From Henriciella sp. (GTDB lineage Bacteria > Pseudomonadota > Alphaproteobacteria > Caulobacterales > Hyphomonadaceae), in contig JABSPZ010000012.1 in assembly GCA_013213785.1 (NCBI GenBank), forward strand, positions 1 through 64,000: a stretch of DNA of 64,000 nucleotides, read 5' to 3'. The position numbers and the translations under genes are program-made. The notes beneath the pieces are model-generated. The model did no database searches. It was given only the letters and a program-made list of their open reading frames with translations, and was not told where the DNA came from. Shown piece after piece: positions 1-64,000 of this stretch (positions are counted from its first letter, which is position 1; each line of letters begins with the position of its first letter).

Positions 1-360
1 CACATCAGGCCCTGGGCATGCGTCCACCAGTACCGGAAACCCTACTTCAAAGTGGCCCATAAACTGGGGGCTGGACACGATCGCTACTCTTGGTCGGCGC
101 ATTTGCGAACTCAGTCTCAATCTTTGTTTTCGCGAACCTACGATCTGCGAAACGTGGTCGATCGTGTTGGTACGGGGGATGCGTTTTCGGCCGGACTGAT
201 ATTCGGGCTCGCCACCGAATTGGGCTACGCTGAATCGCTCGATTTTGGGGCGGCGTCCAACGCGATGAAACACACGATCGTTGGTGATACGAATTTGGTC
301 ACCGCGGACGAGGTGCGAGCGTTAATGCTGAGCGATGGGACTGGTCGACTTCGTCGTTAG
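1..360 (+). CDS. kdgK: 2-keto-3-deoxygluconate kinase-like PfkB sugar kinase, C-terminal part
   Basis: Only the last 119 codons are present; the frame is open to the left edge, so the gene begins outside the window. The segment carries the PfkB/ribokinase signature DRVGTGDAFSAGL, whose Asp is the catalytic base that activates the sugar hydroxyl for phosphorylation by ATP. The upstream stretch with WSAHL and FSRTYDL, and the DRVG (rather than DTTG) form of the signature, resemble 2-keto-3-deoxygluconate kinases, which make KDPG for the Entner-Doudoroff pathway. Family membership is clear; the substrate is inferred from this short similarity. The downstream neighbour, a BCCT transporter, points toward it on the opposite strand and gives no clue to pathway. 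Confidence 0.8.
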   Translation, partial: HIRPWACVHQYRKPYFKVAHKLGAGHDRYSWSAHLRTQSQSLFSRTYDLRNVVDRVGTGDAFSAGLIFGLATELGYAESLDFGAASNAMKHTIVGDTNLVTADEVRALMLSDGTGRLRR

Positions 361-481
361 AACGCCCCATTTTTTTATCAGATCAGTCGATCTTTGAGAA
401 TGCGGCCAGCGCGATACTCTTGAGGGTAAAGTGAAAGTGCTCTCCCGCGCAAGAAAGAGGGCGTGGTATCTGCGAACCCAC

Positions 482-2062
482 CTATGCGCGCGGCTCGTCG
501 CGCATGCCGAGATAGAGGCTTACGCAGCAGATGAGCAGGGCGACTGTAAATGGAAGCGCCGCAGCGATGGTTCCAGCCTGGAGAGATTCCAATGCTGAAG
601 TGCCGCCGCCATAGAGAAGGGCGGAGGCCGTAAGGCCGAGCATGCACGCCCAGAACACGCGCTGTGCGACCGGTGCATCTGTCTTTCCGCCCGACGTGAT
701 TGTGTCGACAACCAATGCGCCGGAATCCGCGGAGGTCACAATGAAGACGATGAGAAGCCCAATCGCGATCATCGATGTGACGCCGCCCCATGGCATTGCG
801 GCCAACATCTGGAACAGCACGGTCGCGGAGCTGGTGATCCGACCGGAGAGGTCGCCGATCCCACTCTCATATTGGAAGACCGCTGTCTCTCCGAACGCAG
901 AGAACCAAACAACGCAAATAGCAAATGGGGCCAAGAGAACGACCGAAAAGTATTCTCTCACCGTTCGCCCACGCGAAATGCGAGCGATAAACATACCAAC
1001 AAAGGGCGACCAGGAAATCCACCATGCCCAATAGAAAATCGTCCAGTCATGGAACCAAGAGAGGTCTTCGCGGCCGATCCAATTTGTGAGCGCTGGTGTG
1101 TCCGCCAAGTAAGCCAAGAAATTCTCGCCCATGCCGGTGAAGATGAGCGCAGTTGGCCCGGCAATCACGACGAAGACCAGCAGTCCAAACGCAACGATCA
1201 TGTTGATGTTGGATAGAAGTTTGACCCCGCCATCTAAGCCGCGAATGACTGAAATGATGGCGAGAGCGGTCATCGCCGAAACCAACCCGATCTGAATCCA
1301 AACATTCGGCTCAAAGTCGAACATATATCCGAGCCCGCTCGCGGCTTGGGTGCCACCTAGGCCGATCGTCGTGGCGAGGCCAAAAATCGTAGAGACGACC
1401 GCAAACAAGTCAATGATATGACCTGGCCAACCCCAGACGCGCTCACCCAAAATCGGGTAGAAGGCCGAGCGGATCGAAAGCGGTAAGCCCTTATTGTGAG
1501 CAAAGAACCCAAGAGACAGTCCGACGACGGCGTAAATGGCCCAGGGCGCAATTCCCCAGTGAAACAAAGTCGCGCTGAACGCGAGGCGATTTGCATCTGG
1601 GGTGCCTGGCACAGCGTTGAGTGGCATACCAAACCAATCGGTGTGATAGGCGAGGGGTTCAGCGGCGCCCCAAAACATAAAGCCAATGCCAACACCTGCC
1701 GCGAACAGCATCGCGATCCACGAATGCGTTTTATATTCGGGGGAGGCTGCTGCGCCACCCAAGCGGATACGGCCGAGGGGCGAGACTGCCAGCGCGAGGC
1801 AGAAGACAAAAACAATCACCGGCGTCGCTGCGAACAGCCAATCGAAGGATTGTAGGGTTTGGCCGCGCAAAGAACTCAAGAAAGCACCAGAGGCTTCTGG
1901 AAATACAAGGGTAGCGCCGCCAAACACGAGGACGAGTGTCGCCGCGAGGAAGAAAACCGGGTTGTGAACATCGAGTCCGAGAACTTCAACATTGTCCTGA
2001 CCAATTTCGTAGTCAGTTTCATATTCGGTCTCGGAGCCCGCGATTTCGGCTGTGTCTGGCAT
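482..2062 (-). CDS. BCCT family betaine/choline/carnitine transporter
   Basis: 526-residue inner-membrane protein with about twelve hydrophobic segments, the usual size for the BCCT family of sodium- or proton-coupled carriers of quaternary ammonium solutes. Family marks: GIGFMFWGAAEP near residue 100, GLGGTQAASGL in the middle, and WAWWISWSPFVG followed by ARISRGRT in the eighth-helix region. The N-terminus has about 25 acidic hydrophilic residues before the first helix, and the C-terminal tail after the last helix is short (about 6 residues), so the long osmosensing tail of BetP is absent. Likely role is uptake of glycine betaine or a related osmolyte for osmoprotection or as a nutrient. 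The exact substrate cannot be read from the sequence. It stands alone, divergent from the TonB receptor gene. Confidence 0.93.
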   Translation of the reverse strand: MPDTAEIAGSETEYETDYEIGQDNVEVLGLDVHNPVFFLAATLVLVFGGATLVFPEASGAFLSSLRGQTLQSFDWLFAATPVIVFVFCLALAVSPLGRIRLGGAAASPEYKTHSWIAMLFAAGVGIGFMFWGAAEPLAYHTDWFGMPLNAVPGTPDANRLAFSATLFHWGIAPWAIYAVVGLSLGFFAHNKGLPLSIRSAFYPILGERVWGWPGHIIDLFAVVSTIFGLATTIGLGGTQAASGLGYMFDFEPNVWIQIGLVSAMTALAIISVIRGLDGGVKLLSNINMIVAFGLLVFVVIAGPTALIFTGMGENFLAYLADTPALTNWIGREDLSWFHDWTIFYWAWWISWSPFVGMFIARISRGRTVREYFSVVLLAPFAICVVWFSAFGETAVFQYESGIGDLSGRITSSATVLFQMLAAMPWGGVTSMIAIGLLIVFIVTSADSGALVVDTITSGGKTDAPVAQRVFWACMLGLTASALLYGGGTSALESLQAGTIAAALPFTVALLICCVSLYLGMRDEPRA

Positions 2063-2354
2063 TCTTCACCACTGAGAGAAACGTCTCCAAGTGTCATGCA
2101 CGAATTGTGTCGATGATCAAAGCATTGGAGTCACCCGCCGCGAATTCCGCGAATATCTACGCGGCGTGAACTGGCGTATTTTTGGCACACTTTCCCTTGT
2201 GAGATGAGTTTTTCTCACTGAAACGCAGCTCATTTCTTTCAATCGTCGAACTATTTGATAGGTAACGGGCACCATCGAGAGATCGCGATTCTTGTGTCCC
2301 CTGCGTAATTCGGCGTGGGCCTGCGCGATCAGAGCAAACCCCGAGGGACTATAT
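2063..2354. promoter_or_regulatory. Divergent intergenic region between BCCT transporter and TonB receptor
   Basis: About 290 bases without a convincing gene; it must hold both promoters. Two small inverted repeats are visible: a 7-bp pair CGCCGCG (2136-2142) / CGCGGCG (2160-2166), and a 6-bp pair GTGAGA (2199-2204) / TCTCAC (2213-2218). Neither is followed by a T-run, so they are not terminators. GAGGGA at 2343-2348 is the ribosome-binding site that sets the receptor start at 2355. I could not pick out a reliable -35/-10 pair. Confidence 0.4.
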
Positions 2355-4925
2355 ATGTATAGACTAATGAGTGGCGCTTCACTGATCGCCATATCAGGTC
2401 TTTTTGGACTGAGCGCAGCCGCTCAGGATGCCGAAGAGTCGGAGGCCCGTCGCCTTAAGCCGGTCACCGTTACAGCAACGAAGCGCTCTGAGAGTGCACA
2501 AAGCATTCCCGTGGCGGTAAATGCCTTGGGAGAGCAAGAGCTAGAATCGCTCGGCGTCAAAAACTTCACCGATTACCTTGTTCAATTGCCGGGCGTTACC
2601 GCAGGCGGCTCCGGACCGGGCCAGAACACGATTTACATTCGCGGTTTGGCCTCGACCACGCCAAACCTGACAACAGCCGGTGTCGCTGGTCTCGCGCCTA
2701 ACGTCGCTTTCTACCTGGACGAACAACCGCTCGGACAGCCGGGACGGAACTTGGATGTCTACGCGGCTGATCTGGAACGCGTCGAGGTTCTATCTGGCCC
2801 ACAAGGCACGCTGTTCGGTGCAAGTTCGCAAGCGGGGACTGTGCGTCTGATCACGAACAAACCTGATTTGAGTGGTTTTGCTGCGTCTATGAATGCATCG
2901 ACGGCGTTCACCGATGGCGGCGAGATGAGCAATAGTGTTGAAGCCATGCTCAACGTTCCCGTGTCCGATAAATTTGCGCTACGCGGCGTTGTTTATGTGG
3001 ATAACCAGGGCGGCTATATCGACAATGTCGGCGGCATTCGGACGGCTGAAGACTCAGCCAGGTTCCGACCTGCGGGGACCGTGCGCGACAATGGCGTCGT
3101 CGTCTCTTCTGGACGCGAAGGGTTCCAGGCGGGTTCCGACCTTTCTGCTGTGAACTTCATTGCCGCAGACAATTCCAGCATTGCAGAGAACGATTTCAAC
3201 GATACGCGATATGCTGGTTTCCGTTTGTCGGGTTTGTATGAGTTCAACTCCGACTGGAGCTTGTTGGTGTCCCATGCGCAGCAGCAGCTCGATAGTGAAG
3301 GCGTCTTCTTCGCAGACCCTAAGCTGGACGATTACGATATTGAGCGCTTCGCGGACGATGATATCGAAGACAGTTTCCACAACACGAGTTGGACGCTTGA
3401 AGGGCGCCTCGGCATGTTGGAGGCGCTGTATACCGGTGCCTACACAGAGCGGACCACTGACCAAACCGTCGATTATTCAGACTATCTCTTTGTGGGTCAG
3501 TATCTGCCATATTATATTTGCGACGGATCCGTCACTTATCCGGGAGCTGCTGAGCCGACGGGAACATGTCAGGCGCCAAATCTGTTCGTGAATTCATCGA
3601 CTGAAACGAAAGTGCAAACTCACGAATTACGCTTCAATACGCCGCGTGAAAATCGCTTGCGTGCAACGTTTGGGGCTTTCTATTCAGATCTTGAACTCGC
3701 AGAGTTGAATGACTTTACCTATCCCGGGTCAGAGCTTGTGGTTGGGTTTAATGGCGTTGTTGGGTTTGGCCCGAACTTCCCTCTGACCAATATTGCGACA
3801 ACCGGCCTGATCGGAAATGCGGCTCCAGGCTATTTCAGTGATCCAGGTCCGTTCCCTGAAGGAGTTATTTTCCGGAACGACATCCTGCGCACCGACGAAC
3901 AGCTCGGCGCGTTTGGTGAGGCGACATTCGACCTCACGGATCAGTTCGCCATTACGGTCGGCGCTCGCTGGTACGATATTGAAGTGGACTTAGAAGGCTC
4001 TGCCAACTCGTCCTTCTTCAACCTTGGAGCCGCAACCGACGCACAAGCGTTCGGGACCAATATTTCTGCTCAGTTTGCGCCGGACAATACGGTCGGTGCG
4101 CCAGATAAAGCCGCAACCGATGGGGTGATCTATAAGCTCACCGGTACTTGGACGCCAAACAGCGACCTCTTATTTTATGCGACTTATTCTGAGGGCTTCC
4201 GTCCAGGACTGTTGAACCGCCCTGGTGGTCGAACAAATCCTGCTGGGAACTACACCGTCCCGTTCGCTGTCGATACCGATGACGTCCAGAACTATGAGCT
4301 CGGTTGGAAAACAGAACTGTTTGATAACTCACTGCGGTTCAATGGCTCCGCGTTTTTCGTTGAAATCGAAGGGCTGCAGACCACAATTTTTGACCCGTCC
4401 ATCGTCAACTTGTTCTTCTCTGATAATGCGGCGAATGCTGAAATTCAGGGCCTAGAAGGAGACTTTACTTGGGCGCCTTACTCGGTCGATGGTTTGACGA
4501 TTGCTGGCGCGTTTTCTCTGCTTGATACCGAAGTGACAGAAGTGCTCGTGCCAACAAATGACGTCCTAGAAGGGTCGGATTTGGCGTTTGCGCCAGCCTG
4601 GCAGGGCAATCTCCGCATGCGGTATGAGTGGGATCTTGAGCGTCAAATCGATGGTCAAACTCTCACCGCGCACGTGATGCCGCAATTGGTGTTCTCCGAT
4701 GACTCTGTCAGCGACATCATTGAGATCAACAAAGCGGATGTAGATGGCTATGTCACACTTGGCGGCACATTGGGGGTCACGGCAGATCAGTGGTCGGCGG
4801 AGATTTACGCAACCAATCTGACGAATGAGTATGCCGAGCTCAGCAACAATTTTGTGTTCGACCGCGAGCGGGTCACACCGCTCCGTCCGCGTACAATTGG
4901 TGTCCGAGTAGGCTATGATTTCTAG
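2355..4925 (+). CDS. TonB-dependent receptor (substrate unknown)
   Basis: 856-residue outer-membrane gated channel driven by TonB-ExbBD. The ATG at 2355 is chosen because GAGGGA lies 6 bases upstream and it gives a clean signal peptide (MYRLMSGASLIAISG..., cut near SAAA/QD); the frame stays open further upstream, but that part is not signal-like. After the leader come a TonB-box-like stretch (KPVTVTATKR), the plug domain (NFTDYLVQLPGV, IYIRGL, VEVLSGPQGTLFGA, GTVRLITNKP) and a beta-barrel ending in GVRVGYDF, with a terminal aromatic residue as usual for barrel insertion. The plug style resembles the many sphingomonad/caulobacter receptors of unknown ligand. It is followed by an intrinsic terminator and then a TPR-sulfotransferase gene. 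The ligand is not deducible; the GH2 gene 2.7 kb downstream hints at a carbohydrate, but only weakly. Confidence 0.95.
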   Translation: MYRLMSGASLIAISGLFGLSAAAQDAEESEARRLKPVTVTATKRSESAQSIPVAVNALGEQELESLGVKNFTDYLVQLPGVTAGGSGPGQNTIYIRGLASTTPNLTTAGVAGLAPNVAFYLDEQPLGQPGRNLDVYAADLERVEVLSGPQGTLFGASSQAGTVRLITNKPDLSGFAASMNASTAFTDGGEMSNSVEAMLNVPVSDKFALRGVVYVDNQGGYIDNVGGIRTAEDSARFRPAGTVRDNGVVVSSGREGFQAGSDLSAVNFIAADNSSIAENDFNDTRYAGFRLSGLYEFNSDWSLLVSHAQQQLDSEGVFFADPKLDDYDIERFADDDIEDSFHNTSWTLEGRLGMLEALYTGAYTERTTDQTVDYSDYLFVGQYLPYYICDGSVTYPGAAEPTGTCQAPNLFVNSSTETKVQTHELRFNTPRENRLRATFGAFYSDLELAELNDFTYPGSELVVGFNGVVGFGPNFPLTNIATTGLIGNAAPGYFSDPGPFPEGVIFRNDILRTDEQLGAFGEATFDLTDQFAITVGARWYDIEVDLEGSANSSFFNLGAATDAQAFGTNISAQFAPDNTVGAPDKAATDGVIYKLTGTWTPNSDLLFYATYSEGFRPGLLNRPGGRTNPAGNYTVPFAVDTDDVQNYELGWKTELFDNSLRFNGSAFFVEIEGLQTTIFDPSIVNLFFSDNAANAEIQGLEGDFTWAPYSVDGLTIAGAFSLLDTEVTEVLVPTNDVLEGSDLAFAPAWQGNLRMRYEWDLERQIDGQTLTAHVMPQLVFSDDSVSDIIEINKADVDGYVTLGGTLGVTADQWSAEIYATNLTNEYAELSNNFVFDRERVTPLRPRTIGVRVGYDF

Positions 4926-4950
4926 CTTACAACCAAAAGCTTAAGCAGAG

Positions 4951-4983
4951 CAGCGTCTTGATCCGTCAGGACGCTGCCTTTTT
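4951..4983 (+). terminator. Intrinsic terminator after the TonB receptor gene
   Basis: An 11-bp stem (4951-4961 with 4966-4976, one G-T wobble) closes on a TCCG loop and is followed by five T residues at 4979-4983. It ends directly against the next ATG at 4984, so the TPR-sulfotransferase gene begins inside or just after the terminator. Confidence 0.85.
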
Positions 4984-7008
4984 ATGGGCATCACTATGGA
5001 AGCCAGTTCGTCCCCCTCACGCGCCGATCAACTCAAGCAGGCCCAGGCGGCTCTACAGGCTGGTCGGTTTGCCGAGGCTGCCGCTTGCGCAAACCAAGTT
5101 TTGTCACAGGACCGCGAAGACCAGGATGGGCTCTACATGGCCGCTGTAGCCGCACGCTATCTTGATCAGTCCGACACCGCACAGGCGCATCTAGAGGCAT
5201 TGAAACAGGTCGCACCGGATTATGGCCGCGCGTTTCAGGAAGAGGGCCATCTCTTGAGGCGGCTGTCAGATCAAGATGGTGCTTTGCGCGCTTTTCAAAA
5301 TGCAACGCGTTGCAATCCGGCTCTGACTGCGAGTTGGCAGGCGCAGGCGGATCTATTGTTCGCAGCGGGGCGCACATCCGAGGCGGCGCAAGCGCTCGCT
5401 CAACTAGAGCGTATAAAGGCGCTACCGCGAGAGCTTCTCGCGGTCACCAACCACCTTCATGAGGGGCGAATTCTGCGGGCCGAAGAAATCGCTCGCGCGT
5501 TTCTGAGAAAAGCGCCGCATCATATCGAAGGCATGCGTCTCTTAGCCGATATTGGATCGAGGCTCGGGGTCCATGAAGACGCTGACTTCCTGCTTGAAAC
5601 AGCGATCGAGCTGGAACCAGAAAACGTTCAACTGCGCATTGATCACATTCAAGTACTCCGCAAACGCCAAAAGTTCTCCGCGGCACTCGAACAAGCGAAG
5701 ACCTTGTTGGAGCGAGATCCTGCGAACCCTATTTTCCTCTCTTTGTTTGCGATCGAGAGCATGCAGGCTGGGCAATATGAAACGGCATTGGAAGCATTCG
5801 AGAAAGTCCTTTCCGCGCTTCCAAATGATGCAGCTACGCTTACGTCTCAGGGGCACGCACTGAAAACCTTCGGGCGGTCTGACGACGCGATTGCCTCTTA
5901 TCGGTCTGCGCTCGAGGCTGCCCCGAACTATGGTGATGCCTGGTACGCGCTGGCCAATCTGAAAACGTTTCGATTTTCGGATGATGATATCGCGCTAATG
6001 CAAGCGTTACAGAAGACACCAAACCTTAGCTTCATGTCACGGATTCACATCGCGTTTGCGCTCGGAAAGGCGAGTGAAGACCGGGACGATTTCCCACTTG
6101 CTTTCGAGAATTACGAACTTGGCAATCAGCTCAAGCGGCGACAGACCCGTTATACGACTGAGCAAATGCTGGCCGAGTTCGACTCGCAAAAGAAGTATGT
6201 CACCGCAGACATCATCGCGGATCAGTCAGGTAAAGGAGCTGACGTGCCTGATCCTATCTTCATCGTAGGATTGCCGCGAGCTGGGTCTACGCTGATCGAG
6301 CAGATCTTGGCGTCCCATAGCCAAGTCGATGGCACGCTTGAATTACCGAACATCTTGTCGCTAGCCCATCGTTTGCGCGGGCGAAATCTCGTCAGCGACC
6401 GTGACCGATACCCGCGCATCTTGGCGGAACTATCCGCCGAAGATCTAACGGCGCTCGGGGAAGACTATATCGACAACACTCGGGTTCATCGTCAGTCTGC
6501 GCCATTCTTTACGGATAAAATGCCGAATAATTTTAGGCATATAGGCTTGATCCATTTGATATTGCCGAACGCCAAAATCATCGATGCGAGGAGAGCACCG
6601 TTTGATTGTTGTTGGTCGGGTTTCAAGCAACTTTTCGCTGAGGGGCAAGAGTTTACCTACGGGCTCGCGGAGATAGGTCATTACTATCGAGCCTATGTGG
6701 ACCTAATGGATCACTGGGAGGCGGTTCTCCCAACTGGCCGGATCTTAAGGGTGCAGCACGAGGACGTTTTGGGTGACCTCGAAGGGCAGGTGCGCCGGAT
6801 CCTCGAATATTGTGAATTGCCGTTTGAAGAAGCGTGCGTAAACTTTCATGAAACCCGAAGGGCGGTCAGGACGGCAAGCTCTGAACAAGTTCGCCAGCCA
6901 TTGAATCGGTCAGGGCAAAACCAATGGCAAGGATTTGAGCCTTATCTTACTCCTTTAAAGGAGGCATTAGGCGACTTGCTTCAGGAAAACGGAGGACCAG
7001 ACGTATGA
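4984..7008 (+). CDS. TPR-repeat sulfotransferase fusion protein
   Basis: 674 residues, no signal peptide, so probably cytoplasmic. Residues about 15-380 are tandem TPR helices (e.g. ALQAGRFAEAAACANQVL; TSQGHALKTFGRSDDAIASY), a protein- or peptide-binding scaffold. Residues about 420-660 form a Sulfotransfer_3-type domain: FIVGLPRAGSTLIEQIL is the 5'-phosphosulfate-binding loop for PAPS, ELPNI follows, and RAPFDCCWSGF fits the 3'-phosphate-binding region. It would move sulfate from PAPS to an acceptor held by the TPRs; the acceptor is unknown. Genes of this architecture are often found beside TonB receptors in alphaproteobacteria (recollection, not searched). The start has no normal ribosome-binding site and abuts the terminator; ATG 4996 is an alternative. 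Its stop overlaps the next start by 4 bases (ATGA), so the two genes are translationally coupled. Confidence 0.88.
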   Translation: MGITMEASSSPSRADQLKQAQAALQAGRFAEAAACANQVLSQDREDQDGLYMAAVAARYLDQSDTAQAHLEALKQVAPDYGRAFQEEGHLLRRLSDQDGALRAFQNATRCNPALTASWQAQADLLFAAGRTSEAAQALAQLERIKALPRELLAVTNHLHEGRILRAEEIARAFLRKAPHHIEGMRLLADIGSRLGVHEDADFLLETAIELEPENVQLRIDHIQVLRKRQKFSAALEQAKTLLERDPANPIFLSLFAIESMQAGQYETALEAFEKVLSALPNDAATLTSQGHALKTFGRSDDAIASYRSALEAAPNYGDAWYALANLKTFRFSDDDIALMQALQKTPNLSFMSRIHIAFALGKASEDRDDFPLAFENYELGNQLKRRQTRYTTEQMLAEFDSQKKYVTADIIADQSGKGADVPDPIFIVGLPRAGSTLIEQILASHSQVDGTLELPNILSLAHRLRGRNLVSDRDRYPRILAELSAEDLTALGEDYIDNTRVHRQSAPFFTDKMPNNFRHIGLIHLILPNAKIIDARRAPFDCCWSGFKQLFAEGQEFTYGLAEIGHYYRAYVDLMDHWEAVLPTGRILRVQHEDVLGDLEGQVRRILEYCELPFEEACVNFHETRRAVRTASSEQVRQPLNRSGQNQWQGFEPYLTPLKEALGDLLQENGGPDV

Positions 7009-7487
7009 CGAAACGATCCGAAGACGCTTTGATTGCGCTCCGTCAAATTCAGCGCCGTACCGAACAAGCGTCTAAACGCCTTGCCGCTATGGTGGGGCTC
7101 ACACCATCGCAATTATTGGTGATGCAGATCCTGAGCGAGCGCGGCGAAGTTTCTGCGGGCGAGCTTTCTAAGATGACACAGCTGAAGCACGCCACGATTA
7201 CGACGCTGGTTGATAAACTTGTGACGAGGGGGCTTTTGTCTCGGCGGCGCTGCGAAGAGGACCGTCGCCGCGTCTGGCTAACGTTGTTACCTGAGGGGCA
7301 AACGGCTATCACGACCGCGCCTGACCTACTGCAAGACACGTTCGAAGCAAGATTCGACAAGCTCCCGGATTGGCATCAAGCGATGCTGGTCTCATCGCTT
7401 GAGCGGATCACAGCCTTGCTCGACGCAGAAGACCTTGAGGCCGCACCAATTCTCGATATTGGGGCTTTGGATGAGCGGCCGGCCTAA
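7005..7487 (+). CDS. MarR family transcriptional regulator
   Basis: 160-residue winged-helix DNA-binding protein. The MarR core spans residues about 20-130: LTPSQLLVMQILSERGEVS, then SAGELSKMTQLKHATITTLVDKL as the helix-turn-helix, then the wing with RRRCEEDRRRVWLTLLPEG. Such proteins are dimeric repressors released by small ligands. The start overlaps the end of the TPR-sulfotransferase gene by 4 bases, so the two are co-translated and the regulator probably controls this receptor/sulfotransferase unit or the GH2 gene 124 bases downstream. MarR-type genes encoded next to ectoine genes look similar, but no ectoine gene is present here. The ligand is unknown. Confidence 0.92.
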   Translation: MTKRSEDALIALRQIQRRTEQASKRLAAMVGLTPSQLLVMQILSERGEVSAGELSKMTQLKHATITTLVDKLVTRGLLSRRRCEEDRRRVWLTLLPEGQTAITTAPDLLQDTFEARFDKLPDWHQAMLVSSLERITALLDAEDLEAAPILDIGALDERPA

Positions 7488-7611
7488 CAAAGCGATCTGA
7501 TCGTTCGTAGGGCATGCAGCTGCTTGCGCTTGCAATCTCCCATTGATTCACTCCGCTTTTTGTTCGACCAGAGCGATAGAGAGCAAAGTGCGCTTTTCCG
7601 AGGAGGGTTCG

Positions 7612-10600
7612 GTGTCGTCATTGCCGTTGCCGCTATCACAGCTTTTCCACCCGGGATTAACATCGCTCGGGCGTTTGGAGGCGCGTGCCTCCATTCAAGC
7701 CTTCCCGGATGAGGCATCTTTGCAAACAGGTGCTTCGCCTTGGCGGATGTCTTTGGATGGCGATTGGCGCTTCCAGTTTACTGGGCGTCCGAGCGAAGCG
7801 CATGCAGACTGGACCGCCTCAGACACAAGCCAAGCCCCATGGCGTGACATAAAGGTTCCCGGCGTTTGGACGCGGCAAGATACCGGCGATTTGCCCCATT
7901 ATGCGAATTGGCAAATGCCATTCGATTGCCAAAAGCCGCCAAATGTCCCTCAAGACAATCCGACGGGACTGTATCGTCGTTCGATCACAGTTCCTGAGGC
8001 ATGGCAGGATCGTAACACGGTGCTGCATATTGGTGGCTTTGAAAGCCAGGCTCTCGTCTGGTGCAATCAGGTCTTTATCGGCATGGCGAAAGACTCGCGC
8101 TTGCCCAGTGAATTCGATCTCTCGGAGGCGTTACGGCCAGGAGAGAACGAGCTTGCGATCATGGTCATTCGATGGTGCGATGCGACTTGGATTGAAGACC
8201 AAGATCATTGGAATCATGGCGGCCTCCATCGCTCTGTTTGGATTGAATCCCGAGGCGCAACACATCTCAGTGATCTAGTTGTCGAAACCGATTTCGACGC
8301 AGAAACCAGTTTGGGTAAGGCGTCTGTTCGCGCGATGGTAGATGGCGATTCCGCGGGATGGTCTGTTCATGCGCGGCTGGAAGCGCCGGGCACTGCAGCA
8401 GTGATTACGAACGCAGACGCGCCGGTCGATCAATTCGATATTTCGCTACCTGCTGCTCAGCAGTGGGCCCAGTCTTTTGCTTTTGAAGCTTACGCCGCAT
8501 CGTTGGAATTACAGCTTTCAAATGCGGCGCCATGGTCAGCGGAACAACCGTACCGTTACCGCCTCATCACCGAACTGCGAGATCCGACCAGAATGGTCAA
8601 AGAGGTGCATGAAACTTGGATCGGATTTACACGGATTGAAACAGAAGAGCGCCGCCTGCGGGTCAACGGCCGAAGTGTGGTTCTAATTGGCGTCAATCGT
8701 CATGATCACCATCCAGAAAATGGGAAAACTTGCAGTCGCGAAGACATTCGCGCCGAGCTTTTGACCATGAAGCGGCATAATATCAATGCGATCCGAACCG
8801 CTCATTACCCCAATGACCCAGCTCTGCTCGACCTTGCCGATGAGCTCGGGTTCTACGTGATTGATGAGGCTAATGTCGAATGTCACGCACGATGGACAGA
8901 GGTTTCGCATCTGCCAGAATTTCTGCCCGCCATCGTTGAGCGCACAACGAGGATGATTGCGCGAGATCGTAACCACCCTTGTATTATTGCTTGGTCACTG
9001 GGGAATGAGGCGGGACATGGCCCGGCGCATGATGCAGCGGCAGCGGCCGCGCGGCATCTGGATCCGACGCGTTTCGTTCATTATGAGGGCGCGGTCTCTC
9101 AGCGCTTTAGCTTCCCTTTTGGCAGCTCGCCCGAGACCACGCAGCAGCCGCCAAGTGCGAACGAACGCGCATCAACAGATGTGGTCTGCCCGATGTATCC
9201 TCCCATCGATCATATCGTCGACTGGGCGCGCTGGGCGGAGCAAACGAAAGCAGATGACCGACCATTGATCTTGTGTGAATTCTCGCATGCGATGGGCAAC
9301 TCAAATGGCTCACTGAATGCTTATGTCGATGCTTTCTTTGACGAACCGGCTTTGGCGGGCGGCTTTGTGTGGGATTGGCGAGACCAGGGTCTGGCGGAAA
9401 CCGACGATCAAGGCCGTTTCTATTGGGCCTATGGAGGCCATTACGGTGACGAGCCAAACGATGCCAATTTCAACATCAACGGATTGGTCGGTCCCGACGG
9501 CGTTCCGCATCCAGCCTTGCGTGAGTATATGTGGGCAGCTCGGCCGGTGACATCCGAGCTCACAGAACAGCGGAAGCTGCGAGTTAGCAATCGACGGGCC
9601 TTTCAAGATACGAGTGATCTAGAGATGCGATGGCATCTTCTGAAAAATGGAGAGGCGGTGGAGTCTGGGCAGAACGCTGTCATGGTCGCGCCCGCTTCAT
9701 CGATTGAGATCGATCTGCCGGTTCGCTCAGACCTCGCATCATCGGGAGACTGGCATTTAGATATTTCTTGGCATTTGCGAGAGGACTGCGCCTGGGTTGG
9801 CGCTGGCCACAAGGTGGCCTGGGACCAGGTCTCGCTTCAGACAGAAGCACAGCCATCTGTCGAAACGCGCCCGCCAAGTGTTGATGGTGGTGTTTTCCAA
9901 CATGCAGGGATGACCGTTACGGCATCTGAAGAAGGCGGCGCGACATCTATCAGCTTTGGTTCTGATGAGCCCGTATCTGCACCCATCTCACTTTGTCTTT
10001 GGCGTGCGCCAACGGACAATGATGGTGGGAAACCGGGGTCACGTCCCCTGTTTAAAAACCGGACCGCGGAATGGGTCGGGTACGGGTTAAACGCGTTGGA
10101 GGTGAGCGCCGCTGTTCAACGGCAAATCTCTGATGGGGTGTTAGTAGAGCGCAAATGGGTGGGGTCGGATGGCGACTTCGCCGAGCATCGCAGCCTCTGG
10201 TCGGTCTCCGACGAAGCGATTGTTGTGGATGAGACGATCATCATTCCTGAGGCTTGGGTGGATCTACCGCGTGTCGGCTTGAGATTTGAAATTCCGAGCG
10301 CCTATCACCGGCTAGACTGGTTTGGCCTTGGGTCAGACGAGTCGTATCCAGATCGTCTTGCGGCGCAAACGATTGGGCGATGGTCGTCGACAATTGAAGA
10401 GCAATACCATCCTTATGTCCGCCCGCAGGAATATGGTGCGCATGAACAGTGCCGTTGGTTCCAACTCACGAATACGAAGGGTGAAGGCGTACGGATTCGC
10501 TTTCCGCGGCCTTTGAGCTTCACAGCTCGGCCTCACAATGATGCGGATCTAAATGAGGCTGAAACGCTCGCAGAACTCAAGCCCTCAAGTAAGACTGAGG

Positions 10601-10731
10601 TACATGTTGATGTGGCGATGCGTGGGCTCGGCACAGGCGCTTGCGGACCGGATGCGCTGCCACAGTATCGGGTCGGGCCGGGCACATACGCTTTCCGGTG
10701 GATGCTCCAAGCAGTCTCTGGCGAGGCTTAG
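7612..10731 (+). CDS. GH2 beta-galactosidase (LacZ type)
   Basis: 1039-residue retaining glycoside hydrolase of the long LacZ form. GTG 7612 is chosen as start because AGGAGGG sits at 7601-7607 and the protein then opens with the family-like stretch before ASPWRMSLDGDWRF; an in-frame ATG at 7543 has no ribosome-binding site. Domains in order: sugar-binding jelly roll, immunoglobulin-like sandwich, TIM barrel, second sandwich, and the C-terminal beta-gal small chain domain (WRAPTDND... to the end). The acid/base is E466 in SLGNEAGHGP and the nucleophile E556 in LCEFSHAMGNS, equivalent to E461 and E537 of E. coli LacZ. There is no signal peptide, so it acts in the cytoplasm on imported galactosides. 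Its last 4 bases overlap the convergent ScfR-like gene. Confidence 0.95.
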   Translation: MSSLPLPLSQLFHPGLTSLGRLEARASIQAFPDEASLQTGASPWRMSLDGDWRFQFTGRPSEAHADWTASDTSQAPWRDIKVPGVWTRQDTGDLPHYANWQMPFDCQKPPNVPQDNPTGLYRRSITVPEAWQDRNTVLHIGGFESQALVWCNQVFIGMAKDSRLPSEFDLSEALRPGENELAIMVIRWCDATWIEDQDHWNHGGLHRSVWIESRGATHLSDLVVETDFDAETSLGKASVRAMVDGDSAGWSVHARLEAPGTAAVITNADAPVDQFDISLPAAQQWAQSFAFEAYAASLELQLSNAAPWSAEQPYRYRLITELRDPTRMVKEVHETWIGFTRIETEERRLRVNGRSVVLIGVNRHDHHPENGKTCSREDIRAELLTMKRHNINAIRTAHYPNDPALLDLADELGFYVIDEANVECHARWTEVSHLPEFLPAIVERTTRMIARDRNHPCIIAWSLGNEAGHGPAHDAAAAAARHLDPTRFVHYEGAVSQRFSFPFGSSPETTQQPPSANERASTDVVCPMYPPIDHIVDWARWAEQTKADDRPLILCEFSHAMGNSNGSLNAYVDAFFDEPALAGGFVWDWRDQGLAETDDQGRFYWAYGGHYGDEPNDANFNINGLVGPDGVPHPALREYMWAARPVTSELTEQRKLRVSNRRAFQDTSDLEMRWHLLKNGEAVESGQNAVMVAPASSIEIDLPVRSDLASSGDWHLDISWHLREDCAWVGAGHKVAWDQVSLQTEAQPSVETRPPSVDGGVFQHAGMTVTASEEGGATSISFGSDEPVSAPISLCLWRAPTDNDGGKPGSRPLFKNRTAEWVGYGLNALEVSAAVQRQISDGVLVERKWVGSDGDFAEHRSLWSVSDEAIVVDETIIIPEAWVDLPRVGLRFEIPSAYHRLDWFGLGSDESYPDRLAAQTIGRWSSTIEEQYHPYVRPQEYGAHEQCRWFQLTNTKGEGVRIRFPRPLSFTARPHNDADLNEAETLAELKPSSKTEVHVDVAMRGLGTGACGPDALPQYRVGPGTYAFRWMLQAVSGEA

Positions 10732-12173
10732 CTCTCTTTCGGTCGAACCGGCTCGAACTCATACAAGGAGATGCCGCGCGCATGCGCGTCAAACTTGAGC
10801 TTACGGTTGAGCGGTGCGTGTGCGCGAGAGGCGCAATTCTGGCGGTCGCAAAGATAACAGTTTACACCAATTGGGGTCGGCTTTTGTGAGGCTAGATCTA
10901 AGCGATCGCAATAGATGAGGCTGTCAGCATAAGCTTTGTCGCACCCAAGACCGATTGCAACCCGGGCCGGCGGTCGCCCATGATGACCGCGCGACCGATT
11001 GATTGCTTTCGAGATCGAAACATAGGTCGTATCATCCGGCATTTGGATCAACTGCGTCAGCGTTTCTCCTGGCTGTTCAAACGTCCTGTGAATGTTCCAA
11101 CGCGGGCAGGCGCCGCCGAATTTTGAGAAGTGGAACCGGCCGGCGCTGAAGCGTTTAGAAACGTTCCCCGCCGCATCAATCCGCAAGAAGAAGAACGGGA
11201 TGCCCTTGGCATCTGGCTTTTGCAGTGTGGTTAGGCGGTGGGCTGTTTGTTCGAAACTGGTGCCGAACCGGTGACTGAGAAGATCGACATCATAGCGCGT
11301 GTCTTCACAGGCTTTGAGGAACGCTTTGTAAGGCATCAACAAAGCGGCAGCGAAATAGTTGGTCAGCGAAACCCGCGCGAGGCCTCGAGCGCTATCCTCT
11401 TTAAGGCCCGACGTCTCGACAATATCCTCGATCAGGTCGCGATACTCCAGGAGGCCAAGTTGGAACGCGAGTTGGAATTGCCGTCCGGTTGGATGAAGAA
11501 GTTCTGAAATATCGATCCCGGACCGGTGCCGGTCAAAGTATGTGAAGGATGATGGCATCGCCGAGCTTGGCAACACGCGTATGCGGAGCTTGTACTTGTC
11601 TTCCAGTCTTTCCTGGATCGCTGTCTCGATATTGTTCCGGCCGGAGGTCATTTCAGCGTAGAAAGCGGAAGCCGTCTCATCCAATTCGGGGAAGTAGTTG
11701 CTTTGTTCGTGCAGGAACTGCCGGACCTTCTCGACAGGGCGAGCGCTTTCTTCAAGCAACTCAACCTTCTCGCGATCGGCAAGCGGGTTGGCATCAGAGT
11801 AAGTGCTGAGCGCGAGTTCGCGGTAGCGTTCATGAAGGCGGAGGAAGCCTTTAATTGTCTCGGGGCTGGCGCCAACCAAGTCCTCAAGCTCGCTTTTCGG
11901 AACCTGTAGCTCTCCAAATACGGGATCACGCAGCGCGTTGACCAGTTCGTTGACAAGCCCTGCATCCATGTCTTGAGCGAGGTCAGCGACATTGATGTCG
12001 AACTCTTCGGCCAGCTTGAGCAAAACTGCGGCGCTCACCGGACGCTGATTTCGTTCGATCAGATTTACATAAGTGGCGGAGACATCGAGACGGCGCGCAA
12101 ACTCAGCCTGGGTCAGGCTGAGCTGGGTGCGCAGGCGCTTGATGCGCGGACCGATAATGAGCTTTTTCTTCAT
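10728..12173 (-). CDS. ScfR/RamB-like XRE-family regulator of acyl/acetate metabolism
   Basis: 481 residues from the ATG at 12173; a TTG four codons upstream is also open. Residues about 8-62 are an XRE helix-turn-helix (LSLTQAEFARRLDVSATYVNLIE). The centre carries an IrrE/ImmA-like fold region, and the C-terminus (about 330-475) is the DUF2083 short-chain fatty acyl regulator domain with CPRWNIH, GCDKAYA and a cysteine cluster CYLCDRQNC. Family members (RamB of Corynebacterium, ScfR-type proteins) control isocitrate lyase, malate synthase or propionyl-CoA genes and may sense acyl-CoA. That fits here exactly: it is transcribed divergently from aceB and aceA, with repeated TTACA boxes in the shared gap. 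The effector is inferred. The 3' end interlocks with the GH2 gene stop. Confidence 0.92.
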   Translation of the reverse strand: MKKKLIIGPRIKRLRTQLSLTQAEFARRLDVSATYVNLIERNQRPVSAAVLLKLAEEFDINVADLAQDMDAGLVNELVNALRDPVFGELQVPKSELEDLVGASPETIKGFLRLHERYRELALSTYSDANPLADREKVELLEESARPVEKVRQFLHEQSNYFPELDETASAFYAEMTSGRNNIETAIQERLEDKYKLRIRVLPSSAMPSSFTYFDRHRSGIDISELLHPTGRQFQLAFQLGLLEYRDLIEDIVETSGLKEDSARGLARVSLTNYFAAALLMPYKAFLKACEDTRYDVDLLSHRFGTSFEQTAHRLTTLQKPDAKGIPFFFLRIDAAGNVSKRFSAGRFHFSKFGGACPRWNIHRTFEQPGETLTQLIQMPDDTTYVSISKAINRSRGHHGRPPARVAIGLGCDKAYADSLIYCDRLDLASQKPTPIGVNCYLCDRQNCASRAHAPLNRKLKFDAHARGISLYEFEPVRPKES

Positions 12174-12185
12174 GCACCGAGACAA

Positions 12186-12303
12186 TTACAACATTTACAA
12201 ACATTACATACTGAAATTTACATAACAAACAATGAAACCCAATAGATATAGGGTTGGTATGGACGTGGCACGGGTTTTGTAAATAGAAGGGGAAGTTACA
12301 AAA
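12186..12303. promoter_or_regulatory. Candidate operator array for the ScfR-like regulator (TTACA boxes)
   Basis: The gap between the regulator and aceB is AT-rich and carries TTACA at 12186, 12195 and 12204 (exact 9-base spacing) and again at 12218. Near aceB there is a perfect 8-bp inverted repeat, TTTTGTAA (12275-12282) and TTACAAAA (12296-12303), with 13 bases between, ending just before the CAGGAG ribosome-binding site. The repeated unit and its position suggest binding sites for the divergent regulator, autoregulation on one side and shunt control on the other. Binding is inferred; the repeats are seen. Confidence 0.6.
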
Positions 12304-12316
12304 TCAGGAGTACGTC

Positions 12317-13975
12317 ATGTCTGGCACGCTAATCCAAGATGCGGTTAAAGCCGCGAAGCAAACCCCACGACACCGCCGCCCCGCGGAAGTGGTTGGTACT
12401 GTGCCGCCAGAGTATGAGCGCGTTCTTACGCATCGCGCGCTTCTCTTCGTTGCGGATCTTGAGCGCCGGTTTGGCGGACAGCGTAAAATCCTGTTGGAAA
12501 ATCGCAAATTGGCACAGATGCGTTTCGACGATGGCGAAATGCCGAGCTTCCCGCTCGAAACGGAACACATCCGTAAATCCGTTTGGGAAGTCGCGCCGGT
12601 TCCAAAAGCGCTGCAGGACCGCCGCGTAGAGATTACCGGTCCTGTCGACCGTAAGATGATGATCAACGCGCTGAATTCCGGCGCTAAGATGTTCATGGCG
12701 GACTTTGAAGACGCCTCATCACCAACCTTCTCCAATATGGTTGAAGGTCAGGCGAACATGATCGATTACGCCGCCGGTAACCTGGCATTTGATGATGAAG
12801 CACGCGGTAAGTCATACCGTCTGAACGACGAGACCGCGACCATGTTGGTGCGCCCACGCGGCTGGCACCTAGAAGAAGCACACGTCACAGTCGACGGTCA
12901 GCCAATGTCTGCCAGCCTCTTCGATTTTGGATTGCACATTTTCCACAATGGCAAAGCTCTGATGGAGCAGGAAAAAGGGCCGTTCTACTACCTGCCGAAA
13001 ATGGAGAATTATCAGGAGGCGCGCCTCTGGAATGATGTCTTCAACTTCGCGCAAGCCGCGCTCGGTATCCCGAACGGCACAATCAAATCGACGGTTCTGA
13101 TCGAAACGCTTCCAGCCGCATTCCAGATGGATGAGATCCTATACGTGATGCGCAATCACATTGTCGGCCTGAACTGTGGCCGTTGGGATTATATCTTCAG
13201 CTACATCAAAACGCTGCGTAATCACCCAGAATATGTCCTGCCGGATCGCGCGCAGGTCGGAATGGATCGCGCTTTCTTGAAAGCGTACTCGCTGAAGCTG
13301 ATCCAAACCTGTCACCGTCGCCGAGCCCATGCGATGGGCGGTATGGCCGCACAAATCCCGGTCAAAGGCGACGAGGCAGCGAATACTGCCGCGTTCGATA
13401 AAGTCCGCGCTGACAAGAAGCGTGAAGCGCAACAGGGCCACGATGGCACTTGGGTCGCTCACCCAGATCTGGTCCCGGTCGCTATGGAAGTGTTCGACGC
13501 TGAAATGCCAAATGCCAACCAGGTTCTGAGCCAGCGCCAATTCCCGAACATCACCGAAGAGTCGCTGCTGACGCCTCATACGGGCGACGTGACTGAGGCT
13601 GGTATTCGGACGAATATCTCAGTCGGTATCGAATACACCGCTGCATGGCTACGTGGCCGCGGCGCTGTGCCGATTCATAACCTGATGGAAGATGCTGCGA
13701 CGGCGGAGATCTCTCGTAGCCAGCTTTGGCAGTGGCTCACCCACGGCACCGAATACAAGAAAGCAGACGGATCGTCTGAAGTGTTCACGGCTGCCGCGTT
13801 CGATGCGCTGCTTAGTGATGAGCTTGGCAAGATCAAAGCGACGCTCGGCGACAATGCCTATGCTGAGGGTCGCTACCCAGAAGCCACGGAAGTGTTTGTC
13901 CAAACCGCGACTGGCGATCAGCTCGCCGACTTCCTGACCCTACCAGCCTATGACGTCCTTCGCGGCGCCAACTAA
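12317..13975 (+). CDS. aceB: Malate synthase A
   Basis: 552 residues, the length of the A-type enzyme, which condenses glyoxylate with acetyl-CoA to malate, the second step of the glyoxylate shunt. Visible marks: FMADFEDASSPTF for magnesium binding near residue 130, VRPRGWHLEE near 178, YLPKMEN near 225, GRWDYIFSY near 290 and MEDAATAEISRSQLWQW near 460 with the catalytic Asp/Glu region. CAGGAG lies 8 bases before the ATG. It is first in a two-gene unit with isocitrate lyase 47 bases downstream, the order expected for acetate- and fatty-acid-grown bacteria. The candidate operator TTTTGTAA/TTACAAAA sits directly upstream. Confidence 0.97.
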   Translation: MSGTLIQDAVKAAKQTPRHRRPAEVVGTVPPEYERVLTHRALLFVADLERRFGGQRKILLENRKLAQMRFDDGEMPSFPLETEHIRKSVWEVAPVPKALQDRRVEITGPVDRKMMINALNSGAKMFMADFEDASSPTFSNMVEGQANMIDYAAGNLAFDDEARGKSYRLNDETATMLVRPRGWHLEEAHVTVDGQPMSASLFDFGLHIFHNGKALMEQEKGPFYYLPKMENYQEARLWNDVFNFAQAALGIPNGTIKSTVLIETLPAAFQMDEILYVMRNHIVGLNCGRWDYIFSYIKTLRNHPEYVLPDRAQVGMDRAFLKAYSLKLIQTCHRRRAHAMGGMAAQIPVKGDEAANTAAFDKVRADKKREAQQGHDGTWVAHPDLVPVAMEVFDAEMPNANQVLSQRQFPNITEESLLTPHTGDVTEAGIRTNISVGIEYTAAWLRGRGAVPIHNLMEDAATAEISRSQLWQWLTHGTEYKKADGSSEVFTAAAFDALLSDELGKIKATLGDNAYAEGRYPEATEVFVQTATGDQLADFLTLPAYDVLRGAN

Positions 13976-14022
13976 CCCCCAACAGACCCAAGACACTAGT
14001 AGAATTAGACGAGGATAGAACC

Positions 14023-15648
14023 ATGACCCAACGTCCAACTTACAGCCAGCTGATGGAAGAAACCCTGAAGCGCTACCCTGAAGGTCGCACAAAGGCCGGC
14101 ATCAGCGTCGAAGATGTTGTTCAGCTCAAGATCCAGAACACTTACAATACGCATCTCGATATTGCGAAAGCGATGTCTGGTGTGATGCGCGAAGACATGG
14201 CGGCTTATGAAGCGGACTCTTCAAAGTTCACCCAGTCACTCGGTTGCTGGTCGGGCTTCCACGCGCACCAGAAAATCAAAGCGGTGAAGCGCATGCGCGG
14301 CACAGCAAAAGGCACTTACATCTATCTCTCGGGTTGGATGGTTGCTGGTCTTCGCAACAGCTTCGGCCACCTGCCGGATCAGTCCATGCACGAAAAAACC
14401 GCTGTGACCGATCTGATCAAAGAGATCTATACATCTCTTCGCCAAGCCGACGAGGTCGCTCTGAACGACCTGTTCCAAGAGCTGAACGCGGCGAAAGAGT
14501 CTGGCGCTGATCAGTCTACTTTGGATGAAATCATCTACCGCATCGACACGTTCGAAAGCCACGTTGTGCCGATCATTGCCGACATCGATGCTGGCTTTGG
14601 TAACGAGCACGCGACTTACTTGCTTGCGAAAGAGCTCATTCTTGCTGGTGCTTGCTGCCTGCAGATCGAGAACCAAGTATCTGACGCGAAACAGTGTGGT
14701 CACCAGGATGGTAAAGTTACAGTCCCACGCGAAGACTTCATCACGAAGCTCCGCGCATGCCGTATGGCGTTTGAGGAGCTCGGCGTTGACGAAGGTGTTA
14801 TCGTTGCGCGTACAGACAGCCTGGGTGCTGGCCTGACGCAGAAAATCCCGGTCTCGCAAGAGCCAGGCGATCACGCCGCAGAGTACATCAAATGGGTTGA
14901 AACCGAAGAGGTCACCGATGCGAACCCGCTCAAAGAAGGCGAAGTCGCGCTGATGCGTGACGGCAAGGTTGCGCGCCCTGTGCGGATGCCGAACGGTCTC
15001 TATAAGTTCAAAGACAATACGGGTCGCGAGCGCGTGATCGAAGACTGTATCAGCTCACTACGTGATGGCGGTGCGGATCTTCTTTGGATCGAAACAGCGA
15101 CGCCAAACGTCGACGAGATTGCTTCTATGGTGAATGCGATCCGCGAAGTCGTTCCAAATGCGAAGCTGACTTACAACAACTCACCGAGCTTCAACTGGAC
15201 GCTGAACCTGCGTAAACAAGTTCGTGAGCAGTGGATTGCTGAAGGGAAAATCGCGGAAGGCGATTACCCAGAAGGTAACGCGCTGATGTCGTCTAAGCTC
15301 GACGAGACAGAACTCGGCCTTGAAGCGGATGCGCGTCTGCAAAGCTTCCAGACAGACATCTCGGCGCGCGCCGGTGTGTTCCACAACTTGATCACACTGC
15401 CGACCTTCCACCTTACGGCGAAGGGGATGGATGAGCTTTCAAATGGCTACTTCGGTGACGAGAAGATGCTTGCTTACGTCAAGAACGTTCAGCGTGAAGA
15501 GATCCGCCGTGGCGTCTCCGCGGTGAAGCACCAGCACGAAGTTGGCTCTGATCTTGGCGATACGTTCAAAGAAATGGTTGGCGGAGATCGCGCGCTGAAA
15601 GCGGGCGGAGCTCACAACACCATGAACCAGTTTGAAGCAGCAGAATAA
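14023..15648 (+). CDS. aceA: Isocitrate lyase (long form)
   Basis: 541 residues. Cleaves isocitrate to succinate and glyoxylate, bypassing the two decarboxylations of the TCA cycle. The active-site loop is KQCGHQDGK with catalytic Cys225, in place of the KKCGH(M/L)GGK of the E. coli-type enzyme; this motif and the length of about 540 residues match the longer Pseudomonas/mycobacterial AceA2-type subgroup. FGNEHATY and WLARTD-like VARTDSLGA motifs are also present. A GAGGATAGAACC leader supplies a weak ribosome-binding site. It forms a unit with aceB and ends at a strong bidirectional terminator, so transcription from the aceB promoter most likely stops here. Confidence 0.97.
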   Translation: MTQRPTYSQLMEETLKRYPEGRTKAGISVEDVVQLKIQNTYNTHLDIAKAMSGVMREDMAAYEADSSKFTQSLGCWSGFHAHQKIKAVKRMRGTAKGTYIYLSGWMVAGLRNSFGHLPDQSMHEKTAVTDLIKEIYTSLRQADEVALNDLFQELNAAKESGADQSTLDEIIYRIDTFESHVVPIIADIDAGFGNEHATYLLAKELILAGACCLQIENQVSDAKQCGHQDGKVTVPREDFITKLRACRMAFEELGVDEGVIVARTDSLGAGLTQKIPVSQEPGDHAAEYIKWVETEEVTDANPLKEGEVALMRDGKVARPVRMPNGLYKFKDNTGRERVIEDCISSLRDGGADLLWIETATPNVDEIASMVNAIREVVPNAKLTYNNSPSFNWTLNLRKQVREQWIAEGKIAEGDYPEGNALMSSKLDETELGLEADARLQSFQTDISARAGVFHNLITLPTFHLTAKGMDELSNGYFGDEKMLAYVKNVQREEIRRGVSAVKHQHEVGSDLGDTFKEMVGGDRALKAGGAHNTMNQFEAAE

Positions 15649-15673
15649 GCTACAATAACGAACCCGTAAAACT

Positions 15674-15710
15674 AAAGCGCGCTGATCAATCCGATCAGCG
15701 CGCTTTCTTT
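15674..15710. terminator. Bidirectional terminator between aceA and the convergent secreted protein gene
   Basis: Perfect 14-bp inverted repeat (15674-15687 with 15693-15706) around a 5-base loop AATCC. T-rich sequence follows on the plus strand, and a T-rich tract (complement of 15665-15676) follows on the minus strand. It can therefore end both converging transcripts. Confidence 0.9.
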
Positions 15711-15738
15711 TGCCCCAAAGGCAACGCCCCCTTTGGCT

Positions 15739-16233
15739 TTATTTCAGGTCGTTCATAGCTTTCGCGACGCGCTGAAGATCTTCGCTCGAAACGTCATCAA
15801 GGACGCTCTGGCGATAGACGCGAATGCCAGCTTTTTGTTCACGCATGGTTTGCTCGAGCCGCGCATAAAAATCAGCCGAGCGTGCGTGGTACGGAAAATA
15901 GCGAGAATAGTTTCTGCGTGCGTCGCGATTGCCTCGAAGAATAACCCGCATCATCGCATCAGACGTCTCGCGCGCTTCCTCCGTCTCGCGATTTTCGAGG
16001 ATGGATTGAATCTTACGCTCTGTCGCAAACCGCTGAACACGTTTGTCGAATGCGGTTTCACGATTCTCGCCGCCGGCGATCACGCGTGGAGAAGTTCGCT
16101 CTTGGCTTGAATAGGTCTTGGACTTTCCGCCGCCATAGACGGTTACGCTCTGGGCAAAAGCAGGGGCAGATAGAAGTGCGATTGTCCCCACAAGTGCCAG
16201 TAAACGCGGGCCATTTTTGTAAGTTTGGCGCAT
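15739..16233 (-). CDS. Small secreted protein of unknown function
   Basis: 164 residues from ATG 16233, which begins a typical Sec signal peptide (MRQTYKN, then LLALVGTIALLSAPAFA, cleaved before QSVTVYG). The mature part is about 135 residues, charged, rich in Arg and Glu, and probably helical (for instance FATERKIQSILENRETEEA). I recognise no domain or catalytic motif. An in-frame start seven codons upstream is open but would add non-signal residues. It stands alone, convergent to aceA and sharing the terminator. Periplasmic localisation is the only functional statement supported. Confidence 0.8.
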   Translation of the reverse strand: MRQTYKNGPRLLALVGTIALLSAPAFAQSVTVYGGGKSKTYSSQERTSPRVIAGGENRETAFDKRVQRFATERKIQSILENRETEEARETSDAMMRVILRGNRDARRNYSRYFPYHARSADFYARLEQTMREQKAGIRVYRQSVLDDVSSEDLQRVAKAMNDLK

Positions 16234-16399
16234 GAATTCTACTCGCTTTTGCAAAGCCGTTCTGGCTTTGGTCAGCGTGAGTTTGGCAATTTATTTCGAG
16301 TTTGCAACAAATTACTGTGGTTAATACGGTTATTCCCTATTTGCGCGAGTTCGCTAGGATGTTTTTCTATTCTTTTGCTTTGCCAAGGACCTGGCCTGA

Positions 16400-17599
16400 A
16401 TGCCAAAAGTGATCATCATTGGAGGAGGGATTGGCGGGCTCACCGCGGCGCTCGCTTTCCACGCTTTTGGGTGGAAGGTTCAGGTCTTAGAGCGTGCAGC
16501 CGCGCTCACCGATATTGGTGCGGGTATTCAAATCAGTCCCAATGGAATGAAAGTTTTCCGCGCGCTCGGAGTTGAAGACCGGATTGCACGAGATTCGTTT
16601 CAGCCCGAGGCTCTAGAGATGCGGTTTGGCCGCTCTGGCAAACAGATCTTCGAAATCGAAGCGCGCCAAGCCATTATCGAACGCTGGGGCGCACCTTATT
16701 TGCACCTACACCGCGCGGACTTAATCGAGGCGCTCTCTGAGCTGCTGCAAACTCGGCAGCCAAATGCGGTGCGTTTGGGTGCGATCTGCACTCGTTATGA
16801 AAACCAAGGGCAGCGGGTCCTTGCTCATTTGAACTCGGGCGAGGTGATTGAAGGGGACTTGTTGATTGGCGCCGACGGCCTGCACTCCATTATTCGTACG
16901 CAGATGCTCGGCACTGACCAACCCGATTTCACCGGCAACACAGCTTGGCGAGCGGTCGTCCCGATGGATCAGCTGGGAGATCTTGCGCCGCCGCCCACGG
17001 CCTGCGTATGGGTAGGTCCGCGCCGTCATGCCGTCACTTATCGCCTGCGCGGCGGCACGCTCGCAAATTTTGTCGGCATCGTTGAGAGCGATACCTGGAG
17101 CTCAGAGTCATGGACAGAGCAGGGCACCAAAGCCGAGGTTTTGGCGGACTTCGAGGGCTGGCATCCCGTCGTGACAAATTTAATCGGAAAAGCGGATGCG
17201 CATTTCAAATGGGCGCTGTTTGATCGGAAACCACTTGAGACTTGGGTTGATGGGCGTGCAGTTCTATTGGGCGATGCCTGTCATCCAACACTGCCATTCC
17301 AGGCCCAGGGCGCGGTTATGGCGATTGAGGACGCTTATCTCTTGGCGAAACTCGTCTGTGACTATGCTGTAAGCGTGCCGACGGCGCTGCAATCCTATTT
17401 TGATAGTCGCCAGCCGCGCACGACTAAGGTGCAGGCCGCATCGCGCGGCAACGCGAAACTGTTTCACAAGCACACACCAATCAGCCGGGCGATGACTTAT
17501 GGTCCTATGTGGCTCGCGGGAAAACTTGTGCCGGCCGCGATCCGGTCGCGGCAAGATCCGTTTTATTCGTATGATGTACGGGAAGAGCCGCTGCGCTAA
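16400..17599 (+). CDS. FAD-dependent aromatic-ring monooxygenase family protein
   Basis: 399 residues, the size of group A flavoprotein hydroxylases such as salicylate 1-hydroxylase or 3-hydroxybenzoate 6-hydroxylase. Three FAD/NADH marks are present in order: GGGIGGLTAALAF at residues 8-20, GADGLHSIIR (DG motif) near 155, and LLGDACHPTLPFQAQG (GD motif) near 285. These enzymes use NAD(P)H and oxygen to hydroxylate an aromatic acid. No aromatic-degradation genes lie nearby, so the substrate is open. The stop codon interlocks with that of the convergent algH-like gene in a 4-base overlap. Confidence 0.9.
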   Translation: MPKVIIIGGGIGGLTAALAFHAFGWKVQVLERAAALTDIGAGIQISPNGMKVFRALGVEDRIARDSFQPEALEMRFGRSGKQIFEIEARQAIIERWGAPYLHLHRADLIEALSELLQTRQPNAVRLGAICTRYENQGQRVLAHLNSGEVIEGDLLIGADGLHSIIRTQMLGTDQPDFTGNTAWRAVVPMDQLGDLAPPPTACVWVGPRRHAVTYRLRGGTLANFVGIVESDTWSSESWTEQGTKAEVLADFEGWHPVVTNLIGKADAHFKWALFDRKPLETWVDGRAVLLGDACHPTLPFQAQGAVMAIEDAYLLAKLVCDYAVSVPTALQSYFDSRQPRTTKVQAASRGNAKLFHKHTPISRAMTYGPMWLAGKLVPAAIRSRQDPFYSYDVREEPLR

Positions 17600-18153
17600 G
17601 CGCTGCCACCGGTCATATGCAGGTGCGCGGGATCAATCCCGATCATGCCCAATGTTTGTTCCCATTTTTTAGAATGCGCCGACCCGAATATGATGTCTTC
17701 GTGCGGGTCTGACACCAACCAAGCATGTTCAGAGAGCTCATGCTCGAGCTGACCTGGTCCCCAACCGGCATAACCAAGTGCCATCGTCGCCTGGAGTGGC
17801 GCGCCCTCTGTGGCCATCGCGCGCAGCACGTCGCGCGTCGCGGTCATTGAGAAGTCTTCGTCCACTTCAACCGTTGCGCCGTCGCTAAAGTAATCTGTGG
17901 AGTGCACGACAAATCCGCGATCGGTTCCGACGGGGCCGCCGTTTAGGACATATGTGTCGGGCAGCTGAATATTCTGCTCGATGCCGAGCTGGGTGAAAAG
18001 TTCTGGCAGCGTGAGATCATCGATGGGGTTATTCAGGACCAGTCCCATCGTATAGTCTTCGCTATGTGCGCAGACCAAGATCACCGAACGATTGAATCGC
18101 GGGTCGCCAATGCCAGGCATCGCGATGAGCAGTTTTCCGGTCAAATCTTGCAC
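17596..18153 (-). CDS. YqgE/AlgH family protein (UPF0301)
   Basis: 185 residues, the family's usual length. Diagnostic stretches are GKLLIAMPGIGDPRFNRSVI at the N-terminus, MGLVLNNPID, VLNGGPVG and GYAGWGPGQLEHEL. The family is widespread in proteobacteria; the molecular role is unsettled, with early links to alginate regulation in Pseudomonas and no proven activity. It is cytoplasmic with no signal peptide. It is monocistronic here, between a convergent monooxygenase and a divergent peroxiredoxin gene. Identification is secure, function is not. Confidence 0.94.
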   Translation of the reverse strand: MQDLTGKLLIAMPGIGDPRFNRSVILVCAHSEDYTMGLVLNNPIDDLTLPELFTQLGIEQNIQLPDTYVLNGGPVGTDRGFVVHSTDYFSDGATVEVDEDFSMTATRDVLRAMATEGAPLQATMALGYAGWGPGQLEHELSEHAWLVSDPHEDIIFGSAHSKKWEQTLGMIGIDPAHLHMTGGSA

Positions 18154-18271
18154 GCATTTTCTCCTTCAACATGGATGACGCTACTTCACCTCGAAAATTT
18201 GGCAAGCTTTTGTCATTGCGGGCAAGCTGTAGCGGATTATGTAGAAGGCGAAGATCACAGGAGACCCTTCG

Positions 18272-18754
18272 ATGACGATTTCAGTAGGTGATAAACTACC
18301 CGAGGCAACCTTTATGGAAATGACTGCTAACGGGCCTGAACCAGTATCCACCGCAGATGTGTTCGCGGGCAAAACGGTGGCTCTTTTTGCTGTCCCAGGC
18401 GCTTACACGCCGACATGCTCCGCCAAACATTTGCCGGGCTTCGTTGAGAAGCAAGGCGACCTCGCAGCCAAAGGTATCGATGATATCGTATGTACCTCTG
18501 TGAACGATGTGTTCGTGATGGGCGCATGGGGCAAAGACAACGGCGTCGACGGCAAAGTTCGCATGCTCGCAGACGGCAACGGAACCTTTGCCGCGGCGCT
18601 CGGTCTCGAGATGGACGGCAGCGGCTTTGGCATGGGACAGCGCTCGCAGCGTTACTCCATGATTGTCAAAGACGGCACTGTAGCAGAACTAAACGTTGAG
18701 CAAGGTGGCGGCTTTGAAGTTTCGAGCGCAGACTATCTGTTAGGTCAGCTCTAG
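18272..18754 (+). CDS. Peroxiredoxin (Prx5-type, redoxin family)
   Basis: 160-residue thiol peroxidase. The peroxidatic cysteine is C49 in PGAYTPTC, the Prx5 form of the active site (PxxxTxxC); Arg in GQRSQRYSM near residue 125 completes the site. C74 is a second cysteine but not at the normal resolving position, so reduction probably uses glutathione/glutaredoxin or thioredoxin directly. It reduces hydrogen peroxide and organic hydroperoxides in the cytoplasm. AGGAGACC precedes the ATG. It stands alone, divergent from the AlgH-type gene; no OxyR site was searched for. Confidence 0.95.
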   Translation: MTISVGDKLPEATFMEMTANGPEPVSTADVFAGKTVALFAVPGAYTPTCSAKHLPGFVEKQGDLAAKGIDDIVCTSVNDVFVMGAWGKDNGVDGKVRMLADGNGTFAAALGLEMDGSGFGMGQRSQRYSMIVKDGTVAELNVEQGGGFEVSSADYLLGQL

Positions 18755-18927
18755 GGGCTGAATTCAAATACCTGTTTCTTTTTGAAACGCTTGATCAGAG
18801 TTTCGTAACGGAATCGGGCGACAACGGCGTGTTTCCATGGGAAATACGCTGTTTTTCGATGAATTATTATTGAAAAACGACAAATGTCTTCCCATGTGAA
18901 TGATGGTTCAATTCAGGGAGGACCCTT

Positions 18928-19887
18928 ATGGAAACTAACTTAATCGTACTTGGCCTATTGGCCGTTGCGGCTTTGGTGCTGATCACGTCGGCGGTAAAAG
19001 TCGTGCCACAAGGCTTTAATTTTACTGTCGAGAATTTCGGACGTTACACCCGAACACTTGGCCCGGGCTTGCACTTCATCATGCCCTTCTATCAGCGCAT
19101 TGGGCGCAAAATGAACATGATGGAAACGGTGCTCGATATCCCGACGCAAGAAGTGATTACCCGGGATAACGCACAGGTCTCTTGTGACGCGGTCGTGTTT
19201 ATCCAAGTCGTCGATCCTGTGTCGGCTGCGTATGAGGTGAACAATCTCGAAAATGCGATCACCAATCTGTCGCTGACCAATATCCGGACCGTGGTTGGTT
19301 CAATGGATTTGGACGAGGTCCTATCGAACCGAGATGACATCAACGCGCGACTGCTCTCAGTGGTTGATGCGGCGACCAACCCTTGGGGCGTAAAAGTTAC
19401 CCGGATTGAGATCGCTGATCTCTCACCACCAGCCGATATTACCGAGGCGATGGCGCGTCAGATGAAAGCGGAACGTTTGAAGCGGGCCGAAATTCTGACC
19501 GCGGAAGGCGACAAACAATCTGCTATCTTGAAAGCGGAAGGCCTGAAACAGTCTCAAATTCTAGAAGCTGAAGGGCGCCGTGAAGCGGCATTCCGAGACG
19601 CGGAAGCGCGCGAGCGGGAAGGCGAGGCGGAAGCGAAAGCCACAGCCTTCGTCTCTGAAGCGATTGCCAAAGGTGACGTCAACGCGATCAACTACTTCCT
19701 TGGACAGCAATATGTCACCGCGTTTGAGAAGCTCGCGTCTGCGGGCGGGAACAAGACTGTTATCATTCCAGCAGAGTTCAGCTCTATCATCGGAACGATT
19801 GAAGGTATTCGTGGGATCACGGACTCCGCGAAAGATGCCGGAAACCGGCCTCGGACGGCAGTCCCGCCGGCAGGTAACAGAGACTAG
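18928..19887 (+). CDS. SPFH/stomatin (QmcA-like) membrane protein
   Basis: 319 residues: one N-terminal membrane helix (LIVLGLLAVAALVLITSAV), then the SPFH/band-7 domain (VVPQGFNFTVENFGRYTRTLGPGLHFIMPF, described in pieces: RTLGPGLHF; DAVVFIQVVDP; RTVVGSMDLDEVLS) and a long charged coiled coil (AEGDKQSAILKAEG to REREGEAEAKA), ending in a short polar tail. Such proteins form ring-like membrane assemblies linked to lipid microdomains and protease control. An AGGGAGG ribosome-binding site precedes the ATG. The next gene, 9 bases downstream, encodes an NfeD protein, the classic SPFH-NfeD operon. The segment 18755-18927 upstream has a 7-bp hairpin (18851-18857/18872-18878) but no T-run. Confidence 0.95.
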   Translation: METNLIVLGLLAVAALVLITSAVKVVPQGFNFTVENFGRYTRTLGPGLHFIMPFYQRIGRKMNMMETVLDIPTQEVITRDNAQVSCDAVVFIQVVDPVSAAYEVNNLENAITNLSLTNIRTVVGSMDLDEVLSNRDDINARLLSVVDAATNPWGVKVTRIEIADLSPPADITEAMARQMKAERLKRAEILTAEGDKQSAILKAEGLKQSQILEAEGRREAAFRDAEAREREGEAEAKATAFVSEAIAKGDVNAINYFLGQQYVTAFEKLASAGGNKTVIIPAEFSSIIGTIEGIRGITDSAKDAGNRPRTAVPPAGNRD

Positions 19888-19896
19888 GAGCGACTT

Positions 19897-20370
19897 ATGG
19901 AAGGCTTAGACCTCGTACTTTGGCCCCCAACGGCCTGGCATTGGCTGGCCTTGGCCCTCATTCTCTTCTCGATCGAGATGATGACGGGAACGTGGGACTT
20001 GCTTTGGGTTTCAATTGCGGCGGCTGTGACCTCAGCGTTTGCAGCCTTCGCTCCGAGCGGCATAGCAGGATGGGAAGGACAGCTGATCTTCTTCGCTGTT
20101 GCCACGGTCGTTCTCTTCATTGTCGGGCGTACTTTGTTCAAGTCCATGCGCGAGAATGTGGAAGAGCATCCGACCCTCAACAAACGCATGGCCGGTACAC
20201 TCGGACAGCGCGGCATCGTCGCTGAAGACTTTGCAGGCGGTGTTGGCCGGGTCAAACTCGGCGACACTGTCTGGTCTGCGCAAAGCCTCGACGGGGCAAA
20301 CCTCGCGAGCGGAGCAGCGGTTGTCGTTGAAGAAACCGAGGGGACTACACTTAAGGTCCGACCGGCCTAA
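19897..20370 (+). CDS. NfeD family membrane protein
   Basis: 157 residues of the short NfeD1b type, without the N-terminal ClpP-like protease. Two to three membrane helices occupy residues about 10-85 (WLALALILFSIEMM; LIFFAVATVVLFIVG), followed by a soluble OB-fold beta-barrel (GTLGQRGIVAEDFAGGVGRVKLGDTVWSA in pieces: GQRGIV; GRVKLGDTVW; VVVEETEGTTLKV). It pairs with the SPFH protein encoded 9 bases upstream and probably binds or anchors its oligomer. GGAGCGACTT gives the ribosome-binding site. The operon ends at the terminator at 20395. Confidence 0.94.
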   Translation: MEGLDLVLWPPTAWHWLALALILFSIEMMTGTWDLLWVSIAAAVTSAFAAFAPSGIAGWEGQLIFFAVATVVLFIVGRTLFKSMRENVEEHPTLNKRMAGTLGQRGIVAEDFAGGVGRVKLGDTVWSAQSLDGANLASGAAVVVEETEGTTLKVRPA

Positions 20371-20394
20371 CGCGTCGTCCCTGAATTCATTGGA

Positions 20395-20424
20395 AGAGCC
20401 GCTCGGCAACGGGCGGCTCTTTTT
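20395..20424 (+). terminator. Intrinsic terminator after the SPFH-NfeD operon
   Basis: An 11-bp stem (20395-20405 with 20410-20420, one wobble) capped by a GCAA tetraloop and followed by TTTT. It closes the stomatin-nfeD unit. Confidence 0.85.
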
Positions 20425-20580
20425 GATACGGGAGAGGACTTCCGCTGTGTGACTCAAAAGCCACCATAGGGAGCATGCATACAACCTATGCCCAATCTGG
20501 CCCTAATCCGCACACAATTGAATTCCTATCTCGTATCACGAAGCGCCCGGAGTGGCGTGAAAAATGCAAAGGAGCCTCCC

Positions 20581-21132
20581 ATGTTGAGAACTGTGTTCTT
20601 ATCCCTAGCCGTGATGACGTCTATCCCGTTGGCGTCAGCTGGTCACAATCAGATTGAAAGTGCAGAGGCTCTCGTAAGCACGGCGGCTCAGGATATTTCT
20701 CAATCAGAGAATACCCGGGTCGCCGATGCCGTCCTGCAACACATCGATACGCGAGCGATCGCAAACTTCACGCTCGGCCGCCACGGCCGGACAATTCCTG
20801 CCGCGGACAAAGCGCGCTTTGTAGCTGCTTTTGAAGATTTCCTGCGGCGTCAAATCGAAACCAATGTCGATCAGTTCAAAGGCATTGAAGTCGAGGTTGT
20901 TGATACGGCAGCTCGCAACGCTCGGGATGCCATTGTAACGACCGAGCTGCATGGCGGCGCCGCTGTCCCGCTTAAAGTTCGCTGGCGCGTTATTGAGCGG
21001 AGAGGCAGTTGGTCCGTGGTTGATTTAGAAGTCGCTGGTATTTGGCTCGCGATTGAGCAACGCGCGCAAGTTGCATCCATCCTGTCTCGTCCAGGTGCAG
21101 ATATCGACGACGTTATCGCGCAGTTTGGATAG
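20581..21132 (+). CDS. MlaC-type phospholipid-binding periplasmic protein
   Basis: 183 residues from ATG 20581, set by AAAGGAG seven bases upstream and by a signal peptide (MLRTVFLSLAVMTSIPLASA, cut before GHNQ). The longer open frame reaches 20488 but lacks a leader. The mature part matches the MlaC/Ttg2D family: helix with FTLGRHGRTI, AFEDFLRRQI, then beta strands VEVVDTAARNARDAIVTTEL and VRWRVIERRGSWSVVDLEVAGIWL. MlaC ferries phospholipids between the MlaA complex in the outer membrane and MlaFEDB in the inner membrane. None of those partners is encoded beside it, so it is an orphan here; a related hopanoid- or other lipid-carrier role is possible. Confidence 0.88.
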   Translation: MLRTVFLSLAVMTSIPLASAGHNQIESAEALVSTAAQDISQSENTRVADAVLQHIDTRAIANFTLGRHGRTIPAADKARFVAAFEDFLRRQIETNVDQFKGIEVEVVDTAARNARDAIVTTELHGGAAVPLKVRWRVIERRGSWSVVDLEVAGIWLAIEQRAQVASILSRPGADIDDVIAQFG

Positions 21133-21165
21133 CCCAAACGAGTGCCAAGTAGAGCAAATTTGAAG

Positions 21166-21198
21166 CGCGGAGCGAGTGGATCGCTCCGCGTTTTTTTT
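21166..21198 (+). terminator. Intrinsic terminator after the MlaC-type gene
   Basis: A perfect 10-bp stem (21166-21175 with 21181-21190), 5-base loop GTGGA, then eight T residues (21191-21198). The T-run overlaps the stop codon of the convergent protease gene. Confidence 0.9.
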
Positions 21199-21742
21199 AT
21201 TGCTTGATGATCATCCGATCGCCGCGGAATTCATACGAGTAGAGTTCCCGCAAGAAGCTCATCCCAAGGAGGGATTGATCCAAGTCTTTGCGCAGCACCA
21301 TTGCGTCAACATTACGAACATGGACTTGGTTGATCTGGATCGATTCGATTCGAACGCTGGCGCCTTTGGTGATGCCACCCGCGGTTCGAATCTCCCATTT
21401 GTAATCGAGGCTTTCCGGACGGAGCCCCATTTTTTGGGCGTCTTTATAGGTGAGCGCCACGACGCTCGCCCCTGTATCGACCATGAATTCGACGCTGGCT
21501 TTCTTGTTGACCAGAGCGCGGGTCCAATAATGACCGTCTGGGCGCACGCTAATGGTCGTGGTGCGGCGCGCTGAGTTCGTGTCGGTAGGCGTGTCGACCG
21601 CAAGTGTCGCCACGTTGGGTGTCGCCGGCGCGGTCGAAGCCGCTTCGATCTGAGATTTAGTTTTTGGCTCAAGATACAACGAGATCATGGCCGCCATAGC
21701 ACCAGCCAAAAGCAGGGTCGCGATAATATGAGAAAGCTTCAT
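21197..21742 (-). CDS. Retropepsin-like clan AA aspartic protease (TIGR02281 type), membrane-anchored
   Basis: 181 residues. One N-terminal hydrophobic helix (IIATLLLAGAMAAMISLYL) acts as an anchor, followed by a low-complexity Thr/Ala linker to about residue 70 and a single retropepsin-like domain. The active-site motif is VDTGASVVAL with the catalytic Asp in DTGAS; the second loop reads LLGMSFL. A single DTG per chain means it must dimerise. The periplasm-facing protease family is common in alphaproteobacteria but without a firm substrate. It follows the DUF1289 gene with a 4-base overlap, so the two are co-transcribed. Confidence 0.9.
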   Translation of the reverse strand: MKLSHIIATLLLAGAMAAMISLYLEPKTKSQIEAASTAPATPNVATLAVDTPTDTNSARRTTTISVRPDGHYWTRALVNKKASVEFMVDTGASVVALTYKDAQKMGLRPESLDYKWEIRTAGGITKGASVRIESIQINQVHVRNVDAMVLRKDLDQSLLGMSFLRELYSYEFRGDRMIIKQ

Positions 21743-21945
21743 CGACCGTCTTTCAGTTTTCCAAGCGCCCGGAGCTTATCCAAGCGTTCGGGCAACATTT
21801 CCATCACTGCGTCTCGGCCAGCATCGTCAAACTGCGTCCATCCACCGATCTCTTTCAGCGTTCGGCCGCAGCCGAGGCAAAGACTGGTTTCGCCGTCGAC
21901 GGCGCACACCTTGATACAAGGGCTGACTATGTTTGGGCGGACCAT
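21739..21945 (-). CDS. DUF1289 family small cysteine-rich protein
   Basis: 68 residues. The N-terminal half carries the family's cysteines (SPCIKVC, CLGCGRT) followed by the conserved Gly-Trp (IGGW) and a helical C-terminus (MLPERLDKLRAL). The cysteines probably bind a metal or an iron-sulfur cluster. It is the upstream gene of a two-gene unit with the retropepsin-like protease, overlapping it by 4 bases. The family's function is unknown; identification by the cysteine pattern is secure. Confidence 0.9.
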   Translation of the reverse strand: MVRPNIVSPCIKVCAVDGETSLCLGCGRTLKEIGGWTQFDDAGRDAVMEMLPERLDKLRALGKLKDGR

Positions 21946-22073
21946 GCGTTTAGCCTTACTCTAAGAACCTCAAGATATACTTGCGACAGTTTCATCAAAT
22001 TTCCAATTCCAGAATTGACTTGCGCTTTAAAATCAAGGCGTTTTACAGGGCTCCAAGGTTATAAGGAATCATT

Positions 22074-23075
22074 GTGTCGCAAGTGGATAATGCCACCAGC
22101 CCTTTAGATGATGTGCGAGAGCTCGCCCGTCGCCCGTCACCGGCAGACCCTTCTGCTGCCCAGAAAGTCTATGATGCCTTGCTTGGAATGGGGCGCGAAG
22201 GTGATTTCGGCCGTCTCGGCGATGGCGCCGCGTGGTTGGCGAAATGGCAACAACGCTATCCACCGCGGGTGGAGATGCCAACGCTCGCTGTATTTGCCGG
22301 TTCTCACGGTATCTCGCATCGCGGCGTTACTCTATCCTCGAATGAGAGCACACGCGAAAAAGTAGATGCTTTGCGAGAAGGGCGCGCACCGCTCTCAGCG
22401 ATCGCGACGCAAGTTGAGGCGAACATTCGGGTTTTCGAACTCGCGATCGATAAGCCCACTCCGAATATCGCCGAAGAAGCCGCCATGACAGAACGCGAAT
22501 GCGCGGCGACGATAGCTTATGGCTTTGAGGCTCTAGAGGGCGAACCTGATGTGGTCGCGCTTGGCGTAATCGGCGCCGGGATCGGCACAGCAGCGGCAGC
22601 GGTCGCGTGCGCACTATATGGCGGGGCTCCGGAATATTGGGTTCGACCGGGCCCACAAGTTCCGACCGAAATGAACCAGCAGCGGGTCGCGATTGTCAGT
22701 CAGGCACTGAAAACGCATCGCGGTAACCTATCAGACCCTCTGGAAGCTTTAAGGTGTCTTGGTGGGCGGGAGCTCGCAGCCTGTGTTGGCGCTATTATTG
22801 CGGCCCGGGCACAAGGTATACCTGTCCTTGTTGATGGCTTTGCAACGACGATTGCTGCGGCCGTGGTTCACGCTCTGAACCCGCAAGGGATCGATCACGT
22901 GAAGGCAGCGCACGTCACACGTAGACCGGCGCACCAGGCTGCGCTTGAGCGGCTCGGCATGACACCGCTCGCAGACTTTGAGTTTAATACGGGCGGCGGC
23001 ATGGGCTCCGTTGCGGCGATCGGGCTCCTGAGAACCGCGTGCGCGCCTTTTCTCGCTCAACCAGCGGGCAAATAA
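22074..23075 (+). CDS. CobT-like phosphoribosyltransferase lacking catalytic glutamates
   Basis: 333 residues starting at GTG 22074 behind AAGGA. The whole chain aligns by eye with nicotinate-nucleotide:dimethylbenzimidazole phosphoribosyltransferase (CobT/CobU), which activates the lower ligand of cobalamin: FAGSHGIS, DPLEALRCLGGRELAA, AHVTRRPAHQAALERLG. However, the GEMGIGNTT motif reads GVIGAGIGT (V165) and the GEGTGA motif reads GGGMGS (G308). These are the positions of Glu174 and Glu317 in Salmonella CobT, both offset by nine. Either catalysis has been rebuilt or the protein has another function. No cobalamin gene lies nearby. It is convergent with nothing and followed by the acyl-CoA dehydrogenase operon. 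Confidence 0.85.
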   Translation: MSQVDNATSPLDDVRELARRPSPADPSAAQKVYDALLGMGREGDFGRLGDGAAWLAKWQQRYPPRVEMPTLAVFAGSHGISHRGVTLSSNESTREKVDALREGRAPLSAIATQVEANIRVFELAIDKPTPNIAEEAAMTERECAATIAYGFEALEGEPDVVALGVIGAGIGTAAAAVACALYGGAPEYWVRPGPQVPTEMNQQRVAIVSQALKTHRGNLSDPLEALRCLGGRELAACVGAIIAARAQGIPVLVDGFATTIAAAVVHALNPQGIDHVKAAHVTRRPAHQAALERLGMTPLADFEFNTGGGMGSVAAIGLLRTACAPFLAQPAGK

Positions 23076-23195
23076 GACTGCCGCGACGGCATATGAGACA
23101 AAGTGACGTTTACGTTCGCGTTAACTTGCAATCTCGGCTATGCCACGGCAAAACAAGCCTAAGTTAAACCGTCTCAATTGCTGGGAAGATCTACC

Positions 23196-24392
23196 ATGAA
23201 TCTCGAGTTTTCGCCTGAAGAAGTTGCTTTTCGCGCCGAAGTCCGCGCCTTTATTGAAGAAAATTACCCAGAAGAGCTGAAAGATATGGGCTCTCGCGAA
23301 GATCTCACGCGCGACCAATTCCTCGCTTGGCACAAAGTTCTCGGTAAAAAAGGTTGGGCAGCGCCAGCTTGGCCAGAAAAATATGGCGGCACCGGTTGGA
23401 CCTCCACTCAGCGCTATATCTGGTCTGAAGAAAACGCTCGCGTCGATGCAATGATGCCGCTTCCGTTTGGCGTTTCTATGGTTGCCCCGGTGATCTACAC
23501 CTTCGGCAATGAAGAGCAAAAAGCCCGCTACTTGCCGAAAATCTTGTCAGGTGAAGAGTGGTGGTGTCAGGGTTATTCTGAGCCAGGTGCCGGATCGGAT
23601 CTCGCGAGCTTGAAGACGACTGCGGTTCGCGACGGCGATCACTATGTCATCAACGGCCAAAAGACTTGGACGACGCTCGCGCAGCATGCGGACTGGGGCT
23701 TCTTCCTCTGCCGTACCGACCCAAACGCAGCAAAGCCACAAGAAGGCATTTCCTTCATTCTGGTCGACATGAACACACCAGGCATCGAAGTGCGCCCGAT
23801 CATCACGATTGATGGCGGACACGAGGTCAACGAGGTTTGGCTGACAGATGTTCGCGTGCCGGTCGAAAACCGGGTTGGTGAAGAGAACCAGGGTTGGACC
23901 TACGCTAAGTTCCTACTTGCACACGAGCGTTCTGGCATTGCGGGCGTCGCTCGTTCCAAGCGCGGCATTGAGCGCCTTCGCGATATCGCTTCGACTGAAT
24001 TGCTCGAGGGTGAGCCTCTCATCAAAGACGACTCTTTCGCACGCAAGATCAGCCAACTTGAGATTGATCTAACCGCACTTGAGTTTACCGAGCTGCGAAC
24101 CCTCGCACGTGAGTCAGAAGGGAAAGGCCCAGGGCCAGAGAGCTCCATTCTGAAAGTGAAGGGTACCGAGATCCAGCAGCGCCTGACCGAGCTTACGCTT
24201 GAAGCCGTTGGTTCTTATGGAGCGCCTTACTTCCGCGGATTCCCGGAAGATGGCTCCAATGAATTCCCGATCGGTCCAGACTATGCTCACCACGCGGGGC
24301 CGAACTATTTCAACTTCCGTAAGACATCGATCTACGGTGGTTCAAACGAAATTCAGCGCAACATCATCACAAAAATGATCCTGGGCCTGTAA
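23196..24392 (+). CDS. Acyl-CoA dehydrogenase, large-subunit type
   Basis: 398 residues from ATG 23196, six codons inside the longest frame and preceded by GGGAAG. The FAD-dependent ACAD fold is shown by YSEPGAGSDLASLKT (flavin binding, near residue 128), GQKTWTTLAQ and the C-terminal GGSNEIQRNII. At the usual catalytic glutamate position (YEGT in MCAD) this chain has Tyr-Gly-Gly-Ser. The gene is followed 29 bases later by a second ACAD, as in pimeloyl-CoA dehydrogenase large/small (PimC/PimD-like) pairs that form heterotetramers. It likely introduces the alpha-beta double bond in an acyl-CoA during beta-oxidation; chain specificity is unknown. Confidence 0.9.
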   Translation: MNLEFSPEEVAFRAEVRAFIEENYPEELKDMGSREDLTRDQFLAWHKVLGKKGWAAPAWPEKYGGTGWTSTQRYIWSEENARVDAMMPLPFGVSMVAPVIYTFGNEEQKARYLPKILSGEEWWCQGYSEPGAGSDLASLKTTAVRDGDHYVINGQKTWTTLAQHADWGFFLCRTDPNAAKPQEGISFILVDMNTPGIEVRPIITIDGGHEVNEVWLTDVRVPVENRVGEENQGWTYAKFLLAHERSGIAGVARSKRGIERLRDIASTELLEGEPLIKDDSFARKISQLEIDLTALEFTELRTLARESEGKGPGPESSILKVKGTEIQQRLTELTLEAVGSYGAPYFRGFPEDGSNEFPIGPDYAHHAGPNYFNFRKTSIYGGSNEIQRNIITKMILGL

Positions 24393-24421
24393 GGGCAGCC
24401 GGGCAACAGGAGGGAATATAG

Positions 24422-25579
24422 ATGGACTTTAATTTCACCGAAGAGCAGACCATGATCCGTGACAGCCTCGCGAGGCTGATCCGTGAGCAGTATGACTTTG
24501 ATACGCGCATGGGTGTTGTGAAAAGCGAAAGCGGTTGGCGCCCAGAAATGTGGGCTCAGTTCGCAGAGCTCGGTCTTCTAATGGCACCATTCAGCGAAGA
24601 AGATGGCGGTCTCGGCGGCGATCCAATCGACTCAATGGTCGTTATGGAAGAGTTCGGGAAAGGTCTCGTTGTTGAGCCTTTCGTGCCAAGCGTTGTCTGC
24701 GCCGGCGGTTTCTTGAAGCATGCAGGCACAGCGGCTCAAAAGGAAGAGCACCTTCAGGCCATTATGGGTGGTGCTTCAACATTCGCGTTTGCTTACGCGG
24801 AGCCTCGCGGCCGCTACAACCTGGCTGACCTCGAAACCACTGCGAAAAAAGACGGCTCAGGCTATGTTCTGAACGGTCACAAGTCAGTCGTGATCGGCGC
24901 GCCTTGGGCGGACAAGCTTGTTGTCACAGCACGGACTGGCGGTGACCGCCGCGACGCAGGCGGTATCTCTGTGTTTATCGTCGACAAAGGCGCTGACGGC
25001 GTCACGACGCGCGACTATCCAACGGTCGACGGCCGCCGCGCTTCAGAAGTCTACCTCGAGAACGTCTCTGTCGGTGCGGGTGCGCTGATCGGCGCAGAAG
25101 GTGAAGGCCTGCCGCTGATCGAGCAAGTCGTTGATGAAGCGACTGCAGCGACCTGCGCAGAAGCTGTGGGCGCCATGGGCGTCGCGCACCAGATGACAGT
25201 CGAGTATTCTCGCCAGCGTAAGCAGTTCGGAACGCCAATCGGTAAGTTCCAAGTTCTGCAACACCGCATGGTCGACATGTTCATGGAGCATGAGCAGTCT
25301 ATCTCAATGACTTACATGGCCACTCTGAAGCTTGGCGAAGATGCAGTTGAGCGCAAGAAAGCTGCGTCTGCTGCAAAGGTTCGTATCGGACAGTCTGGCC
25401 GCTTTGTTGGTCAAGAGTCGATCCAAATCCACGGTGGTATGGGTATGACGGAAGAACTGGCTGTTGGGCACTATTTTAAGCGCCTCACAATGATCGACAG
25501 CGAGTTCGGTAACGTCGACCATCACATGCGCCGCTACACTGAGTTGAGTGCAACCGACCTCAAGGCTGCAGCTGAGTAA
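24422..25579 (+). CDS. Acyl-CoA dehydrogenase, small-subunit type
   Basis: 385 residues with an AGGAGGGAATATAG leader giving a strong ribosome-binding site. ACAD features: YAEPRGRYNLADLETTAK in place of the usual flavin loop, RKQFGTPIGKFQVLQHR in the C-terminal helical domain, and IHGGMGMTEE near residue 340. The loop around YAEP lacks the Gly-Ser-Asp of a full flavin site, which suits a partner subunit in a two-gene heteromeric enzyme with the preceding chain. The pair resembles pimeloyl-CoA dehydrogenase subunits. It ends the operon, followed by the terminator at 25604. Confidence 0.9.
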   Translation: MDFNFTEEQTMIRDSLARLIREQYDFDTRMGVVKSESGWRPEMWAQFAELGLLMAPFSEEDGGLGGDPIDSMVVMEEFGKGLVVEPFVPSVVCAGGFLKHAGTAAQKEEHLQAIMGGASTFAFAYAEPRGRYNLADLETTAKKDGSGYVLNGHKSVVIGAPWADKLVVTARTGGDRRDAGGISVFIVDKGADGVTTRDYPTVDGRRASEVYLENVSVGAGALIGAEGEGLPLIEQVVDEATAATCAEAVGAMGVAHQMTVEYSRQRKQFGTPIGKFQVLQHRMVDMFMEHEQSISMTYMATLKLGEDAVERKKAASAAKVRIGQSGRFVGQESIQIHGGMGMTEELAVGHYFKRLTMIDSEFGNVDHHMRRYTELSATDLKAAAE

Positions 25580-25603
25580 GCTCCACCTCTATTTGACAAT
25601 TAG

Positions 25604-25640
25604 TCCCTGCCGCGCGTTTCTGTGCGGCAGGGATTTTTTT
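25604..25640 (+). terminator. Intrinsic terminator after the acyl-CoA dehydrogenase pair
   Basis: A perfect 10-bp stem (25604-25613 with 25624-25633), a 10-base loop and seven T residues (25634-25640). Confidence 0.9.
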
Positions 25641-25655
25641 GTTTTGGAGGAATAG

Positions 25656-26192
25656 ATGCAGCGTTGTGCTTTAGCGGTGCTTTTTGGGCTGGTAATTGAA
25701 GGTCACGCCATCGCCCAGGATGCAGGCGCCGCGGATCCCGCACCGCCGTGCAGCCAAGACGCTTATAAGCAATTTGATTTTTGGCTCGGCACTTGGGAAG
25801 TAAGCACGCCAAATGGCGCTGTCGCTGGGACTAACGAAATCACCAGTGAAGAGAATGGTTGCCTCATTCTGGAGACCTGGACCTCCACGTCCGGCGGTAC
25901 TGGTCAAAGCTATAATTATTACAACCCGGCCTCTGAAAAGTGGCGACAAGTCTGGATAAGCACAGGCTTCATCATCGACTATGAAGGTGGTTTGACCGAG
26001 TCCGGATCGATGAAGCTTGAGGGCGAAATCACCTACATCGCGTCTAAGCTGCAGGCAGATTTCACGGGTGAATGGTCGTTAAATGAGGACGGCACCGTCA
26101 CCCAGCATTTTGAGCAATATGATGCGGAGAAGGATGAGTGGACAGTTTGGTTCACCGGCATCTACACGAAGATCGAAACCGATCAGCCCTAG
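25656..26192 (+). CDS. Secreted DUF1579-like protein
   Basis: 178 residues. A TTGGAGGAA ribosome-binding site lies just before the ATG. The N-terminus is a signal peptide (MQRCALAVLFGLVIEGHAIA, cut before QD). The mature part opens with FDFWLGTWEV, the hallmark of DUF1579-type beta-barrel proteins of lipocalin-like fold, and then alternates predicted strands (ETWTSTSGG; YYNPASEKWRQVW; QHFEQYDAEKDEW). Function is unknown; a small-ligand binding role in the periplasm is plausible from the fold only. Its stop interlocks with the convergent membrane protein gene. Confidence 0.8.
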   Translation: MQRCALAVLFGLVIEGHAIAQDAGAADPAPPCSQDAYKQFDFWLGTWEVSTPNGAVAGTNEITSEENGCLILETWTSTSGGTGQSYNYYNPASEKWRQVWISTGFIIDYEGGLTESGSMKLEGEITYIASKLQADFTGEWSLNEDGTVTQHFEQYDAEKDEWTVWFTGIYTKIETDQP

Positions 26193-26764
26193 TTTAAGAC
26201 CGTCCACGTTATTTGCATGCCAAAGGCGAGGAGCTGCAGGGATGCCAGGCTGGCGAACAGAAGCCGCCATCGAGCGTTTGTAAAACGCCACCAAAGTACC
26301 CCGGCAGCAAAGAGCATACTGACCGTTTCGATCGCGCCGCCAATAAGGCCGTTGTGAGCCGGATCCCAATAGGACACTGGAGAGAAGAAGCGCCAATCGC
26401 TGATGGGCCAAAAATGTCGATGGGCGTCGTCAGCATGAAGCGGGAAGTCCAATGCGATATGGAGCAGTGCAGCGCTCGCGAGCACACTCCAAAGGCTCCA
26501 CTTCCGCCAGAGAGCTAGGATGAGAAGCGCGCCGAACAAGGCGAGTGAATTGGAGACTGCCCCGAGTGTCTGCCAAGGTTCGATCCAGTATTGAACATTC
26601 CAGGTTTCGTCACCGCTCCAACCTTGCAACCGGCTCCACGCGAAAAATACAAACATCGATGCGTCGGGGATCAACGCGCCAATTAGGACCGCCCAATTGC
26701 GCTTGGGCGCGTTCGGGCTTGCGAGCGCGGCGGAGGCAATCACCATGTGAGCGACTGTGTTCAT
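26189..26764 (-). CDS. Integral membrane protein, YdjM/DUF457-like
   Basis: 191 residues from ATG 26764; a GTG five codons upstream (26779) is also possible. About five membrane helices. Conserved polar residues lie in NTVAHMVIAS, GALIPDASMF, LLHIALDFPLHADDAHRHFWP and WDPAHNG: the His and Asp pattern resembles YdjM-type membrane-bound metal-dependent hydrolases. Proteins of this kind are sometimes mislabelled as CobQ; nothing here supports a cobalamin role. Activity is unproven. It is divergent from the enoyl-CoA hydratase gene and shares a 4-base interlocked stop (CTAG) with the DUF1579-like gene. Confidence 0.75.
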   Translation of the reverse strand: MNTVAHMVIASAALASPNAPKRNWAVLIGALIPDASMFVFFAWSRLQGWSGDETWNVQYWIEPWQTLGAVSNSLALFGALLILALWRKWSLWSVLASAALLHIALDFPLHADDAHRHFWPISDWRFFSPVSYWDPAHNGLIGGAIETVSMLFAAGVLWWRFTNARWRLLFASLASLQLLAFGMQITWTVLN

Positions 26765-26856
26765 AAGTCCAAACCGCACAGGACTTGCCGCGAAGCAAGT
26801 GGTGACACCGTCTCTCCTCTCTGTAAAAGCAAACCAAAGTTTTGAAGGAGCCCAGA

Positions 26857-27654
26857 ATGTCAGTCATCAAACTCGAGAAGAATGGTCCGATCGCAATCCT
26901 AACGCTGACACGGCCTGAGATGATGAATGCATTGGGCCAAGAGGGAGACGGCGCTGCCGTTGCCGAGGCATGCGTGGAAATTGAAGCCGATCCATCGATC
27001 CGTGTGGCCATCCTAACGGGCGAAGGGCGGGCCTTCTCCGCAGGCGGAGACGTCAAAGCTATGCGTGACCGAACTGGCGCTTTCGCCGGGTCGCCGTACA
27101 GCGTTCGCGAAGGCTATCGCCGCAATATCCACCGGATCGTAAAGTCTCTCTACAATCTCGAGACCCCTTTGATTGCGGCCGTGAACGGAGCGGCGATCGG
27201 GCTAGGGTGCGATGTCGTCTGTATGGCAGACGTTCGGATTGCGTCAGACAAAGCCAAGTTCGGCGTCACTTTCCTCAAACTCGGCCTTATTCCCGGGGAT
27301 GGCGGTGCCTGGCTCTTGCCGCGTATTATCGGTGCAAGCCGCGCGGCCGAGCTCTTGTTCACCGGTGACGTCATTGATGCTGCAACCGCAACCGAGTGGG
27401 GGCTCATCTCGCGAGCCGTATCACCTGAAACCCTTATGGACGAAGCAATGGCGCTCGCGAGCCGTATGGCTGTCCAGCCGCCTCAAAGCCTGCGAGTCGC
27501 CAAAACACTGCTCCGCCACGGCACGACGGCGAGCTATGACACAATCATGGAAATGTCTGCGGCCGCGCAGTCTATGATGCACCATACCGAGGATCACATT
27601 GAGGGTGTCAACGCGATCCTCGAAAAGCGTACGCCAAGTTTTGAAGGCAAGTGA
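26857..27654 (+). CDS. Enoyl-CoA hydratase/isomerase (crotonase family)
   Basis: 265 residues from ATG 26857, set by GAAGGAG at 26844-26850. Crotonase marks: GRAFSAGGDVKAM (oxyanion-hole Gly near residue 65), ETPLIAAVNGAAIGLGCD (second oxyanion loop near 110) and LGLIPGDGGAWLLPR near 145. The position of the second catalytic glutamate of classic hydratases carries no Glu in this loop (Pro-Gly-Asp-Gly), so the reaction may be hydration, isomerisation or another crotonase chemistry. The genomic setting among fatty-acid genes favours beta-oxidation. Its stop directly abuts the convergent MAPEG gene. Confidence 0.9.
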   Translation: MSVIKLEKNGPIAILTLTRPEMMNALGQEGDGAAVAEACVEIEADPSIRVAILTGEGRAFSAGGDVKAMRDRTGAFAGSPYSVREGYRRNIHRIVKSLYNLETPLIAAVNGAAIGLGCDVVCMADVRIASDKAKFGVTFLKLGLIPGDGGAWLLPRIIGASRAAELLFTGDVIDAATATEWGLISRAVSPETLMDEAMALASRMAVQPPQSLRVAKTLLRHGTTASYDTIMEMSAAAQSMMHHTEDHIEGVNAILEKRTPSFEGK

Positions 27655-28065
27655 TCAAAGCGCTTGCGATATGATCAAGCCAGACAAAATCAGGCCGCCG
27701 AGATAGGTGAAGAGCGCGCCGATTGCTTTTAGGATGTGTGGTTTCTCGAGCGTGCTGCAAATCAAGAAACCTAGCGCGTGAACAAAGCGTGCTGCGGTGA
27801 CGGCAATGATTGTCCAAGTCACAAGTCCGCCCAGGTCGCGGCCTGCATAGGCAAATCCAGTCACCAGAAACAAAGCGATGAGCAGCCCCGCATACTCCGC
27901 AGCGTTGCCATGTGCGCGCTGCGCTTTCGCCATTGCTGAAGTCGGCTCCAAAGGTGCGCCATAAGCAATTGTATTGCTCGATCCGCGCTGCACGCTCGTC
28001 CAGAAAGCGAGCAAAAGCGTAAGGATCGCAAGTGCGGCGGAACAGATTAGAATTGTTGTGTGCAT
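27655..28065 (-). CDS. MAPEG family membrane protein
   Basis: 136 residues from ATG 28065, nine bases after GGGAGG; a TTG three codons earlier touches that site and is unlikely. Four predicted membrane helices with the MAPEG pattern: AQRAHGNAAEYAGLLIAL carries the conserved Arg, His, Asn and Glu of the glutathione-binding cytoplasmic loop, and RFVHALGF follows in helix 3. MAPEG proteins include microsomal glutathione transferases and eicosanoid enzymes; bacterial members are thought to act in detoxification. Substrate unknown. It is the only gene of its unit, divergent from the RND efflux operon. Confidence 0.9.
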   Translation of the reverse strand: MHTTILICSAALAILTLLLAFWTSVQRGSSNTIAYGAPLEPTSAMAKAQRAHGNAAEYAGLLIALFLVTGFAYAGRDLGGLVTWTIIAVTAARFVHALGFLICSTLEKPHILKAIGALFTYLGGLILSGLIISQAL

Positions 28066-28252
28066 TTTGTACAACCTCCCGTTCTATTGGGCGAGTGTAC
28101 TGTGCTTCGCCTGATCCTCAAAGACAGTCGGGGTTTCGCCGCTAAAACGCGCCGAGACGGAGATGCCCTTAATTGCGGCATTCGAAGCAGAAATGGCACT
28201 TTGTGGAGATTTACCTACTGACTTTCGACCATCCTGCATTATCTGCAGCAGC

Positions 28253-29686
28253 ATGCGCGTCATCAACTCTTCCCTCTCCGGTGCACTCGCAGCGCTTGTG
28301 CTCGCAAACTGCGCGACGGTTCCGCCTGCGCCAGAAGCTCCCGATGCGCCGGCGACGAGTGAAAGCTTCGCGGCCGCAAATAGCTCGCTCGTTTCGCAAG
28401 CTCCGATCGAAATTGAGTGGTGGGCAGGGTTTTCTGATCCTCTGCTGACTAGTCTCGTCAATGATGCTCTTTCTGAGAACAAAAACCTGGCGGTCGCAGA
28501 GGCGAACGTTTCAGCTGCTAGAGCGATCCTTGCGAGACAGTCCTTGGGTCGTTCTTACTCAACGAACGCGACGACGAGTGCTGAACTCGGCAGGGCTGCG
28601 CGCCAAGGCGCTGATACTGAGCTCAGTGCGAATGCACAGTTTGGGGCAAGTTGGGAGTATGATGCGTTCGGGCGAATTGCGTCACAGATCGAAAGCGCTG
28701 CCTTTCGGGTCGATCAGCTCGAGCAGGTTCGCCGTGACGTAGCGGTGACGATCGCAGCCAATACAGCGCTCGCTTATGTTGATTACCGCGGCAACCAAAT
28801 CCGCCTCGCGGTCGCTCAACGAAACGCAGATTTGCAGGGAGAAAGCGTAGAGCTTTTGCGAGTCTTGTTCGAGAACGGACGCGCGACCCGCCTCGATGTG
28901 GAGCGAGCAGAGTCTCAATACCGAACGACTTTGGCTTCGCTGCCTTTGTTGGAGATCAATATACGAACCGCTGCGACGCAGCTGGCGGTGCTGACCGGAC
29001 GATCAGACTTACAGTTTGATGAGACTGTGCTCGACCGTGTCGACGAGGCGGCGTCAATTCCGGTGCCGCCTGACATGCTAAACGTAGGGCGTCCAGCTGA
29101 CCTGATCCGTCGCCGGCCTGATATTCGCGCCGTCGAGGCGGATATAGCCCGTTTACTAGCTTTAGGTGATGTCGAGCGCGCGAGACTGTTTCCAACATTG
29201 AGCTTCAATGCGAACCTCTTGGGTCTGTTCACCGAAGACAGCACTTTGCACAATAGCATTGGGTTCGGAATCGGACCCGCTTTGCGTTGGGATGGTCCAG
29301 ACCTCCGTCGCGTTCGAGCTGATATCGAGATTGCCGACGCCCAAACTCGAGTCGCATTCGCGACCTATGAGAACACGGTCATTGATGCGTTAGGCGAAGT
29401 CGAAATCGCGCTAACCTCTTATGCGCAGGAGCGCGCACGGCGCGTTGATTTGGAAGCCGCCTCAGCGTCCGCCGAGCGTGCGCTTGAGCTCGCGAGATTG
29501 CGATTTGACGAAGGTTTGGATGATTTCCTAGACGTCATTGATGCCCAAAGGACGCTTCTTGATGCGCAAGATCGGTTGGAAATAAGTCGGCTTGCTACAA
29601 CCAGACAAGCCATTGCTGCGTACAGAGCCTTAGGGGGGATTTGGCGGGACGCAAATGTCGTGGATGCGACACTAGAAAGTGAGTGA
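28253..29686 (+). CDS. RND efflux outer-membrane factor (NodT/OprM family lipoprotein)
   Basis: 477 residues from ATG 28253, chosen because it starts a lipoprotein-like leader (MRVINSSLSGALAALVLANC); the upstream open frame is not signal-like. Asn just before the Cys is unusual for a lipobox. The mature chain has two repeated OEP domains typical of TolC-like trimeric tunnels: WWAGFSDPLLTSLVNDAL, VAEANVSAARAIL, then RRRPDIRAVEADIA and RRVDLEAASASAERAL. It is the exit duct of the tripartite pump whose adaptor and permease follow at once, 7 and about 12 bases apart. Cargo is unknown, and no dedicated regulator is encoded nearby. Confidence 0.92.
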   Translation: MRVINSSLSGALAALVLANCATVPPAPEAPDAPATSESFAAANSSLVSQAPIEIEWWAGFSDPLLTSLVNDALSENKNLAVAEANVSAARAILARQSLGRSYSTNATTSAELGRAARQGADTELSANAQFGASWEYDAFGRIASQIESAAFRVDQLEQVRRDVAVTIAANTALAYVDYRGNQIRLAVAQRNADLQGESVELLRVLFENGRATRLDVERAESQYRTTLASLPLLEINIRTAATQLAVLTGRSDLQFDETVLDRVDEAASIPVPPDMLNVGRPADLIRRRPDIRAVEADIARLLALGDVERARLFPTLSFNANLLGLFTEDSTLHNSIGFGIGPALRWDGPDLRRVRADIEIADAQTRVAFATYENTVIDALGEVEIALTSYAQERARRVDLEAASASAERALELARLRFDEGLDDFLDVIDAQRTLLDAQDRLEISRLATTRQAIAAYRALGGIWRDANVVDATLESE

Positions 29687-29693
29687 ATTCAAT

Positions 29694-30791
29694 ATGCTAA
29701 GAATGGCGGCTTTTGCCCTTTTTATCGCTCTCATCTCCGCCGCTCCGGCGTCCGCACAACGCGGCGGCCCCGCGAGTGTATTTGCAGACCCGGTCATAGA
29801 ACGCGAGTTCTCGCGAGACATTGAGGCACTCGGAACGCTTGAGCCGAACGAACAAGTCGATCTCTCACTCAATGCGTCTGACCGCATCACGGCTTTGTAT
29901 TTTGATGATGGTGAGCGCGTTCGTCATGGCAAAACGCTTCTATCCTTGGCGCAAAGGGAACAGCTGGCTTTGGTTGAATCAGCCGAAGCGAATGTTGAGG
30001 AAGCGGCACGTCAGTTGGAGCGTGTTGTTCGATTGGCTGATGCAGAGGCTGTCTCTCAGTCTGAACTCGATCGCGCGCAGCGAGACCTTGATGCGGCGCA
30101 AGCCAATTTGCGGGCGCTACAATCGCGTCAAAAGGACCGGGTTCTCGTCGCGCCGTTTGACGGAGTATTGGGCTTTCGGCGCGTAAGTGTCGGCTCTTTT
30201 GTCCGTCCCGGCGACGTTGTTGCGACACTCATTGATGATAGCGAAATGAATTTGGACTTTGACGTCCCCTCGATTTTCACCCGGTCCATTCAGCCCGGCA
30301 CGGCAATCATCGCAGAGACAGATGATCTTCCCGGTGAGGTCTTCGAAGGCGTTATCGAAACTTTGGATAATCGCATCGATCCCGTGACGCGCGCTATTCG
30401 AGCGCGTGCGACGATCCCAAACACAGGTCTTTTGCTGAGATCCGGTATGTTTATGCGTGTGACGGTGACGGCTGATCCACGCAATAGCCTTGCAATCCCC
30501 GAAGCCGCAGTCCAGCCGGTTGGGCCCAAGACTTTCGTTTGGCGCGTGTCCGAAGAGGAGGGCGCTCAAAAAGCGAGGCGCGTTGAGGTCGACCTCGGGC
30601 AACGGGCAGATGGATACATTGAGGTCGTGTCGGGATTGTCGTCTGATGATAAGGTTATCACCGAAGGCATTATTCGCGTGCGAGAAGGCACGGAAGTTCG
30701 GCTGAGAGAGCGCACGATGCTCTCACCTGAAGGGGCGTTAGCCGGACGTGGGCGCGGCGGCGCAAATGGTTCTGCTGGCGCAGCGAACTAA
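29694..30791 (+). CDS. RND efflux periplasmic adaptor (membrane fusion protein)
   Basis: 365 residues from ATG 29694; a GTG five codons upstream would overlap the previous gene. A signal peptide (MLRMAAFALFIALISAAPASA) is followed by HlyD-type domains: the lipoyl half-motifs (GTLEPNEQVDLSLNASDRI near residue 45; VLVAPFDGVLGFRRVSVGSFV near 150), an alpha-helical hairpin between them (EANVEEAARQLERVVRLADAE), then the beta-barrel and membrane-proximal domains. The C-terminus is a Gly/Ala-rich tail. It bridges the inner-membrane permease and the outer-membrane factor. It lies centrally in a three-gene efflux operon. Confidence 0.94.
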   Translation: MLRMAAFALFIALISAAPASAQRGGPASVFADPVIEREFSRDIEALGTLEPNEQVDLSLNASDRITALYFDDGERVRHGKTLLSLAQREQLALVESAEANVEEAARQLERVVRLADAEAVSQSELDRAQRDLDAAQANLRALQSRQKDRVLVAPFDGVLGFRRVSVGSFVRPGDVVATLIDDSEMNLDFDVPSIFTRSIQPGTAIIAETDDLPGEVFEGVIETLDNRIDPVTRAIRARATIPNTGLLLRSGMFMRVTVTADPRNSLAIPEAAVQPVGPKTFVWRVSEEEGAQKARRVEVDLGQRADGYIEVVSGLSSDDKVITEGIIRVREGTEVRLRERTMLSPEGALAGRGRGGANGSAGAAN

Positions 30792-30803
30792 AGGAGCTGG
30801 GCG

Positions 30804-33800
30804 ATGCTGTTATCTGATACCGCCGTCAAGCGACCGGTCTTCGCATCTGTTATTGCTCTCATCCTCGTCATTTTGGGGGTTGTTTCATTCGATCGCCTCA
30901 GTCTGCGTGAATATCCAGATATTGATGCCCCAATCGTAACGATCGATACGCGATATCCAGGCGCATCAGCGAGCGTTGTCGAAACTCGGATTACGCAAAT
31001 TGTCGAAGACCGCATCGCCGGCGTCGAAGGGATCCGCTTCATCAACTCGAACTCGAGTGACGGTCGCTCCCGGATATCAATCGAGTTTGGCGTCAATCAA
31101 GATATCGATGTGGCCGCAAACGATATCCGAGACCGGATCTCGGGCGTACTCGATAATTTGCCTGAAGACGCCGATCCTCCCGAGGTTGAGAAGGCCGATT
31201 CAAATGATGACGTCATCATTTGGTTGAATCTCGCAGCTGAAAACCTGACGACACCCGAAATTTCAGATTATGCGCAACGCTATCTGGTGGACCGTTTCTC
31301 AGCTCTGGATGGAGTGGCCCGCGTCCGTGTGGGGGGATCGAGAGACTATGCTCTGCGGATCTGGATAGACCGACGATCTTTGGCGGCTCGAAACCTCACC
31401 GTCAGTGATATCGAACAAGCCCTGCGGCGAGAGAATATCGAGGCGCCGGCCGGGAGCATTGAGTCCGATACACGCGCCTACACCGTGCGGATTGACCGGG
31501 CCTTTCAAACGCCCGAGGACTTTGCCGGGCTCGTCGTCGCCGAAGGGGAAGACGGTTATCTCGTGAGGCTTGGCGATGTCGCCCGCGTGGAACGTGGTAC
31601 GGTTGAAGATCGGAACATGTTCCGCGGGAATGGCGTGCCAATGGTTGGCCTAGGTATCGTCAAACAATCCACAGCCAATACGGTCGATGTCGCGAATGCC
31701 GCGAAAGCGCTTGCCGATCAATTGAACGAGACCTTGCCCGAAGGCATGGGTATCGCGCGAAGCTTTGACAGCTCCGTTTTCATCTCTGCTTCGATCCGTG
31801 AGGTCTACACGACGCTTGCGATCGCGGTTGCTCTCGTGACCCTTGTGATCTTCCTATTCCTCGGAAGCGCTCGGGCCACCGTCATTCCGGCAATAACAGT
31901 CCCGATTTCGATCATCGCGACCTTTATCGTGCTGTATGCTTTGGGTTTCTCAATCAACCTTTTGACATTGCTGGCAATGGTCCTCGCGATTGGCCTCGTT
32001 GTCGATGATGCGATCGTCGTTCTAGAGAACATATCCAGGCGGATGAAGGAGTATGGCGAGACGCCGCTCGTAGCGGCCTTTAAGGGAACGCGCCAAGTTG
32101 GCTTTGCCGTTGTTGCAACGACGCTTGTGCTCGTCTCAGTGTTTGTACCCATCACGTTTTTGCAGGGCGATGTCGGACGTCTGTTTACAGAGTTTGCGCT
32201 GACGATCGCTGCGGCCGTTGTTTTCTCGAGTGTGTTGGCTCTCACCCTTACGCCGATGATGGCCTCGAAACTCCTGAAGCCGAATAGCGATAAGCCAACT
32301 ATTAGCTCGTTTTTACCGCGTCTTGTCGACAGAGCGTTTGGGGTTGTTCGCAAGGGCTATAGCTGGCTGCTAAACATCCTCATACCGAGGCCGATCTTGA
32401 TGACGGTACTGCTCGGTGGTTTGTTTTTGTCGACATGGGATTTGTCTCAGCGCGTCACGGAGGAATATGTTCCACGTGAAGATCGCGGCGCTTTCTTTGT
32501 CGCGATGCGGGGCCCAGAAGGGGCGTCCTACAGCTATATGGAACGTTACATCGACGAGATCGAACGACGCCTGTTGCCGTATACCGAAAGTCAGGATGGC
32601 AAACCGGCGGAAGTAAATCGTCTCTTATTCCGCGCGCCGGGATTCGGCTCGTCTGCATTCAATCAAGCGTTCATCATCGTTGTCTTGAATGATTGGAGCC
32701 AAAGGCGGCCAGCGGATGTCATCATCTCAGAGGCCAATAGAGCACTATCTGATCTCCCCGGCGTCAGAGGGTTTGCGCGAATGCGCCAAGGACTCGGAGG
32801 TGGCACCGGGAAACCGGTTCAGTTCGTGATTGGCGGTCCAAGCTATGAATTGCTGACAGAGTGGCGAGAGACATTTGTCACCGCGCTGGAGGATAGCGAT
32901 ATCGGATTGGTCGATATCGATTGGGACTATAAGGAAACGCAACCGCAGTATCGTATCCAAGTTGATTACGATCGCGCAGCAGATCTCGGCGTGACGGTTT
33001 CTGATATTGGATCAACGCTGCAAACTATGTTGGGGTCCCGGCGGGTGACAACCTACATAGATGGCGGCGAAGAGTATGACGTCATCCTGGAAGGACTCCG
33101 CTCCGACCAAAACAATCCTAACGATGTTGAGAATATTTACGTCCGGTCTTCGCGGTCGGGCAATTTGATACCGCTCTCGAGTCTGATGAGTATTCAAGCG
33201 ATTGCGGATAGTCCAACCCTGAATCGATACAATCGGGTGCGGGCGATTACGATCGAAGCTGGCTTGGCGGAGGGCGCCTCTCTTGGCGATGTCTTAGATC
33301 AGATGCAGACAATCGCGCGGGATGTTTTGCCGGTCGAAGCGACGATTGATTTTAAAGGTCAGTCCCTTGATTTCAAAACCTCAGGCTCTTCGATCATGTT
33401 TGTCTTCGCGATTGGCCTTGCCATCGTGTTTCTGGTTTTGGCGGCGCAATTTGAAAGCTATCGCCATCCCGTGATCATCATGTTGTGTGTTCCGGCGACG
33501 CTTGCGGGCGGATTACTGGGGCTATGGCTGACAGGAAACAGTCTCAACATCTACACCCAGATTGGCTTGATTATGCTTGTGGGGCTTGCGGCTAAGAATG
33601 GCATTCTGATCGTCGAGTTTGCCAATCAGTTGCGTGATCAGGGGGAAGAGTTTGAAACCGCTTTAAAAGCGGCGTCACTGGCGCGCCTTCGTCCGATTGT
33701 CATGACGGGTTTAACAACGGCAGCGGGCACGCTTCCCCTTATCCTATCCAGCGGCGCCGGCGCAGAGACGCGCGCAGCTATCGGCGTGGTAATATTGTTC

Positions 33801-33941
33801 GGCGTGATCGCGGCGGTGTTGGTCACAGTGCTCTTCGTTCCAACCGCTTACGCCTTGATCGCACGAGGATCTGGATCACCCGGTGATGTTGCGAGACAAC
33901 TCGATGAAGAGACGGCCGAAAATGTGGTGCCTGCGGAATGA
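30804..33941 (+). CDS. RND multidrug efflux permease (HAE1/AcrB-like)
   Basis: 1045 residues, the normal size of a hydrophobe/amphiphile RND pump. Starts after AAAGGAG with MLLSDTAVKRPVFASVIALILV, a first helix typical of the family. The proton-relay acids sit in TM4 (GLVVDDAIVVLENI) and the matching Lys in TM10 (GLAAKNGILIVEFANQ), so the pump should be proton-driven. Two large periplasmic loops follow TM1 and TM7. It forms a tripartite system with the two preceding products. Substrates cannot be deduced. Its stop overlaps the next gene's start by 4 bases, so the methyltransferase is co-translated. Confidence 0.96.
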   Translation: MLLSDTAVKRPVFASVIALILVILGVVSFDRLSLREYPDIDAPIVTIDTRYPGASASVVETRITQIVEDRIAGVEGIRFINSNSSDGRSRISIEFGVNQDIDVAANDIRDRISGVLDNLPEDADPPEVEKADSNDDVIIWLNLAAENLTTPEISDYAQRYLVDRFSALDGVARVRVGGSRDYALRIWIDRRSLAARNLTVSDIEQALRRENIEAPAGSIESDTRAYTVRIDRAFQTPEDFAGLVVAEGEDGYLVRLGDVARVERGTVEDRNMFRGNGVPMVGLGIVKQSTANTVDVANAAKALADQLNETLPEGMGIARSFDSSVFISASIREVYTTLAIAVALVTLVIFLFLGSARATVIPAITVPISIIATFIVLYALGFSINLLTLLAMVLAIGLVVDDAIVVLENISRRMKEYGETPLVAAFKGTRQVGFAVVATTLVLVSVFVPITFLQGDVGRLFTEFALTIAAAVVFSSVLALTLTPMMASKLLKPNSDKPTISSFLPRLVDRAFGVVRKGYSWLLNILIPRPILMTVLLGGLFLSTWDLSQRVTEEYVPREDRGAFFVAMRGPEGASYSYMERYIDEIERRLLPYTESQDGKPAEVNRLLFRAPGFGSSAFNQAFIIVVLNDWSQRRPADVIISEANRALSDLPGVRGFARMRQGLGGGTGKPVQFVIGGPSYELLTEWRETFVTALEDSDIGLVDIDWDYKETQPQYRIQVDYDRAADLGVTVSDIGSTLQTMLGSRRVTTYIDGGEEYDVILEGLRSDQNNPNDVENIYVRSSRSGNLIPLSSLMSIQAIADSPTLNRYNRVRAITIEAGLAEGASLGDVLDQMQTIARDVLPVEATIDFKGQSLDFKTSGSSIMFVFAIGLAIVFLVLAAQFESYRHPVIIMLCVPATLAGGLLGLWLTGNSLNIYTQIGLIMLVGLAAKNGILIVEFANQLRDQGEEFETALKAASLARLRPIVMTGLTTAAGTLPLILSSGAGAETRAAIGVVILFGVIAAVLVTVLFVPTAYALIARGSGSPGDVARQLDEETAENVVPAE

Positions 33942-34549
33942 AGCTTCCAGTCGATGTCTCTAAAATCAAAGGCTTTTTAGATCCGGATGAGGGCGAAGCC
34001 TTATACAACGTAGCGCTGGCGCAGGCCCCTCATGGACCATGTCTAGAGATCGGTGGTTATTGCGGGAAGTCGTCGGTCTATATCGGGACCGCGTGCCAGC
34101 AGCAGGAAGAGCTTCATTTCTCAATCGATCACCATCGCGGGTCTGAAGAGAATCAGCCCGGTTGGGAGTATTTCGACGAGGAAGTGTGGGATGTGGACGC
34201 TGAGGCGGTCGATACACTGCCATTCTTCCGGCGCACGATCCGCCAAGCAGGTCTCGAGGGTACAGTCATTCCAATCATTGGTCGCTCAATCGAAATCGCG
34301 AAGCGATGGGCGACGCCCCTCAGCTTTCTGTTCATCGATGGCGGTCACACGATGGAGCATGCGCTGAATGATTATCGCGGATGGACCTCGCACATCATGC
34401 CAGGCGGCGTGCTGGCCATCCATGATGTGTTCCCCGATCCCGCCGATGGCGGGCGCCCACCATTTGAGATTTATCAACGCGCATTAGCGTCAGATCTCTA
34501 TGTCGAAGAGCAAGCGATTAAGAGCCTGCGGATACTGCGGCGGGTTTAA
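33938..34549 (+). CDS. Class I SAM-dependent methyltransferase (Methyltransf_24 type)
   Basis: 203 residues. The SAM-binding motif I is CLEIGGYCGKSSVYIG near residue 32; LSFLFIDGGHTMEHALNDYRGW near 128 carries the Asp-Gly-Gly-His of the Methyltransf_24/CmcI-like group; GGVLAIHDVFP follows. No signal peptide. The start overlaps the RND permease stop (ATGA), so it is translated from the efflux operon message, yet the last 32 bases overlap the convergent toroid-protein gene, a member of a sugar/methyl cluster that also holds a second methyltransferase. It may therefore belong functionally to either neighbour. Substrate unknown. Confidence 0.88.
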   Translation: MKLPVDVSKIKGFLDPDEGEALYNVALAQAPHGPCLEIGGYCGKSSVYIGTACQQQEELHFSIDHHRGSEENQPGWEYFDEEVWDVDAEAVDTLPFFRRTIRQAGLEGTVIPIIGRSIEIAKRWATPLSFLFIDGGHTMEHALNDYRGWTSHIMPGGVLAIHDVFPDPADGGRPPFEIYQRALASDLYVEEQAIKSLRILRRV

Positions 34550-35603
34550 GAAGCGCCTGAGTTAGAACCTTACTTGTCGCGGACCCATCTTCGAAGGCAT
34601 CGGCGGCGAGGATTACGGCAGCTTGAGTCCAGCTCGGTTGCTCTCGTGGCCAGTAAATATCCTCGTCGATCTGATGACCCATCCAAAAGACGCCGGTTTC
34701 GTCGCGTATATTCAAAGTGGACTTTAGGAGCACCTCTGCGTGCGCTCGTTTGTTCGCTGATAGGAGCGCCAAGACGAGTTCTGCTGTTTCCGCGACCGTA
34801 ACCCAAGGCTCGTTCGAAACACAGCGGCAACCGTGGCCCTCAATCACGAACCTGTTCCAGGATCGGTTTAGTCTTTCAAGGCTGTCCGCCTCATTGAAAA
34901 CACCCGCGAGGACAGGATAATACCAATCCATTGCGAAACGCGCACCCGTCTGACGCCGATCAAACCGCTCAGGCGTCTTTTGAAGAGCATTCAGAAGCGT
35001 GTCATGTGCCGTACGCCAGTTGGGTTTTTCTCTTCCAAACATATCGGCTAAGAAAAGGCCGCATTCTAGGCTCTTCAAAATAGACGCATTCCCCGCGAGA
35101 AGCGCATCATCTTCATCTGTGCCGACGGCTTCGGCTGCCCAAGAAGTCGTTCCATCTTGCTTCTGTAGCGAGAGCACGAAATCGAGCGCGCGTTCGACCA
35201 TGGGCCACCATCTCAATGCGCGAGTCTCATCACCTGTAGCCTTAAAAAAATGCGCAAGTCCAACGGCAGGATAGGCGCAAAAGTTGGAGTCTAAAAAGGC
35301 TGGGGCTGGTTCGCGGCTGATGAAGTCGCGCTCCACCATGGGCAAGCAATTACCGTACTCTCCGAGCCACGCGCCATCTTCACGCTGTGTGTTTTTGAGG
35401 TATTCGAAGGCGCTTGCGGCGGCATCTAGTTCGCCGGCGGCCGTCAATGCCATGGCGCTTTCAACGTGGTTCCAAGGATCCCAAGGCCCGTTCTCAAACC
35501 AAGCTATGGCACCTTGTTCCGTTTGAATCGCCAGGATGCGATCGACTGCAGGGCGAAGATCGGCGACAGTGAGTGCTGCACCGGTTAGAAAAGACCCGTC
35601 CAT
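34518..35603 (-). CDS. Alpha/alpha-toroid protein (prenyltransferase/squalene-oxidase-repeat-like)
   Basis: 361 residues with no signal peptide. Repeats of the form QxEQGAIAWF, QREDGAWLG, QKQDGTTSWAAEA are spaced by about 60 residues and match the QW-like repeats of (alpha/alpha)6 toroids seen in prenyltransferases and terpene cyclases. No DxDD cyclase acid motif is visible, so a true cyclase is unlikely; a sugar- or lipid-binding or hydrolase toroid is equally possible. It is the last gene of a minus-strand set with a glycosyltransferase and a methyltransferase; its start is 1 base from the methyltransferase stop. I do not assign a reaction. Confidence 0.75.
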   Translation of the reverse strand: MDGSFLTGAALTVADLRPAVDRILAIQTEQGAIAWFENGPWDPWNHVESAMALTAAGELDAAASAFEYLKNTQREDGAWLGEYGNCLPMVERDFISREPAPAFLDSNFCAYPAVGLAHFFKATGDETRALRWWPMVERALDFVLSLQKQDGTTSWAAEAVGTDEDDALLAGNASILKSLECGLFLADMFGREKPNWRTAHDTLLNALQKTPERFDRRQTGARFAMDWYYPVLAGVFNEADSLERLNRSWNRFVIEGHGCRCVSNEPWVTVAETAELVLALLSANKRAHAEVLLKSTLNIRDETGVFWMGHQIDEDIYWPREQPSWTQAAVILAADAFEDGSATSKVLTQALLKPAAVSAGS

Positions 35604-35604
35604 G

Positions 35605-36330
35605 TCAGGTCTCGCTTTCTTGGAAATACATGACCAGGCTTTTGCCCATGAATGGGGACGTGACGGTGTCCAATGCGCGTGTGATCCATGGGCGCTTCAT
35701 GAGATCCCAGACCAGGAAGTCGTGGTAGGCTTTGACCATTGGATGATCGTCTTGCCGTTCCCAAAACGTACATTTCAGCCACCATAAGGGCGAGTGAATG
35801 CCGTGTGCGTGGTGACGTTTAAACATCTTGAACCCGCGTCGCTCAACGGAGGCTTTTAAGTCGACCTCATCAAAGATCCGGATGTGTCCACCCGGTTGAA
35901 AGGCATAGCCATTCGGCGGCGGCGCGAGTTGCCAGCAAATACGCTCCGGCCAAGCGTGAGGAACCGTGATGCACAGCTTTCCGCTCGGTTTCAACACGCG
36001 TCGCATTTCGCGGATGGCGGCATCATAGTCCGGAAGATGTTCCAGAACCTCTGAGCAAATGATCGCGTCGAACGTGTCATCTTCGAAGCGAAGCGCGGTT
36101 GCATCGCCAGTCTCAAATGTTGTTTGAGTTTCGGTATTGGTGTCGGCTTTTGGGAGCCAAACGAGACCTTCTTCGGCCTTCTTTAGCGAAGGCTCATCGA
36201 GATCAACGCCGTAGATATCCAGTCCGCCCAGCATATACAAACCATGGACGTGACGGCCCTCACCGCAGCCGAGGTCGAGCACCTTGTCTCCTGCCGACAA
36301 GCCCAGATGCTTTAGCCGCGCCGTTAACAT
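35605..36330 (-). CDS. Class I SAM-dependent methyltransferase (Methyltransf_11 type)
   Basis: 241 residues. Motif I is VLDLGCGEGRHVHGLY near residue 17, the acidic motif II is DIYGVDLDEPSL, motif III-IV is DAIICSEVLEHLPDYDAAIREM and LKPSGKLCITVPH. The C-terminal third, with FWERQDDHPM and WDLMKRPWITRALD, may define the acceptor. It lies between the glycosyltransferase, which it overlaps by 7 bases, and the toroid protein, 1 base away; the three are surely one operon. The natural guess is methylation of a glycolipid or of a sugar added by the glycosyltransferase; that is inference. Confidence 0.9.
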   Translation of the reverse strand: MLTARLKHLGLSAGDKVLDLGCGEGRHVHGLYMLGGLDIYGVDLDEPSLKKAEEGLVWLPKADTNTETQTTFETGDATALRFEDDTFDAIICSEVLEHLPDYDAAIREMRRVLKPSGKLCITVPHAWPERICWQLAPPPNGYAFQPGGHIRIFDEVDLKASVERRGFKMFKRHHAHGIHSPLWWLKCTFWERQDDHPMVKAYHDFLVWDLMKRPWITRALDTVTSPFMGKSLVMYFQESET

Positions 36331-37556
36331 TGAGCGGCCATCGCTGCGCGGAAAAAGTCCAAGTATTTTGGGGCAATGCTATCCCAATTGAATTTTGCCT
36401 TGGCGCGCTTCAGGCAGGCTTCTGCATTCTGAGCTCGCCGATCCGGATTTGAAATCAAACCGTCAATCGCCTCGGCGAGCACGTTGGAATCGCCTTTCGG
36501 GACGATGATGCCCGCGTCGCCCGCAACCTCAGGCAAGGCGCCACCATCCGTTACAATCACCGGTGTGCCGCAACTCATGGCCTCTGCTGCAGGGAGGCCA
36601 AAGCCTTCATAAAGTGACGGTGTCACAGCAATCGTGGCGCTCCGAAACTCGTTGGCGAGTTCTTCTCGCGTTAGATCGCTCTTAAAGACGATGCGGTCTT
36701 TTAAGCCGAGGTCCAGGATGGCATTTCGCGCCTGGCCTTTGCGCAGTTTACCAATCACCACAAGTTCAAGTTCCGGATGCGCATCCAGCAACTTGTAGTA
36801 GGCCTCGACCAGAATGTGCAGGCCCTTCAGGGGTGTGTCCGCACTGGCGGTTGTCACAATCTTCTTGGGCGCAATTTTGACACGCGGGTCAGGGCAAAAG
36901 GCTTGTTGGTCCACGCCGAGAGATATCGGATGGATGACTTCTGGCGCGACGCCAAACTCTCTCACAATATCGGCTTTGGCATGTTCTGAAGGACAGGTGA
37001 TTGCCGGAAGCTTGCGAGCCACTTTGATCTGCATGTTGATGAATGAATACCAACGCCGTGCCATCCAGCGATGCTTCCAATCGGGCGCCGCCTCAACCGC
37101 AAGCTTCAGGTCTTGCGTAATCGGGTGGTGAATAATTGTGGTCAGCGGCAGCCCGAGCCTTTCATGAATTCGTCCGATGCCGTGCGCTAAGGTTTGATTA
37201 TCCAGGATCACATCGTACTTGCCGCGATTGCGTTTGATATATTGATAGGCCCGTTGTCCGAAGGTGAACGGTTCAACGAATTTACCGGAAAGGTGCCCAA
37301 AATACTCGTACGTGTCTGTTGGGCTAAGCAGGTGTCTTGGACGCAGCTCATAATGTCCGTGGTGTGGTTTCGAGAACAGATCGAGCGAAGGAAGTTTGAC
37401 CAAGTTCACATCTGCGCTCAGCTCGGGGTAGGGCGGTCCTGAGACAACATCAACGCGCCCCCCCGCTTTGGCCAAAGCATGGCTTAAATAGTCGACATAG
37501 ACCCCCTGACCCCCGACTTTCGGATCGGAACGGTAAGACAGGATACAAATTCGCAT
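36324..37556 (-). CDS. Glycosyltransferase family 4
   Basis: 410 residues from ATG 37556, seven bases after GGGAGG; the frame also opens at 37619 without a ribosome-binding site. N-terminal Rossmann domain begins MRICILSYRSDPKVGGQGVY, the Gly-rich loop of GT-B enzymes; the C-terminal domain has SLYEGFGLPAAEAMSCG and VIVTDGGALPEV, with the conserved Glu that holds the nucleotide-sugar ribose. Retaining GT4 enzymes use UDP-, GDP- or ADP-sugars to build glycolipids or surface glycans. No transmembrane helix. First gene of the operon with the methyltransferase and toroid protein. Donor and acceptor are unknown. Confidence 0.92.
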   Translation of the reverse strand: MRICILSYRSDPKVGGQGVYVDYLSHALAKAGGRVDVVSGPPYPELSADVNLVKLPSLDLFSKPHHGHYELRPRHLLSPTDTYEYFGHLSGKFVEPFTFGQRAYQYIKRNRGKYDVILDNQTLAHGIGRIHERLGLPLTTIIHHPITQDLKLAVEAAPDWKHRWMARRWYSFINMQIKVARKLPAITCPSEHAKADIVREFGVAPEVIHPISLGVDQQAFCPDPRVKIAPKKIVTTASADTPLKGLHILVEAYYKLLDAHPELELVVIGKLRKGQARNAILDLGLKDRIVFKSDLTREELANEFRSATIAVTPSLYEGFGLPAAEAMSCGTPVIVTDGGALPEVAGDAGIIVPKGDSNVLAEAIDGLISNPDRRAQNAEACLKRAKAKFNWDSIAPKYLDFFRAAMAAQC

Positions 37557-37872
37557 AGGCGCGCCTCCCGCAGGCGCATCGGTACGATTCGATTGGTTTT
37601 GCTTGGTTACGTCCAGCATGAGAACTATGCGGTCCCTATCATTTGTCTCTCGCTATCCACAATTGGCACCGTGAGTGCAATCAATAGATGCTGAAAGACG
37701 TCGCTAAAAAAGAACCTAGCCGACAAGAATTGCGGCAGCTCTGGCAACAAACGCTTGTTTTTCGGAGAGACTGCCATTTCCGTCGTTTGTTCCGCCTTGG
37801 TTGATAGAAATGCAGTTCCCTTGACTTCCCTAGCGTCTGTCCACGGACCGGATGTAAAAAAGAGGAAACGCT
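37557..37872. other. Intergenic region, no gene recognised
   Basis: About 316 bases between the divergent glycosyltransferase and oxidoreductase genes. I see no protein, RNA or clear repeat in it. A TTGACT hexamer at 37821 lacks a matching -10 box at a normal distance. AAGAGGAAA just before 37873 is the ribosome-binding site of the oxidoreductase. Confidence 0.5.
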
Positions 37873-38877
37873 ATGAAAGTTGCAGCCGTTAAGAAGCCTG
37901 GTGGTCCCGGCAATCTGATTATCGAAGAGCGCCCAGATCCGGTCGCTGGTCCGGGCGAAGTCCTGGTCCGAATTCGCGCGTCCTCCCTCAACTATCATGA
38001 CTTTGTTGTCGTGATGGGAGGTATCCCAACCGATGACGGACGTATCCCAATGTCAGATGGCGCGGGCGATGTCGTGGCGGTCGGCGAAGGTGTCACAAAA
38101 TTCAAGCCCGGTGATAAAGTCCTCAGCCTGTTCTTCCCGGATTGGCAAAAGGGTGAGATCGATGCGCTCGGGTTTGGCGGCGTTCCAGGTGACGGCGCAG
38201 ACGGGTTCGCAGCCGAACTCGTCGCAATGCCGGAAAGTGCGTTCACGCGGATGCCAGAAGGTTATTCCTATACCGAAGCGGCGACACTTCCATGCGCGGC
38301 GCTTACTGCGTGGCGCGGGATGTTTGTTGAGGGTTCTGTCAAGCCTGGTGATTGGGTGCTGACTCAAGGTACGGGCGGGGTGTCCGTGTTCGCGCTTCAG
38401 CTCGCGAAAGCCGCAGGTGCGAGGGTCATCTCAACCTCCTCTTCAAATGAGAAACTTGAACGGATGACAGCCTTAGGCGCGGACCATGTGGTCAACTACA
38501 AAGAGACGCCGGAATGGGGCGAAAAGGCATTGGAGCTCACGCGCGGCCGCGGGGTCGACGAGGTTGTTGAGATTGGTGGTCCTGGCACTATGGCGCAGTC
38601 TATTCAAGCGTGCCGGGTTGGTGGGCATATCTCTCTTATCGGCGTTCTCACGGGCGTTTCGGGCGAGGTTCCAACGGCAGCTTTTTTCTCTAAAAATCTG
38701 ACCATGTCCGGCATTACAGTCGGCTCGGCCGAGCACCAAGAAGACATGATCGCGGCGATCGAAGCATCGAACATAAAACCTGTGCTTGATAAGGACTTTG
38801 CGCTGGACCAAATCGCCGAAGCTTTTGCGCATCAGGCAAGTCAGCAGCATTTCGGAAAAATCACGCTTTCAATCTAG
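37873..38877 (+). CDS. Zinc-independent MDR-type NAD(P)H:quinone oxidoreductase
   Basis: 334 residues of the medium-chain dehydrogenase/reductase superfamily. N-terminal GroES-like domain with SSLNYHDFVVVMGGIP (Tyr of the quinone oxidoreductase branch), then a Rossmann domain with TQGTGGVSVFALQLAKAAGARVI and a second-strand end at STSSSNEK that favours NADPH. The catalytic and structural zinc cysteines are absent. Enzymes of this branch reduce quinones, enones or enoyl thioesters. The AAAGAGGAAA leader gives a good ribosome-binding site. It is followed 100 bases later by acs, with a hairpin between. Confidence 0.9.
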   Translation: MKVAAVKKPGGPGNLIIEERPDPVAGPGEVLVRIRASSLNYHDFVVVMGGIPTDDGRIPMSDGAGDVVAVGEGVTKFKPGDKVLSLFFPDWQKGEIDALGFGGVPGDGADGFAAELVAMPESAFTRMPEGYSYTEAATLPCAALTAWRGMFVEGSVKPGDWVLTQGTGGVSVFALQLAKAAGARVISTSSSNEKLERMTALGADHVVNYKETPEWGEKALELTRGRGVDEVVEIGGPGTMAQSIQACRVGGHISLIGVLTGVSGEVPTAAFFSKNLTMSGITVGSAEHQEDMIAAIEASNIKPVLDKDFALDQIAEAFAHQASQQHFGKITLSI

Positions 38878-38899
38878 CCGCGGATACAAATGGGTGGGC

Positions 38900-38922
38900 G
38901 CAGCCGACTTTACGTTGGCTGC
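38900..38922 (+). other. Hairpin between oxidoreductase and acs genes
   Basis: A 9-bp stem (38900-38908 with 38914-38922, one wobble) around a 5-base loop TTTAC. No T-run follows, so it is not a classic terminator; it may attenuate or stabilise the 3' end of the oxidoreductase message. Confidence 0.4.
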
Positions 38923-38977
38923 CAAATCCGCATTGTAGAAAACGGTATTGATAACGCGCTCAACGGAGCAATTTAAA

Positions 38978-40921
38978 ATGACAGACTCTCCCATCTATCC
39001 GGTTCCAGCAGAATTTGCCGCCAAAGCGAATTTGAGCCCAGAAAAGTATAGGGAGATGTATGCGGCGTCGATTGCGGACCCGGAGGCATTCTGGGGCGAG
39101 CACGGCAAGCGGCTCGATTGGTCAAAGCCATATACGACTGTCAAAGACGTGTCCTGGGACAAGTCAGATTTGCATGTCCGTTGGTATTCAGATGGCGAGC
39201 TGAACGTTTCGTATAATTGTATCGATCGCCACTTGGCGACGCGCGGGGATAAGGTTGCTCTGATCTGGGAAGGCGACGATCCGAGCGACGCCGCCACTGT
39301 GACCTATAAACAGCTGCACAGCGCGGTCTGCCGGTTCGCAAATGTCCTCAAAGACATGGGGGTCAAGAAGGGCGACCGGGTCACGATTTACATGCCGATG
39401 ATCCTGGAAGCGGCTTATGCGATGCTGGCCTGCGCACGCATTGGCGCCGTGCATTCCATCGTTTTCGGTGGGTTCAGCCCGGAGGCGCTGGCTGGTCGGA
39501 TTACTGATTGCGACAGCCAGTTCATGATCACCGCGGATGAAGGCATTCGCGGCGGCCGAATTGTGCCGCTTAAGAAAAATGCAGATGCGGCTTGTGATCT
39601 CGCTGGCGGGATGGTCGAAAAAGTCCTCGTCGTACGCCGTACGGGCAATCCGGTGAATATGCAGGATGGCCGGGACATTTGGCTCCATGAGGCAGGCGCG
39701 GACGTGAGCCGTCATTGTGTGCCCGAGCCTATGAATGCTGAAGATCCACTCTTCATCCTCTACACATCAGGTTCGACCGGCAAACCGAAAGGCGTGCTGC
39801 ATACGACCGGTGGCTATTTGGTCTGGGCCTCGATGACGCATGAGTACGTCTTCGATCTCAAAGAAGATGATGTTTACTGGTGCAGCGCGGATGTCGGCTG
39901 GGTAACCGGGCATAGCTATATTGTTTATGGCCCGCTCGCGAACGGCGCGACCAGCATGATGTTTGAAGGCGTGCCGACTTACCCCGATGCGAGCCGGTTC
40001 TGGCAGGCGTGTGACAAGCATGGCGTGACCATCTTTTACACAGCGCCAACCGCGATCCGCGCGCTGATGCGCGAAGGCGAGGGACCGGTCAAATCCACCA
40101 GCCGAAGTACGATACGCCTCCTCGGCTCTGTTGGTGAGCCGATCAATCCAGAGGCTTGGGAATGGTATTATCACACCGTCGGCGAAGGCCGCTGTCCGAT
40201 CGTCGACACATATTGGCAAACAGAGACGGGCGCTTGCATGATGGTGCCGCTGCCTGGAGCGACGGACCAGAAACCAGGCGCTGCCAGCCATCCCTTCTTT
40301 GGCGTTGAGCCGAAGCTCGTCGATGCCGAAGGCGCGGAGCTCACAGGCGCGACCGAAGGCAATCTGATCATCACCAATAGCTGGCCCGGCCAGATGCGGA
40401 CAGTCTACGGCGACCATCAGCGCTTTATCGATACCTACTTTTCGACCTATCCGGGCAATTACTTCACCGGTGATGGCTGTAAGCGCGACGAAGATGGGTT
40501 CTACTGGATCACCGGACGGGTAGACGACGTGATCAATGTGTCAGGTCATCGAATGGGTACGGCTGAAGTAGAAAGTTCACTCGTGGCACATGATGCAGTG
40601 GCTGAGGCGGCCGTGGTCGGTTATCCGCATGAAATCAAAGGCCAAGGTATTTATGCTTACGTTACCCCGGTCGCGGGCACAGAGCCGAGCGAGGAGCTAA
40701 AAAAGAGCCTCGTCCAGCATGTGCGGACCGAGATCGGTCCGATCGCTAGCCCGGATCTGATCCAGTTTGCCACTGGGCTTCCAAAAACGCGGTCCGGCAA
40801 AATCATGCGCCGCATCCTGCGTAAGATCGCCGAGAATAGCTTCGACAATCTCGGCGACACGTCCACGCTCGCCGATCCAGAAGTCGTTCAAGACCTCATA
40901 GATAACCGGCAGAACCGATAG
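38978..40921 (+). CDS. acs: Acetyl-CoA synthetase (AMP-forming)
   Basis: 647 residues from ATG 38978, set by GGAGC nine bases upstream; the longest frame begins ten codons earlier. Activates acetate to acetyl-CoA through acetyl-AMP. The ATP loop is [16 protein letters not shown] near residue 263, the adenylate motif DTYWQTETG near 410, and the catalytic lysine K608 in [10 protein letters not shown] matches K609 of Salmonella Acs, the residue controlled by acetylation. Near full identity in length with family members (about 650). It fits with the aceBA glyoxylate shunt 24 kb away for growth on acetate or fatty acids. The end faces the sugar transporter gene. Confidence 0.97.
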
Positions 40922-40938
40922 GGCATCCGGCGAGCGGT

Positions 40939-42504
40939 CTAGCCCCGCTCGACGCGCACAAATGTCATCGCAAACGCAGCGAGACAGAAGCTCACGGCGC
41001 CAAACAGAACAGCGAGAAGCGGCACCCCGCCAACTGCCGGTGCGATGCTCGTTTCAAGCGATCTCAAGATCGGGCCCATGGTGCCACCGACCAAAATTTG
41101 CGGCAGCACGATGAAGAAATTGAAGATGCCCATATAGATGCCCATTTTGCGGACCGGCAGCGCGTCTGCGAGGATCGCATAGGGCAAAGCCAGAATAGAG
41201 CCCCAGGCCATGCCGAGACCGATCATCGGAATCAGCAAGCCATACTGTGATGCAAACAGGTGATAGCCAACAAAGCCTGCGGCCCCCGCAAGGAGGTTGA
41301 AGGCATGAAGGCTCCGTGTGCCCACACGGCGCGCGATGCCCGCGATGACGAAAGCATATATTGCCGCAACACCGTTTTGAACGGCGAACATGATTCCCAC
41401 CCAATCGCCCGCATCTTGATACGCTGCCGAACTTGCATCCGCGGTTTCCCATGCCTGTAGGGCGACTGCAGGCGTGGTGTAGATCCACATGATGAAGAGA
41501 CCGACCCAAGAGAAGAACTGAACGAAGGCAAGGCGCTTCATGACGCTCGGCATCGTGGTCAGGTCACCCAACACATCCGACAGGAAGTTGCTCGCATTGC
41601 GGTCCGTTTTGACCAGCTGGCTGTTCCACAAATAGAGAACGCCCAAGAAGATCAGGCCGCCGCCGAGAATGTAAAATTGCTGGTCGCCATTCGCGAAATA
41701 GACAGCCGCTGTGAAGGCCGCACCAATGGCCGCGATGATGAAACCCCATTTCGAGAAGAAGCTCGCGACGGGCCGTTCATCTTTCTCGACGCCGCCTTCC
41801 TGTTCGAAGATGTTGTCTTCGTCTTTGCCAAAGGCCTCCAGCTCTTCAGGTGAGTACTCTTTGGTTGTGAACACGGTCCAAATAACCGCCATGAACAGAG
41901 CAGCGCCGCCGATGTAGAACGACCATTTCACATTATCAGGGATCACCCCGTCAGCGGCTTCATTCGAAACGCCGAGCGCGTTGAAGACAAATGGCGCAAT
42001 CGAAGCGAGTACGGCGCCGGCGCCAATAAAAATGGTCTGCATGGAATAACCAAGCGGGCGCTGTTTACTGGGCAGCATGTCTCCAACAAAGGCCCGGAAC
42101 GGTTCCATTGTGATGTTCAGGCTGGCATCCAGAATCCAGAGCGTCCCCGCCGCAACCCAAAGCCAGGGTGAGTTCGGCATAATGAATAGCGCGAGTGTGG
42201 TGAGGATCGCACCGATCAAAAAGTAAGGTCGACGCCGCCCGAGTGGCCCCCAAGTCTTGTCGCTGAAATAACCTACGATTGGCTGCATGATAAGGCCAGT
42301 GATCGGGCCCGCAAGCCAGAGTAGGGGCAGTGTGCTCATATCTGCGCCGAGCGTTTGGAAGATCCGACTTACATTGCCATTCTGGAGCGCAAACCCGATT
42401 TGAATTCCGAAGAACCCAAACGACATGTTGACGATCTGAAACAGATTAAGCTCAGGCTTTCGGACTGAGTCTTGCGCGCTCACCGCATCTCCTGTGACTG
42501 CCAT
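40939..42504 (-). CDS. MFS/GPH sugar transporter (SLC45-like, maltose transporter)
   Basis: 521 residues, twelve membrane helices. SLC45/GPH features: LNLFQIVNMSFGFFGIQIGFALQ at helix 1, VGYFSDKTWGPLGRRRPYF in the first cytoplasmic loop (RxGRR signature) and an acidic 40-residue insert rich in Glu between helices 6 and 7 (EELEAFGKDEDNIF). Homologues in Caulobacter and other proteobacteria (MalY/MalT type) carry maltose into the cytoplasm by proton symport. The gene lies 12 bases after a GH13 lipoprotein gene on the same strand, in the alpha-glucan locus, so imported maltose or short dextrins are the likely cargo. Confidence 0.92.
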   Translation of the reverse strand: MAVTGDAVSAQDSVRKPELNLFQIVNMSFGFFGIQIGFALQNGNVSRIFQTLGADMSTLPLLWLAGPITGLIMQPIVGYFSDKTWGPLGRRRPYFLIGAILTTLALFIMPNSPWLWVAAGTLWILDASLNITMEPFRAFVGDMLPSKQRPLGYSMQTIFIGAGAVLASIAPFVFNALGVSNEAADGVIPDNVKWSFYIGGAALFMAVIWTVFTTKEYSPEELEAFGKDEDNIFEQEGGVEKDERPVASFFSKWGFIIAAIGAAFTAAVYFANGDQQFYILGGGLIFLGVLYLWNSQLVKTDRNASNFLSDVLGDLTTMPSVMKRLAFVQFFSWVGLFIMWIYTTPAVALQAWETADASSAAYQDAGDWVGIMFAVQNGVAAIYAFVIAGIARRVGTRSLHAFNLLAGAAGFVGYHLFASQYGLLIPMIGLGMAWGSILALPYAILADALPVRKMGIYMGIFNFFIVLPQILVGGTMGPILRSLETSIAPAVGGVPLLAVLFGAVSFCLAAFAMTFVRVERG

Positions 42505-42516
42505 TTTGATCCTCCG

Positions 42517-43935
42517 CTACATTTTATTCTTATTTGAAATTAGGACTTTGCCTTGCCAAGCTTTGAGCGTACCTGCGCTGCCCAGAGCAAGTGTTTCGGG
42601 GGCGCCGCTCAGCGCATCAACCCAGTCTCCAGCCACGGGGCCATCCGTAAGTTTAAAGGCGGCGCTCGTCGATGACAGGTTGAACAAGACGATGACGCGG
42701 TTTCCATTTTTTTCTCTGGTGAAGCTTAGCACTTGGCTTTGATTGTCCGTTGAGACAGGAATGATCCGGCCGCCTGCCGCGCCATTGTGGAGAGCAGGAT
42801 TCGCCTTCTTGATCGCGATCAAATTCTTGATCAAGGCACCGTCTGGATGAGAGTAGTCGCCCCATGCGATCGGATCGCGTTCGAAGAATTCGAGCTGGTT
42901 CTGGTTGCCGACTTCCTGACCATTATGGATGAGCGGGATCCCCTCCGTCACAAAAGATAGCGTCAGCATGGCGTGATAAGCATCGCCGTAAATCGCGCCG
43001 GTTGAACCATCCCAGGCATTTTGGTCGTGGTTCTCCGTGTATAGCATACGATAGGCATCGAGCGGCCAAGTGGAGATTTGTTCGCTCAGATATCCGCGCA
43101 GGTCACCCGCATCAGATTGCCCCTTTGCTATACGTTGGGCAGCCTCTTTCCAATGCCAGGCATAAGTCGCGTCAAAGGCGTTTCTATGCAGGTCGCGTTG
43201 TTGCCATTCCGCGAGCATGAAGACGGGTTTGATTGTGTTCAACTCTGCGCGGACATTCTCCCAAAAGTCGAGCGGAACGAAGCCCGCCACGTCGGCGCGA
43301 TAACCGTCGACATCAAACTCCTCGAGCCAATAGCGAAGCGCGCGCGTTTTATAGGCGCGCAGCTCAGGTTGATCATAATTGAGGTCAATGATGTCGGCCC
43401 AATCTGTCCACGGTGTCGGGTGAAACTCGCCTTTCCAATCTGTCTCATACCAGTCGGGATGTTGCGTAACGAGCGGGTTGTCCCAGGCGGTGTGGTTCGC
43501 GACCCAGTCCAAAATCACTTTAAAGCCAAGCTGATGCGCGGTGGTGACGAAATCACGGAAATCCTCTTCGGTTCCGAATTCAGGATTCACTCCAAAATAG
43601 TCTTTCACGGCGTAAGGGCTGCCGAGGCTGCCCTTCCGATTGACCTCGCCTATTGGGTGGATCGGCATGAGCCAAAGAATATCGACGCCCAGCTCTTTCA
43701 GGCGTGGCAGTTGGGTTTGCGCCGCGGTGAAGGTGCCTTCGGGTGTAAACTGGCGGGTATTGATCTGATAAATCACGGCATCGCGCGCCCAATCTGGATG
43801 CTCAATTTGAACATATGGCTTGGGCTCGTAGGCGCTTTGCGTGCTTTGGTTTGCATAATTTTGCGAACCAAGTGGAAGCTGTGTGCAAGCCATTAGCCCC
43901 AAAAGCGCGATCATCGTGGCGGCACGAGCAAACAT
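42517..43935 (-). CDS. GH13 alpha-amylase family lipoprotein
   Basis: 472 residues. N-terminal leader ends in the lipobox LMAC, so the enzyme is anchored by lipid, with Thr at +2 (no inner-membrane Asp signal). The GH13 barrel has the four signature regions: DWVANHTAWD (I), DGYRADVAGF with the Asp nucleophile (II), MLAEWQ with the acid/base Glu (III) and YTENHDQNAWD (IV). A short beta-sandwich closes the chain (VIVLFNLS). It cleaves alpha-1,4 links in maltodextrins or related glucans in the periplasm; fine specificity unknown. First gene of the unit with the sugar transporter, divergent from the GH15 gene across a candidate operator. Confidence 0.93.
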   Translation of the reverse strand: MFARAATMIALLGLMACTQLPLGSQNYANQSTQSAYEPKPYVQIEHPDWARDAVIYQINTRQFTPEGTFTAAQTQLPRLKELGVDILWLMPIHPIGEVNRKGSLGSPYAVKDYFGVNPEFGTEEDFRDFVTTAHQLGFKVILDWVANHTAWDNPLVTQHPDWYETDWKGEFHPTPWTDWADIIDLNYDQPELRAYKTRALRYWLEEFDVDGYRADVAGFVPLDFWENVRAELNTIKPVFMLAEWQQRDLHRNAFDATYAWHWKEAAQRIAKGQSDAGDLRGYLSEQISTWPLDAYRMLYTENHDQNAWDGSTGAIYGDAYHAMLTLSFVTEGIPLIHNGQEVGNQNQLEFFERDPIAWGDYSHPDGALIKNLIAIKKANPALHNGAAGGRIIPVSTDNQSQVLSFTREKNGNRVIVLFNLSSTSAAFKLTDGPVAGDWVDALSGAPETLALGSAGTLKAWQGKVLISNKNKM

Positions 43936-44079
43936 TCCTGTCTTTCCTCCCAGTAGTGCTTTTCTGAAAGCGCTATCTTATGGTCTTCCTTAAAGCTTAG
44001 TTTGATGGGTTTGGCAATTTTTCTCACGCACAAAACTTAGTTGACCGGAAGATTTCTCTTAGCAACAATGGTGCTAAAG

Positions 44080-44095
44080 TTGCAAAAATTTGCGG
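44080..44095. promoter_or_regulatory. Candidate LacI-type operator before the GH15 gene
   Basis: TTGCAA at 44080-44085 and TTGCGG at 44090-44095, 10 bases apart, followed at once by the GGGAGG ribosome-binding site of the GH15 gene. The inner GCAAA/TTTGC is a 12-base palindrome (44082-44093). The same 10-base TTGCAA spacing occurs at 48651 and 53443 in this locus. It lies in the gap shared with the divergent GH13 lipoprotein gene, so it could control both. Binding by the locus LacI protein is inferred. Confidence 0.5.
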
Positions 44096-44105
44096 GAGGT
44101 GCCTC

Positions 44106-46532
44106 ATGGCATTGATTAGATCGGTTTTGGGGGTCAGTGCGGTTGCGCTTCTCGCGGCGTGCGCGGGCGAAAAAGCAGCAGCGCCGGATGTGGAGATTTC
44201 GGCACCAGGAGCGCCTGGAGCTCCAGCGACTTGGTCTAATGCGGAAAAAACTGCAATCGGTACATCTTACGAGGCCTATGATGCTGCAGGGCAGTTCTCA
44301 GAAACAAGTTTCACGGCACCAATCTCAAAGCTTTGGTTTTCGCTAGGGAAAGACCGGATCACTGAGGTGATGTGGGGGCTCATTCATGAGGCTCAGATTC
44401 GAGAGATCCGTTTTCTTCTCGTTGGGCCGGAGGGGATTGTTGAGCCAAGCGCAACCGAGATCCAGATTGATGGTGATGGCCTGCCGGTCGCGCCAGCCTC
44501 AAGCATCGTCTTGACCTATCCGAACCTAGATCAATCTGTGACGGTCACAGTTTTCACGGATCCTGATCGAGATGCGCTTGTGGTCAATGCGGGGCTCTCT
44601 AGCGCCTTACCAGACGGCGTCCGTTTGTTCGCTTACATTGACCCTGCCATGGCGAATACTGGGAGCGGGGATCGCGCTCAAATTGTCGATGGTGGCCTGC
44701 ATGCGCACGAGGGCGATGCCCATCTTTTTGCGCGCCTTGCAAGCGGCGCTGCGGAAGAGGTTTCGGTCGGCTATGCCGGTGTGTCCGCTGGCTTGGTTGA
44801 TCTCGGCGATGGCGATCTCGATACGCCATACTCACAGGCTTTAGAGGTCGGAAATGTTGCAGGCGTGATCGCGTTCGACTTTGATCAAGAAAGCGCTGTT
44901 CAAACGAAAGCGCCGGCGACGGGGGCATTGCCGCTGAGTTCGACTCTCATCGTAGGGTTTGGCGCGACTGCAGACGCTGCCAAGACGGTTGCTGTCGAAG
45001 CTGCGAATGTGTCAGCGGGTGACACCTACGCCAAATACGCTGAGCAATGGCAGGCCTACCTTCAGGGGCTTGAGCATTTGCCAGAATTGGCGGCTGAGTC
45101 GGGCGATGGCGGCGCGCTAGCGTATATGTCTGCGATCAACCTCAAGATTATGGAGGATAAGACGTTTGCGGGCGCATTGATCGCATCCTTGTCCAATCCA
45201 TGGGGAGAAACGGCCCCGGCAGATCAACCACAAACCGGATATAAAGCGGTCTGGCCGCGAGACTTTTTCCAGGTCGCTTCTGCGTTCTCGGCCATGGGGG
45301 ATGAGGAAACGGCACGCGCAGCCTATCGCTATTTGCCAATGGTGCAGGTCACCGATGAAACGCCCGGAAATTCCGGTGTCACCGGGTGGTTCCTGCAAAA
45401 AACCCATGTAGACGGCGAGATAGAATGGGTCGCGATTCAGCAGGATCAAACGGCTATGCCGATCATGCTTGGGTGGAAGTTGTGGAAAGACGGCGTTCTG
45501 TCTGATGACGAGGTCGCTGAGTCTTACCGCTCGATGCTGAAGCCTGCGGCGGACTTTCTGGTAAATGGTGGGCGTCCAAACATTCTCTGGAATACGGAGT
45601 TTGAGGCATTTCTTGGGTATACGCAGCAGGAGCGTTGGGAGGAGCAAGAGGGTTATTCGCCATCGACGGTTGCTGCTGTGATTTCCGGGTTGGTGACGGC
45701 AGCTGATTTGGCGGAACGGTTCGGTGATCCGGCGGACGCCGTAACCTATCTTGAGACGGCGGACCGGCTTGAGGCCAATCTTGAGGCCTGGATGTTTACC
45801 ACGAATGGTGATCTTGGTGATGGTGCGTACTTCCTGCGGATCACGCAGAACCAAGACCCAAATGACAAGGAGCTGCTTGGCGACAATAATGGTCGTCCAG
45901 GACTGCCCGAGGATCAGATTGTTGATGGCGGCTTTTTGGAGCTGGTCCGCTATGGCGTCAGGAGCTGGAATGCGCCGAGCATTCAGGCATCGCTTCGCGT
46001 CCTTGATGCACCGCATGAGGATAACCTTCGCGTTCGGTATGAGTTCGAAGATGGCCGTCTCGGTTGGCGCCGATACGGAAATGACGGCTATGGTGAAGAC
46101 GGGGACGCCGGTACGAACTATCACGAGATTGATGGTGGCAATACGCCCGGTCAGCGCGGTCGAGTTTGGCCGTTCTTCTCAGGGGAGAGGGCGCATTTAG
46201 AGTTTGGCGAACTGCAAAGCCTGCAGGCTAATTTTCTGCCTCTGCATCCCGAGGTTCAGGCGGTGGTGCGTAGGATCGATAATCTTACTTCGAGCATGGA
46301 GGCGTTTGCGAATGAGGGGTTGAGCCTGCCAGAACAGGTCTGGGACAACGTTGGGCCAAACCCGTTTGGGTATGAGTTTGGCGAGGGCACGAATTCAGCC
46401 ACACCGCTCGCCTGGACGCATGCGGAGTACATCAAACTATTGCGGTCCAAAATGGATGGCGCCGTCTGGGATCGATACGCGATCGTTGAGGAGCGTTATG
46501 CGGATCGCCCGGCCAATCAGCCTTTGGACTGA
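44106..46532 (+). CDS. GH15 glucoamylase/glucodextranase lipoprotein
   Basis: 808 residues starting after GGGAGG. Lipoprotein leader ends in LAAC. Residues about 35-300 form the beta-sandwich glucodextranase N-domain (SKLWFSLGKDRITEVMWG), and about 310-790 the (alpha/alpha)6 GH15 barrel: YKAVWPRDFFQVASAF, then ERWEEQEGYSPST with catalytic acid at E512/E513, and PLAWTHAEYIKLL with the base E774. Inverting exo-enzyme releasing beta-glucose from non-reducing ends of maltodextrin (or alpha-1,6 glucan). Probably outer-membrane-anchored facing the periplasm. Its end is 2 bases from the convergent GH97 gene; candidate operator TTGCAA-N4-TTGCGG sits at its ribosome-binding site. Confidence 0.94.
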   Translation: MALIRSVLGVSAVALLAACAGEKAAAPDVEISAPGAPGAPATWSNAEKTAIGTSYEAYDAAGQFSETSFTAPISKLWFSLGKDRITEVMWGLIHEAQIREIRFLLVGPEGIVEPSATEIQIDGDGLPVAPASSIVLTYPNLDQSVTVTVFTDPDRDALVVNAGLSSALPDGVRLFAYIDPAMANTGSGDRAQIVDGGLHAHEGDAHLFARLASGAAEEVSVGYAGVSAGLVDLGDGDLDTPYSQALEVGNVAGVIAFDFDQESAVQTKAPATGALPLSSTLIVGFGATADAAKTVAVEAANVSAGDTYAKYAEQWQAYLQGLEHLPELAAESGDGGALAYMSAINLKIMEDKTFAGALIASLSNPWGETAPADQPQTGYKAVWPRDFFQVASAFSAMGDEETARAAYRYLPMVQVTDETPGNSGVTGWFLQKTHVDGEIEWVAIQQDQTAMPIMLGWKLWKDGVLSDDEVAESYRSMLKPAADFLVNGGRPNILWNTEFEAFLGYTQQERWEEQEGYSPSTVAAVISGLVTAADLAERFGDPADAVTYLETADRLEANLEAWMFTTNGDLGDGAYFLRITQNQDPNDKELLGDNNGRPGLPEDQIVDGGFLELVRYGVRSWNAPSIQASLRVLDAPHEDNLRVRYEFEDGRLGWRRYGNDGYGEDGDAGTNYHEIDGGNTPGQRGRVWPFFSGERAHLEFGELQSLQANFLPLHPEVQAVVRRIDNLTSSMEAFANEGLSLPEQVWDNVGPNPFGYEFGEGTNSATPLAWTHAEYIKLLRSKMDGAVWDRYAIVEERYADRPANQPLD

Positions 46533-46534
46533 GT

Positions 46535-48613
46535 TTACTTGACGGGCGTCAGCGCAATTGCGGTGCCGCCGCCTGGGGCAAGCTTCAGCGAAAGTGTGTC
46601 ATCTCCGGTGACTGACTTTGTCGAAATGTCTAGCGGGTATGGGTTTGTGCGCCAATCCGCGCCGTCTCCATCCGCATAGACTTTGCCGGTGTAGGCGTCT
46701 CCCTCGAGGAATGAGAGGGGGATTTCAATTTCTCTCGATTCTTCGTCGGAGACCGCACCGATATACCAGGTTTCAGAGTTTCGATCTTTGCGCGCCATAA
46801 CTGCGAAAGCGCCAGGGTATCCATCGAGCATAATCGACTCGTTCCAATCGACGGGCACTTGTTTGATAAATTCAAACGCTTCCGGGTGCGCCTCGTAATT
46901 TCGCGGTAGATCAGCGGCCATTTGAATTGGGCTGTGCAGCAGGACATAGAGCGCGAGTTGTTTTGCGAGTGTCGTCTGAACGCGCGGGTCTTCTGTCGCA
47001 GGTTTTCCAAAGCTCAAATCAAAGATGCCCGGCGTGAAGTCCATGGGGCCGGAGAGCATGCGCGTGAAAGGCAGGATGGTTGTGTGGGTAGGATCATTCG
47101 GCGGCTGTCCCCAGGCATTGTATTCTTGCCCGCGCGCGCCTTCTCGTGAAAACGCATTCGGATAGGTTCTGCGCAGGCCAGTATCTTTGACGGGCTCGTG
47201 GGCGTTGATCGAAATCTTGTGCTTCGCTGCCAGTTGTAGGGCGCGTAAGTGGTGGTTCACGGCATACTGGCCATCATGCCATTCTTTGTAGACTTTGCCG
47301 TCCGCATCACGGCGCGTGATCTCACCGCCATCGGCGACATAGCCGGTTTTAATCGCGGGAATGCCGAGCGACTCATAGAGCGCGTAGGCATCGGCCATTT
47401 GCTCTTCATAATTCGTGATCGCGCCCGAGGTTTCGTGGTGACCGATCAGGTAAACGCCGCGTTCTTTTGCGTAAGTCGCCAAGGCCTCGATATCGAAATC
47501 TGAATAGGCTTTGGTGAAGCTAAAAATCTCACCGTTTGAAAACCAATCGCCGTCCCACCCAAAGTTCCAGCCCTCGACCAGTACGCCGTCAAATCCATGC
47601 TCGGCTGCAAAGTCGATATAGGCTTTTGTGCGCTCCGTCGTGGCGCCGTGCGTCTCGCCTGATCCCCAGGTGCATTCATTTATGTGCATACACCACCAGA
47701 TGCCGATATATTTGCTTGGTTCGGCCCAGGAGACATCGCCCAACACGTTTGGTTCATTGAGGTTCAAGATGAGGTCAGAGTTCGCGAGGCCAGCGGCCGT
47801 ATCGGACACTTGAAGAGTGCGCCAAGGCGTCTTGAAGGCGCCGCTGACTTTCACCTTTGTGCCATCGGACCAGGGCGCGAGTTCCGCCTCCAAGGTTCCT
47901 GCTCGGCGTTGATTTAGCCACATGCCGGCATAGTCGGTGAGGGCTGCTTCGTGGATGGATAAGAAAGGGCCTTCATCTGGCAATTCCAGCGTTATCGGCG
48001 TGTGAGCTCTCGGAGCCGCTTGTAACTCTGTCTCGTGATAGAGTTCCTCATACCGGTTCCAGCCCGCTGCCGGAATCCACCAGGTTTTCGCCGCAGGGTC
48101 GATGCGAAACTCAGTCAGTTCGTCTGTGATTTCGCGATTACCAGTGTCTGGAACTTCATAGCGGAACCCAAGGCCGTCATCGTATATGCGCGCACGGAAC
48201 GTGAGGGCGGGCGAGCCATCTTCGTGTGCTATCTCGACGGCGAGTTCGTTGTGGTGGTCGCGGACGAGCCGGCGTTCACCCCAGGGTTGCTCCCACGTTT
48301 GATCGACCGAATTGGTTGTAACTGAGGTGATGCTCAGATTTGTGCTTAAGTCTTGTCCGGTTTTGAAAACGAGGCCGAGGGCTGAGGGAGAGATTATTTC
48401 GTCACCGCGCCAATCTGCACGCCAAACCAGTTGGCCATTATGCGCGTTGAGGTTAAGGCTCAAATCGCCAGAGGGGGATGAGAGGCTGGTGGTTTCTATG
48501 CGTTGATTGGGTATGCTGTCTGCGGCTGCATGCTGAGGCGCTGAGGCATCGATTATACAAGCGGTGAGGCTCAGAGCTAAGATTGCCGCGCTGACTGTGA
48601 GTGTCTTCCGCAT
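46535..48613 (-). CDS. GH97 alpha-glucosidase lipoprotein (SusB-like)
   Basis: 692 residues from ATG 48613, sixteen codons inside the longest frame, giving MRKTLTVSAAILALSLTAC with lipobox LTAC. N-terminal beta-sandwich, central TIM barrel (GSGETHGATTERTKAYI; EGWNFGWDGDWF) and C-terminal sandwich. NAHEPVKDTGLRRTYPN holds E473 and GQEYNAWGQ holds E497; their 24-residue spacing equals that of Glu508 and Glu532 of Bacteroides SusB, so the enzyme should be the inverting, calcium-dependent type acting on alpha-1,4 and alpha-1,6 glucosides. Divergent from the second GH13 gene across a palindromic TTGCAA site. Confidence 0.94.
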   Translation of the reverse strand: MRKTLTVSAAILALSLTACIIDASAPQHAAADSIPNQRIETTSLSSPSGDLSLNLNAHNGQLVWRADWRGDEIISPSALGLVFKTGQDLSTNLSITSVTTNSVDQTWEQPWGERRLVRDHHNELAVEIAHEDGSPALTFRARIYDDGLGFRYEVPDTGNREITDELTEFRIDPAAKTWWIPAAGWNRYEELYHETELQAAPRAHTPITLELPDEGPFLSIHEAALTDYAGMWLNQRRAGTLEAELAPWSDGTKVKVSGAFKTPWRTLQVSDTAAGLANSDLILNLNEPNVLGDVSWAEPSKYIGIWWCMHINECTWGSGETHGATTERTKAYIDFAAEHGFDGVLVEGWNFGWDGDWFSNGEIFSFTKAYSDFDIEALATYAKERGVYLIGHHETSGAITNYEEQMADAYALYESLGIPAIKTGYVADGGEITRRDADGKVYKEWHDGQYAVNHHLRALQLAAKHKISINAHEPVKDTGLRRTYPNAFSREGARGQEYNAWGQPPNDPTHTTILPFTRMLSGPMDFTPGIFDLSFGKPATEDPRVQTTLAKQLALYVLLHSPIQMAADLPRNYEAHPEAFEFIKQVPVDWNESIMLDGYPGAFAVMARKDRNSETWYIGAVSDEESREIEIPLSFLEGDAYTGKVYADGDGADWRTNPYPLDISTKSVTGDDTLSLKLAPGGGTAIALTPVK

Positions 48614-48647
48614 ATCGTCTTTCCGAGTTTTTGTTGAGCTTAAAGCA

Positions 48648-48669
48648 AGATTGCAAATCATTGCAATCT
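48648..48669. promoter_or_regulatory. Candidate LacI-type operator between GH97 and GH13 genes
   Basis: A perfect inverted repeat with 9-bp arms (48648-48656 with 48661-48669) and a 4-base centre; within it TTGCAA stands at 48651 and 48661, 10 bases apart. It is 35 bases upstream of the GH97 start and 139 upstream of the GH13 start, a position suited to repress both divergent promoters. Assignment to the LacI protein encoded at 52383 is inference. Confidence 0.6.
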
Positions 48670-48808
48670 GTAAATCTATAATCTTGTGAGTGGATGATAA
48701 ATAGCCCGAAATACGGGATAAAGCCGCTTGTCAGGACTGCAAAAAAATGAAAAACAATATCACGAATAAACGGATAATGCCTATAAAATAGGGCTTCAGG
48801 AGGATGCG

Positions 48809-50716
48809 ATGCGGTCGCGACAAACCAGGCTTGGAGTGAGCCTACTTGGGCTTGCATGTGGGATGTTTCTTTCGGCTTGTGCGGGCGCTGTTGGTGAAGA
48901 ATCGACGACTCAGCCTGCCGTGTCCTTCGAGATCAAGTCTTCATCGGTTGAGGATCGCCGGATCGAAGATGAGATTATTTATTTCGTCCTGCCGGATCGT
49001 TTTGAAAACGGTGACCCAACCAACGATCGAGGTGGTATCGAGGGTGGGCGCCTGAAGGATGGTTTCGACCCAACGGATTTTGGCTTTTATCATGGCGGCG
49101 ATCTCAAAGGGCTGACGCGGCGATTGGATTACATCCAAGGTCTCGGGATGACCGCCATTTGGCTGACGCCAATCTTTGAGAACAACCCGGTGCAGGGACC
49201 AGAAGGTAAAGAGTCCTCCGGATATCACGGATATTGGATTACGGATTTTACCAATGTCGACCCGCATATAGGGACGCGCGAAGACTTCAAAACCTTTGTG
49301 GATGCTGCGCACGCCCGCGGCATGAAAGTCTATATGGACATCATAACCAATCATACCGCTGACATTATTGGATACCGAGAATGTCATGATCCAGAGGTGA
49401 CGGGCGGTCCAACCTTCCGGTGTGAGTATCGCTATATCGGCGACTACCCATGGACTCGCCGCGCGAGTGATGGGGCCGCGATCAATGATGGCTTCTTGGG
49501 GGATGACGGAGTTCACCAAACCGAGGAGAACTTTGCGAATCTGACTGAGCCAACTTGGGCGTACACGCCTTTCGTGCCTGAGCAGTTTGAGGGCTTAAAA
49601 GTTCCAAACTGGCTGAACGACACGATCTACTATCACAATCGCGGTGATACGGACTTTGTAGATGAGGACTCTCTGTACGGCGATTTTGCTGGGCTCGATG
49701 ATCTCAATACGGCCCATCCCCGCGTCCTGGAGGGAATGATCGAGATCTACAAAGACTGGATCAGCGCCTACAATGTGGATGGTTTCCGGATCGACACGGC
49801 GAAGCATGTTCGGGACGAGTTCTGGCAAGCCTTCGCGCCAGCGATTTTGGGTCACGCTGCGGGTCTGGGGATCGATCACTTCCACATGTTCGGCGAAGTC
49901 TATGTTGACGGCCAAAAGCCTCAACACCTCGCGCGCTTTACGACGGGTGCGGGGCTGCCAACTGTTTTGGATTTTGCATTTCAATCGAGCGCTCGAGGTT
50001 TGATTGTCGACGAAAAGCCCGGCCTATTTATGGATGAATTGTACCGAGCCGACGTGATCTATGCGAATGGTGCTGAAACGGCGCGCCAGCTGCCAACTTT
50101 CCTCGGTAATCACGATATGGGGCGTTTCGCGGGTTTCTTGCGCGAGAGCCAACCTGATATGACTGATGCGGAGCTGTTTGCGCGCGTACGCTTAGCAAAT
50201 GCGCTCATGTTTTTCACGCGCGGCGTGCCCACCATTTACTATGGAGATGAGCAAGGCTTTGTTTCGGATGGTGGCGATCGGTTGGCGCGCGAAAACATGT
50301 TCCCGAGTCAAACCGATCTTTACAATGATAATGACTTGATCGCGACAGATGCCACCACCGCTGAAAGCAATTTCGACACAGAGCATCCGCTCTATCTGGC
50401 AATTAAATCCTTCGCGGATATCCGAACGCGAGAAACGGCCATCCGTCGTGGTGAACAGATTACACGTCTGGCGCATCGCGAAGACAGCGTCTTTGCTTTT
50501 TCGCGTATCGACTATGATGCGGGGACGGAAATTGTGGTGGCGATTAATGCCGAAGAAAGCGATCAAGATATCAATGTTGCGGTGGATGGGCGTGCATCGA
50601 TCTTCTCTGCTTTGCTCGGGCAATGCCACGTCAATGCCACCGCGCCAGGAAGCTATAAAATGACCATTCCGGCGCTCGATGTTGTGGTTTGTAAGACGGA
50701 ATTTGGGGGCAAATAA
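48809..50716 (+). CDS. GH13 alpha-amylase/cyclodextrinase-like lipoprotein
   Basis: 635 residues starting after AGGAGGATGCG. Leader MRSRQTRLGVSLLG... ends in lipobox LSAC with Ala at +2, predicting outer-membrane retention. Large GH13 barrel with YMDIITNHTADI (region I), DGFRIDTAKHV with the nucleophile (II), MFGEVYVDG with the acid/base Glu (III) and FLGNHDMGRFAG (IV); domain B is long (residues about 180-260) as in alpha-amylases and CGTases, and a C-terminal beta-sandwich ends the chain. Likely the endo-acting enzyme that opens starch-like glucans or cyclodextrins. The last base overlaps the next start (TAATG), so it is coupled to the GH13 alpha-glucosidase. Confidence 0.94.
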   Translation: MRSRQTRLGVSLLGLACGMFLSACAGAVGEESTTQPAVSFEIKSSSVEDRRIEDEIIYFVLPDRFENGDPTNDRGGIEGGRLKDGFDPTDFGFYHGGDLKGLTRRLDYIQGLGMTAIWLTPIFENNPVQGPEGKESSGYHGYWITDFTNVDPHIGTREDFKTFVDAAHARGMKVYMDIITNHTADIIGYRECHDPEVTGGPTFRCEYRYIGDYPWTRRASDGAAINDGFLGDDGVHQTEENFANLTEPTWAYTPFVPEQFEGLKVPNWLNDTIYYHNRGDTDFVDEDSLYGDFAGLDDLNTAHPRVLEGMIEIYKDWISAYNVDGFRIDTAKHVRDEFWQAFAPAILGHAAGLGIDHFHMFGEVYVDGQKPQHLARFTTGAGLPTVLDFAFQSSARGLIVDEKPGLFMDELYRADVIYANGAETARQLPTFLGNHDMGRFAGFLRESQPDMTDAELFARVRLANALMFFTRGVPTIYYGDEQGFVSDGGDRLARENMFPSQTDLYNDNDLIATDATTAESNFDTEHPLYLAIKSFADIRTRETAIRRGEQITRLAHREDSVFAFSRIDYDAGTEIVVAINAEESDQDINVAVDGRASIFSALLGQCHVNATAPGSYKMTIPALDVVVCKTEFGGK

Positions 50717-52368
50717 TGGCGGGAATGTCAGAGTCTCAGGAAGCGATAATGCAGGGCGCAATATCTGATTTGCCCTGGTGGAAGGGCGCCGTCATCTATC
50801 AAATCTATCCGCGCAGCTTTCGGGATACGGACGGGGATGGGATCGGTGATTTGCGCGGAGTTCTGGAGGGGCTGGGCCACATCGCTTCGCTTGGCGTAGA
50901 TGGTATTTGGATTTCGCCTTTCTTTACATCGCCGATGGCAGACTATGGTTATGATGTCGCCGATTTTTGCGGCGTAGATCCAATTTTCGGGACACTTGAA
51001 GACTTTGATGCGGTTGTGGAGAAGGCGCATGCGCTCGGCCTGAAAGTTATTATCGATCAGGTTTATTCACATACGTCTGATCATCATGACTGGTTCATTG
51101 AGAGCCGGTCGAGTCGGCACAATCCGCGTGCTGACTGGTATGTTTGGGCGGATCCGAAATCCGATGGATCGCCGCCAAGCAATTGGCAGTCCGTATTCGG
51201 CGGACCAAGTTGGGAATGGGACGCTCGACGCGGCCAATACTATTTCCACAATTTCTTGAAAGAGCAGCCTGATCTCAACCTCTATAATGAAGAAGTGCAG
51301 GCGGCTTTGATTGCGGCAGGGCGGTTCTGGCTGGATCGCGGGGTTGATGGGTTCCGGTTGGATGCGCTGAACTTTGGCATGCATGATCGCGCGCTGCGAG
51401 ATAATCCACCATCGGGGGTCCAGGCGCACGAGGCGACCCGGCCTTTCAACATGCAGATCCACAAATACAACATGTCTCAGCCGGACATTGTTGGCTTCAT
51501 CGAGTTGTTTCGCGAGATGCTGAACGACTATCCCGGCACATTCACTGTGGCTGAGGTGGGTGGTCCAAACCCGATTGCAGAGATGAAAGCCTTCACGGAG
51601 GGCGAAGAGCGTTTGAATTCAGCTTACAATTTCGACTTCCTTTATGCGCCGGAGCTCGGGGCCGAGCGGGTCATGCGGTCGGCGAATTTGTGGGATCAGT
51701 CGGACGAAGAAGGTTGGCCAAGCTGGGCTTTCTCAAACCATGATGCGCCGCGTGCGGTGACCCGTTGGGCGCCTGGCGAGCAGCGCGATGAGATGGCGCG
51801 GCTTTACATGTTGCTGCTTCTGACCTTGCGCGGAAACCCGATCATTTATCAGGGTGAAGAGCTGGGATTGCCGCAAGCGAATGTTCCGTTCTCGCATCTG
51901 AAAGATCCAGAGGCGATTATGAACTGGCCCAAAACGCTTGGGCGGGACGGCGCACGGACACCAATCCCATGGGAGGTCGCCAAGCCACATGCCGGGTTCT
52001 CTTCTGCTGAGCCGTGGTTGCCGGTCGATCCTGAGCACGCAAAGCTGGCGGTTGATCAACAGCAGGGGAATGACAGTATGCTTCGCTTCACGTCAGAGGC
52101 TTTGGCGGTGCGAAAGCGTTTCGAGGCTTTGCTGCATGGTAAGATGAGTTTCCATGAGGTTGGACGAGACACGGCCTTGGTCGTTCGCCGAGAGGCTTCC
52201 GAGGGGGCTATCATTGCGCTGTTCAATTTTGGTGACGCGCCTTTTGCAATTCCGCCAGGCTTGGTCTCGAGCGGAGATGTGGTGTTGTCTTCAAGGCCTC
52301 TTAAGGAAAATTTGCTACAGGATCAGGCTGTTCCGGCGCGCGCGGGTGTGTGGGTTCGCGTGGATTAA
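50716..52368 (+). CDS. GH13 alpha-glucosidase, cytoplasmic
   Basis: 550 residues, no signal peptide, so it acts on imported sugar. The GH13_23/oligo-1,6-glucosidase-like pattern opens with WWKGAVIYQIYPRSFRDTDGDGIGDL, then DYGYDVADF, IDQVYSHTSDHHDW (I), DGFRLDALNFG (II), TVAEVGGPN (III) and FSNHDAPR (IV). Retaining enzyme releasing glucose from maltose and short maltodextrins, the final step after the MFS transporter. It starts inside the stop of the preceding GH13 gene and is followed 14 bases later by the LacI regulator gene, in one transcript. Confidence 0.94.
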   Translation: MAGMSESQEAIMQGAISDLPWWKGAVIYQIYPRSFRDTDGDGIGDLRGVLEGLGHIASLGVDGIWISPFFTSPMADYGYDVADFCGVDPIFGTLEDFDAVVEKAHALGLKVIIDQVYSHTSDHHDWFIESRSSRHNPRADWYVWADPKSDGSPPSNWQSVFGGPSWEWDARRGQYYFHNFLKEQPDLNLYNEEVQAALIAAGRFWLDRGVDGFRLDALNFGMHDRALRDNPPSGVQAHEATRPFNMQIHKYNMSQPDIVGFIELFREMLNDYPGTFTVAEVGGPNPIAEMKAFTEGEERLNSAYNFDFLYAPELGAERVMRSANLWDQSDEEGWPSWAFSNHDAPRAVTRWAPGEQRDEMARLYMLLLLTLRGNPIIYQGEELGLPQANVPFSHLKDPEAIMNWPKTLGRDGARTPIPWEVAKPHAGFSSAEPWLPVDPEHAKLAVDQQQGNDSMLRFTSEALAVRKRFEALLHGKMSFHEVGRDTALVVRREASEGAIIALFNFGDAPFAIPPGLVSSGDVVLSSRPLKENLLQDQAVPARAGVWVRVD

Positions 52369-52382
52369 GTAGGGAGTGAGCC

Positions 52383-53402
52383 GTGGAGACCAAACCGACA
52401 ACGCGTCTTGAGGATCTTGCCAAGCAGGCAGGGGTTTCAATTTCGACGGCGTCTCGTGCTCTAAACGACAGTCCCGCAGTCAATGTGCGCACCAAGCAAA
52501 AGATTTGGAAGCTCGCGCGCGAGCTGGATTACCCGTTTCGCGCTTACATGCCGGCGGGTCCGATTGGCGCGAATGCGACGATCTCGATTGTGGTGCCGCG
52601 GCCGCAGAGCCGGGAAGGGCGTATGGCCGACCCGTTCTTTTTTGAGCTGCTCGCAGGTATCGGTGACGCAGCACGTGAGCGCGGCTGCGATATCTTGCTC
52701 AGCTACATCGCGCCGTCCTCTTATGATGAGCTAGCGACGGCCATGTCGACCAGCCGCTCAGATGGCGTGATCTTTCTTGGGCAGTCGACCCTGCATGAGG
52801 CCTTTAATCGTTTGGCGGAAGTTGAGGACCGATTTGTGGTCTGGGGTGCATCATTGCCGGAGCAATCCTACTGCTCGGTCGGTAGCGACAATATAGCGGG
52901 CGGGCGGCGTGCAACCTCTCATCTTGCGCGACTTGGTCGGAAGAAGATTGTTTTCTTGGGAGACCCTGACGCGCCAGAGATTGGTCAACGGATGCGGGGC
53001 TACCGTGAAGGGTTAGAGCTCGCAGGTTTGCCATATGAAGATCGACTTATCGTACCGGCACACTTCCAAGTCGCTTCTGCGCGTGCGGTGGTCGAGACGC
53101 TAATCGCTGAAAAGGCGGGCTTCGATGCGATATTTGCTGCAAGTGACTTGATTGCGTTGGGGGCAATGCAGGCGATTCGGCGCGCTGGATTGTCGGTTCC
53201 TGGCGATGTTGCAATTGTCGGCTACGATAATGTTCCATTCGGTGTCTACGCCGAGGTTCCACTGAGTACGATCGATCAAGACACAAGCAAAGCGGGTCGA
53301 GTTTTGGTCTCGAAACTTCTCGACTCATCTGGTCAGCGCGGTCCTGATGATGATCGAATTCCTGCCGAATTGATCGTTCGTGCATCTTGCGGCGCCGACT
53401 AA
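52383..53402 (+). CDS. LacI family regulator of the alpha-glucan locus
   Basis: 339 residues from GTG 52383, preceded by GGGAG. The N-terminal helix-turn-helix is TRLEDLAKQAGVSISTASRALND at about residues 7-29 (recognition helix VSISTASRAL), then the hinge and a periplasmic-binding-protein-like effector domain with DGVIFLGQ, GRRATSHLARLGRKKIVFLG, FAASDLIALGAMQAI and GYDNVPFGVYAEVPLSTIDQD. Dimeric repressor, most likely released by maltose or a maltodextrin, like MalI of the Caulobacter mal locus. It ends the GH13-GH13 transcript and precedes the receptor gene. The TTGCAA boxes at 44080, 48651 and 53443 are the best operator candidates. Effector and sites are inferred. Confidence 0.94.
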   Translation: METKPTTRLEDLAKQAGVSISTASRALNDSPAVNVRTKQKIWKLARELDYPFRAYMPAGPIGANATISIVVPRPQSREGRMADPFFFELLAGIGDAARERGCDILLSYIAPSSYDELATAMSTSRSDGVIFLGQSTLHEAFNRLAEVEDRFVVWGASLPEQSYCSVGSDNIAGGRRATSHLARLGRKKIVFLGDPDAPEIGQRMRGYREGLELAGLPYEDRLIVPAHFQVASARAVVETLIAEKAGFDAIFAASDLIALGAMQAIRRAGLSVPGDVAIVGYDNVPFGVYAEVPLSTIDQDTSKAGRVLVSKLLDSSGQRGPDDDRIPAELIVRASCGAD

Positions 53403-53425
53403 CACTCGTTCAACGAGTGCTTTTT
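53403..53425 (+). terminator. Intrinsic terminator after the LacI gene
   Basis: CACTCG (53403-53408) pairs with CGAGTG (53414-53419) around TTCAA, and five T residues follow (53421-53425). It separates the hydrolase-regulator transcript from the receptor gene. Confidence 0.75.
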
Positions 53426-53442
53426 CACAAATTTTCATTTCT

Positions 53443-53468
53443 TTGCAAAATTTTGCATTGAATTGCAA
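53443..53468. promoter_or_regulatory. Candidate LacI-type operator upstream of the maltodextrin receptor
   Basis: Three units at 10-base steps: TTGCAA at 53443, TTGCAT at 53453 and TTGCAA at 53463. The first two make a perfect 14-base palindrome (53444-53457). A further single TTGCAA lies at 53627. The site is about 230 bases before the receptor start in an AT-rich leader of 297 bases that holds no gene. Confidence 0.6.
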
Positions 53469-53699
53469 AGGCCGTAATTTCAGCATTTTCCACGCTTTTG
53501 ATTGTTCGATAGGCATAGAAACTATCGAAATGGCTACGTTGTCAGCGCTAATTGATGTATTTTGGTCACGATCTTCCTGCCAATACGCATGGCTTGCATG
53601 CGAAAGGGGTTGGCGTTTTCATAAATTTGCAATAAAGAGAACGAGTCAGAAAGTGGTGGAGTGCCACATTTCCTGCGTGCAAGGTTTAGGGAGGAACAA

Positions 53700-56474
53700 T
53701 TGAAGACAACTTTCGTGAATAAGAAGAGCTGGCTGCTCGGTACAGCGGCCTTGGCGCTTGTCGCCAGTGCGCCTGTTTACGCGCAAGAGACATCAGAAGA
53801 TGCCGAAGACGAGCAAGCGACGCTTGATGTCGTCACCGTCACGGGTATCCGCGGGTCGATCCAAAACTCATTGAATGCCAAGAAGAACGCGACTTCGATT
53901 GTTGAAGCGATCTCGGCAGAGGATATCGGTAAGCTTCCGGACCTCTCAATTGCGGACTCGCTTGCTCGCCTGCCAGGTGTAACGGCTCAGCGTGTACGCG
54001 GCCGATCTCAGCAAATCTCAATTCGTGGCCTCGGCCCGGATTTCTCACTCGCGCTCTGGAACGGCCGTGAAGTTGTTTCTGCAGGGAACAATCGCGGCGT
54101 CGAGTTTGACCAGTTCCCGTCTGAACTGGTTGCGCAAGGTGTTGTGTATAAGACCCCTGACGCGACACTGGCTGCGACGGGTATCGCTGGGGCGATCGAT
54201 CTTCGCACTGTTCGCCCGCTTGATTATACAGAGCGCAAGCTGAACTTCTCTGGCAAATATGTCTTCAACGACAATGACCAGCCGAACCCAGACTTCGATG
54301 AGGACGGTTACCGCCTGTTCGGATCATACATCGATCAAAACGAGAATGGCACCATTGGTTGGTCTCTCGCTGGGACGATCCAATCGAACCCAACTCAGTT
54401 TACTTCTCGTGAGCTGAAGACGAATAGCGGTCAAACCTCCATCGATCCTGCAACTGGACTTGTTTATCCATCGGATAACCCACGTACCGGTGTGGTCTCT
54501 CGCGAGTTTGAGCGGACTTCAGTCGCGGGTGCTTTGCAGTTCGAGCCGAACGATCGTTGGCAGACTACAATCGACGCGTTTTACACCGACACCGAAGATG
54601 CCGGTATTTTCCGCGGCGTAGAGACGCCAATCGCGTCTTGGTCTTCAGCACAGTTCCAGGGAACAGCTGGGACGTCTGGATTTGCCGATGCTGCCGTCTA
54701 CAACAACGTTACGACGTTCCTGCGGACCGATACGGAAGGTAATACGGCTGAGATTTTCGCGATTGGTTTGAACAGCTCGTATCAAGTTTCTGATCGTTTG
54801 AAAGTGACCGGCGACTATGCGCGCTCTACACTCGATCGTAACGACATCGACTATGAGTCTTATGCGGGCACCGGTTTTGCGGGCGCTGGCCCAACCGACA
54901 CGCTCGGGTTCGGCTTCGACGATGATGGCGAGTATGGCATTGCTGCTGGTCTCGATTACACAGACCCTGGTGTTGTTGTTCTCACCGACCCAGGCGGTTG
55001 GGGCCAAGTTGGCTTCATCAAAGAGCCTCAGATCGAAGACGAGCTGAATCAACTTCGCCTCGAAGCAGAGTATGATATTGGCGGTCAGTTTATCTCTGGA
55101 GTCAAAGCCGGTGTTCTCTTCACAGACCGCGAAAAGACTTTCGACTCGAATGAGAACTTCATCCGCGCTGGTGCAAACTTCGTGAATGGCGAACTGGCTA
55201 TTCCGAGCAACCGAATTGTTGGGTCTACAAACTCAGGAAACATCGGTCTCGACATCATTGCGTATGATCCATCCAGCTTCCTGACCGACGGGACTTACAC
55301 GCTCGAGAAAGCAACGTTTGATACCGAGTGGGTTGTAGAAGAAGAGATCACAACTTTCTACGCGATGGCGGAGATCGACAGCACGTTTAACGGCGTGCCG
55401 ATGTTCGGTAATGTTGGGTTCCAGTACCAGGACGTTGATCAATCTTCGACTGCGAACTTGCAAGGTGGCGGCGAGCGGCAACAAACGCTTGGTGCATCGA
55501 ATAATTACTTCCTGCCGAGTGCGAACGTTTCGTTCGAAGTGTCGCCTGACACGTTCTTGCGCTTCGCTGCAGCCAAGACGGTGACAAGACCACGGCTTGA
55601 TAACCTCGCGGCCAACCAAACGGTATCGATCAACAACCAAGTCTGTGCTGACACAGATGGCGACTTCGTACCTGATTCATTGGTCGGATTTACGATCCCA
55701 ACCAACCCTTGCTTCAACATCAGTGGTGGTAATCCACAGCTTGAGCCGTATCAGTCGACGTCACTCGATGTGTCATTCGAAAAGTACTTCGGACCGACAA
55801 CGGCGCTTAGTGTTGCGGTCTTCCACAAGGAGCTTTCTGACTGGGTTGAAACGGCAACTCGCACGACCGACATCACAGAGCAGTTGACCTCTATCGGTGT
55901 TCCAGCGCTCGACGCGTTTGTTGCAGCGAACCCTGAAGTCGCGACTGCGGTGACAAGCTTCCCGGAAAACATCTCGGACGGCACGATCACAGGTATCGAA
56001 GCGACGCTGCGTATGAGCTTGGATGACTATTTGCCAGAGCAGTTTGCTGGGTTTGGTTTCAACGCAAGCTATACCTATGCAGACAGCAGCCTATCCGGTG
56101 CAATCAGCGGAAACGACATTCGCATCCCAGGTTACTCTGACAATGTATGGTCCGGTGACCTCTACTATGAGAACCACGGTTGGCGATCGCGGATAAGTGC
56201 GCGCCATCGTTCAGGCTTCCTTTCAGAAGTCCCGCAGTTTGATGGCTCTCTGACAGGTGCGGAAGCCCAAGACGAAACCATCGTCGATCTACAGATCGGT
56301 TACGAATGGGAAGACGGAGCACTCGAAGGCCTCGGTGTGAACTTCGAAGTGTTCAACCTCACAAATGAGCCATTCGTCACTGAGGCTGAAACGGCTGACC
56401 CAAGCGTGGTCTTCCCAAGCCGTCACGAACTCTATGGCACCACTTACAACATCACGGTGTCTAAGAAATTCTAA
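53700..56474 (+). CDS. TonB-dependent receptor for maltodextrin (MalA-like)
   Basis: 924 residues. TTG 53700 is chosen: AGGGAGG lies at 53688-53694 and the chain begins with a full signal peptide (KTTFVNKKSWLLGTAALALV... cut near VYA/QE). The longer frame from 53661 adds unfit residues. After an acidic linker come a TonB box (LDVVTVTGIRG), a plug of the Xanthomonas/Caulobacter receptor type (SIVEAISAEDIGKLPD; SLARLPGVTAQR; ISIRGLGPDFSLALWNGREV) and a beta-barrel ending NITVSKKF with terminal Phe. By position in the alpha-glucan locus it should import maltodextrins across the outer membrane, as MalA does in Caulobacter; the substrate is inferred. Strong terminator follows. Confidence 0.94.
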   Translation: MKTTFVNKKSWLLGTAALALVASAPVYAQETSEDAEDEQATLDVVTVTGIRGSIQNSLNAKKNATSIVEAISAEDIGKLPDLSIADSLARLPGVTAQRVRGRSQQISIRGLGPDFSLALWNGREVVSAGNNRGVEFDQFPSELVAQGVVYKTPDATLAATGIAGAIDLRTVRPLDYTERKLNFSGKYVFNDNDQPNPDFDEDGYRLFGSYIDQNENGTIGWSLAGTIQSNPTQFTSRELKTNSGQTSIDPATGLVYPSDNPRTGVVSREFERTSVAGALQFEPNDRWQTTIDAFYTDTEDAGIFRGVETPIASWSSAQFQGTAGTSGFADAAVYNNVTTFLRTDTEGNTAEIFAIGLNSSYQVSDRLKVTGDYARSTLDRNDIDYESYAGTGFAGAGPTDTLGFGFDDDGEYGIAAGLDYTDPGVVVLTDPGGWGQVGFIKEPQIEDELNQLRLEAEYDIGGQFISGVKAGVLFTDREKTFDSNENFIRAGANFVNGELAIPSNRIVGSTNSGNIGLDIIAYDPSSFLTDGTYTLEKATFDTEWVVEEEITTFYAMAEIDSTFNGVPMFGNVGFQYQDVDQSSTANLQGGGERQQTLGASNNYFLPSANVSFEVSPDTFLRFAAAKTVTRPRLDNLAANQTVSINNQVCADTDGDFVPDSLVGFTIPTNPCFNISGGNPQLEPYQSTSLDVSFEKYFGPTTALSVAVFHKELSDWVETATRTTDITEQLTSIGVPALDAFVAANPEVATAVTSFPENISDGTITGIEATLRMSLDDYLPEQFAGFGFNASYTYADSSLSGAISGNDIRIPGYSDNVWSGDLYYENHGWRSRISARHRSGFLSEVPQFDGSLTGAEAQDETIVDLQIGYEWEDGALEGLGVNFEVFNLTNEPFVTEAETADPSVVFPSRHELYGTTYNITVSKKF

Positions 56475-56506
56475 CTCGGAGTGAGAGTTAGATTCCTCCC
56501 GGAAGG

Positions 56507-56535
56507 GGCCTGTTTTCGGACAGGCCTCTTCTTTC
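56507..56535 (+). terminator. Intrinsic terminator after the maltodextrin receptor gene
   Basis: A 7-bp GC-rich stem (56507-56513 with 56520-56526), 6-base loop TTTCGG, then the T-rich tract TCTTCTTTC. It separates the receptor from the halogenase genes. Confidence 0.75.
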
Positions 56536-56587
56536 GTTTTGGTTGTATAGACTGGGCGAACACGTGAGAGCGGGCTAGAGGTAGCGC

Positions 56588-58096
56588 ATGCAAAGCCAAC
56601 ATATAGAACGCATTGTTATCGTCGGTGGAGGCACCGCGGGATGGATCGCGGCCGCGTCCATGGCGCGGCTCCTCGGACCTTCAGTGAATATCACTTTGAT
56701 CGAATCTGAAGCGATTGGAACGGTCGGCGTAGGCGAAGCGACCATTCCGCAGATCCGACGCCTGAATGGTGTGCTCGGCCTCGATGAGAATGAGTTCGTA
56801 AAAGAAACGAGCGGGACTTTTAAGCTCGGAATCGAGTTCAACAATTGGGGGCATGTGGGCGAAAGCTATCTGCACACGTTTGGCGATGCCGGTATCAATC
56901 TCGCGAGCCTCCATTTCCATCATTATTGGCTCCGCAGCCAATCTGAAGACCCAGCGACGAGCCTCTGGGATTATTCGCTTCATCACAAAGCGGCGTATGC
57001 AAACAAGTTTGGTCGCTTAGACCGGGTCGGCAATACCTCAATGACCGGGCTCGCTTATGCGTTTCACTTCGACGCTGGGCTCTATGCGCGCTACCTTCGT
57101 AAGCATGCCGAATCCAATGGCGCGACACGGATTGAAGGCAAAGTTGTCGATGTCGACTTAGACGCCGAGACTGGCCATATCAAAAGCGTGAGCCTGGAAG
57201 ACGGCCAGGTTGTAACAGGTGATTTATTCATAGATTGCTCGGGCTTTCGCGGTTTGCTGATCGGTCAGGCGCTTGGGGTGGACTATCAAGATTGGTCCAA
57301 ATGGTTGCCTTGCGACAGCGCTGTGGCAGTTGGATGCGAGAGCACACAGCCTCTACTGCCATATACAAAGGCTACGGCTCATGATGCGGGATGGCAATGG
57401 CGTATTCCGCTACAGCACCGTACCGGCAACGGCCATGTCTTCTGTGAGCAGTTTATAAGCGAGGAACGGGCGACTGAAACGTTACTCGCTAACTTAGATG
57501 GCGCGCCTATGGGGGATCCCAAACGTCTTCGATTCACAACCGGGCGCCGTGAGAAGTTTTGGCACAAGAACTGTGTTTCACTTGGCCTCGCGAGTGGTTT
57601 CCTCGAGCCTTTAGAGTCGACCTCGATTCACTTGATACAATCGAATGTTTCGAAACTGATTGAACTGTTCCCGGACAAGACGTTCGATGCTGCGAATGAG
57701 CGTGAATACAACCGCCAGGTCAGTCACGAGTATGAGCTGATCCGCGACTTTCTGATCCTGCATTATCATCGAACAGACCGTGAGGATTCAGAGTTCTGGC
57801 GTTACTGCAAGCACATGTCCGTGCCTGAGAGTTTGACCGAAAAGATGAAGCTCTTTGCGAGCAACGGATTGCTATACAAAGATGCGGAAGATCTGTTTCG
57901 GGAATCCAGTTGGGTGCAAGTCATGGTCGGGCAGGGGCTCGTTCCAAAGAGTTTCCACGCCATGGCAAACCGGGTTTCATCTGATCAACTATCGAACTTT
58001 CTTGGCGATGTGCGGAAGCTGATTGATCGGGCGACAAACGACCTGCCGCAGCATCAAGACTTCATCGATGCTCACTGCAAGGCTGATTTGCAATAG
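56588..58096 (+). CDS. Flavin-dependent tryptophan-type halogenase
   Basis: 502 residues. FAD-binding GGGTAGWIAA at the N-terminus, the halogenase signature WQWRIP at residues 269-274, catalytic K79 in GTFKLGIEF (same number as in PrnA) and E343 in EPLESTS, which orients the bound hypohalous acid. Reduced FAD and oxygen convert halide to HOX, which is led to an aromatic substrate. Similar enzymes encoded beside TonB receptors in Brevundimonas (BrvH) and Xanthomonas halogenate indole in vitro, but their native substrates are unknown. No flavin reductase gene is adjacent. Follows the maltodextrin receptor by about 110 bases after a terminator; its last 25 bases overlap the convergent second halogenase gene. 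Confidence 0.93.
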   Translation: MQSQHIERIVIVGGGTAGWIAAASMARLLGPSVNITLIESEAIGTVGVGEATIPQIRRLNGVLGLDENEFVKETSGTFKLGIEFNNWGHVGESYLHTFGDAGINLASLHFHHYWLRSQSEDPATSLWDYSLHHKAAYANKFGRLDRVGNTSMTGLAYAFHFDAGLYARYLRKHAESNGATRIEGKVVDVDLDAETGHIKSVSLEDGQVVTGDLFIDCSGFRGLLIGQALGVDYQDWSKWLPCDSAVAVGCESTQPLLPYTKATAHDAGWQWRIPLQHRTGNGHVFCEQFISEERATETLLANLDGAPMGDPKRLRFTTGRREKFWHKNCVSLGLASGFLEPLESTSIHLIQSNVSKLIELFPDKTFDAANEREYNRQVSHEYELIRDFLILHYHRTDREDSEFWRYCKHMSVPESLTEKMKLFASNGLLYKDAEDLFRESSWVQVMVGQGLVPKSFHAMANRVSSDQLSNFLGDVRKLIDRATNDLPQHQDFIDAHCKADLQ

Positions 58097-59586
58097 CGAT
58101 CTATGAAAGCTTCGTGCGTCGGCATGGCGTCTACGGCTTGTGTCATCGCTTCTCGGATCGCGCGCATTCGCTCTTGAACTGGAACACCATCTCGATGGTG
58201 CGTCATCGCGGGCGCACGCGCGGGAAAGATGTCTTGGCCCAGATAAACTGCGATCCAACTTGGGTTGTGAAACAGCTCACGTTCATCTGAGACGACCATC
58301 CCATGCGATCTGAAATGATCGATCTTGTATTGCAGGCGGTCTGGGATCGGCATGTTTGCGCAATAGCGCCAGAACTCTGAATCATCTCGTTCGGTCGCGG
58401 TATAGTGAAGGATCAAGAAATCGCGGATGCGCTCATACTCAGCGGTGGTGAGCGCATTATACTCTTCCGCGAGCAGCGGCGATACATCCTTGCTTGGAAA
58501 TAGAGCGAGCAGTCGCATGATCCCATACTGAATTAGGTGCAGGCTTGTGGACTCGAGTGGTTCCATAAACCCTGCTGACAAACCAATCGCGACACAATTC
58601 TTATTCCAGAACTTGTTTCGCCGCCCGGTGACAAAGCGAAGGTGTTTAGGGTCTGAGGTTGGTACACCATCGAGCGATGAGAGAAGAGTCTCTTCTGCTT
58701 GATCTGCCTCGAGATACTCGCTGCAATAGACATAGCCATTGCCGGTGCGGTGTTGAAGCGGAATGCGCCATTGCCATCCAGCGCTCTTCGCCGTGGATTT
58801 TGTGTAGGGCAGGATTGAATAGGTCTTTTCACACGGTGCTGCGACCGCTCGGTTACAAGGCAGCCAGTGCGACCAATCCTCATAGCCCGTCTCCAGGGTT
58901 TTCTCGATCAGCAGACCGAAGAAGCCAGAGCAATCTATAAACAGATCGGCTTCAAATTCTCGTCCATCTTCCATGGTGACAGATCGGATGAAACCGCTCT
59001 CGGGTGCCTGCTGCGCGGACGTTACCCGTCCTTCAATGCGCGAGACGCCGCGCGCCTCTGCATACTTGCGCAAATAGGCTGCATAGAGGGTGGCATCGAA
59101 ATGATAAGCATAGTCGAAGCGCGACTGAACATTTCGTCGATCAGCGAGCGGATGTGAGAATTTACAGGCTTTTGAGGCGGCCCAAGCCATCGAGTAATCA
59201 TCGATTGGAACCGGATCGCCATTCAGATGTTCATGCATCCAGTGCTGATAAAACGGCACATGGTCGAATTCTGCGCCGTAATGGCCGAACGGGTGAAAAT
59301 AGGAATGGCCGACACGGGACCAATCGATGAACTCGATTCCTAGTTTGAATGACCCATGGGTTTCGCGAACAAAAGTCGCCTCATCGATGCCGAGGCGCTG
59401 ATTGAAATAGCGAATAGGTGGAATCGTCGCCTCGCCCACGCCGACCGTGCCAATTGCTTCGGACTCGATCAGCGTGATGTCGCAGCTTTTTCCAAGATCA
59501 TTTGCTAGCGCTGCAGCCGTCATCCAGCCCGCGGAGCCTCCGCCAACGATGACAATTTTCTCTATCGGACTGTTCTCAATGGCCAT
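58072..59586 (-). CDS. Second flavin-dependent tryptophan-type halogenase
   Basis: 504 residues, clearly a paralogue of the convergent neighbour: IVGGGSAGWMTAAALA at the N-terminus, K81 in GSFKLGIEF, WQWRIPLQHRTGNGYVY near residue 270 and EPLESTSLHLIQ near 345 are all kept, so both copies look catalytically competent. Differences lie in the substrate side (for example WSRVGHSYFHPFGHYG against WGHVGESYLHTFGDAG). The two genes overlap tail-to-tail by 25 bases, an inverted duplication. The start is divergent from the DUF6445 gene across a gap with an 11-bp inverted repeat. Substrate unknown. Confidence 0.93.
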   Translation of the reverse strand: MAIENSPIEKIVIVGGGSAGWMTAAALANDLGKSCDITLIESEAIGTVGVGEATIPPIRYFNQRLGIDEATFVRETHGSFKLGIEFIDWSRVGHSYFHPFGHYGAEFDHVPFYQHWMHEHLNGDPVPIDDYSMAWAASKACKFSHPLADRRNVQSRFDYAYHFDATLYAAYLRKYAEARGVSRIEGRVTSAQQAPESGFIRSVTMEDGREFEADLFIDCSGFFGLLIEKTLETGYEDWSHWLPCNRAVAAPCEKTYSILPYTKSTAKSAGWQWRIPLQHRTGNGYVYCSEYLEADQAEETLLSSLDGVPTSDPKHLRFVTGRRNKFWNKNCVAIGLSAGFMEPLESTSLHLIQYGIMRLLALFPSKDVSPLLAEEYNALTTAEYERIRDFLILHYTATERDDSEFWRYCANMPIPDRLQYKIDHFRSHGMVVSDERELFHNPSWIAVYLGQDIFPARAPAMTHHRDGVPVQERMRAIREAMTQAVDAMPTHEAFIDRYCKSALQ

Positions 59587-59633
59587 TCAGTTCTCATCGC
59601 GATTTTCAAGATTTCGCACTTCGCCACTATTGC

Positions 59634-59681
59634 AAACTGTAGCGCTTTTTTAAAGTGCGGTAAGTTGCTACGCTACAGTTT
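59634..59681. promoter_or_regulatory. Inverted repeat in the halogenase/DUF6445 divergent gap
   Basis: AAACTGTAGCG at 59634-59644 and its exact complement at 59671-59681, 26 bases apart. TTGCAA at 59630 touches the left arm. The AGCGCT hexamer occurs at both flanks (from 59641 and about 59685). The site lies 48 bases before the halogenase start and 30 before the DUF6445 start, so one regulator could govern both. The binding protein is unknown. Confidence 0.5.
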
Positions 59682-59710
59682 AAGAGCGCTGTTTTTATTA
59701 GGGTTTCATC

Positions 59711-60406
59711 TTGACTACGTTTGAGCAAAATCCGCTTGAGCCGACCGCAATCCCGATTGGGGTCGAGCAAACGCAAATCGTCCAAGTTTCCGATTTTTTC
59801 AAAACACCCGAATTGGTTGTTGAGGCGGCTTCAAGCCATCGGTATGCGTACATTAATCCACACTATCCAGGGATCCGAGCAAGCGTTGAAGCAGGCCTCC
59901 TTGCCGGGCTTTGCGAGGCGGTTTCTGATCTCGTCGCAACGCATTCTGGGGCAGAGAAACGGGATTGGATTGGGCGGGCATGGTATTCGATTGTCACGCA
60001 TCCGAAAGAACGCTTAACGCCAATTCAGCGCCTGCCGCATTTCGATGGCTTCGATGAATCCCAGCTCGCAGTGATGATCTATCTCAACCAGACCAAACAT
60101 GGCGGTACAGGTTTCTATCGACATCTCTCAACGGGGTTCGAACGAGTTACAGAGGCAAGGTACCCGAGCTACAAAACCGCGTTAGAAACCGGTGTACAAA
60201 AATCCGGTTTACCGCCCGCGCAATACATCGAGGACGGGGCTCCGCATTTTGAGAAAATCTTTGAGAGCGACGCCAGCTTTAACAGTCTCATCCTTTATCC
60301 GGGCACGATCTTACATAGCGGAGCGATCAACAATCAGGTGGAATTGCCAGCCGACTCCAAAACCGGGCGATTAACGATCAACGGTTTTTTTCGACCCGCG
60401 CAATAA
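59711..60406 (+). CDS. DUF6445 family protein with 2OG-oxygenase-like motif
   Basis: 231 residues from TTG 59711, preceded by AGGG at 59699-59703. No signal peptide. The second half carries LPHFDGFDESQLAVMIYLN with H110-x-D112, TILHSGAINN with H202, and GRLTINGFFRP with R220, the order and spacing of the iron-binding HxD...H triad and 2-oxoglutarate arginine in prolyl-hydroxylase-like oxygenases (the arginine is somewhat further away than usual). Strand pattern around GGTGFYRH fits a jelly-roll. DUF6445 genes accompany halogenase/TonB-receptor sets in Caulobacterales-type genomes (recollection). An iron- and 2OG-dependent hydroxylation is inferred, not shown. Confidence 0.78.
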   Translation: MTTFEQNPLEPTAIPIGVEQTQIVQVSDFFKTPELVVEAASSHRYAYINPHYPGIRASVEAGLLAGLCEAVSDLVATHSGAEKRDWIGRAWYSIVTHPKERLTPIQRLPHFDGFDESQLAVMIYLNQTKHGGTGFYRHLSTGFERVTEARYPSYKTALETGVQKSGLPPAQYIEDGAPHFEKIFESDASFNSLILYPGTILHSGAINNQVELPADSKTGRLTINGFFRPAQ

Positions 60407-60491
60407 ACTTCTCGAGCCGGAGCAAAGTCTGCCCTTTGCAACTCATTCGAATGTGATAGCGTGCGCCAAAATCAGGTTGGCGGAGAACCAC

Positions 60492-63400
60492 ATGACAGCG
60501 ATACGCGGTTTGGTTGGAATTTTATTTGCGATGGCTTTGTCATTGCCAGTGTTAGCACAAAACGACAAAGACAAAGATGACGGTCCGATGTCGAGCGCGA
60601 CGTTTGAAGCCTTTAGTCTTCGAAACATTGGGCCGGCCTTCATGTCCGGCCGCATCGCCGACATTCATATTGTCCCGGAACATCCCGCGACTTGGTACGT
60701 CGCTGTCGGATCCGGCGGTGTTTGGAAGACCGAAAACGCTGGTACGACTTGGACGTCTCTTTTTGAGGGGCAGGGGTCCTATTCAATTGGTGCGCTCGGT
60801 GCTGACCCATCGGATCCAAACCGTATTTGGGTGGGAACTGGCGAAAACCATGGTGGCCGACACAATGGTTTTGGCGATGGTATCTATAAGTCAGATGATG
60901 GCGGCGCGACGTGGGAGAAAAAAGGCCTCGAGGCGTCAGAACACATTTCGAAAATCATCGTTCACCCAGAAGATCCAAATACCCTTTGGGTGGCATCGCA
61001 GGGACCGCTTTGGTCTCCAGGCGGTGAGCGCGGCGTTTTCAAGACAACCGATGGCGGAGAAACTTGGACCAACACCCTTTCCTCTGGTGAGTATACCGGT
61101 GCAACCGACCTTCTGATCGATCCACGCAATCCAGATCGGCTTTACGCCGCGATGTGGCAGCATCACAGAACGGTCGCGGCCTATGTGGGCGGCGGACCAG
61201 AAAGCGGTCTTTGGAAATCTGAAGATGGCGGTGAGACGTGGAGTGAGCTCAAAAGCGGCCTCCCAAATGGCAATATGGGCAAGATCGGTATGGCGATTTC
61301 GCCGATCAATCCGGACGTTGTATATGCGGCGATCGAACTCGACCTGCGAGAAGGCGGTGTTTGGAGATCAGCCGATCGCGGCGCCAGCTGGACGAAAATG
61401 TCGGACACTGTAAGTGGCGGAACTGGACCCCATTATTATCAGGAGCTCTATGCCAGCCCACACTATTTCGATCGCATCTATTTGGTCTCAAACACGAGCC
61501 AAATCTCTAATGATGGCGGGGCGACGTTCAGCGATCTCAACAATGAATATAAGCACGTAGACGATCACGCGATCGCGTTCCGACCTGATGATCCAGACTA
61601 CATTATGTTTGGTTCCGACGGCGGACTTTATGAGAGTTACGACCACACCAAGACTTGGCGTTTCATCGACAATTTGCCGGTAACGCAGTTCTACAAGGTC
61701 GCGGTTGATGATGCTGAGCCATTCTACAACGTGTATGGCGGGACGCAGGACAACAATTCGCAAGGCGGTCCCTCTCGAACAGACAATGTCCAAGGCATTC
61801 GCAATTCGGATTGGTTCGTTACACTTTGGGGTGACGGACATCAGTCGGCAACTGAGCCTGGTAACCCCGACATCATGTACGCGCAGTGGCAGCAGGGGAA
61901 CCTAACCCGCGTCGACCGCACGACGGGTGAGTTCGTCTATATCAAGCCGCAACCTCTCCCGGGCGATGATATTGAGCGTTGGAATTGGGATGCACCGATT
62001 TGGGTGAGCCAACACGAGCCGACCCGCCTCTACTTTGCGTCTCAACGAGTCTGGCGTTCGGATGACCGAGGCGACAGTTGGACACCTATTTCTGGTGATC
62101 TGACACGCGACGAAGATCGCATGAAACTACCTGTTCAAGGACGCCAGTGGAGCTGGGAAGCGGGCTGGGACATCTATGCTATGTCACAGTACAACACGAT
62201 CACATCGCTGGGTGAGTCTCCACTCAATGAAAACCTGATTTATGCGGGTACCGATGATGGTTTGATCCAAGTCACAGAAGATGGCGGAAACACTTGGACG
62301 CGGTTGGAAGTCGGCCGACTTCCAGGAGTGCCAGACACCGCATTCGTCAATGATATTCGCGCCGACCTGTTCGATGAGAACACGGTCTATGTGGCATTGG
62401 ATAATCACAAATATGGCGACTACAAACCATACCTTCTGAAAAGTACCAATCGAGGGCGCACCTGGCGCGATATCACGAGCAATCTCGACGAGCGCAATTT
62501 GGTATGGCGCGTGGTCCAAGATCACGAGAACCCGAATTTGCTCTTTACGGCGACGGAATTTGGCCTGTTCTTCACGCTCGATGGCGGCGGCAAGTGGGTT
62601 GAGCTGACCGGTAACGCTCCGACGATCGCCTTTAGGGACGTTACCATCCAGCGCCGCGAAAACGATCTCGTCGCTGCCAGCTTCGGACGGGGCTTCTTCA
62701 TTGTCGATGACATCTCTCCGCTTCGTACGCTGAGCGAAGACGGTCTCGAACAGGAGGCGCTTCTGTTCCCGGGGCGAACGGCTCATTGGTATATCGAGCA
62801 GCCATCACTCGCCTTCTCGGAAGGTGGTTCGCAGGGACATGGCTATTACCGCGCTCCTAACCCACCTTTCGGGGCGAACTTCACATACTACCTCGCCGAG
62901 GACATTCAGTCGCTTCAAGAAGCCCGCGTTGAGGCAGAAGAGCCGTTGATTGAGAAAGGTGACGATACTCCATTTCCTGGCTTCGATGCGATCACCGCAG
63001 AATTACAGGAGACCGAGCCCGCAATTTGGCTCACCGTGCGCGATGCAAATGGTGCCGTCGTTCGACGCTTAAAGGGCCCAGCGAAGAAAGGCTTCCACCG
63101 CGTGAATTGGAACCTTCGATATCCTTACACCGGATCCGTCGCGATCGGCGACAATATGGAAGAGGAGCCATCCGGCTATCTCGTTGCACCTGGGGAGTAC
63201 ACAGTGTCCTTGTCCAAGCGTGTGCGCGGGCAAACGACCGAACTTGTCGGGCAAAAGACCTTTACCGTTAAACGCCTGAGAGATGGGGCACTACCAGCGC
63301 AAGCGAATGCGTCTGAGTTCTGGGCTGAGGTGTCAGAATTCGACCGTGCCGTCACTGCTGTTTCAATGACCGTCGGGCAGTTGGACAACAAAATTCAACT

Positions 63401-63764
63401 CCTATCCTTGGCGACACAGCGCGCGGCAGGCGGCGATCCAACCGTTCTCGAAAATCGCTTGCAGAGCATTCGCCAGGAAGCCGACGCAGTCTCTGAACTG
63501 GTGAATGGGAATGAAGCGCGCAATGCGATCTATGAGCGAACTCAGCCCACTGTTCGCAGCCGATTGGGCTTTGTGATGACCGGTGTTGGTCGATCAACTT
63601 ATGGCCCAACGGCGACGCATCGTCAGCAGCTCGACATAGCGAAGTCTGAGTTCGAGGCGATCAAGCAGCGCGTTTCAACGCTCGTGGATGTTACAATCCC
63701 GGCCTATGAAGACGAGCTCATCGCAGCGGGCGCTCCATGGGTGCCTGGGGCAAAAATCCCTTAA
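60492..63764 (+). CDS. Secreted Asp-box (BNR/VPS10-sortilin-like) beta-propeller protein
   Basis: 1090 residues from ATG 60492, set by GGCGGAG and a signal peptide (MTAIRGLVGILFAMALSLPVLA). Residues about 30-720 hold about eleven Asp-box units of the form S-x-D-x-G-x-T-W (KSDDGGATW, KTTDGGETW, KSEDGGETW, RSADRGASW, RSDDRGDSW, VTEDGGNTW, KSTNRGRTW and others), making one or two large propellers as in sortilin/VPS10 and xyloglucanase folds. The C-terminal third has a beta domain (WLTVRDANGAVVRRL) and a helical tail (EVSEFDRAVTAVSMTVGQL). No sialidase RIP motif or clear catalytic pair is seen, so binding or hydrolysis are both open. Followed by a PepSY-type membrane protein gene. Confidence 0.88.
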   Translation: MTAIRGLVGILFAMALSLPVLAQNDKDKDDGPMSSATFEAFSLRNIGPAFMSGRIADIHIVPEHPATWYVAVGSGGVWKTENAGTTWTSLFEGQGSYSIGALGADPSDPNRIWVGTGENHGGRHNGFGDGIYKSDDGGATWEKKGLEASEHISKIIVHPEDPNTLWVASQGPLWSPGGERGVFKTTDGGETWTNTLSSGEYTGATDLLIDPRNPDRLYAAMWQHHRTVAAYVGGGPESGLWKSEDGGETWSELKSGLPNGNMGKIGMAISPINPDVVYAAIELDLREGGVWRSADRGASWTKMSDTVSGGTGPHYYQELYASPHYFDRIYLVSNTSQISNDGGATFSDLNNEYKHVDDHAIAFRPDDPDYIMFGSDGGLYESYDHTKTWRFIDNLPVTQFYKVAVDDAEPFYNVYGGTQDNNSQGGPSRTDNVQGIRNSDWFVTLWGDGHQSATEPGNPDIMYAQWQQGNLTRVDRTTGEFVYIKPQPLPGDDIERWNWDAPIWVSQHEPTRLYFASQRVWRSDDRGDSWTPISGDLTRDEDRMKLPVQGRQWSWEAGWDIYAMSQYNTITSLGESPLNENLIYAGTDDGLIQVTEDGGNTWTRLEVGRLPGVPDTAFVNDIRADLFDENTVYVALDNHKYGDYKPYLLKSTNRGRTWRDITSNLDERNLVWRVVQDHENPNLLFTATEFGLFFTLDGGGKWVELTGNAPTIAFRDVTIQRRENDLVAASFGRGFFIVDDISPLRTLSEDGLEQEALLFPGRTAHWYIEQPSLAFSEGGSQGHGYYRAPNPPFGANFTYYLAEDIQSLQEARVEAEEPLIEKGDDTPFPGFDAITAELQETEPAIWLTVRDANGAVVRRLKGPAKKGFHRVNWNLRYPYTGSVAIGDNMEEEPSGYLVAPGEYTVSLSKRVRGQTTELVGQKTFTVKRLRDGALPAQANASEFWAEVSEFDRAVTAVSMTVGQLDNKIQLLSLATQRAAGGDPTVLENRLQSIRQEADAVSELVNGNEARNAIYERTQPTVRSRLGFVMTGVGRSTYGPTATHRQQLDIAKSEFEAIKQRVSTLVDVTIPAYEDELIAAGAPWVPGAKIP

Positions 63765-63824
63765 GGCTAAAAAGTCTGTGCCCTGATCGGACGAACGCTA
63801 AGACTATTTGATCGGTTAGAAGTC

Positions 63825-64000
63825 ATGAAGCTGAATGCGAAGCGCTTGCTGCGCCAAATCCACTATTGGCTATCACTTGCGGTAGCCATCCCGGCTGGCG
63901 TCATATTCTTCGCGGGCATCTTTTTGATGCTGAAGAAAGAGGTTGCGTGGATCCAACCGCCGACCGTTTCTGGGATCGTCTCTGATCAAATGCCGCAAGT
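63825..64000 (+). CDS. PepSY-associated membrane protein, N-terminal fragment
   Basis: Cut by the right edge after 58 codons. The start MKLNAKRLLRQIHYWLSLAVA matches the first helix of PepSY-TM proteins (R-x-x-H-x-W-L-x-L), continuing with GVIFFAGIFLMLKKEVAWIQPP. The family is found near TonB receptors and iron-reduction systems, where it is thought to be a membrane reductase or peptidase-inhibitor-like partner. AGAAG before the ATG is a modest ribosome-binding site. Lies 60 bases after the Asp-box protein and may share its transcript. Confidence 0.7.
   Translation, partial: MKLNAKRLLRQIHYWLSLAVAIPAGVIFFAGIFLMLKKEVAWIQPPTVSGIVSDQMPQ

Follow-up and report, generated by a model that had tools for sequence, protein, structure and literature searches.

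Why two flavin-dependent halogenases and a DUF6445 protein should lie directly beside the TonB receptor of a sugar-uptake locus is the question raised by a 64,000-nucleotide stretch of Henriciella sp. DNA (hereafter the window; assembly GCA_013213785.1, contig JABSPZ010000012.1, positions 1 to 64,000). A sequence-only reading had described these genes as a local halogenation island, consisting of two intact BrvH-like halogenases and an iron/2-oxoglutarate (2OG) oxygenase-like protein, that was linked to the receptor and perhaps acted on an imported aromatic, a peptide, or a self-made signal. Its description of the genes proved exact with regard to the two intact halogenases, their coordinates and strands, the tail-to-tail overlap, and the DUF6445 gene downstream (Table 1). 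FDH-A adjoins the receptor on the same strand.

Table 1. Features of the halogenase block and its neighborhood in the window
Feature	Coordinates	Strand	Basis and remarks
MFS-like transporter gene	40939-42504		ORF reading alone
GH13-like gene	42517-43935		ORF reading alone
GH15 glucoamylase-type protein	44106..46532	+	Family search
GH97 alpha-glucosidase-type protein	46535..48661	-	Own profile; family named by Pfam on a homologue (L068)
GH13 (alpha-amylase family) glycosidase, second	48809..50716	+	Family profile search
GH13 (alpha-amylase family) glycosidase	50716..52368	+	Family profile search
LacI-family regulator	52383..53402	+	Family profile search
Operator-like site TTGCAAAATTTTGCAT, upstream of receptor	53443..53458	+	Motif search
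Further operator-like sites	43851, 44080, 48651, 53617		Motif search
TonB receptor, TIGR01782	53661..56474	+	533 bits vs. cut-off of 310; start provisional
Terminator-like hairpin (14 pairs) in the receptor/FDH-A gap	56501..56532	+	z -2.4
FDH-A, flavin-dependent halogenase (PF04820), 502 aa	56588..58096	+	Pfam Trp_halogenase 641 bits, motifs, slot clade
FDH-A/FDH-B overlap, 25 bases, both stop codons inside	58072..58096	.	Coordinates exact
FDH-B, second flavin-dependent halogenase (PF04820), 504 aa	58072..59586	-	640 bits, motifs, slot clade; convergent with FDH-A
Divergent intergenic region FDH-B/DUF6445	59587..59710	.	No operator-like site
DUF6445 protein (PF20043), 231 aa, TTG start	59711..60406	+	Pfam 209 bits; predicted Fe(II)/2OG oxygenase

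The receptor, the glycosidases, the regulator, and a transporter recognized by ORF reading make up what we take to be a TonB-receptor carbohydrate utilization locus, and the earlier description of a complete maltodextrin locus (receptor, LacI, GH13s, GH97, GH15, and MFS-like transporter) is a fair one. A sortilin/BNR-type protein is also among the neighbors of the block. Among the ORFs read around it, a survey covering ORFs of 90-100 aa upward, no secondary-metabolite genes were found near the halogenases, and the setting is thus not that of a tryptophan-halogenase biosynthetic cluster. The reported absence of a flavin reductase next door also stood, the genome's one PF01613 match being on another contig. 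A second halogenase cluster is present in the same genome, within a GH3-bearing locus. Operator-like sites numbered 5 against 0.43 expected for a motif derived from these same promoters, and similar sites precede the receptors of loci L062, L063, and L222-L224; the motif search of the window found none ahead of FDH-B or DUF6445. Hairpins resembling the one between the receptor and FDH-A occurred 7 times in positions 53300-60500 vs. 7.9 in shuffled sequences.

The PF04820 profile, with a cut-off of 21 bits, covered nearly the full length of both halogenases. FDH-A contains GGGTAGW, K79, WQWRIP, and EPLESTS, and FDH-B contains GGGSAGW, with the Lys, WQWRIP, and EPLEST features at equivalent positions. 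The closest solved relatives of both, matching end to end, are 9luq, Xcc4156 (6y1w), and BrvH (PDB 6frl), which agrees with the class first proposed: FDH-A scored 529 and 459 bits to BrvH/Xcc4156 vs. at most 304 to tryptophan halogenases, and FDH-B scored 464 and 483 bits vs. at most 318. By similarity, then, both halogenases are of the BrvH type rather than tryptophan-halogenase-like. The lid-loop region showed no long insert in sequence alignments with 9luq (both proteins) and Xcc4156 (FDH-A). Matches to QhpG (E 2.5e-7 and 7.7e-9 for the two halogenases) and to LodB (E about 2e-4 for both) were weak and fell far under the curated cut-offs. The phylogeny of the two copies, which the sequence-only reading had proposed as a check, resolved separate clades sorted by gene slot, the slot label changing 3 times on the halogenase tree vs. 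23 times in shuffles (69 sequences from alpha-glucan loci); given these slot-following clades and an identity of 51%, FDH-A and FDH-B are, to judge from their sequences, an ancient pair. The substrate site of BrvH is open and free tryptophan is not accepted (PMC5945002); the BrvH group lacks the fourth tryptophan-binding motif (PMC8269204).

For the third protein the prediction is an Fe(II)/2OG oxygenase, as had been suspected. H110, D112, H202, and R220 are invariant in two alignments (42/42 and 45/45 rows), supplying the HxD...H metal triad and distal Arg by which such oxygenases are recognized, and the predicted model (pLDDT 95.5) has a double-stranded beta-helix fold, for which the best matches in a PDB fold search were 2OG oxygenases (probability 1.0, TM about 0.5). 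No sequence relative was found in the PDB, the best hit being an unrelated enzyme at E 0.75. No mention of DUF6445 was found in the literature searched. A family of unknown function gains a predicted fold, a predicted active site, and a genetic context.

The link to TonB receptors was borne out in a survey of 60 genomes of the order, where 94 of the 130 halogenases listed (matches above 116 bits) had a listed TIGR01782 receptor at a distance of 10 kb or less, whereas uniform placement in genomes of 3.3 Mb would give about 3.3; the receptors comprised 150 of 166 strong matches, with at most 12 candidates scored per genome. A receptor together with a GH13, GH3, GH16, or GH97 gene was present in 50/86 halogenase loci (halogenase labeled by ORF picking in 83; loci cut by contig ends retained in the counts). 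From the DUF6445 side, a halogenase and a receptor were both present in 57 of 80 named loci and an alpha-amylase-family gene in 60; these were the best 80 of 481 confirmed loci, chosen for likeness to the window's DUF6445, so the maltodextrin share is biased upward. Some of the 80 are, judging by length, contigs already in the survey, and the DUF6445 label was obtained in 69. Species that carry the block include Hirschia maritima DSM 19733 (L291) and Erythrobacter longus DSM 6997 (L226). The neighborhood comparison, which had been named beforehand as capable of refuting the proposal, therefore found co-occurrence with both TonB receptors and DUF6445.

The gene order of the block recurs in other genera, and the 25-base overlap is exact in 11 of the 28 convergent pairs listed, the window included (10 distinct loci, one contig having been counted twice), which together argue for more than chance. 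Related halogenases adjoin receptors in GH13/GH97 loci and also in GH3/GH16 loci, and their partner genes vary among DUF6445, SapC, Cupin_8, and a TPR-2OG protein. The notion of a local island did not hold, since this gene set turns up again next to sugar receptors in related bacteria. The module is also dispensable: for 90 of the 150 listed receptors, no listed halogenase lies within 15 kb, and one receptor (L162, genome G027), a sister of a linked receptor, belongs to a genome without any halogenase match. Half of the stronger DUF6445 loci in the order (n = 34) lack a halogenase in the roughly 10 kb to either side; of the weaker DUF6445 matches, 8/13 were read (7 loci). The consulted portions of PMC5945002, PMC7336383, and PMC8269204 do not mention TonB, leaving receptor proximity for Xanthomonas and BrvH unconfirmed there, and titles and abstract beginnings yielded no literature on receptor-linked halogenase loci.

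We tentatively propose, at somewhat less than even confidence, that the three genes serve carbohydrate-uptake loci as an accessory module for oxidative tailoring, acting on a target that varies by locus. The halogenases would be cytoplasmic, because no signal peptide is visible, and would use FADH2 from a housekeeping flavin reductase to add bromine or chlorine to an aromatic ring in a target differing between uptake loci; DUF6445 may hydroxylate or otherwise oxidize the same or a neighboring target. A protein or peptide side chain seems somewhat more likely as the substrate than a free small molecule, because glucans have no aromatic ring, because the halogenase lineages vary with locus type and slot, and because the BrvH site is open and refuses free tryptophan; to name a particular protein or peptide would be guesswork. 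Against the module view stand the lack of an operator-like site at FDH-B and DUF6445 and the many DUF6445 loci and receptors without a halogenase, together with the two tests of the receptor as target given below, neither of which supported it.

Several other explanations must be set beside this proposal. The genes might instead make a small halogenated, oxidized aromatic (a signal or defense compound of the indole or phenol type) during polysaccharide feeding, with their placement in the sugar locus serving regulation, which we judge unlikely but deserving of real weight. BrvH yields 3-bromoindole from indole in vitro, although its authors doubt that indole is the natural substrate (PMC5945002), and related halogenases that lack an assigned native substrate have brominated screening substrates (PMC7336383). 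However, distinct lineages by locus and slot are not expected for one common compound, the ORFs read around the block include no other evident biosynthetic gene, and the sugar operator-like site is absent from FDH-B and DUF6445. Adjacency to the receptor had first suggested an imported aromatic, such as an aromatic glycoside, as the compound tailored, but the glycosidase genes neighboring the window's receptor belong to starch-type families, and the same enzyme families accompany receptors in alpha-glucan and GH3/GH16 loci with differing partners. This distribution speaks against an aromatic borne on a single sugar, and we regard this version as very doubtful.

Loss of halogenation, leaving flavin monooxygenases, redox sensors, or scaffolds within the uptake system, would fit the retention of degenerate halogenases, devoid of the Lys and the GGG motif, at a fixed position in several loci (5/164, some of them in arrays; dS was saturated, hence dN/dS was not obtained), but is improbable given that the GGG, Lys, and Glu positions are kept in 159/164, including FDH-A and FDH-B. 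The occurrence of the block in Caulobacterales, Sphingomonadales, and some Gammaproteobacteria would likewise be explained if sugar loci had spread among lineages with the enzymes as passengers that have no role in uptake; slot-specific clades, recurrent order, and the conserved overlap imply long joint retention, and we give such hitch-hiking little credence.

A more specific form of the tailoring module, that receptor-linked halogenases and their partners (DUF6445; elsewhere Cupin_8/TPR-2OG) halogenate and hydroxylate their own TonB receptor or another exported uptake protein before export, is a long shot. The receptor as target was supported by neither of two tests. A first mirror-tree run ranked receptor and halogenase above all other pairs (0.84, 45 loci), a result dropped after stricter ortholog choice, which gave 0.80 (partial correlation -0.05) for receptor-halogenase vs. 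0.88 (partial 0.58) for halogenase-GH13 in 43 loci; the receptor-halogenase partial correlation was 0.33 in 61 loci, against 0.47 and 0.49 for control pairs. No aromatic residue was both nearly universal among linked receptors and rare among unlinked ones (78 vs. 32, identical sequences removed; the linked set includes members outside TIGR01782 and the receptors of L090, L133, and L141, assigned by hand where ORF picking had missed the halogenase, and L206 13452-16436 was removed from the unlinked set). The window's Y163 (81% linked vs. 16% unlinked), Y374 (87% vs. 25%), and a Trp column (55% vs. 9%) differed, and these differences track receptor-tree clades; total Trp, Tyr, Phe, and His content was similar. 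The receptor model had a mean pLDDT of 83.6. Were such modification to occur, side-chain chemistry would tune an outer-membrane uptake machine locus by locus; to our knowledge, no halogenated bacterial transporter has previously been known.

From the earlier interpretation, the TonB link, the BrvH class, and the oxygenase-like DUF6445 thus stand, and the local island for one imported aromatic does not. What began as one halogenase close to a TonB receptor has become, through the survey, a pattern in which the slots are fixed, the partner enzymes defined, and the species named. Some of these species have type strains and are approachable experimentally, so that the native substrate of BrvH-type enzymes, an open question in PMC5945002 and PMC7336383, could be addressed by experiment.

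Among known systems, BrvH, Xcc4156, and 9luq share their catalytic motifs with FDH-A and FDH-B, the native substrates of BrvH and Xcc4156 being unknown; the present enzymes, known from their genes alone, differ in forming two lineages that are fixed in convergent arrangement, accompanied by DUF6445, within a maltodextrin locus. PrnA, PyrH, and RebH (variant A) have the family, motifs, and cofactor logic in common with them, but score below the BrvH group, and the present block has no secondary-metabolite cluster around it. QhpG and LodB are flavoproteins that modify protein-bound residues; the halogenases here are not members of either family, and QhpG and LodB serve as no more than a precedent for a protein target. 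ALKBH2, OGFOD1, Tpa1, and PasI are the top fold matches of DUF6445, which has their HxD...H...R arrangement but resembles them at a modest TM and without a sequence relationship in the PDB. TonB-receptor carbohydrate utilization loci have the same receptor, glycosidases, LacI regulator, and inner-membrane transporter-like gene, to which the locus described here adds two halogenases and an oxygenase that sugar uptake does not need.

The window opens contig C8 of a 3.36-Mb genome, and its maltodextrin locus, which spans about 40.9 to 56.5 kb, lies ahead of the halogenase block (see table). The sequence-only reading had proposed a receptor-linked halogenation island at 56588-60406, and its coordinates, its motifs, and the 25-base overlap between the two convergent flavin-dependent halogenases (PF04820), FDH-A and FDH-B, were all correct; the exact overlap was found in 10 distinct loci, the window counted. 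Both proteins matched almost the whole length of the Trp_halogenase profile and share 51% identity, and their best solved relatives were 9luq, Xcc4156 (6y1w), and BrvH (6frl), with PrnA, PyrH, and RebH scoring well below. The BrvH report describes conversion of indole and not of tryptophan, a solvent-open substrate site, and a natural substrate that may not be indole (PMC5945002), and another paper terms the native substrates of BrvH and three Xanthomonas enzymes unknown (PMC7336383).

Features of the maltodextrin locus and the adjoining halogenase block in the window
Feature	Position	Strand	Placement or basis
MFS-like transporter			maltodextrin locus; ORF reading
GH13-like gene			maltodextrin locus; ORF reading
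GH15			maltodextrin locus
GH97			maltodextrin locus
Two GH13 genes			maltodextrin locus
LacI regulator			maltodextrin locus
TIGR01782 TonB receptor	53661-56474	+	last gene of maltodextrin locus, before FDH-A
FDH-A	56588-58096	+	
FDH-B	58072-59586	-	
Inverted repeat	59627-59684		between FDH-B and DUF6445
DUF6445 (PF20043)	59711-60406	+	
Sortilin/BNR-repeat protein			next after DUF6445

The association of halogenases with receptors is genuine and old, and it is widespread in the group. Among the matches listed for 60 genomes of Caulobacterales, 130 halogenases above about 180 bits fell into 86 clusters, of which 34 comprised two to four genes, and 94 of the 130 lay within 10 kb of any of 150 listed TIGR01782 receptors, where uniform placement expects about 3.3. 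In the same listed matches, halogenase and receptor counts per genome were correlated (Spearman 0.61, 60 genomes), with a mean of 3.8 receptors in the 33 genomes with a halogenase versus 1.5 in the 27 without. In the reverse direction, a halogenase stood within 10 kb of 58 of the 150 receptors, and thus many TIGR01782 receptors do without one. Reading the 86 loci one by one revealed a TonB receptor, by our own profile, in 71, a GH13, GH3, GH16, or GH97 gene in 52 (together with the receptor in 50), and a LacI regulator in 43, with Cupin_8 (17), SapC (15), DUF6445 (11), and a TPR-2OG protein (6) as partners. This pattern indicates that uptake, and not one sugar, is what the enzymes serve. A lower-scoring class includes single halogenases located away from receptors; of those checked, two (loci L083 and L087) adjoin pheT, the phenylalanyl-tRNA synthetase beta-chain gene, as does the DUF6445 gene of L043, all in genomes of one genus.

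In many GH3/GH16-type loci the order receptor, SapC (PF07277), Cupin_8 (PF13621), halogenase was exact or nearly so (L094, L101, L107, L109, L118, L119, L128, L147, L148, and L151), SapC and Cupin_8 standing in DUF6445's stead as a parallel partner set; a Cupin_8 search of the window's genome returned no match. About 124 kb further along C8 lies a second locus with GH3, a TIGR01782 receptor, LacI, and halogenases, three of them intact and one an eroded copy; by our ORF reading this would be a beta-glucan locus.

In a phylogeny of 164 halogenases, one clade of 43 (support 0.86) took in 36 of 37 same-strand copies after an alpha-glucan receptor, and another of 32 (support 0.99) took in 23 of the 32 opposite-strand copies. 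Slot labels, denoting gene place and strand relative to the receptor, changed 3 times across the 69 alpha-glucan sequences versus 23 on average over 500 shuffles, and sugar context changed 27 times versus 74 over all 164. The slot-specific clades and few label changes show the convergent pair to be an old arrangement rather than a recent duplication. In multi-halogenase arrays, the second gene place is occupied by a degenerate halogenase, carried by L008 (12187-13179, on C8 of the window's genome), L108, L113, L115, L122, and L149, and also by L098 and L095; the forms at this place in L008, L098, and L095 are shorter (330, 433, and 266 aa). The catalytic lysine and GGG motif were lost in 5 of the 164 aligned halogenases. 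The degenerate gene retains an open frame yet diverges faster than its neighbours (L113 versus L122: 40% identity, against 65-68% for three flanking copies), and is possibly a pseudoenzyme subunit.

DUF6445, whose closest named relatives come from Henriciella and other Hyphomonadaceae, is predicted from its structural model (pLDDT 95.5, pTM 0.91) to be an Fe(II)/2OG oxygenase. Its best fold matches were 2OG oxygenases, including ALKBH2, OGFOD1, PasI, and Tpa1 (probability 1.0, E about 1e-5 to 1e-4, TM about 0.5), and H110, D112, H202, and R220 were invariant in 45 of 45 alignment rows; a sequence search of the PDB yielded no clearly related chain. In a viral structure library, the model came closer to predicted, functionally uncharacterised cyanophage proteins, such as S-SSM7 protein E3SKU5 (E 7e-12, TM 0.66), than to PDB entries. 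Matches occurred in 35 of 100 genomes of the order, and about 20 kb read around all 34 stronger ones contained a halogenase in 17, a receptor in 18, an amylase-family gene in 14, and all three in 13; 7 weaker loci that were read had a halogenase in none and a receptor in three. Among the best 80 loci like the window's, the corresponding counts were 63, 60, and 60, with 14 lacking both halogenase and receptor. DUF6445 is not tied to halogenases, because seven genomes carry it in a different gene group, beside a MocA-type oxidoreductase, an M20 peptidase, and mostly also a beta-lactamase-family protein. In L044 and L045 its neighbours include GH67 and GH115, suggestive of glucuronoxylan loci.

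Across the whole window, operator-like sites (TTGCAAANNTTTGCAA, at most two mismatches) number five, against 0.43 expected, and all of them stand at the maltodextrin genes or ahead of the receptor; the statistic is generous, as the motif was picked from these same promoters. Five related loci carry similar sites before the receptor. The window scan placed none in the gap from FDH-B to DUF6445. Receptor and FDH-A are separated by a 14-pair hairpin followed by a T-rich tail, such hairpins not being enriched in the region (7 versus 7.9 in shuffles). FDH-A may be transcribed by leakage past this hairpin, and divergent promoters of their own may drive FDH-B and DUF6445. The inverted repeat between the latter two, AAACTGTAGCG ... 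CGCTACAGTTT, holds a TGTAGC(A/G)..TTTTTTA stretch common to L221-L223 that is possibly a promoter or regulator site. The genome's one PF01613 flavin reductase is on another contig, C50, and FADH2 would therefore be supplied in trans.

Such halogenases act on electron-rich aromatic rings, which glucans lack; a protein or a peptide would be a fitting target. QhpG and LodB, which act on protein-bound residues, gave profiles weakly matching the halogenases and so offer a precedent. Two tests of the receptor itself as target lent no support: its coevolution with the halogenase was no stronger than that seen with other genes of the locus, and no receptor aromatic distinguished halogenase-linked receptors from unlinked ones. 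The receptor of L162 is sister to a linked one, and its genome yielded no halogenase match. A protein or peptide is thus a candidate target, with a small-molecule signal as a serious rival. A BrvH-type halogenase close to a TonB receptor is a kind already known, as the sequence-only reading also held; the present case is a variant of it, with DUF6445 newly recognised as a predicted oxygenase partner and with slot-specific paralogues, and the function we put forward for it is a proposal.
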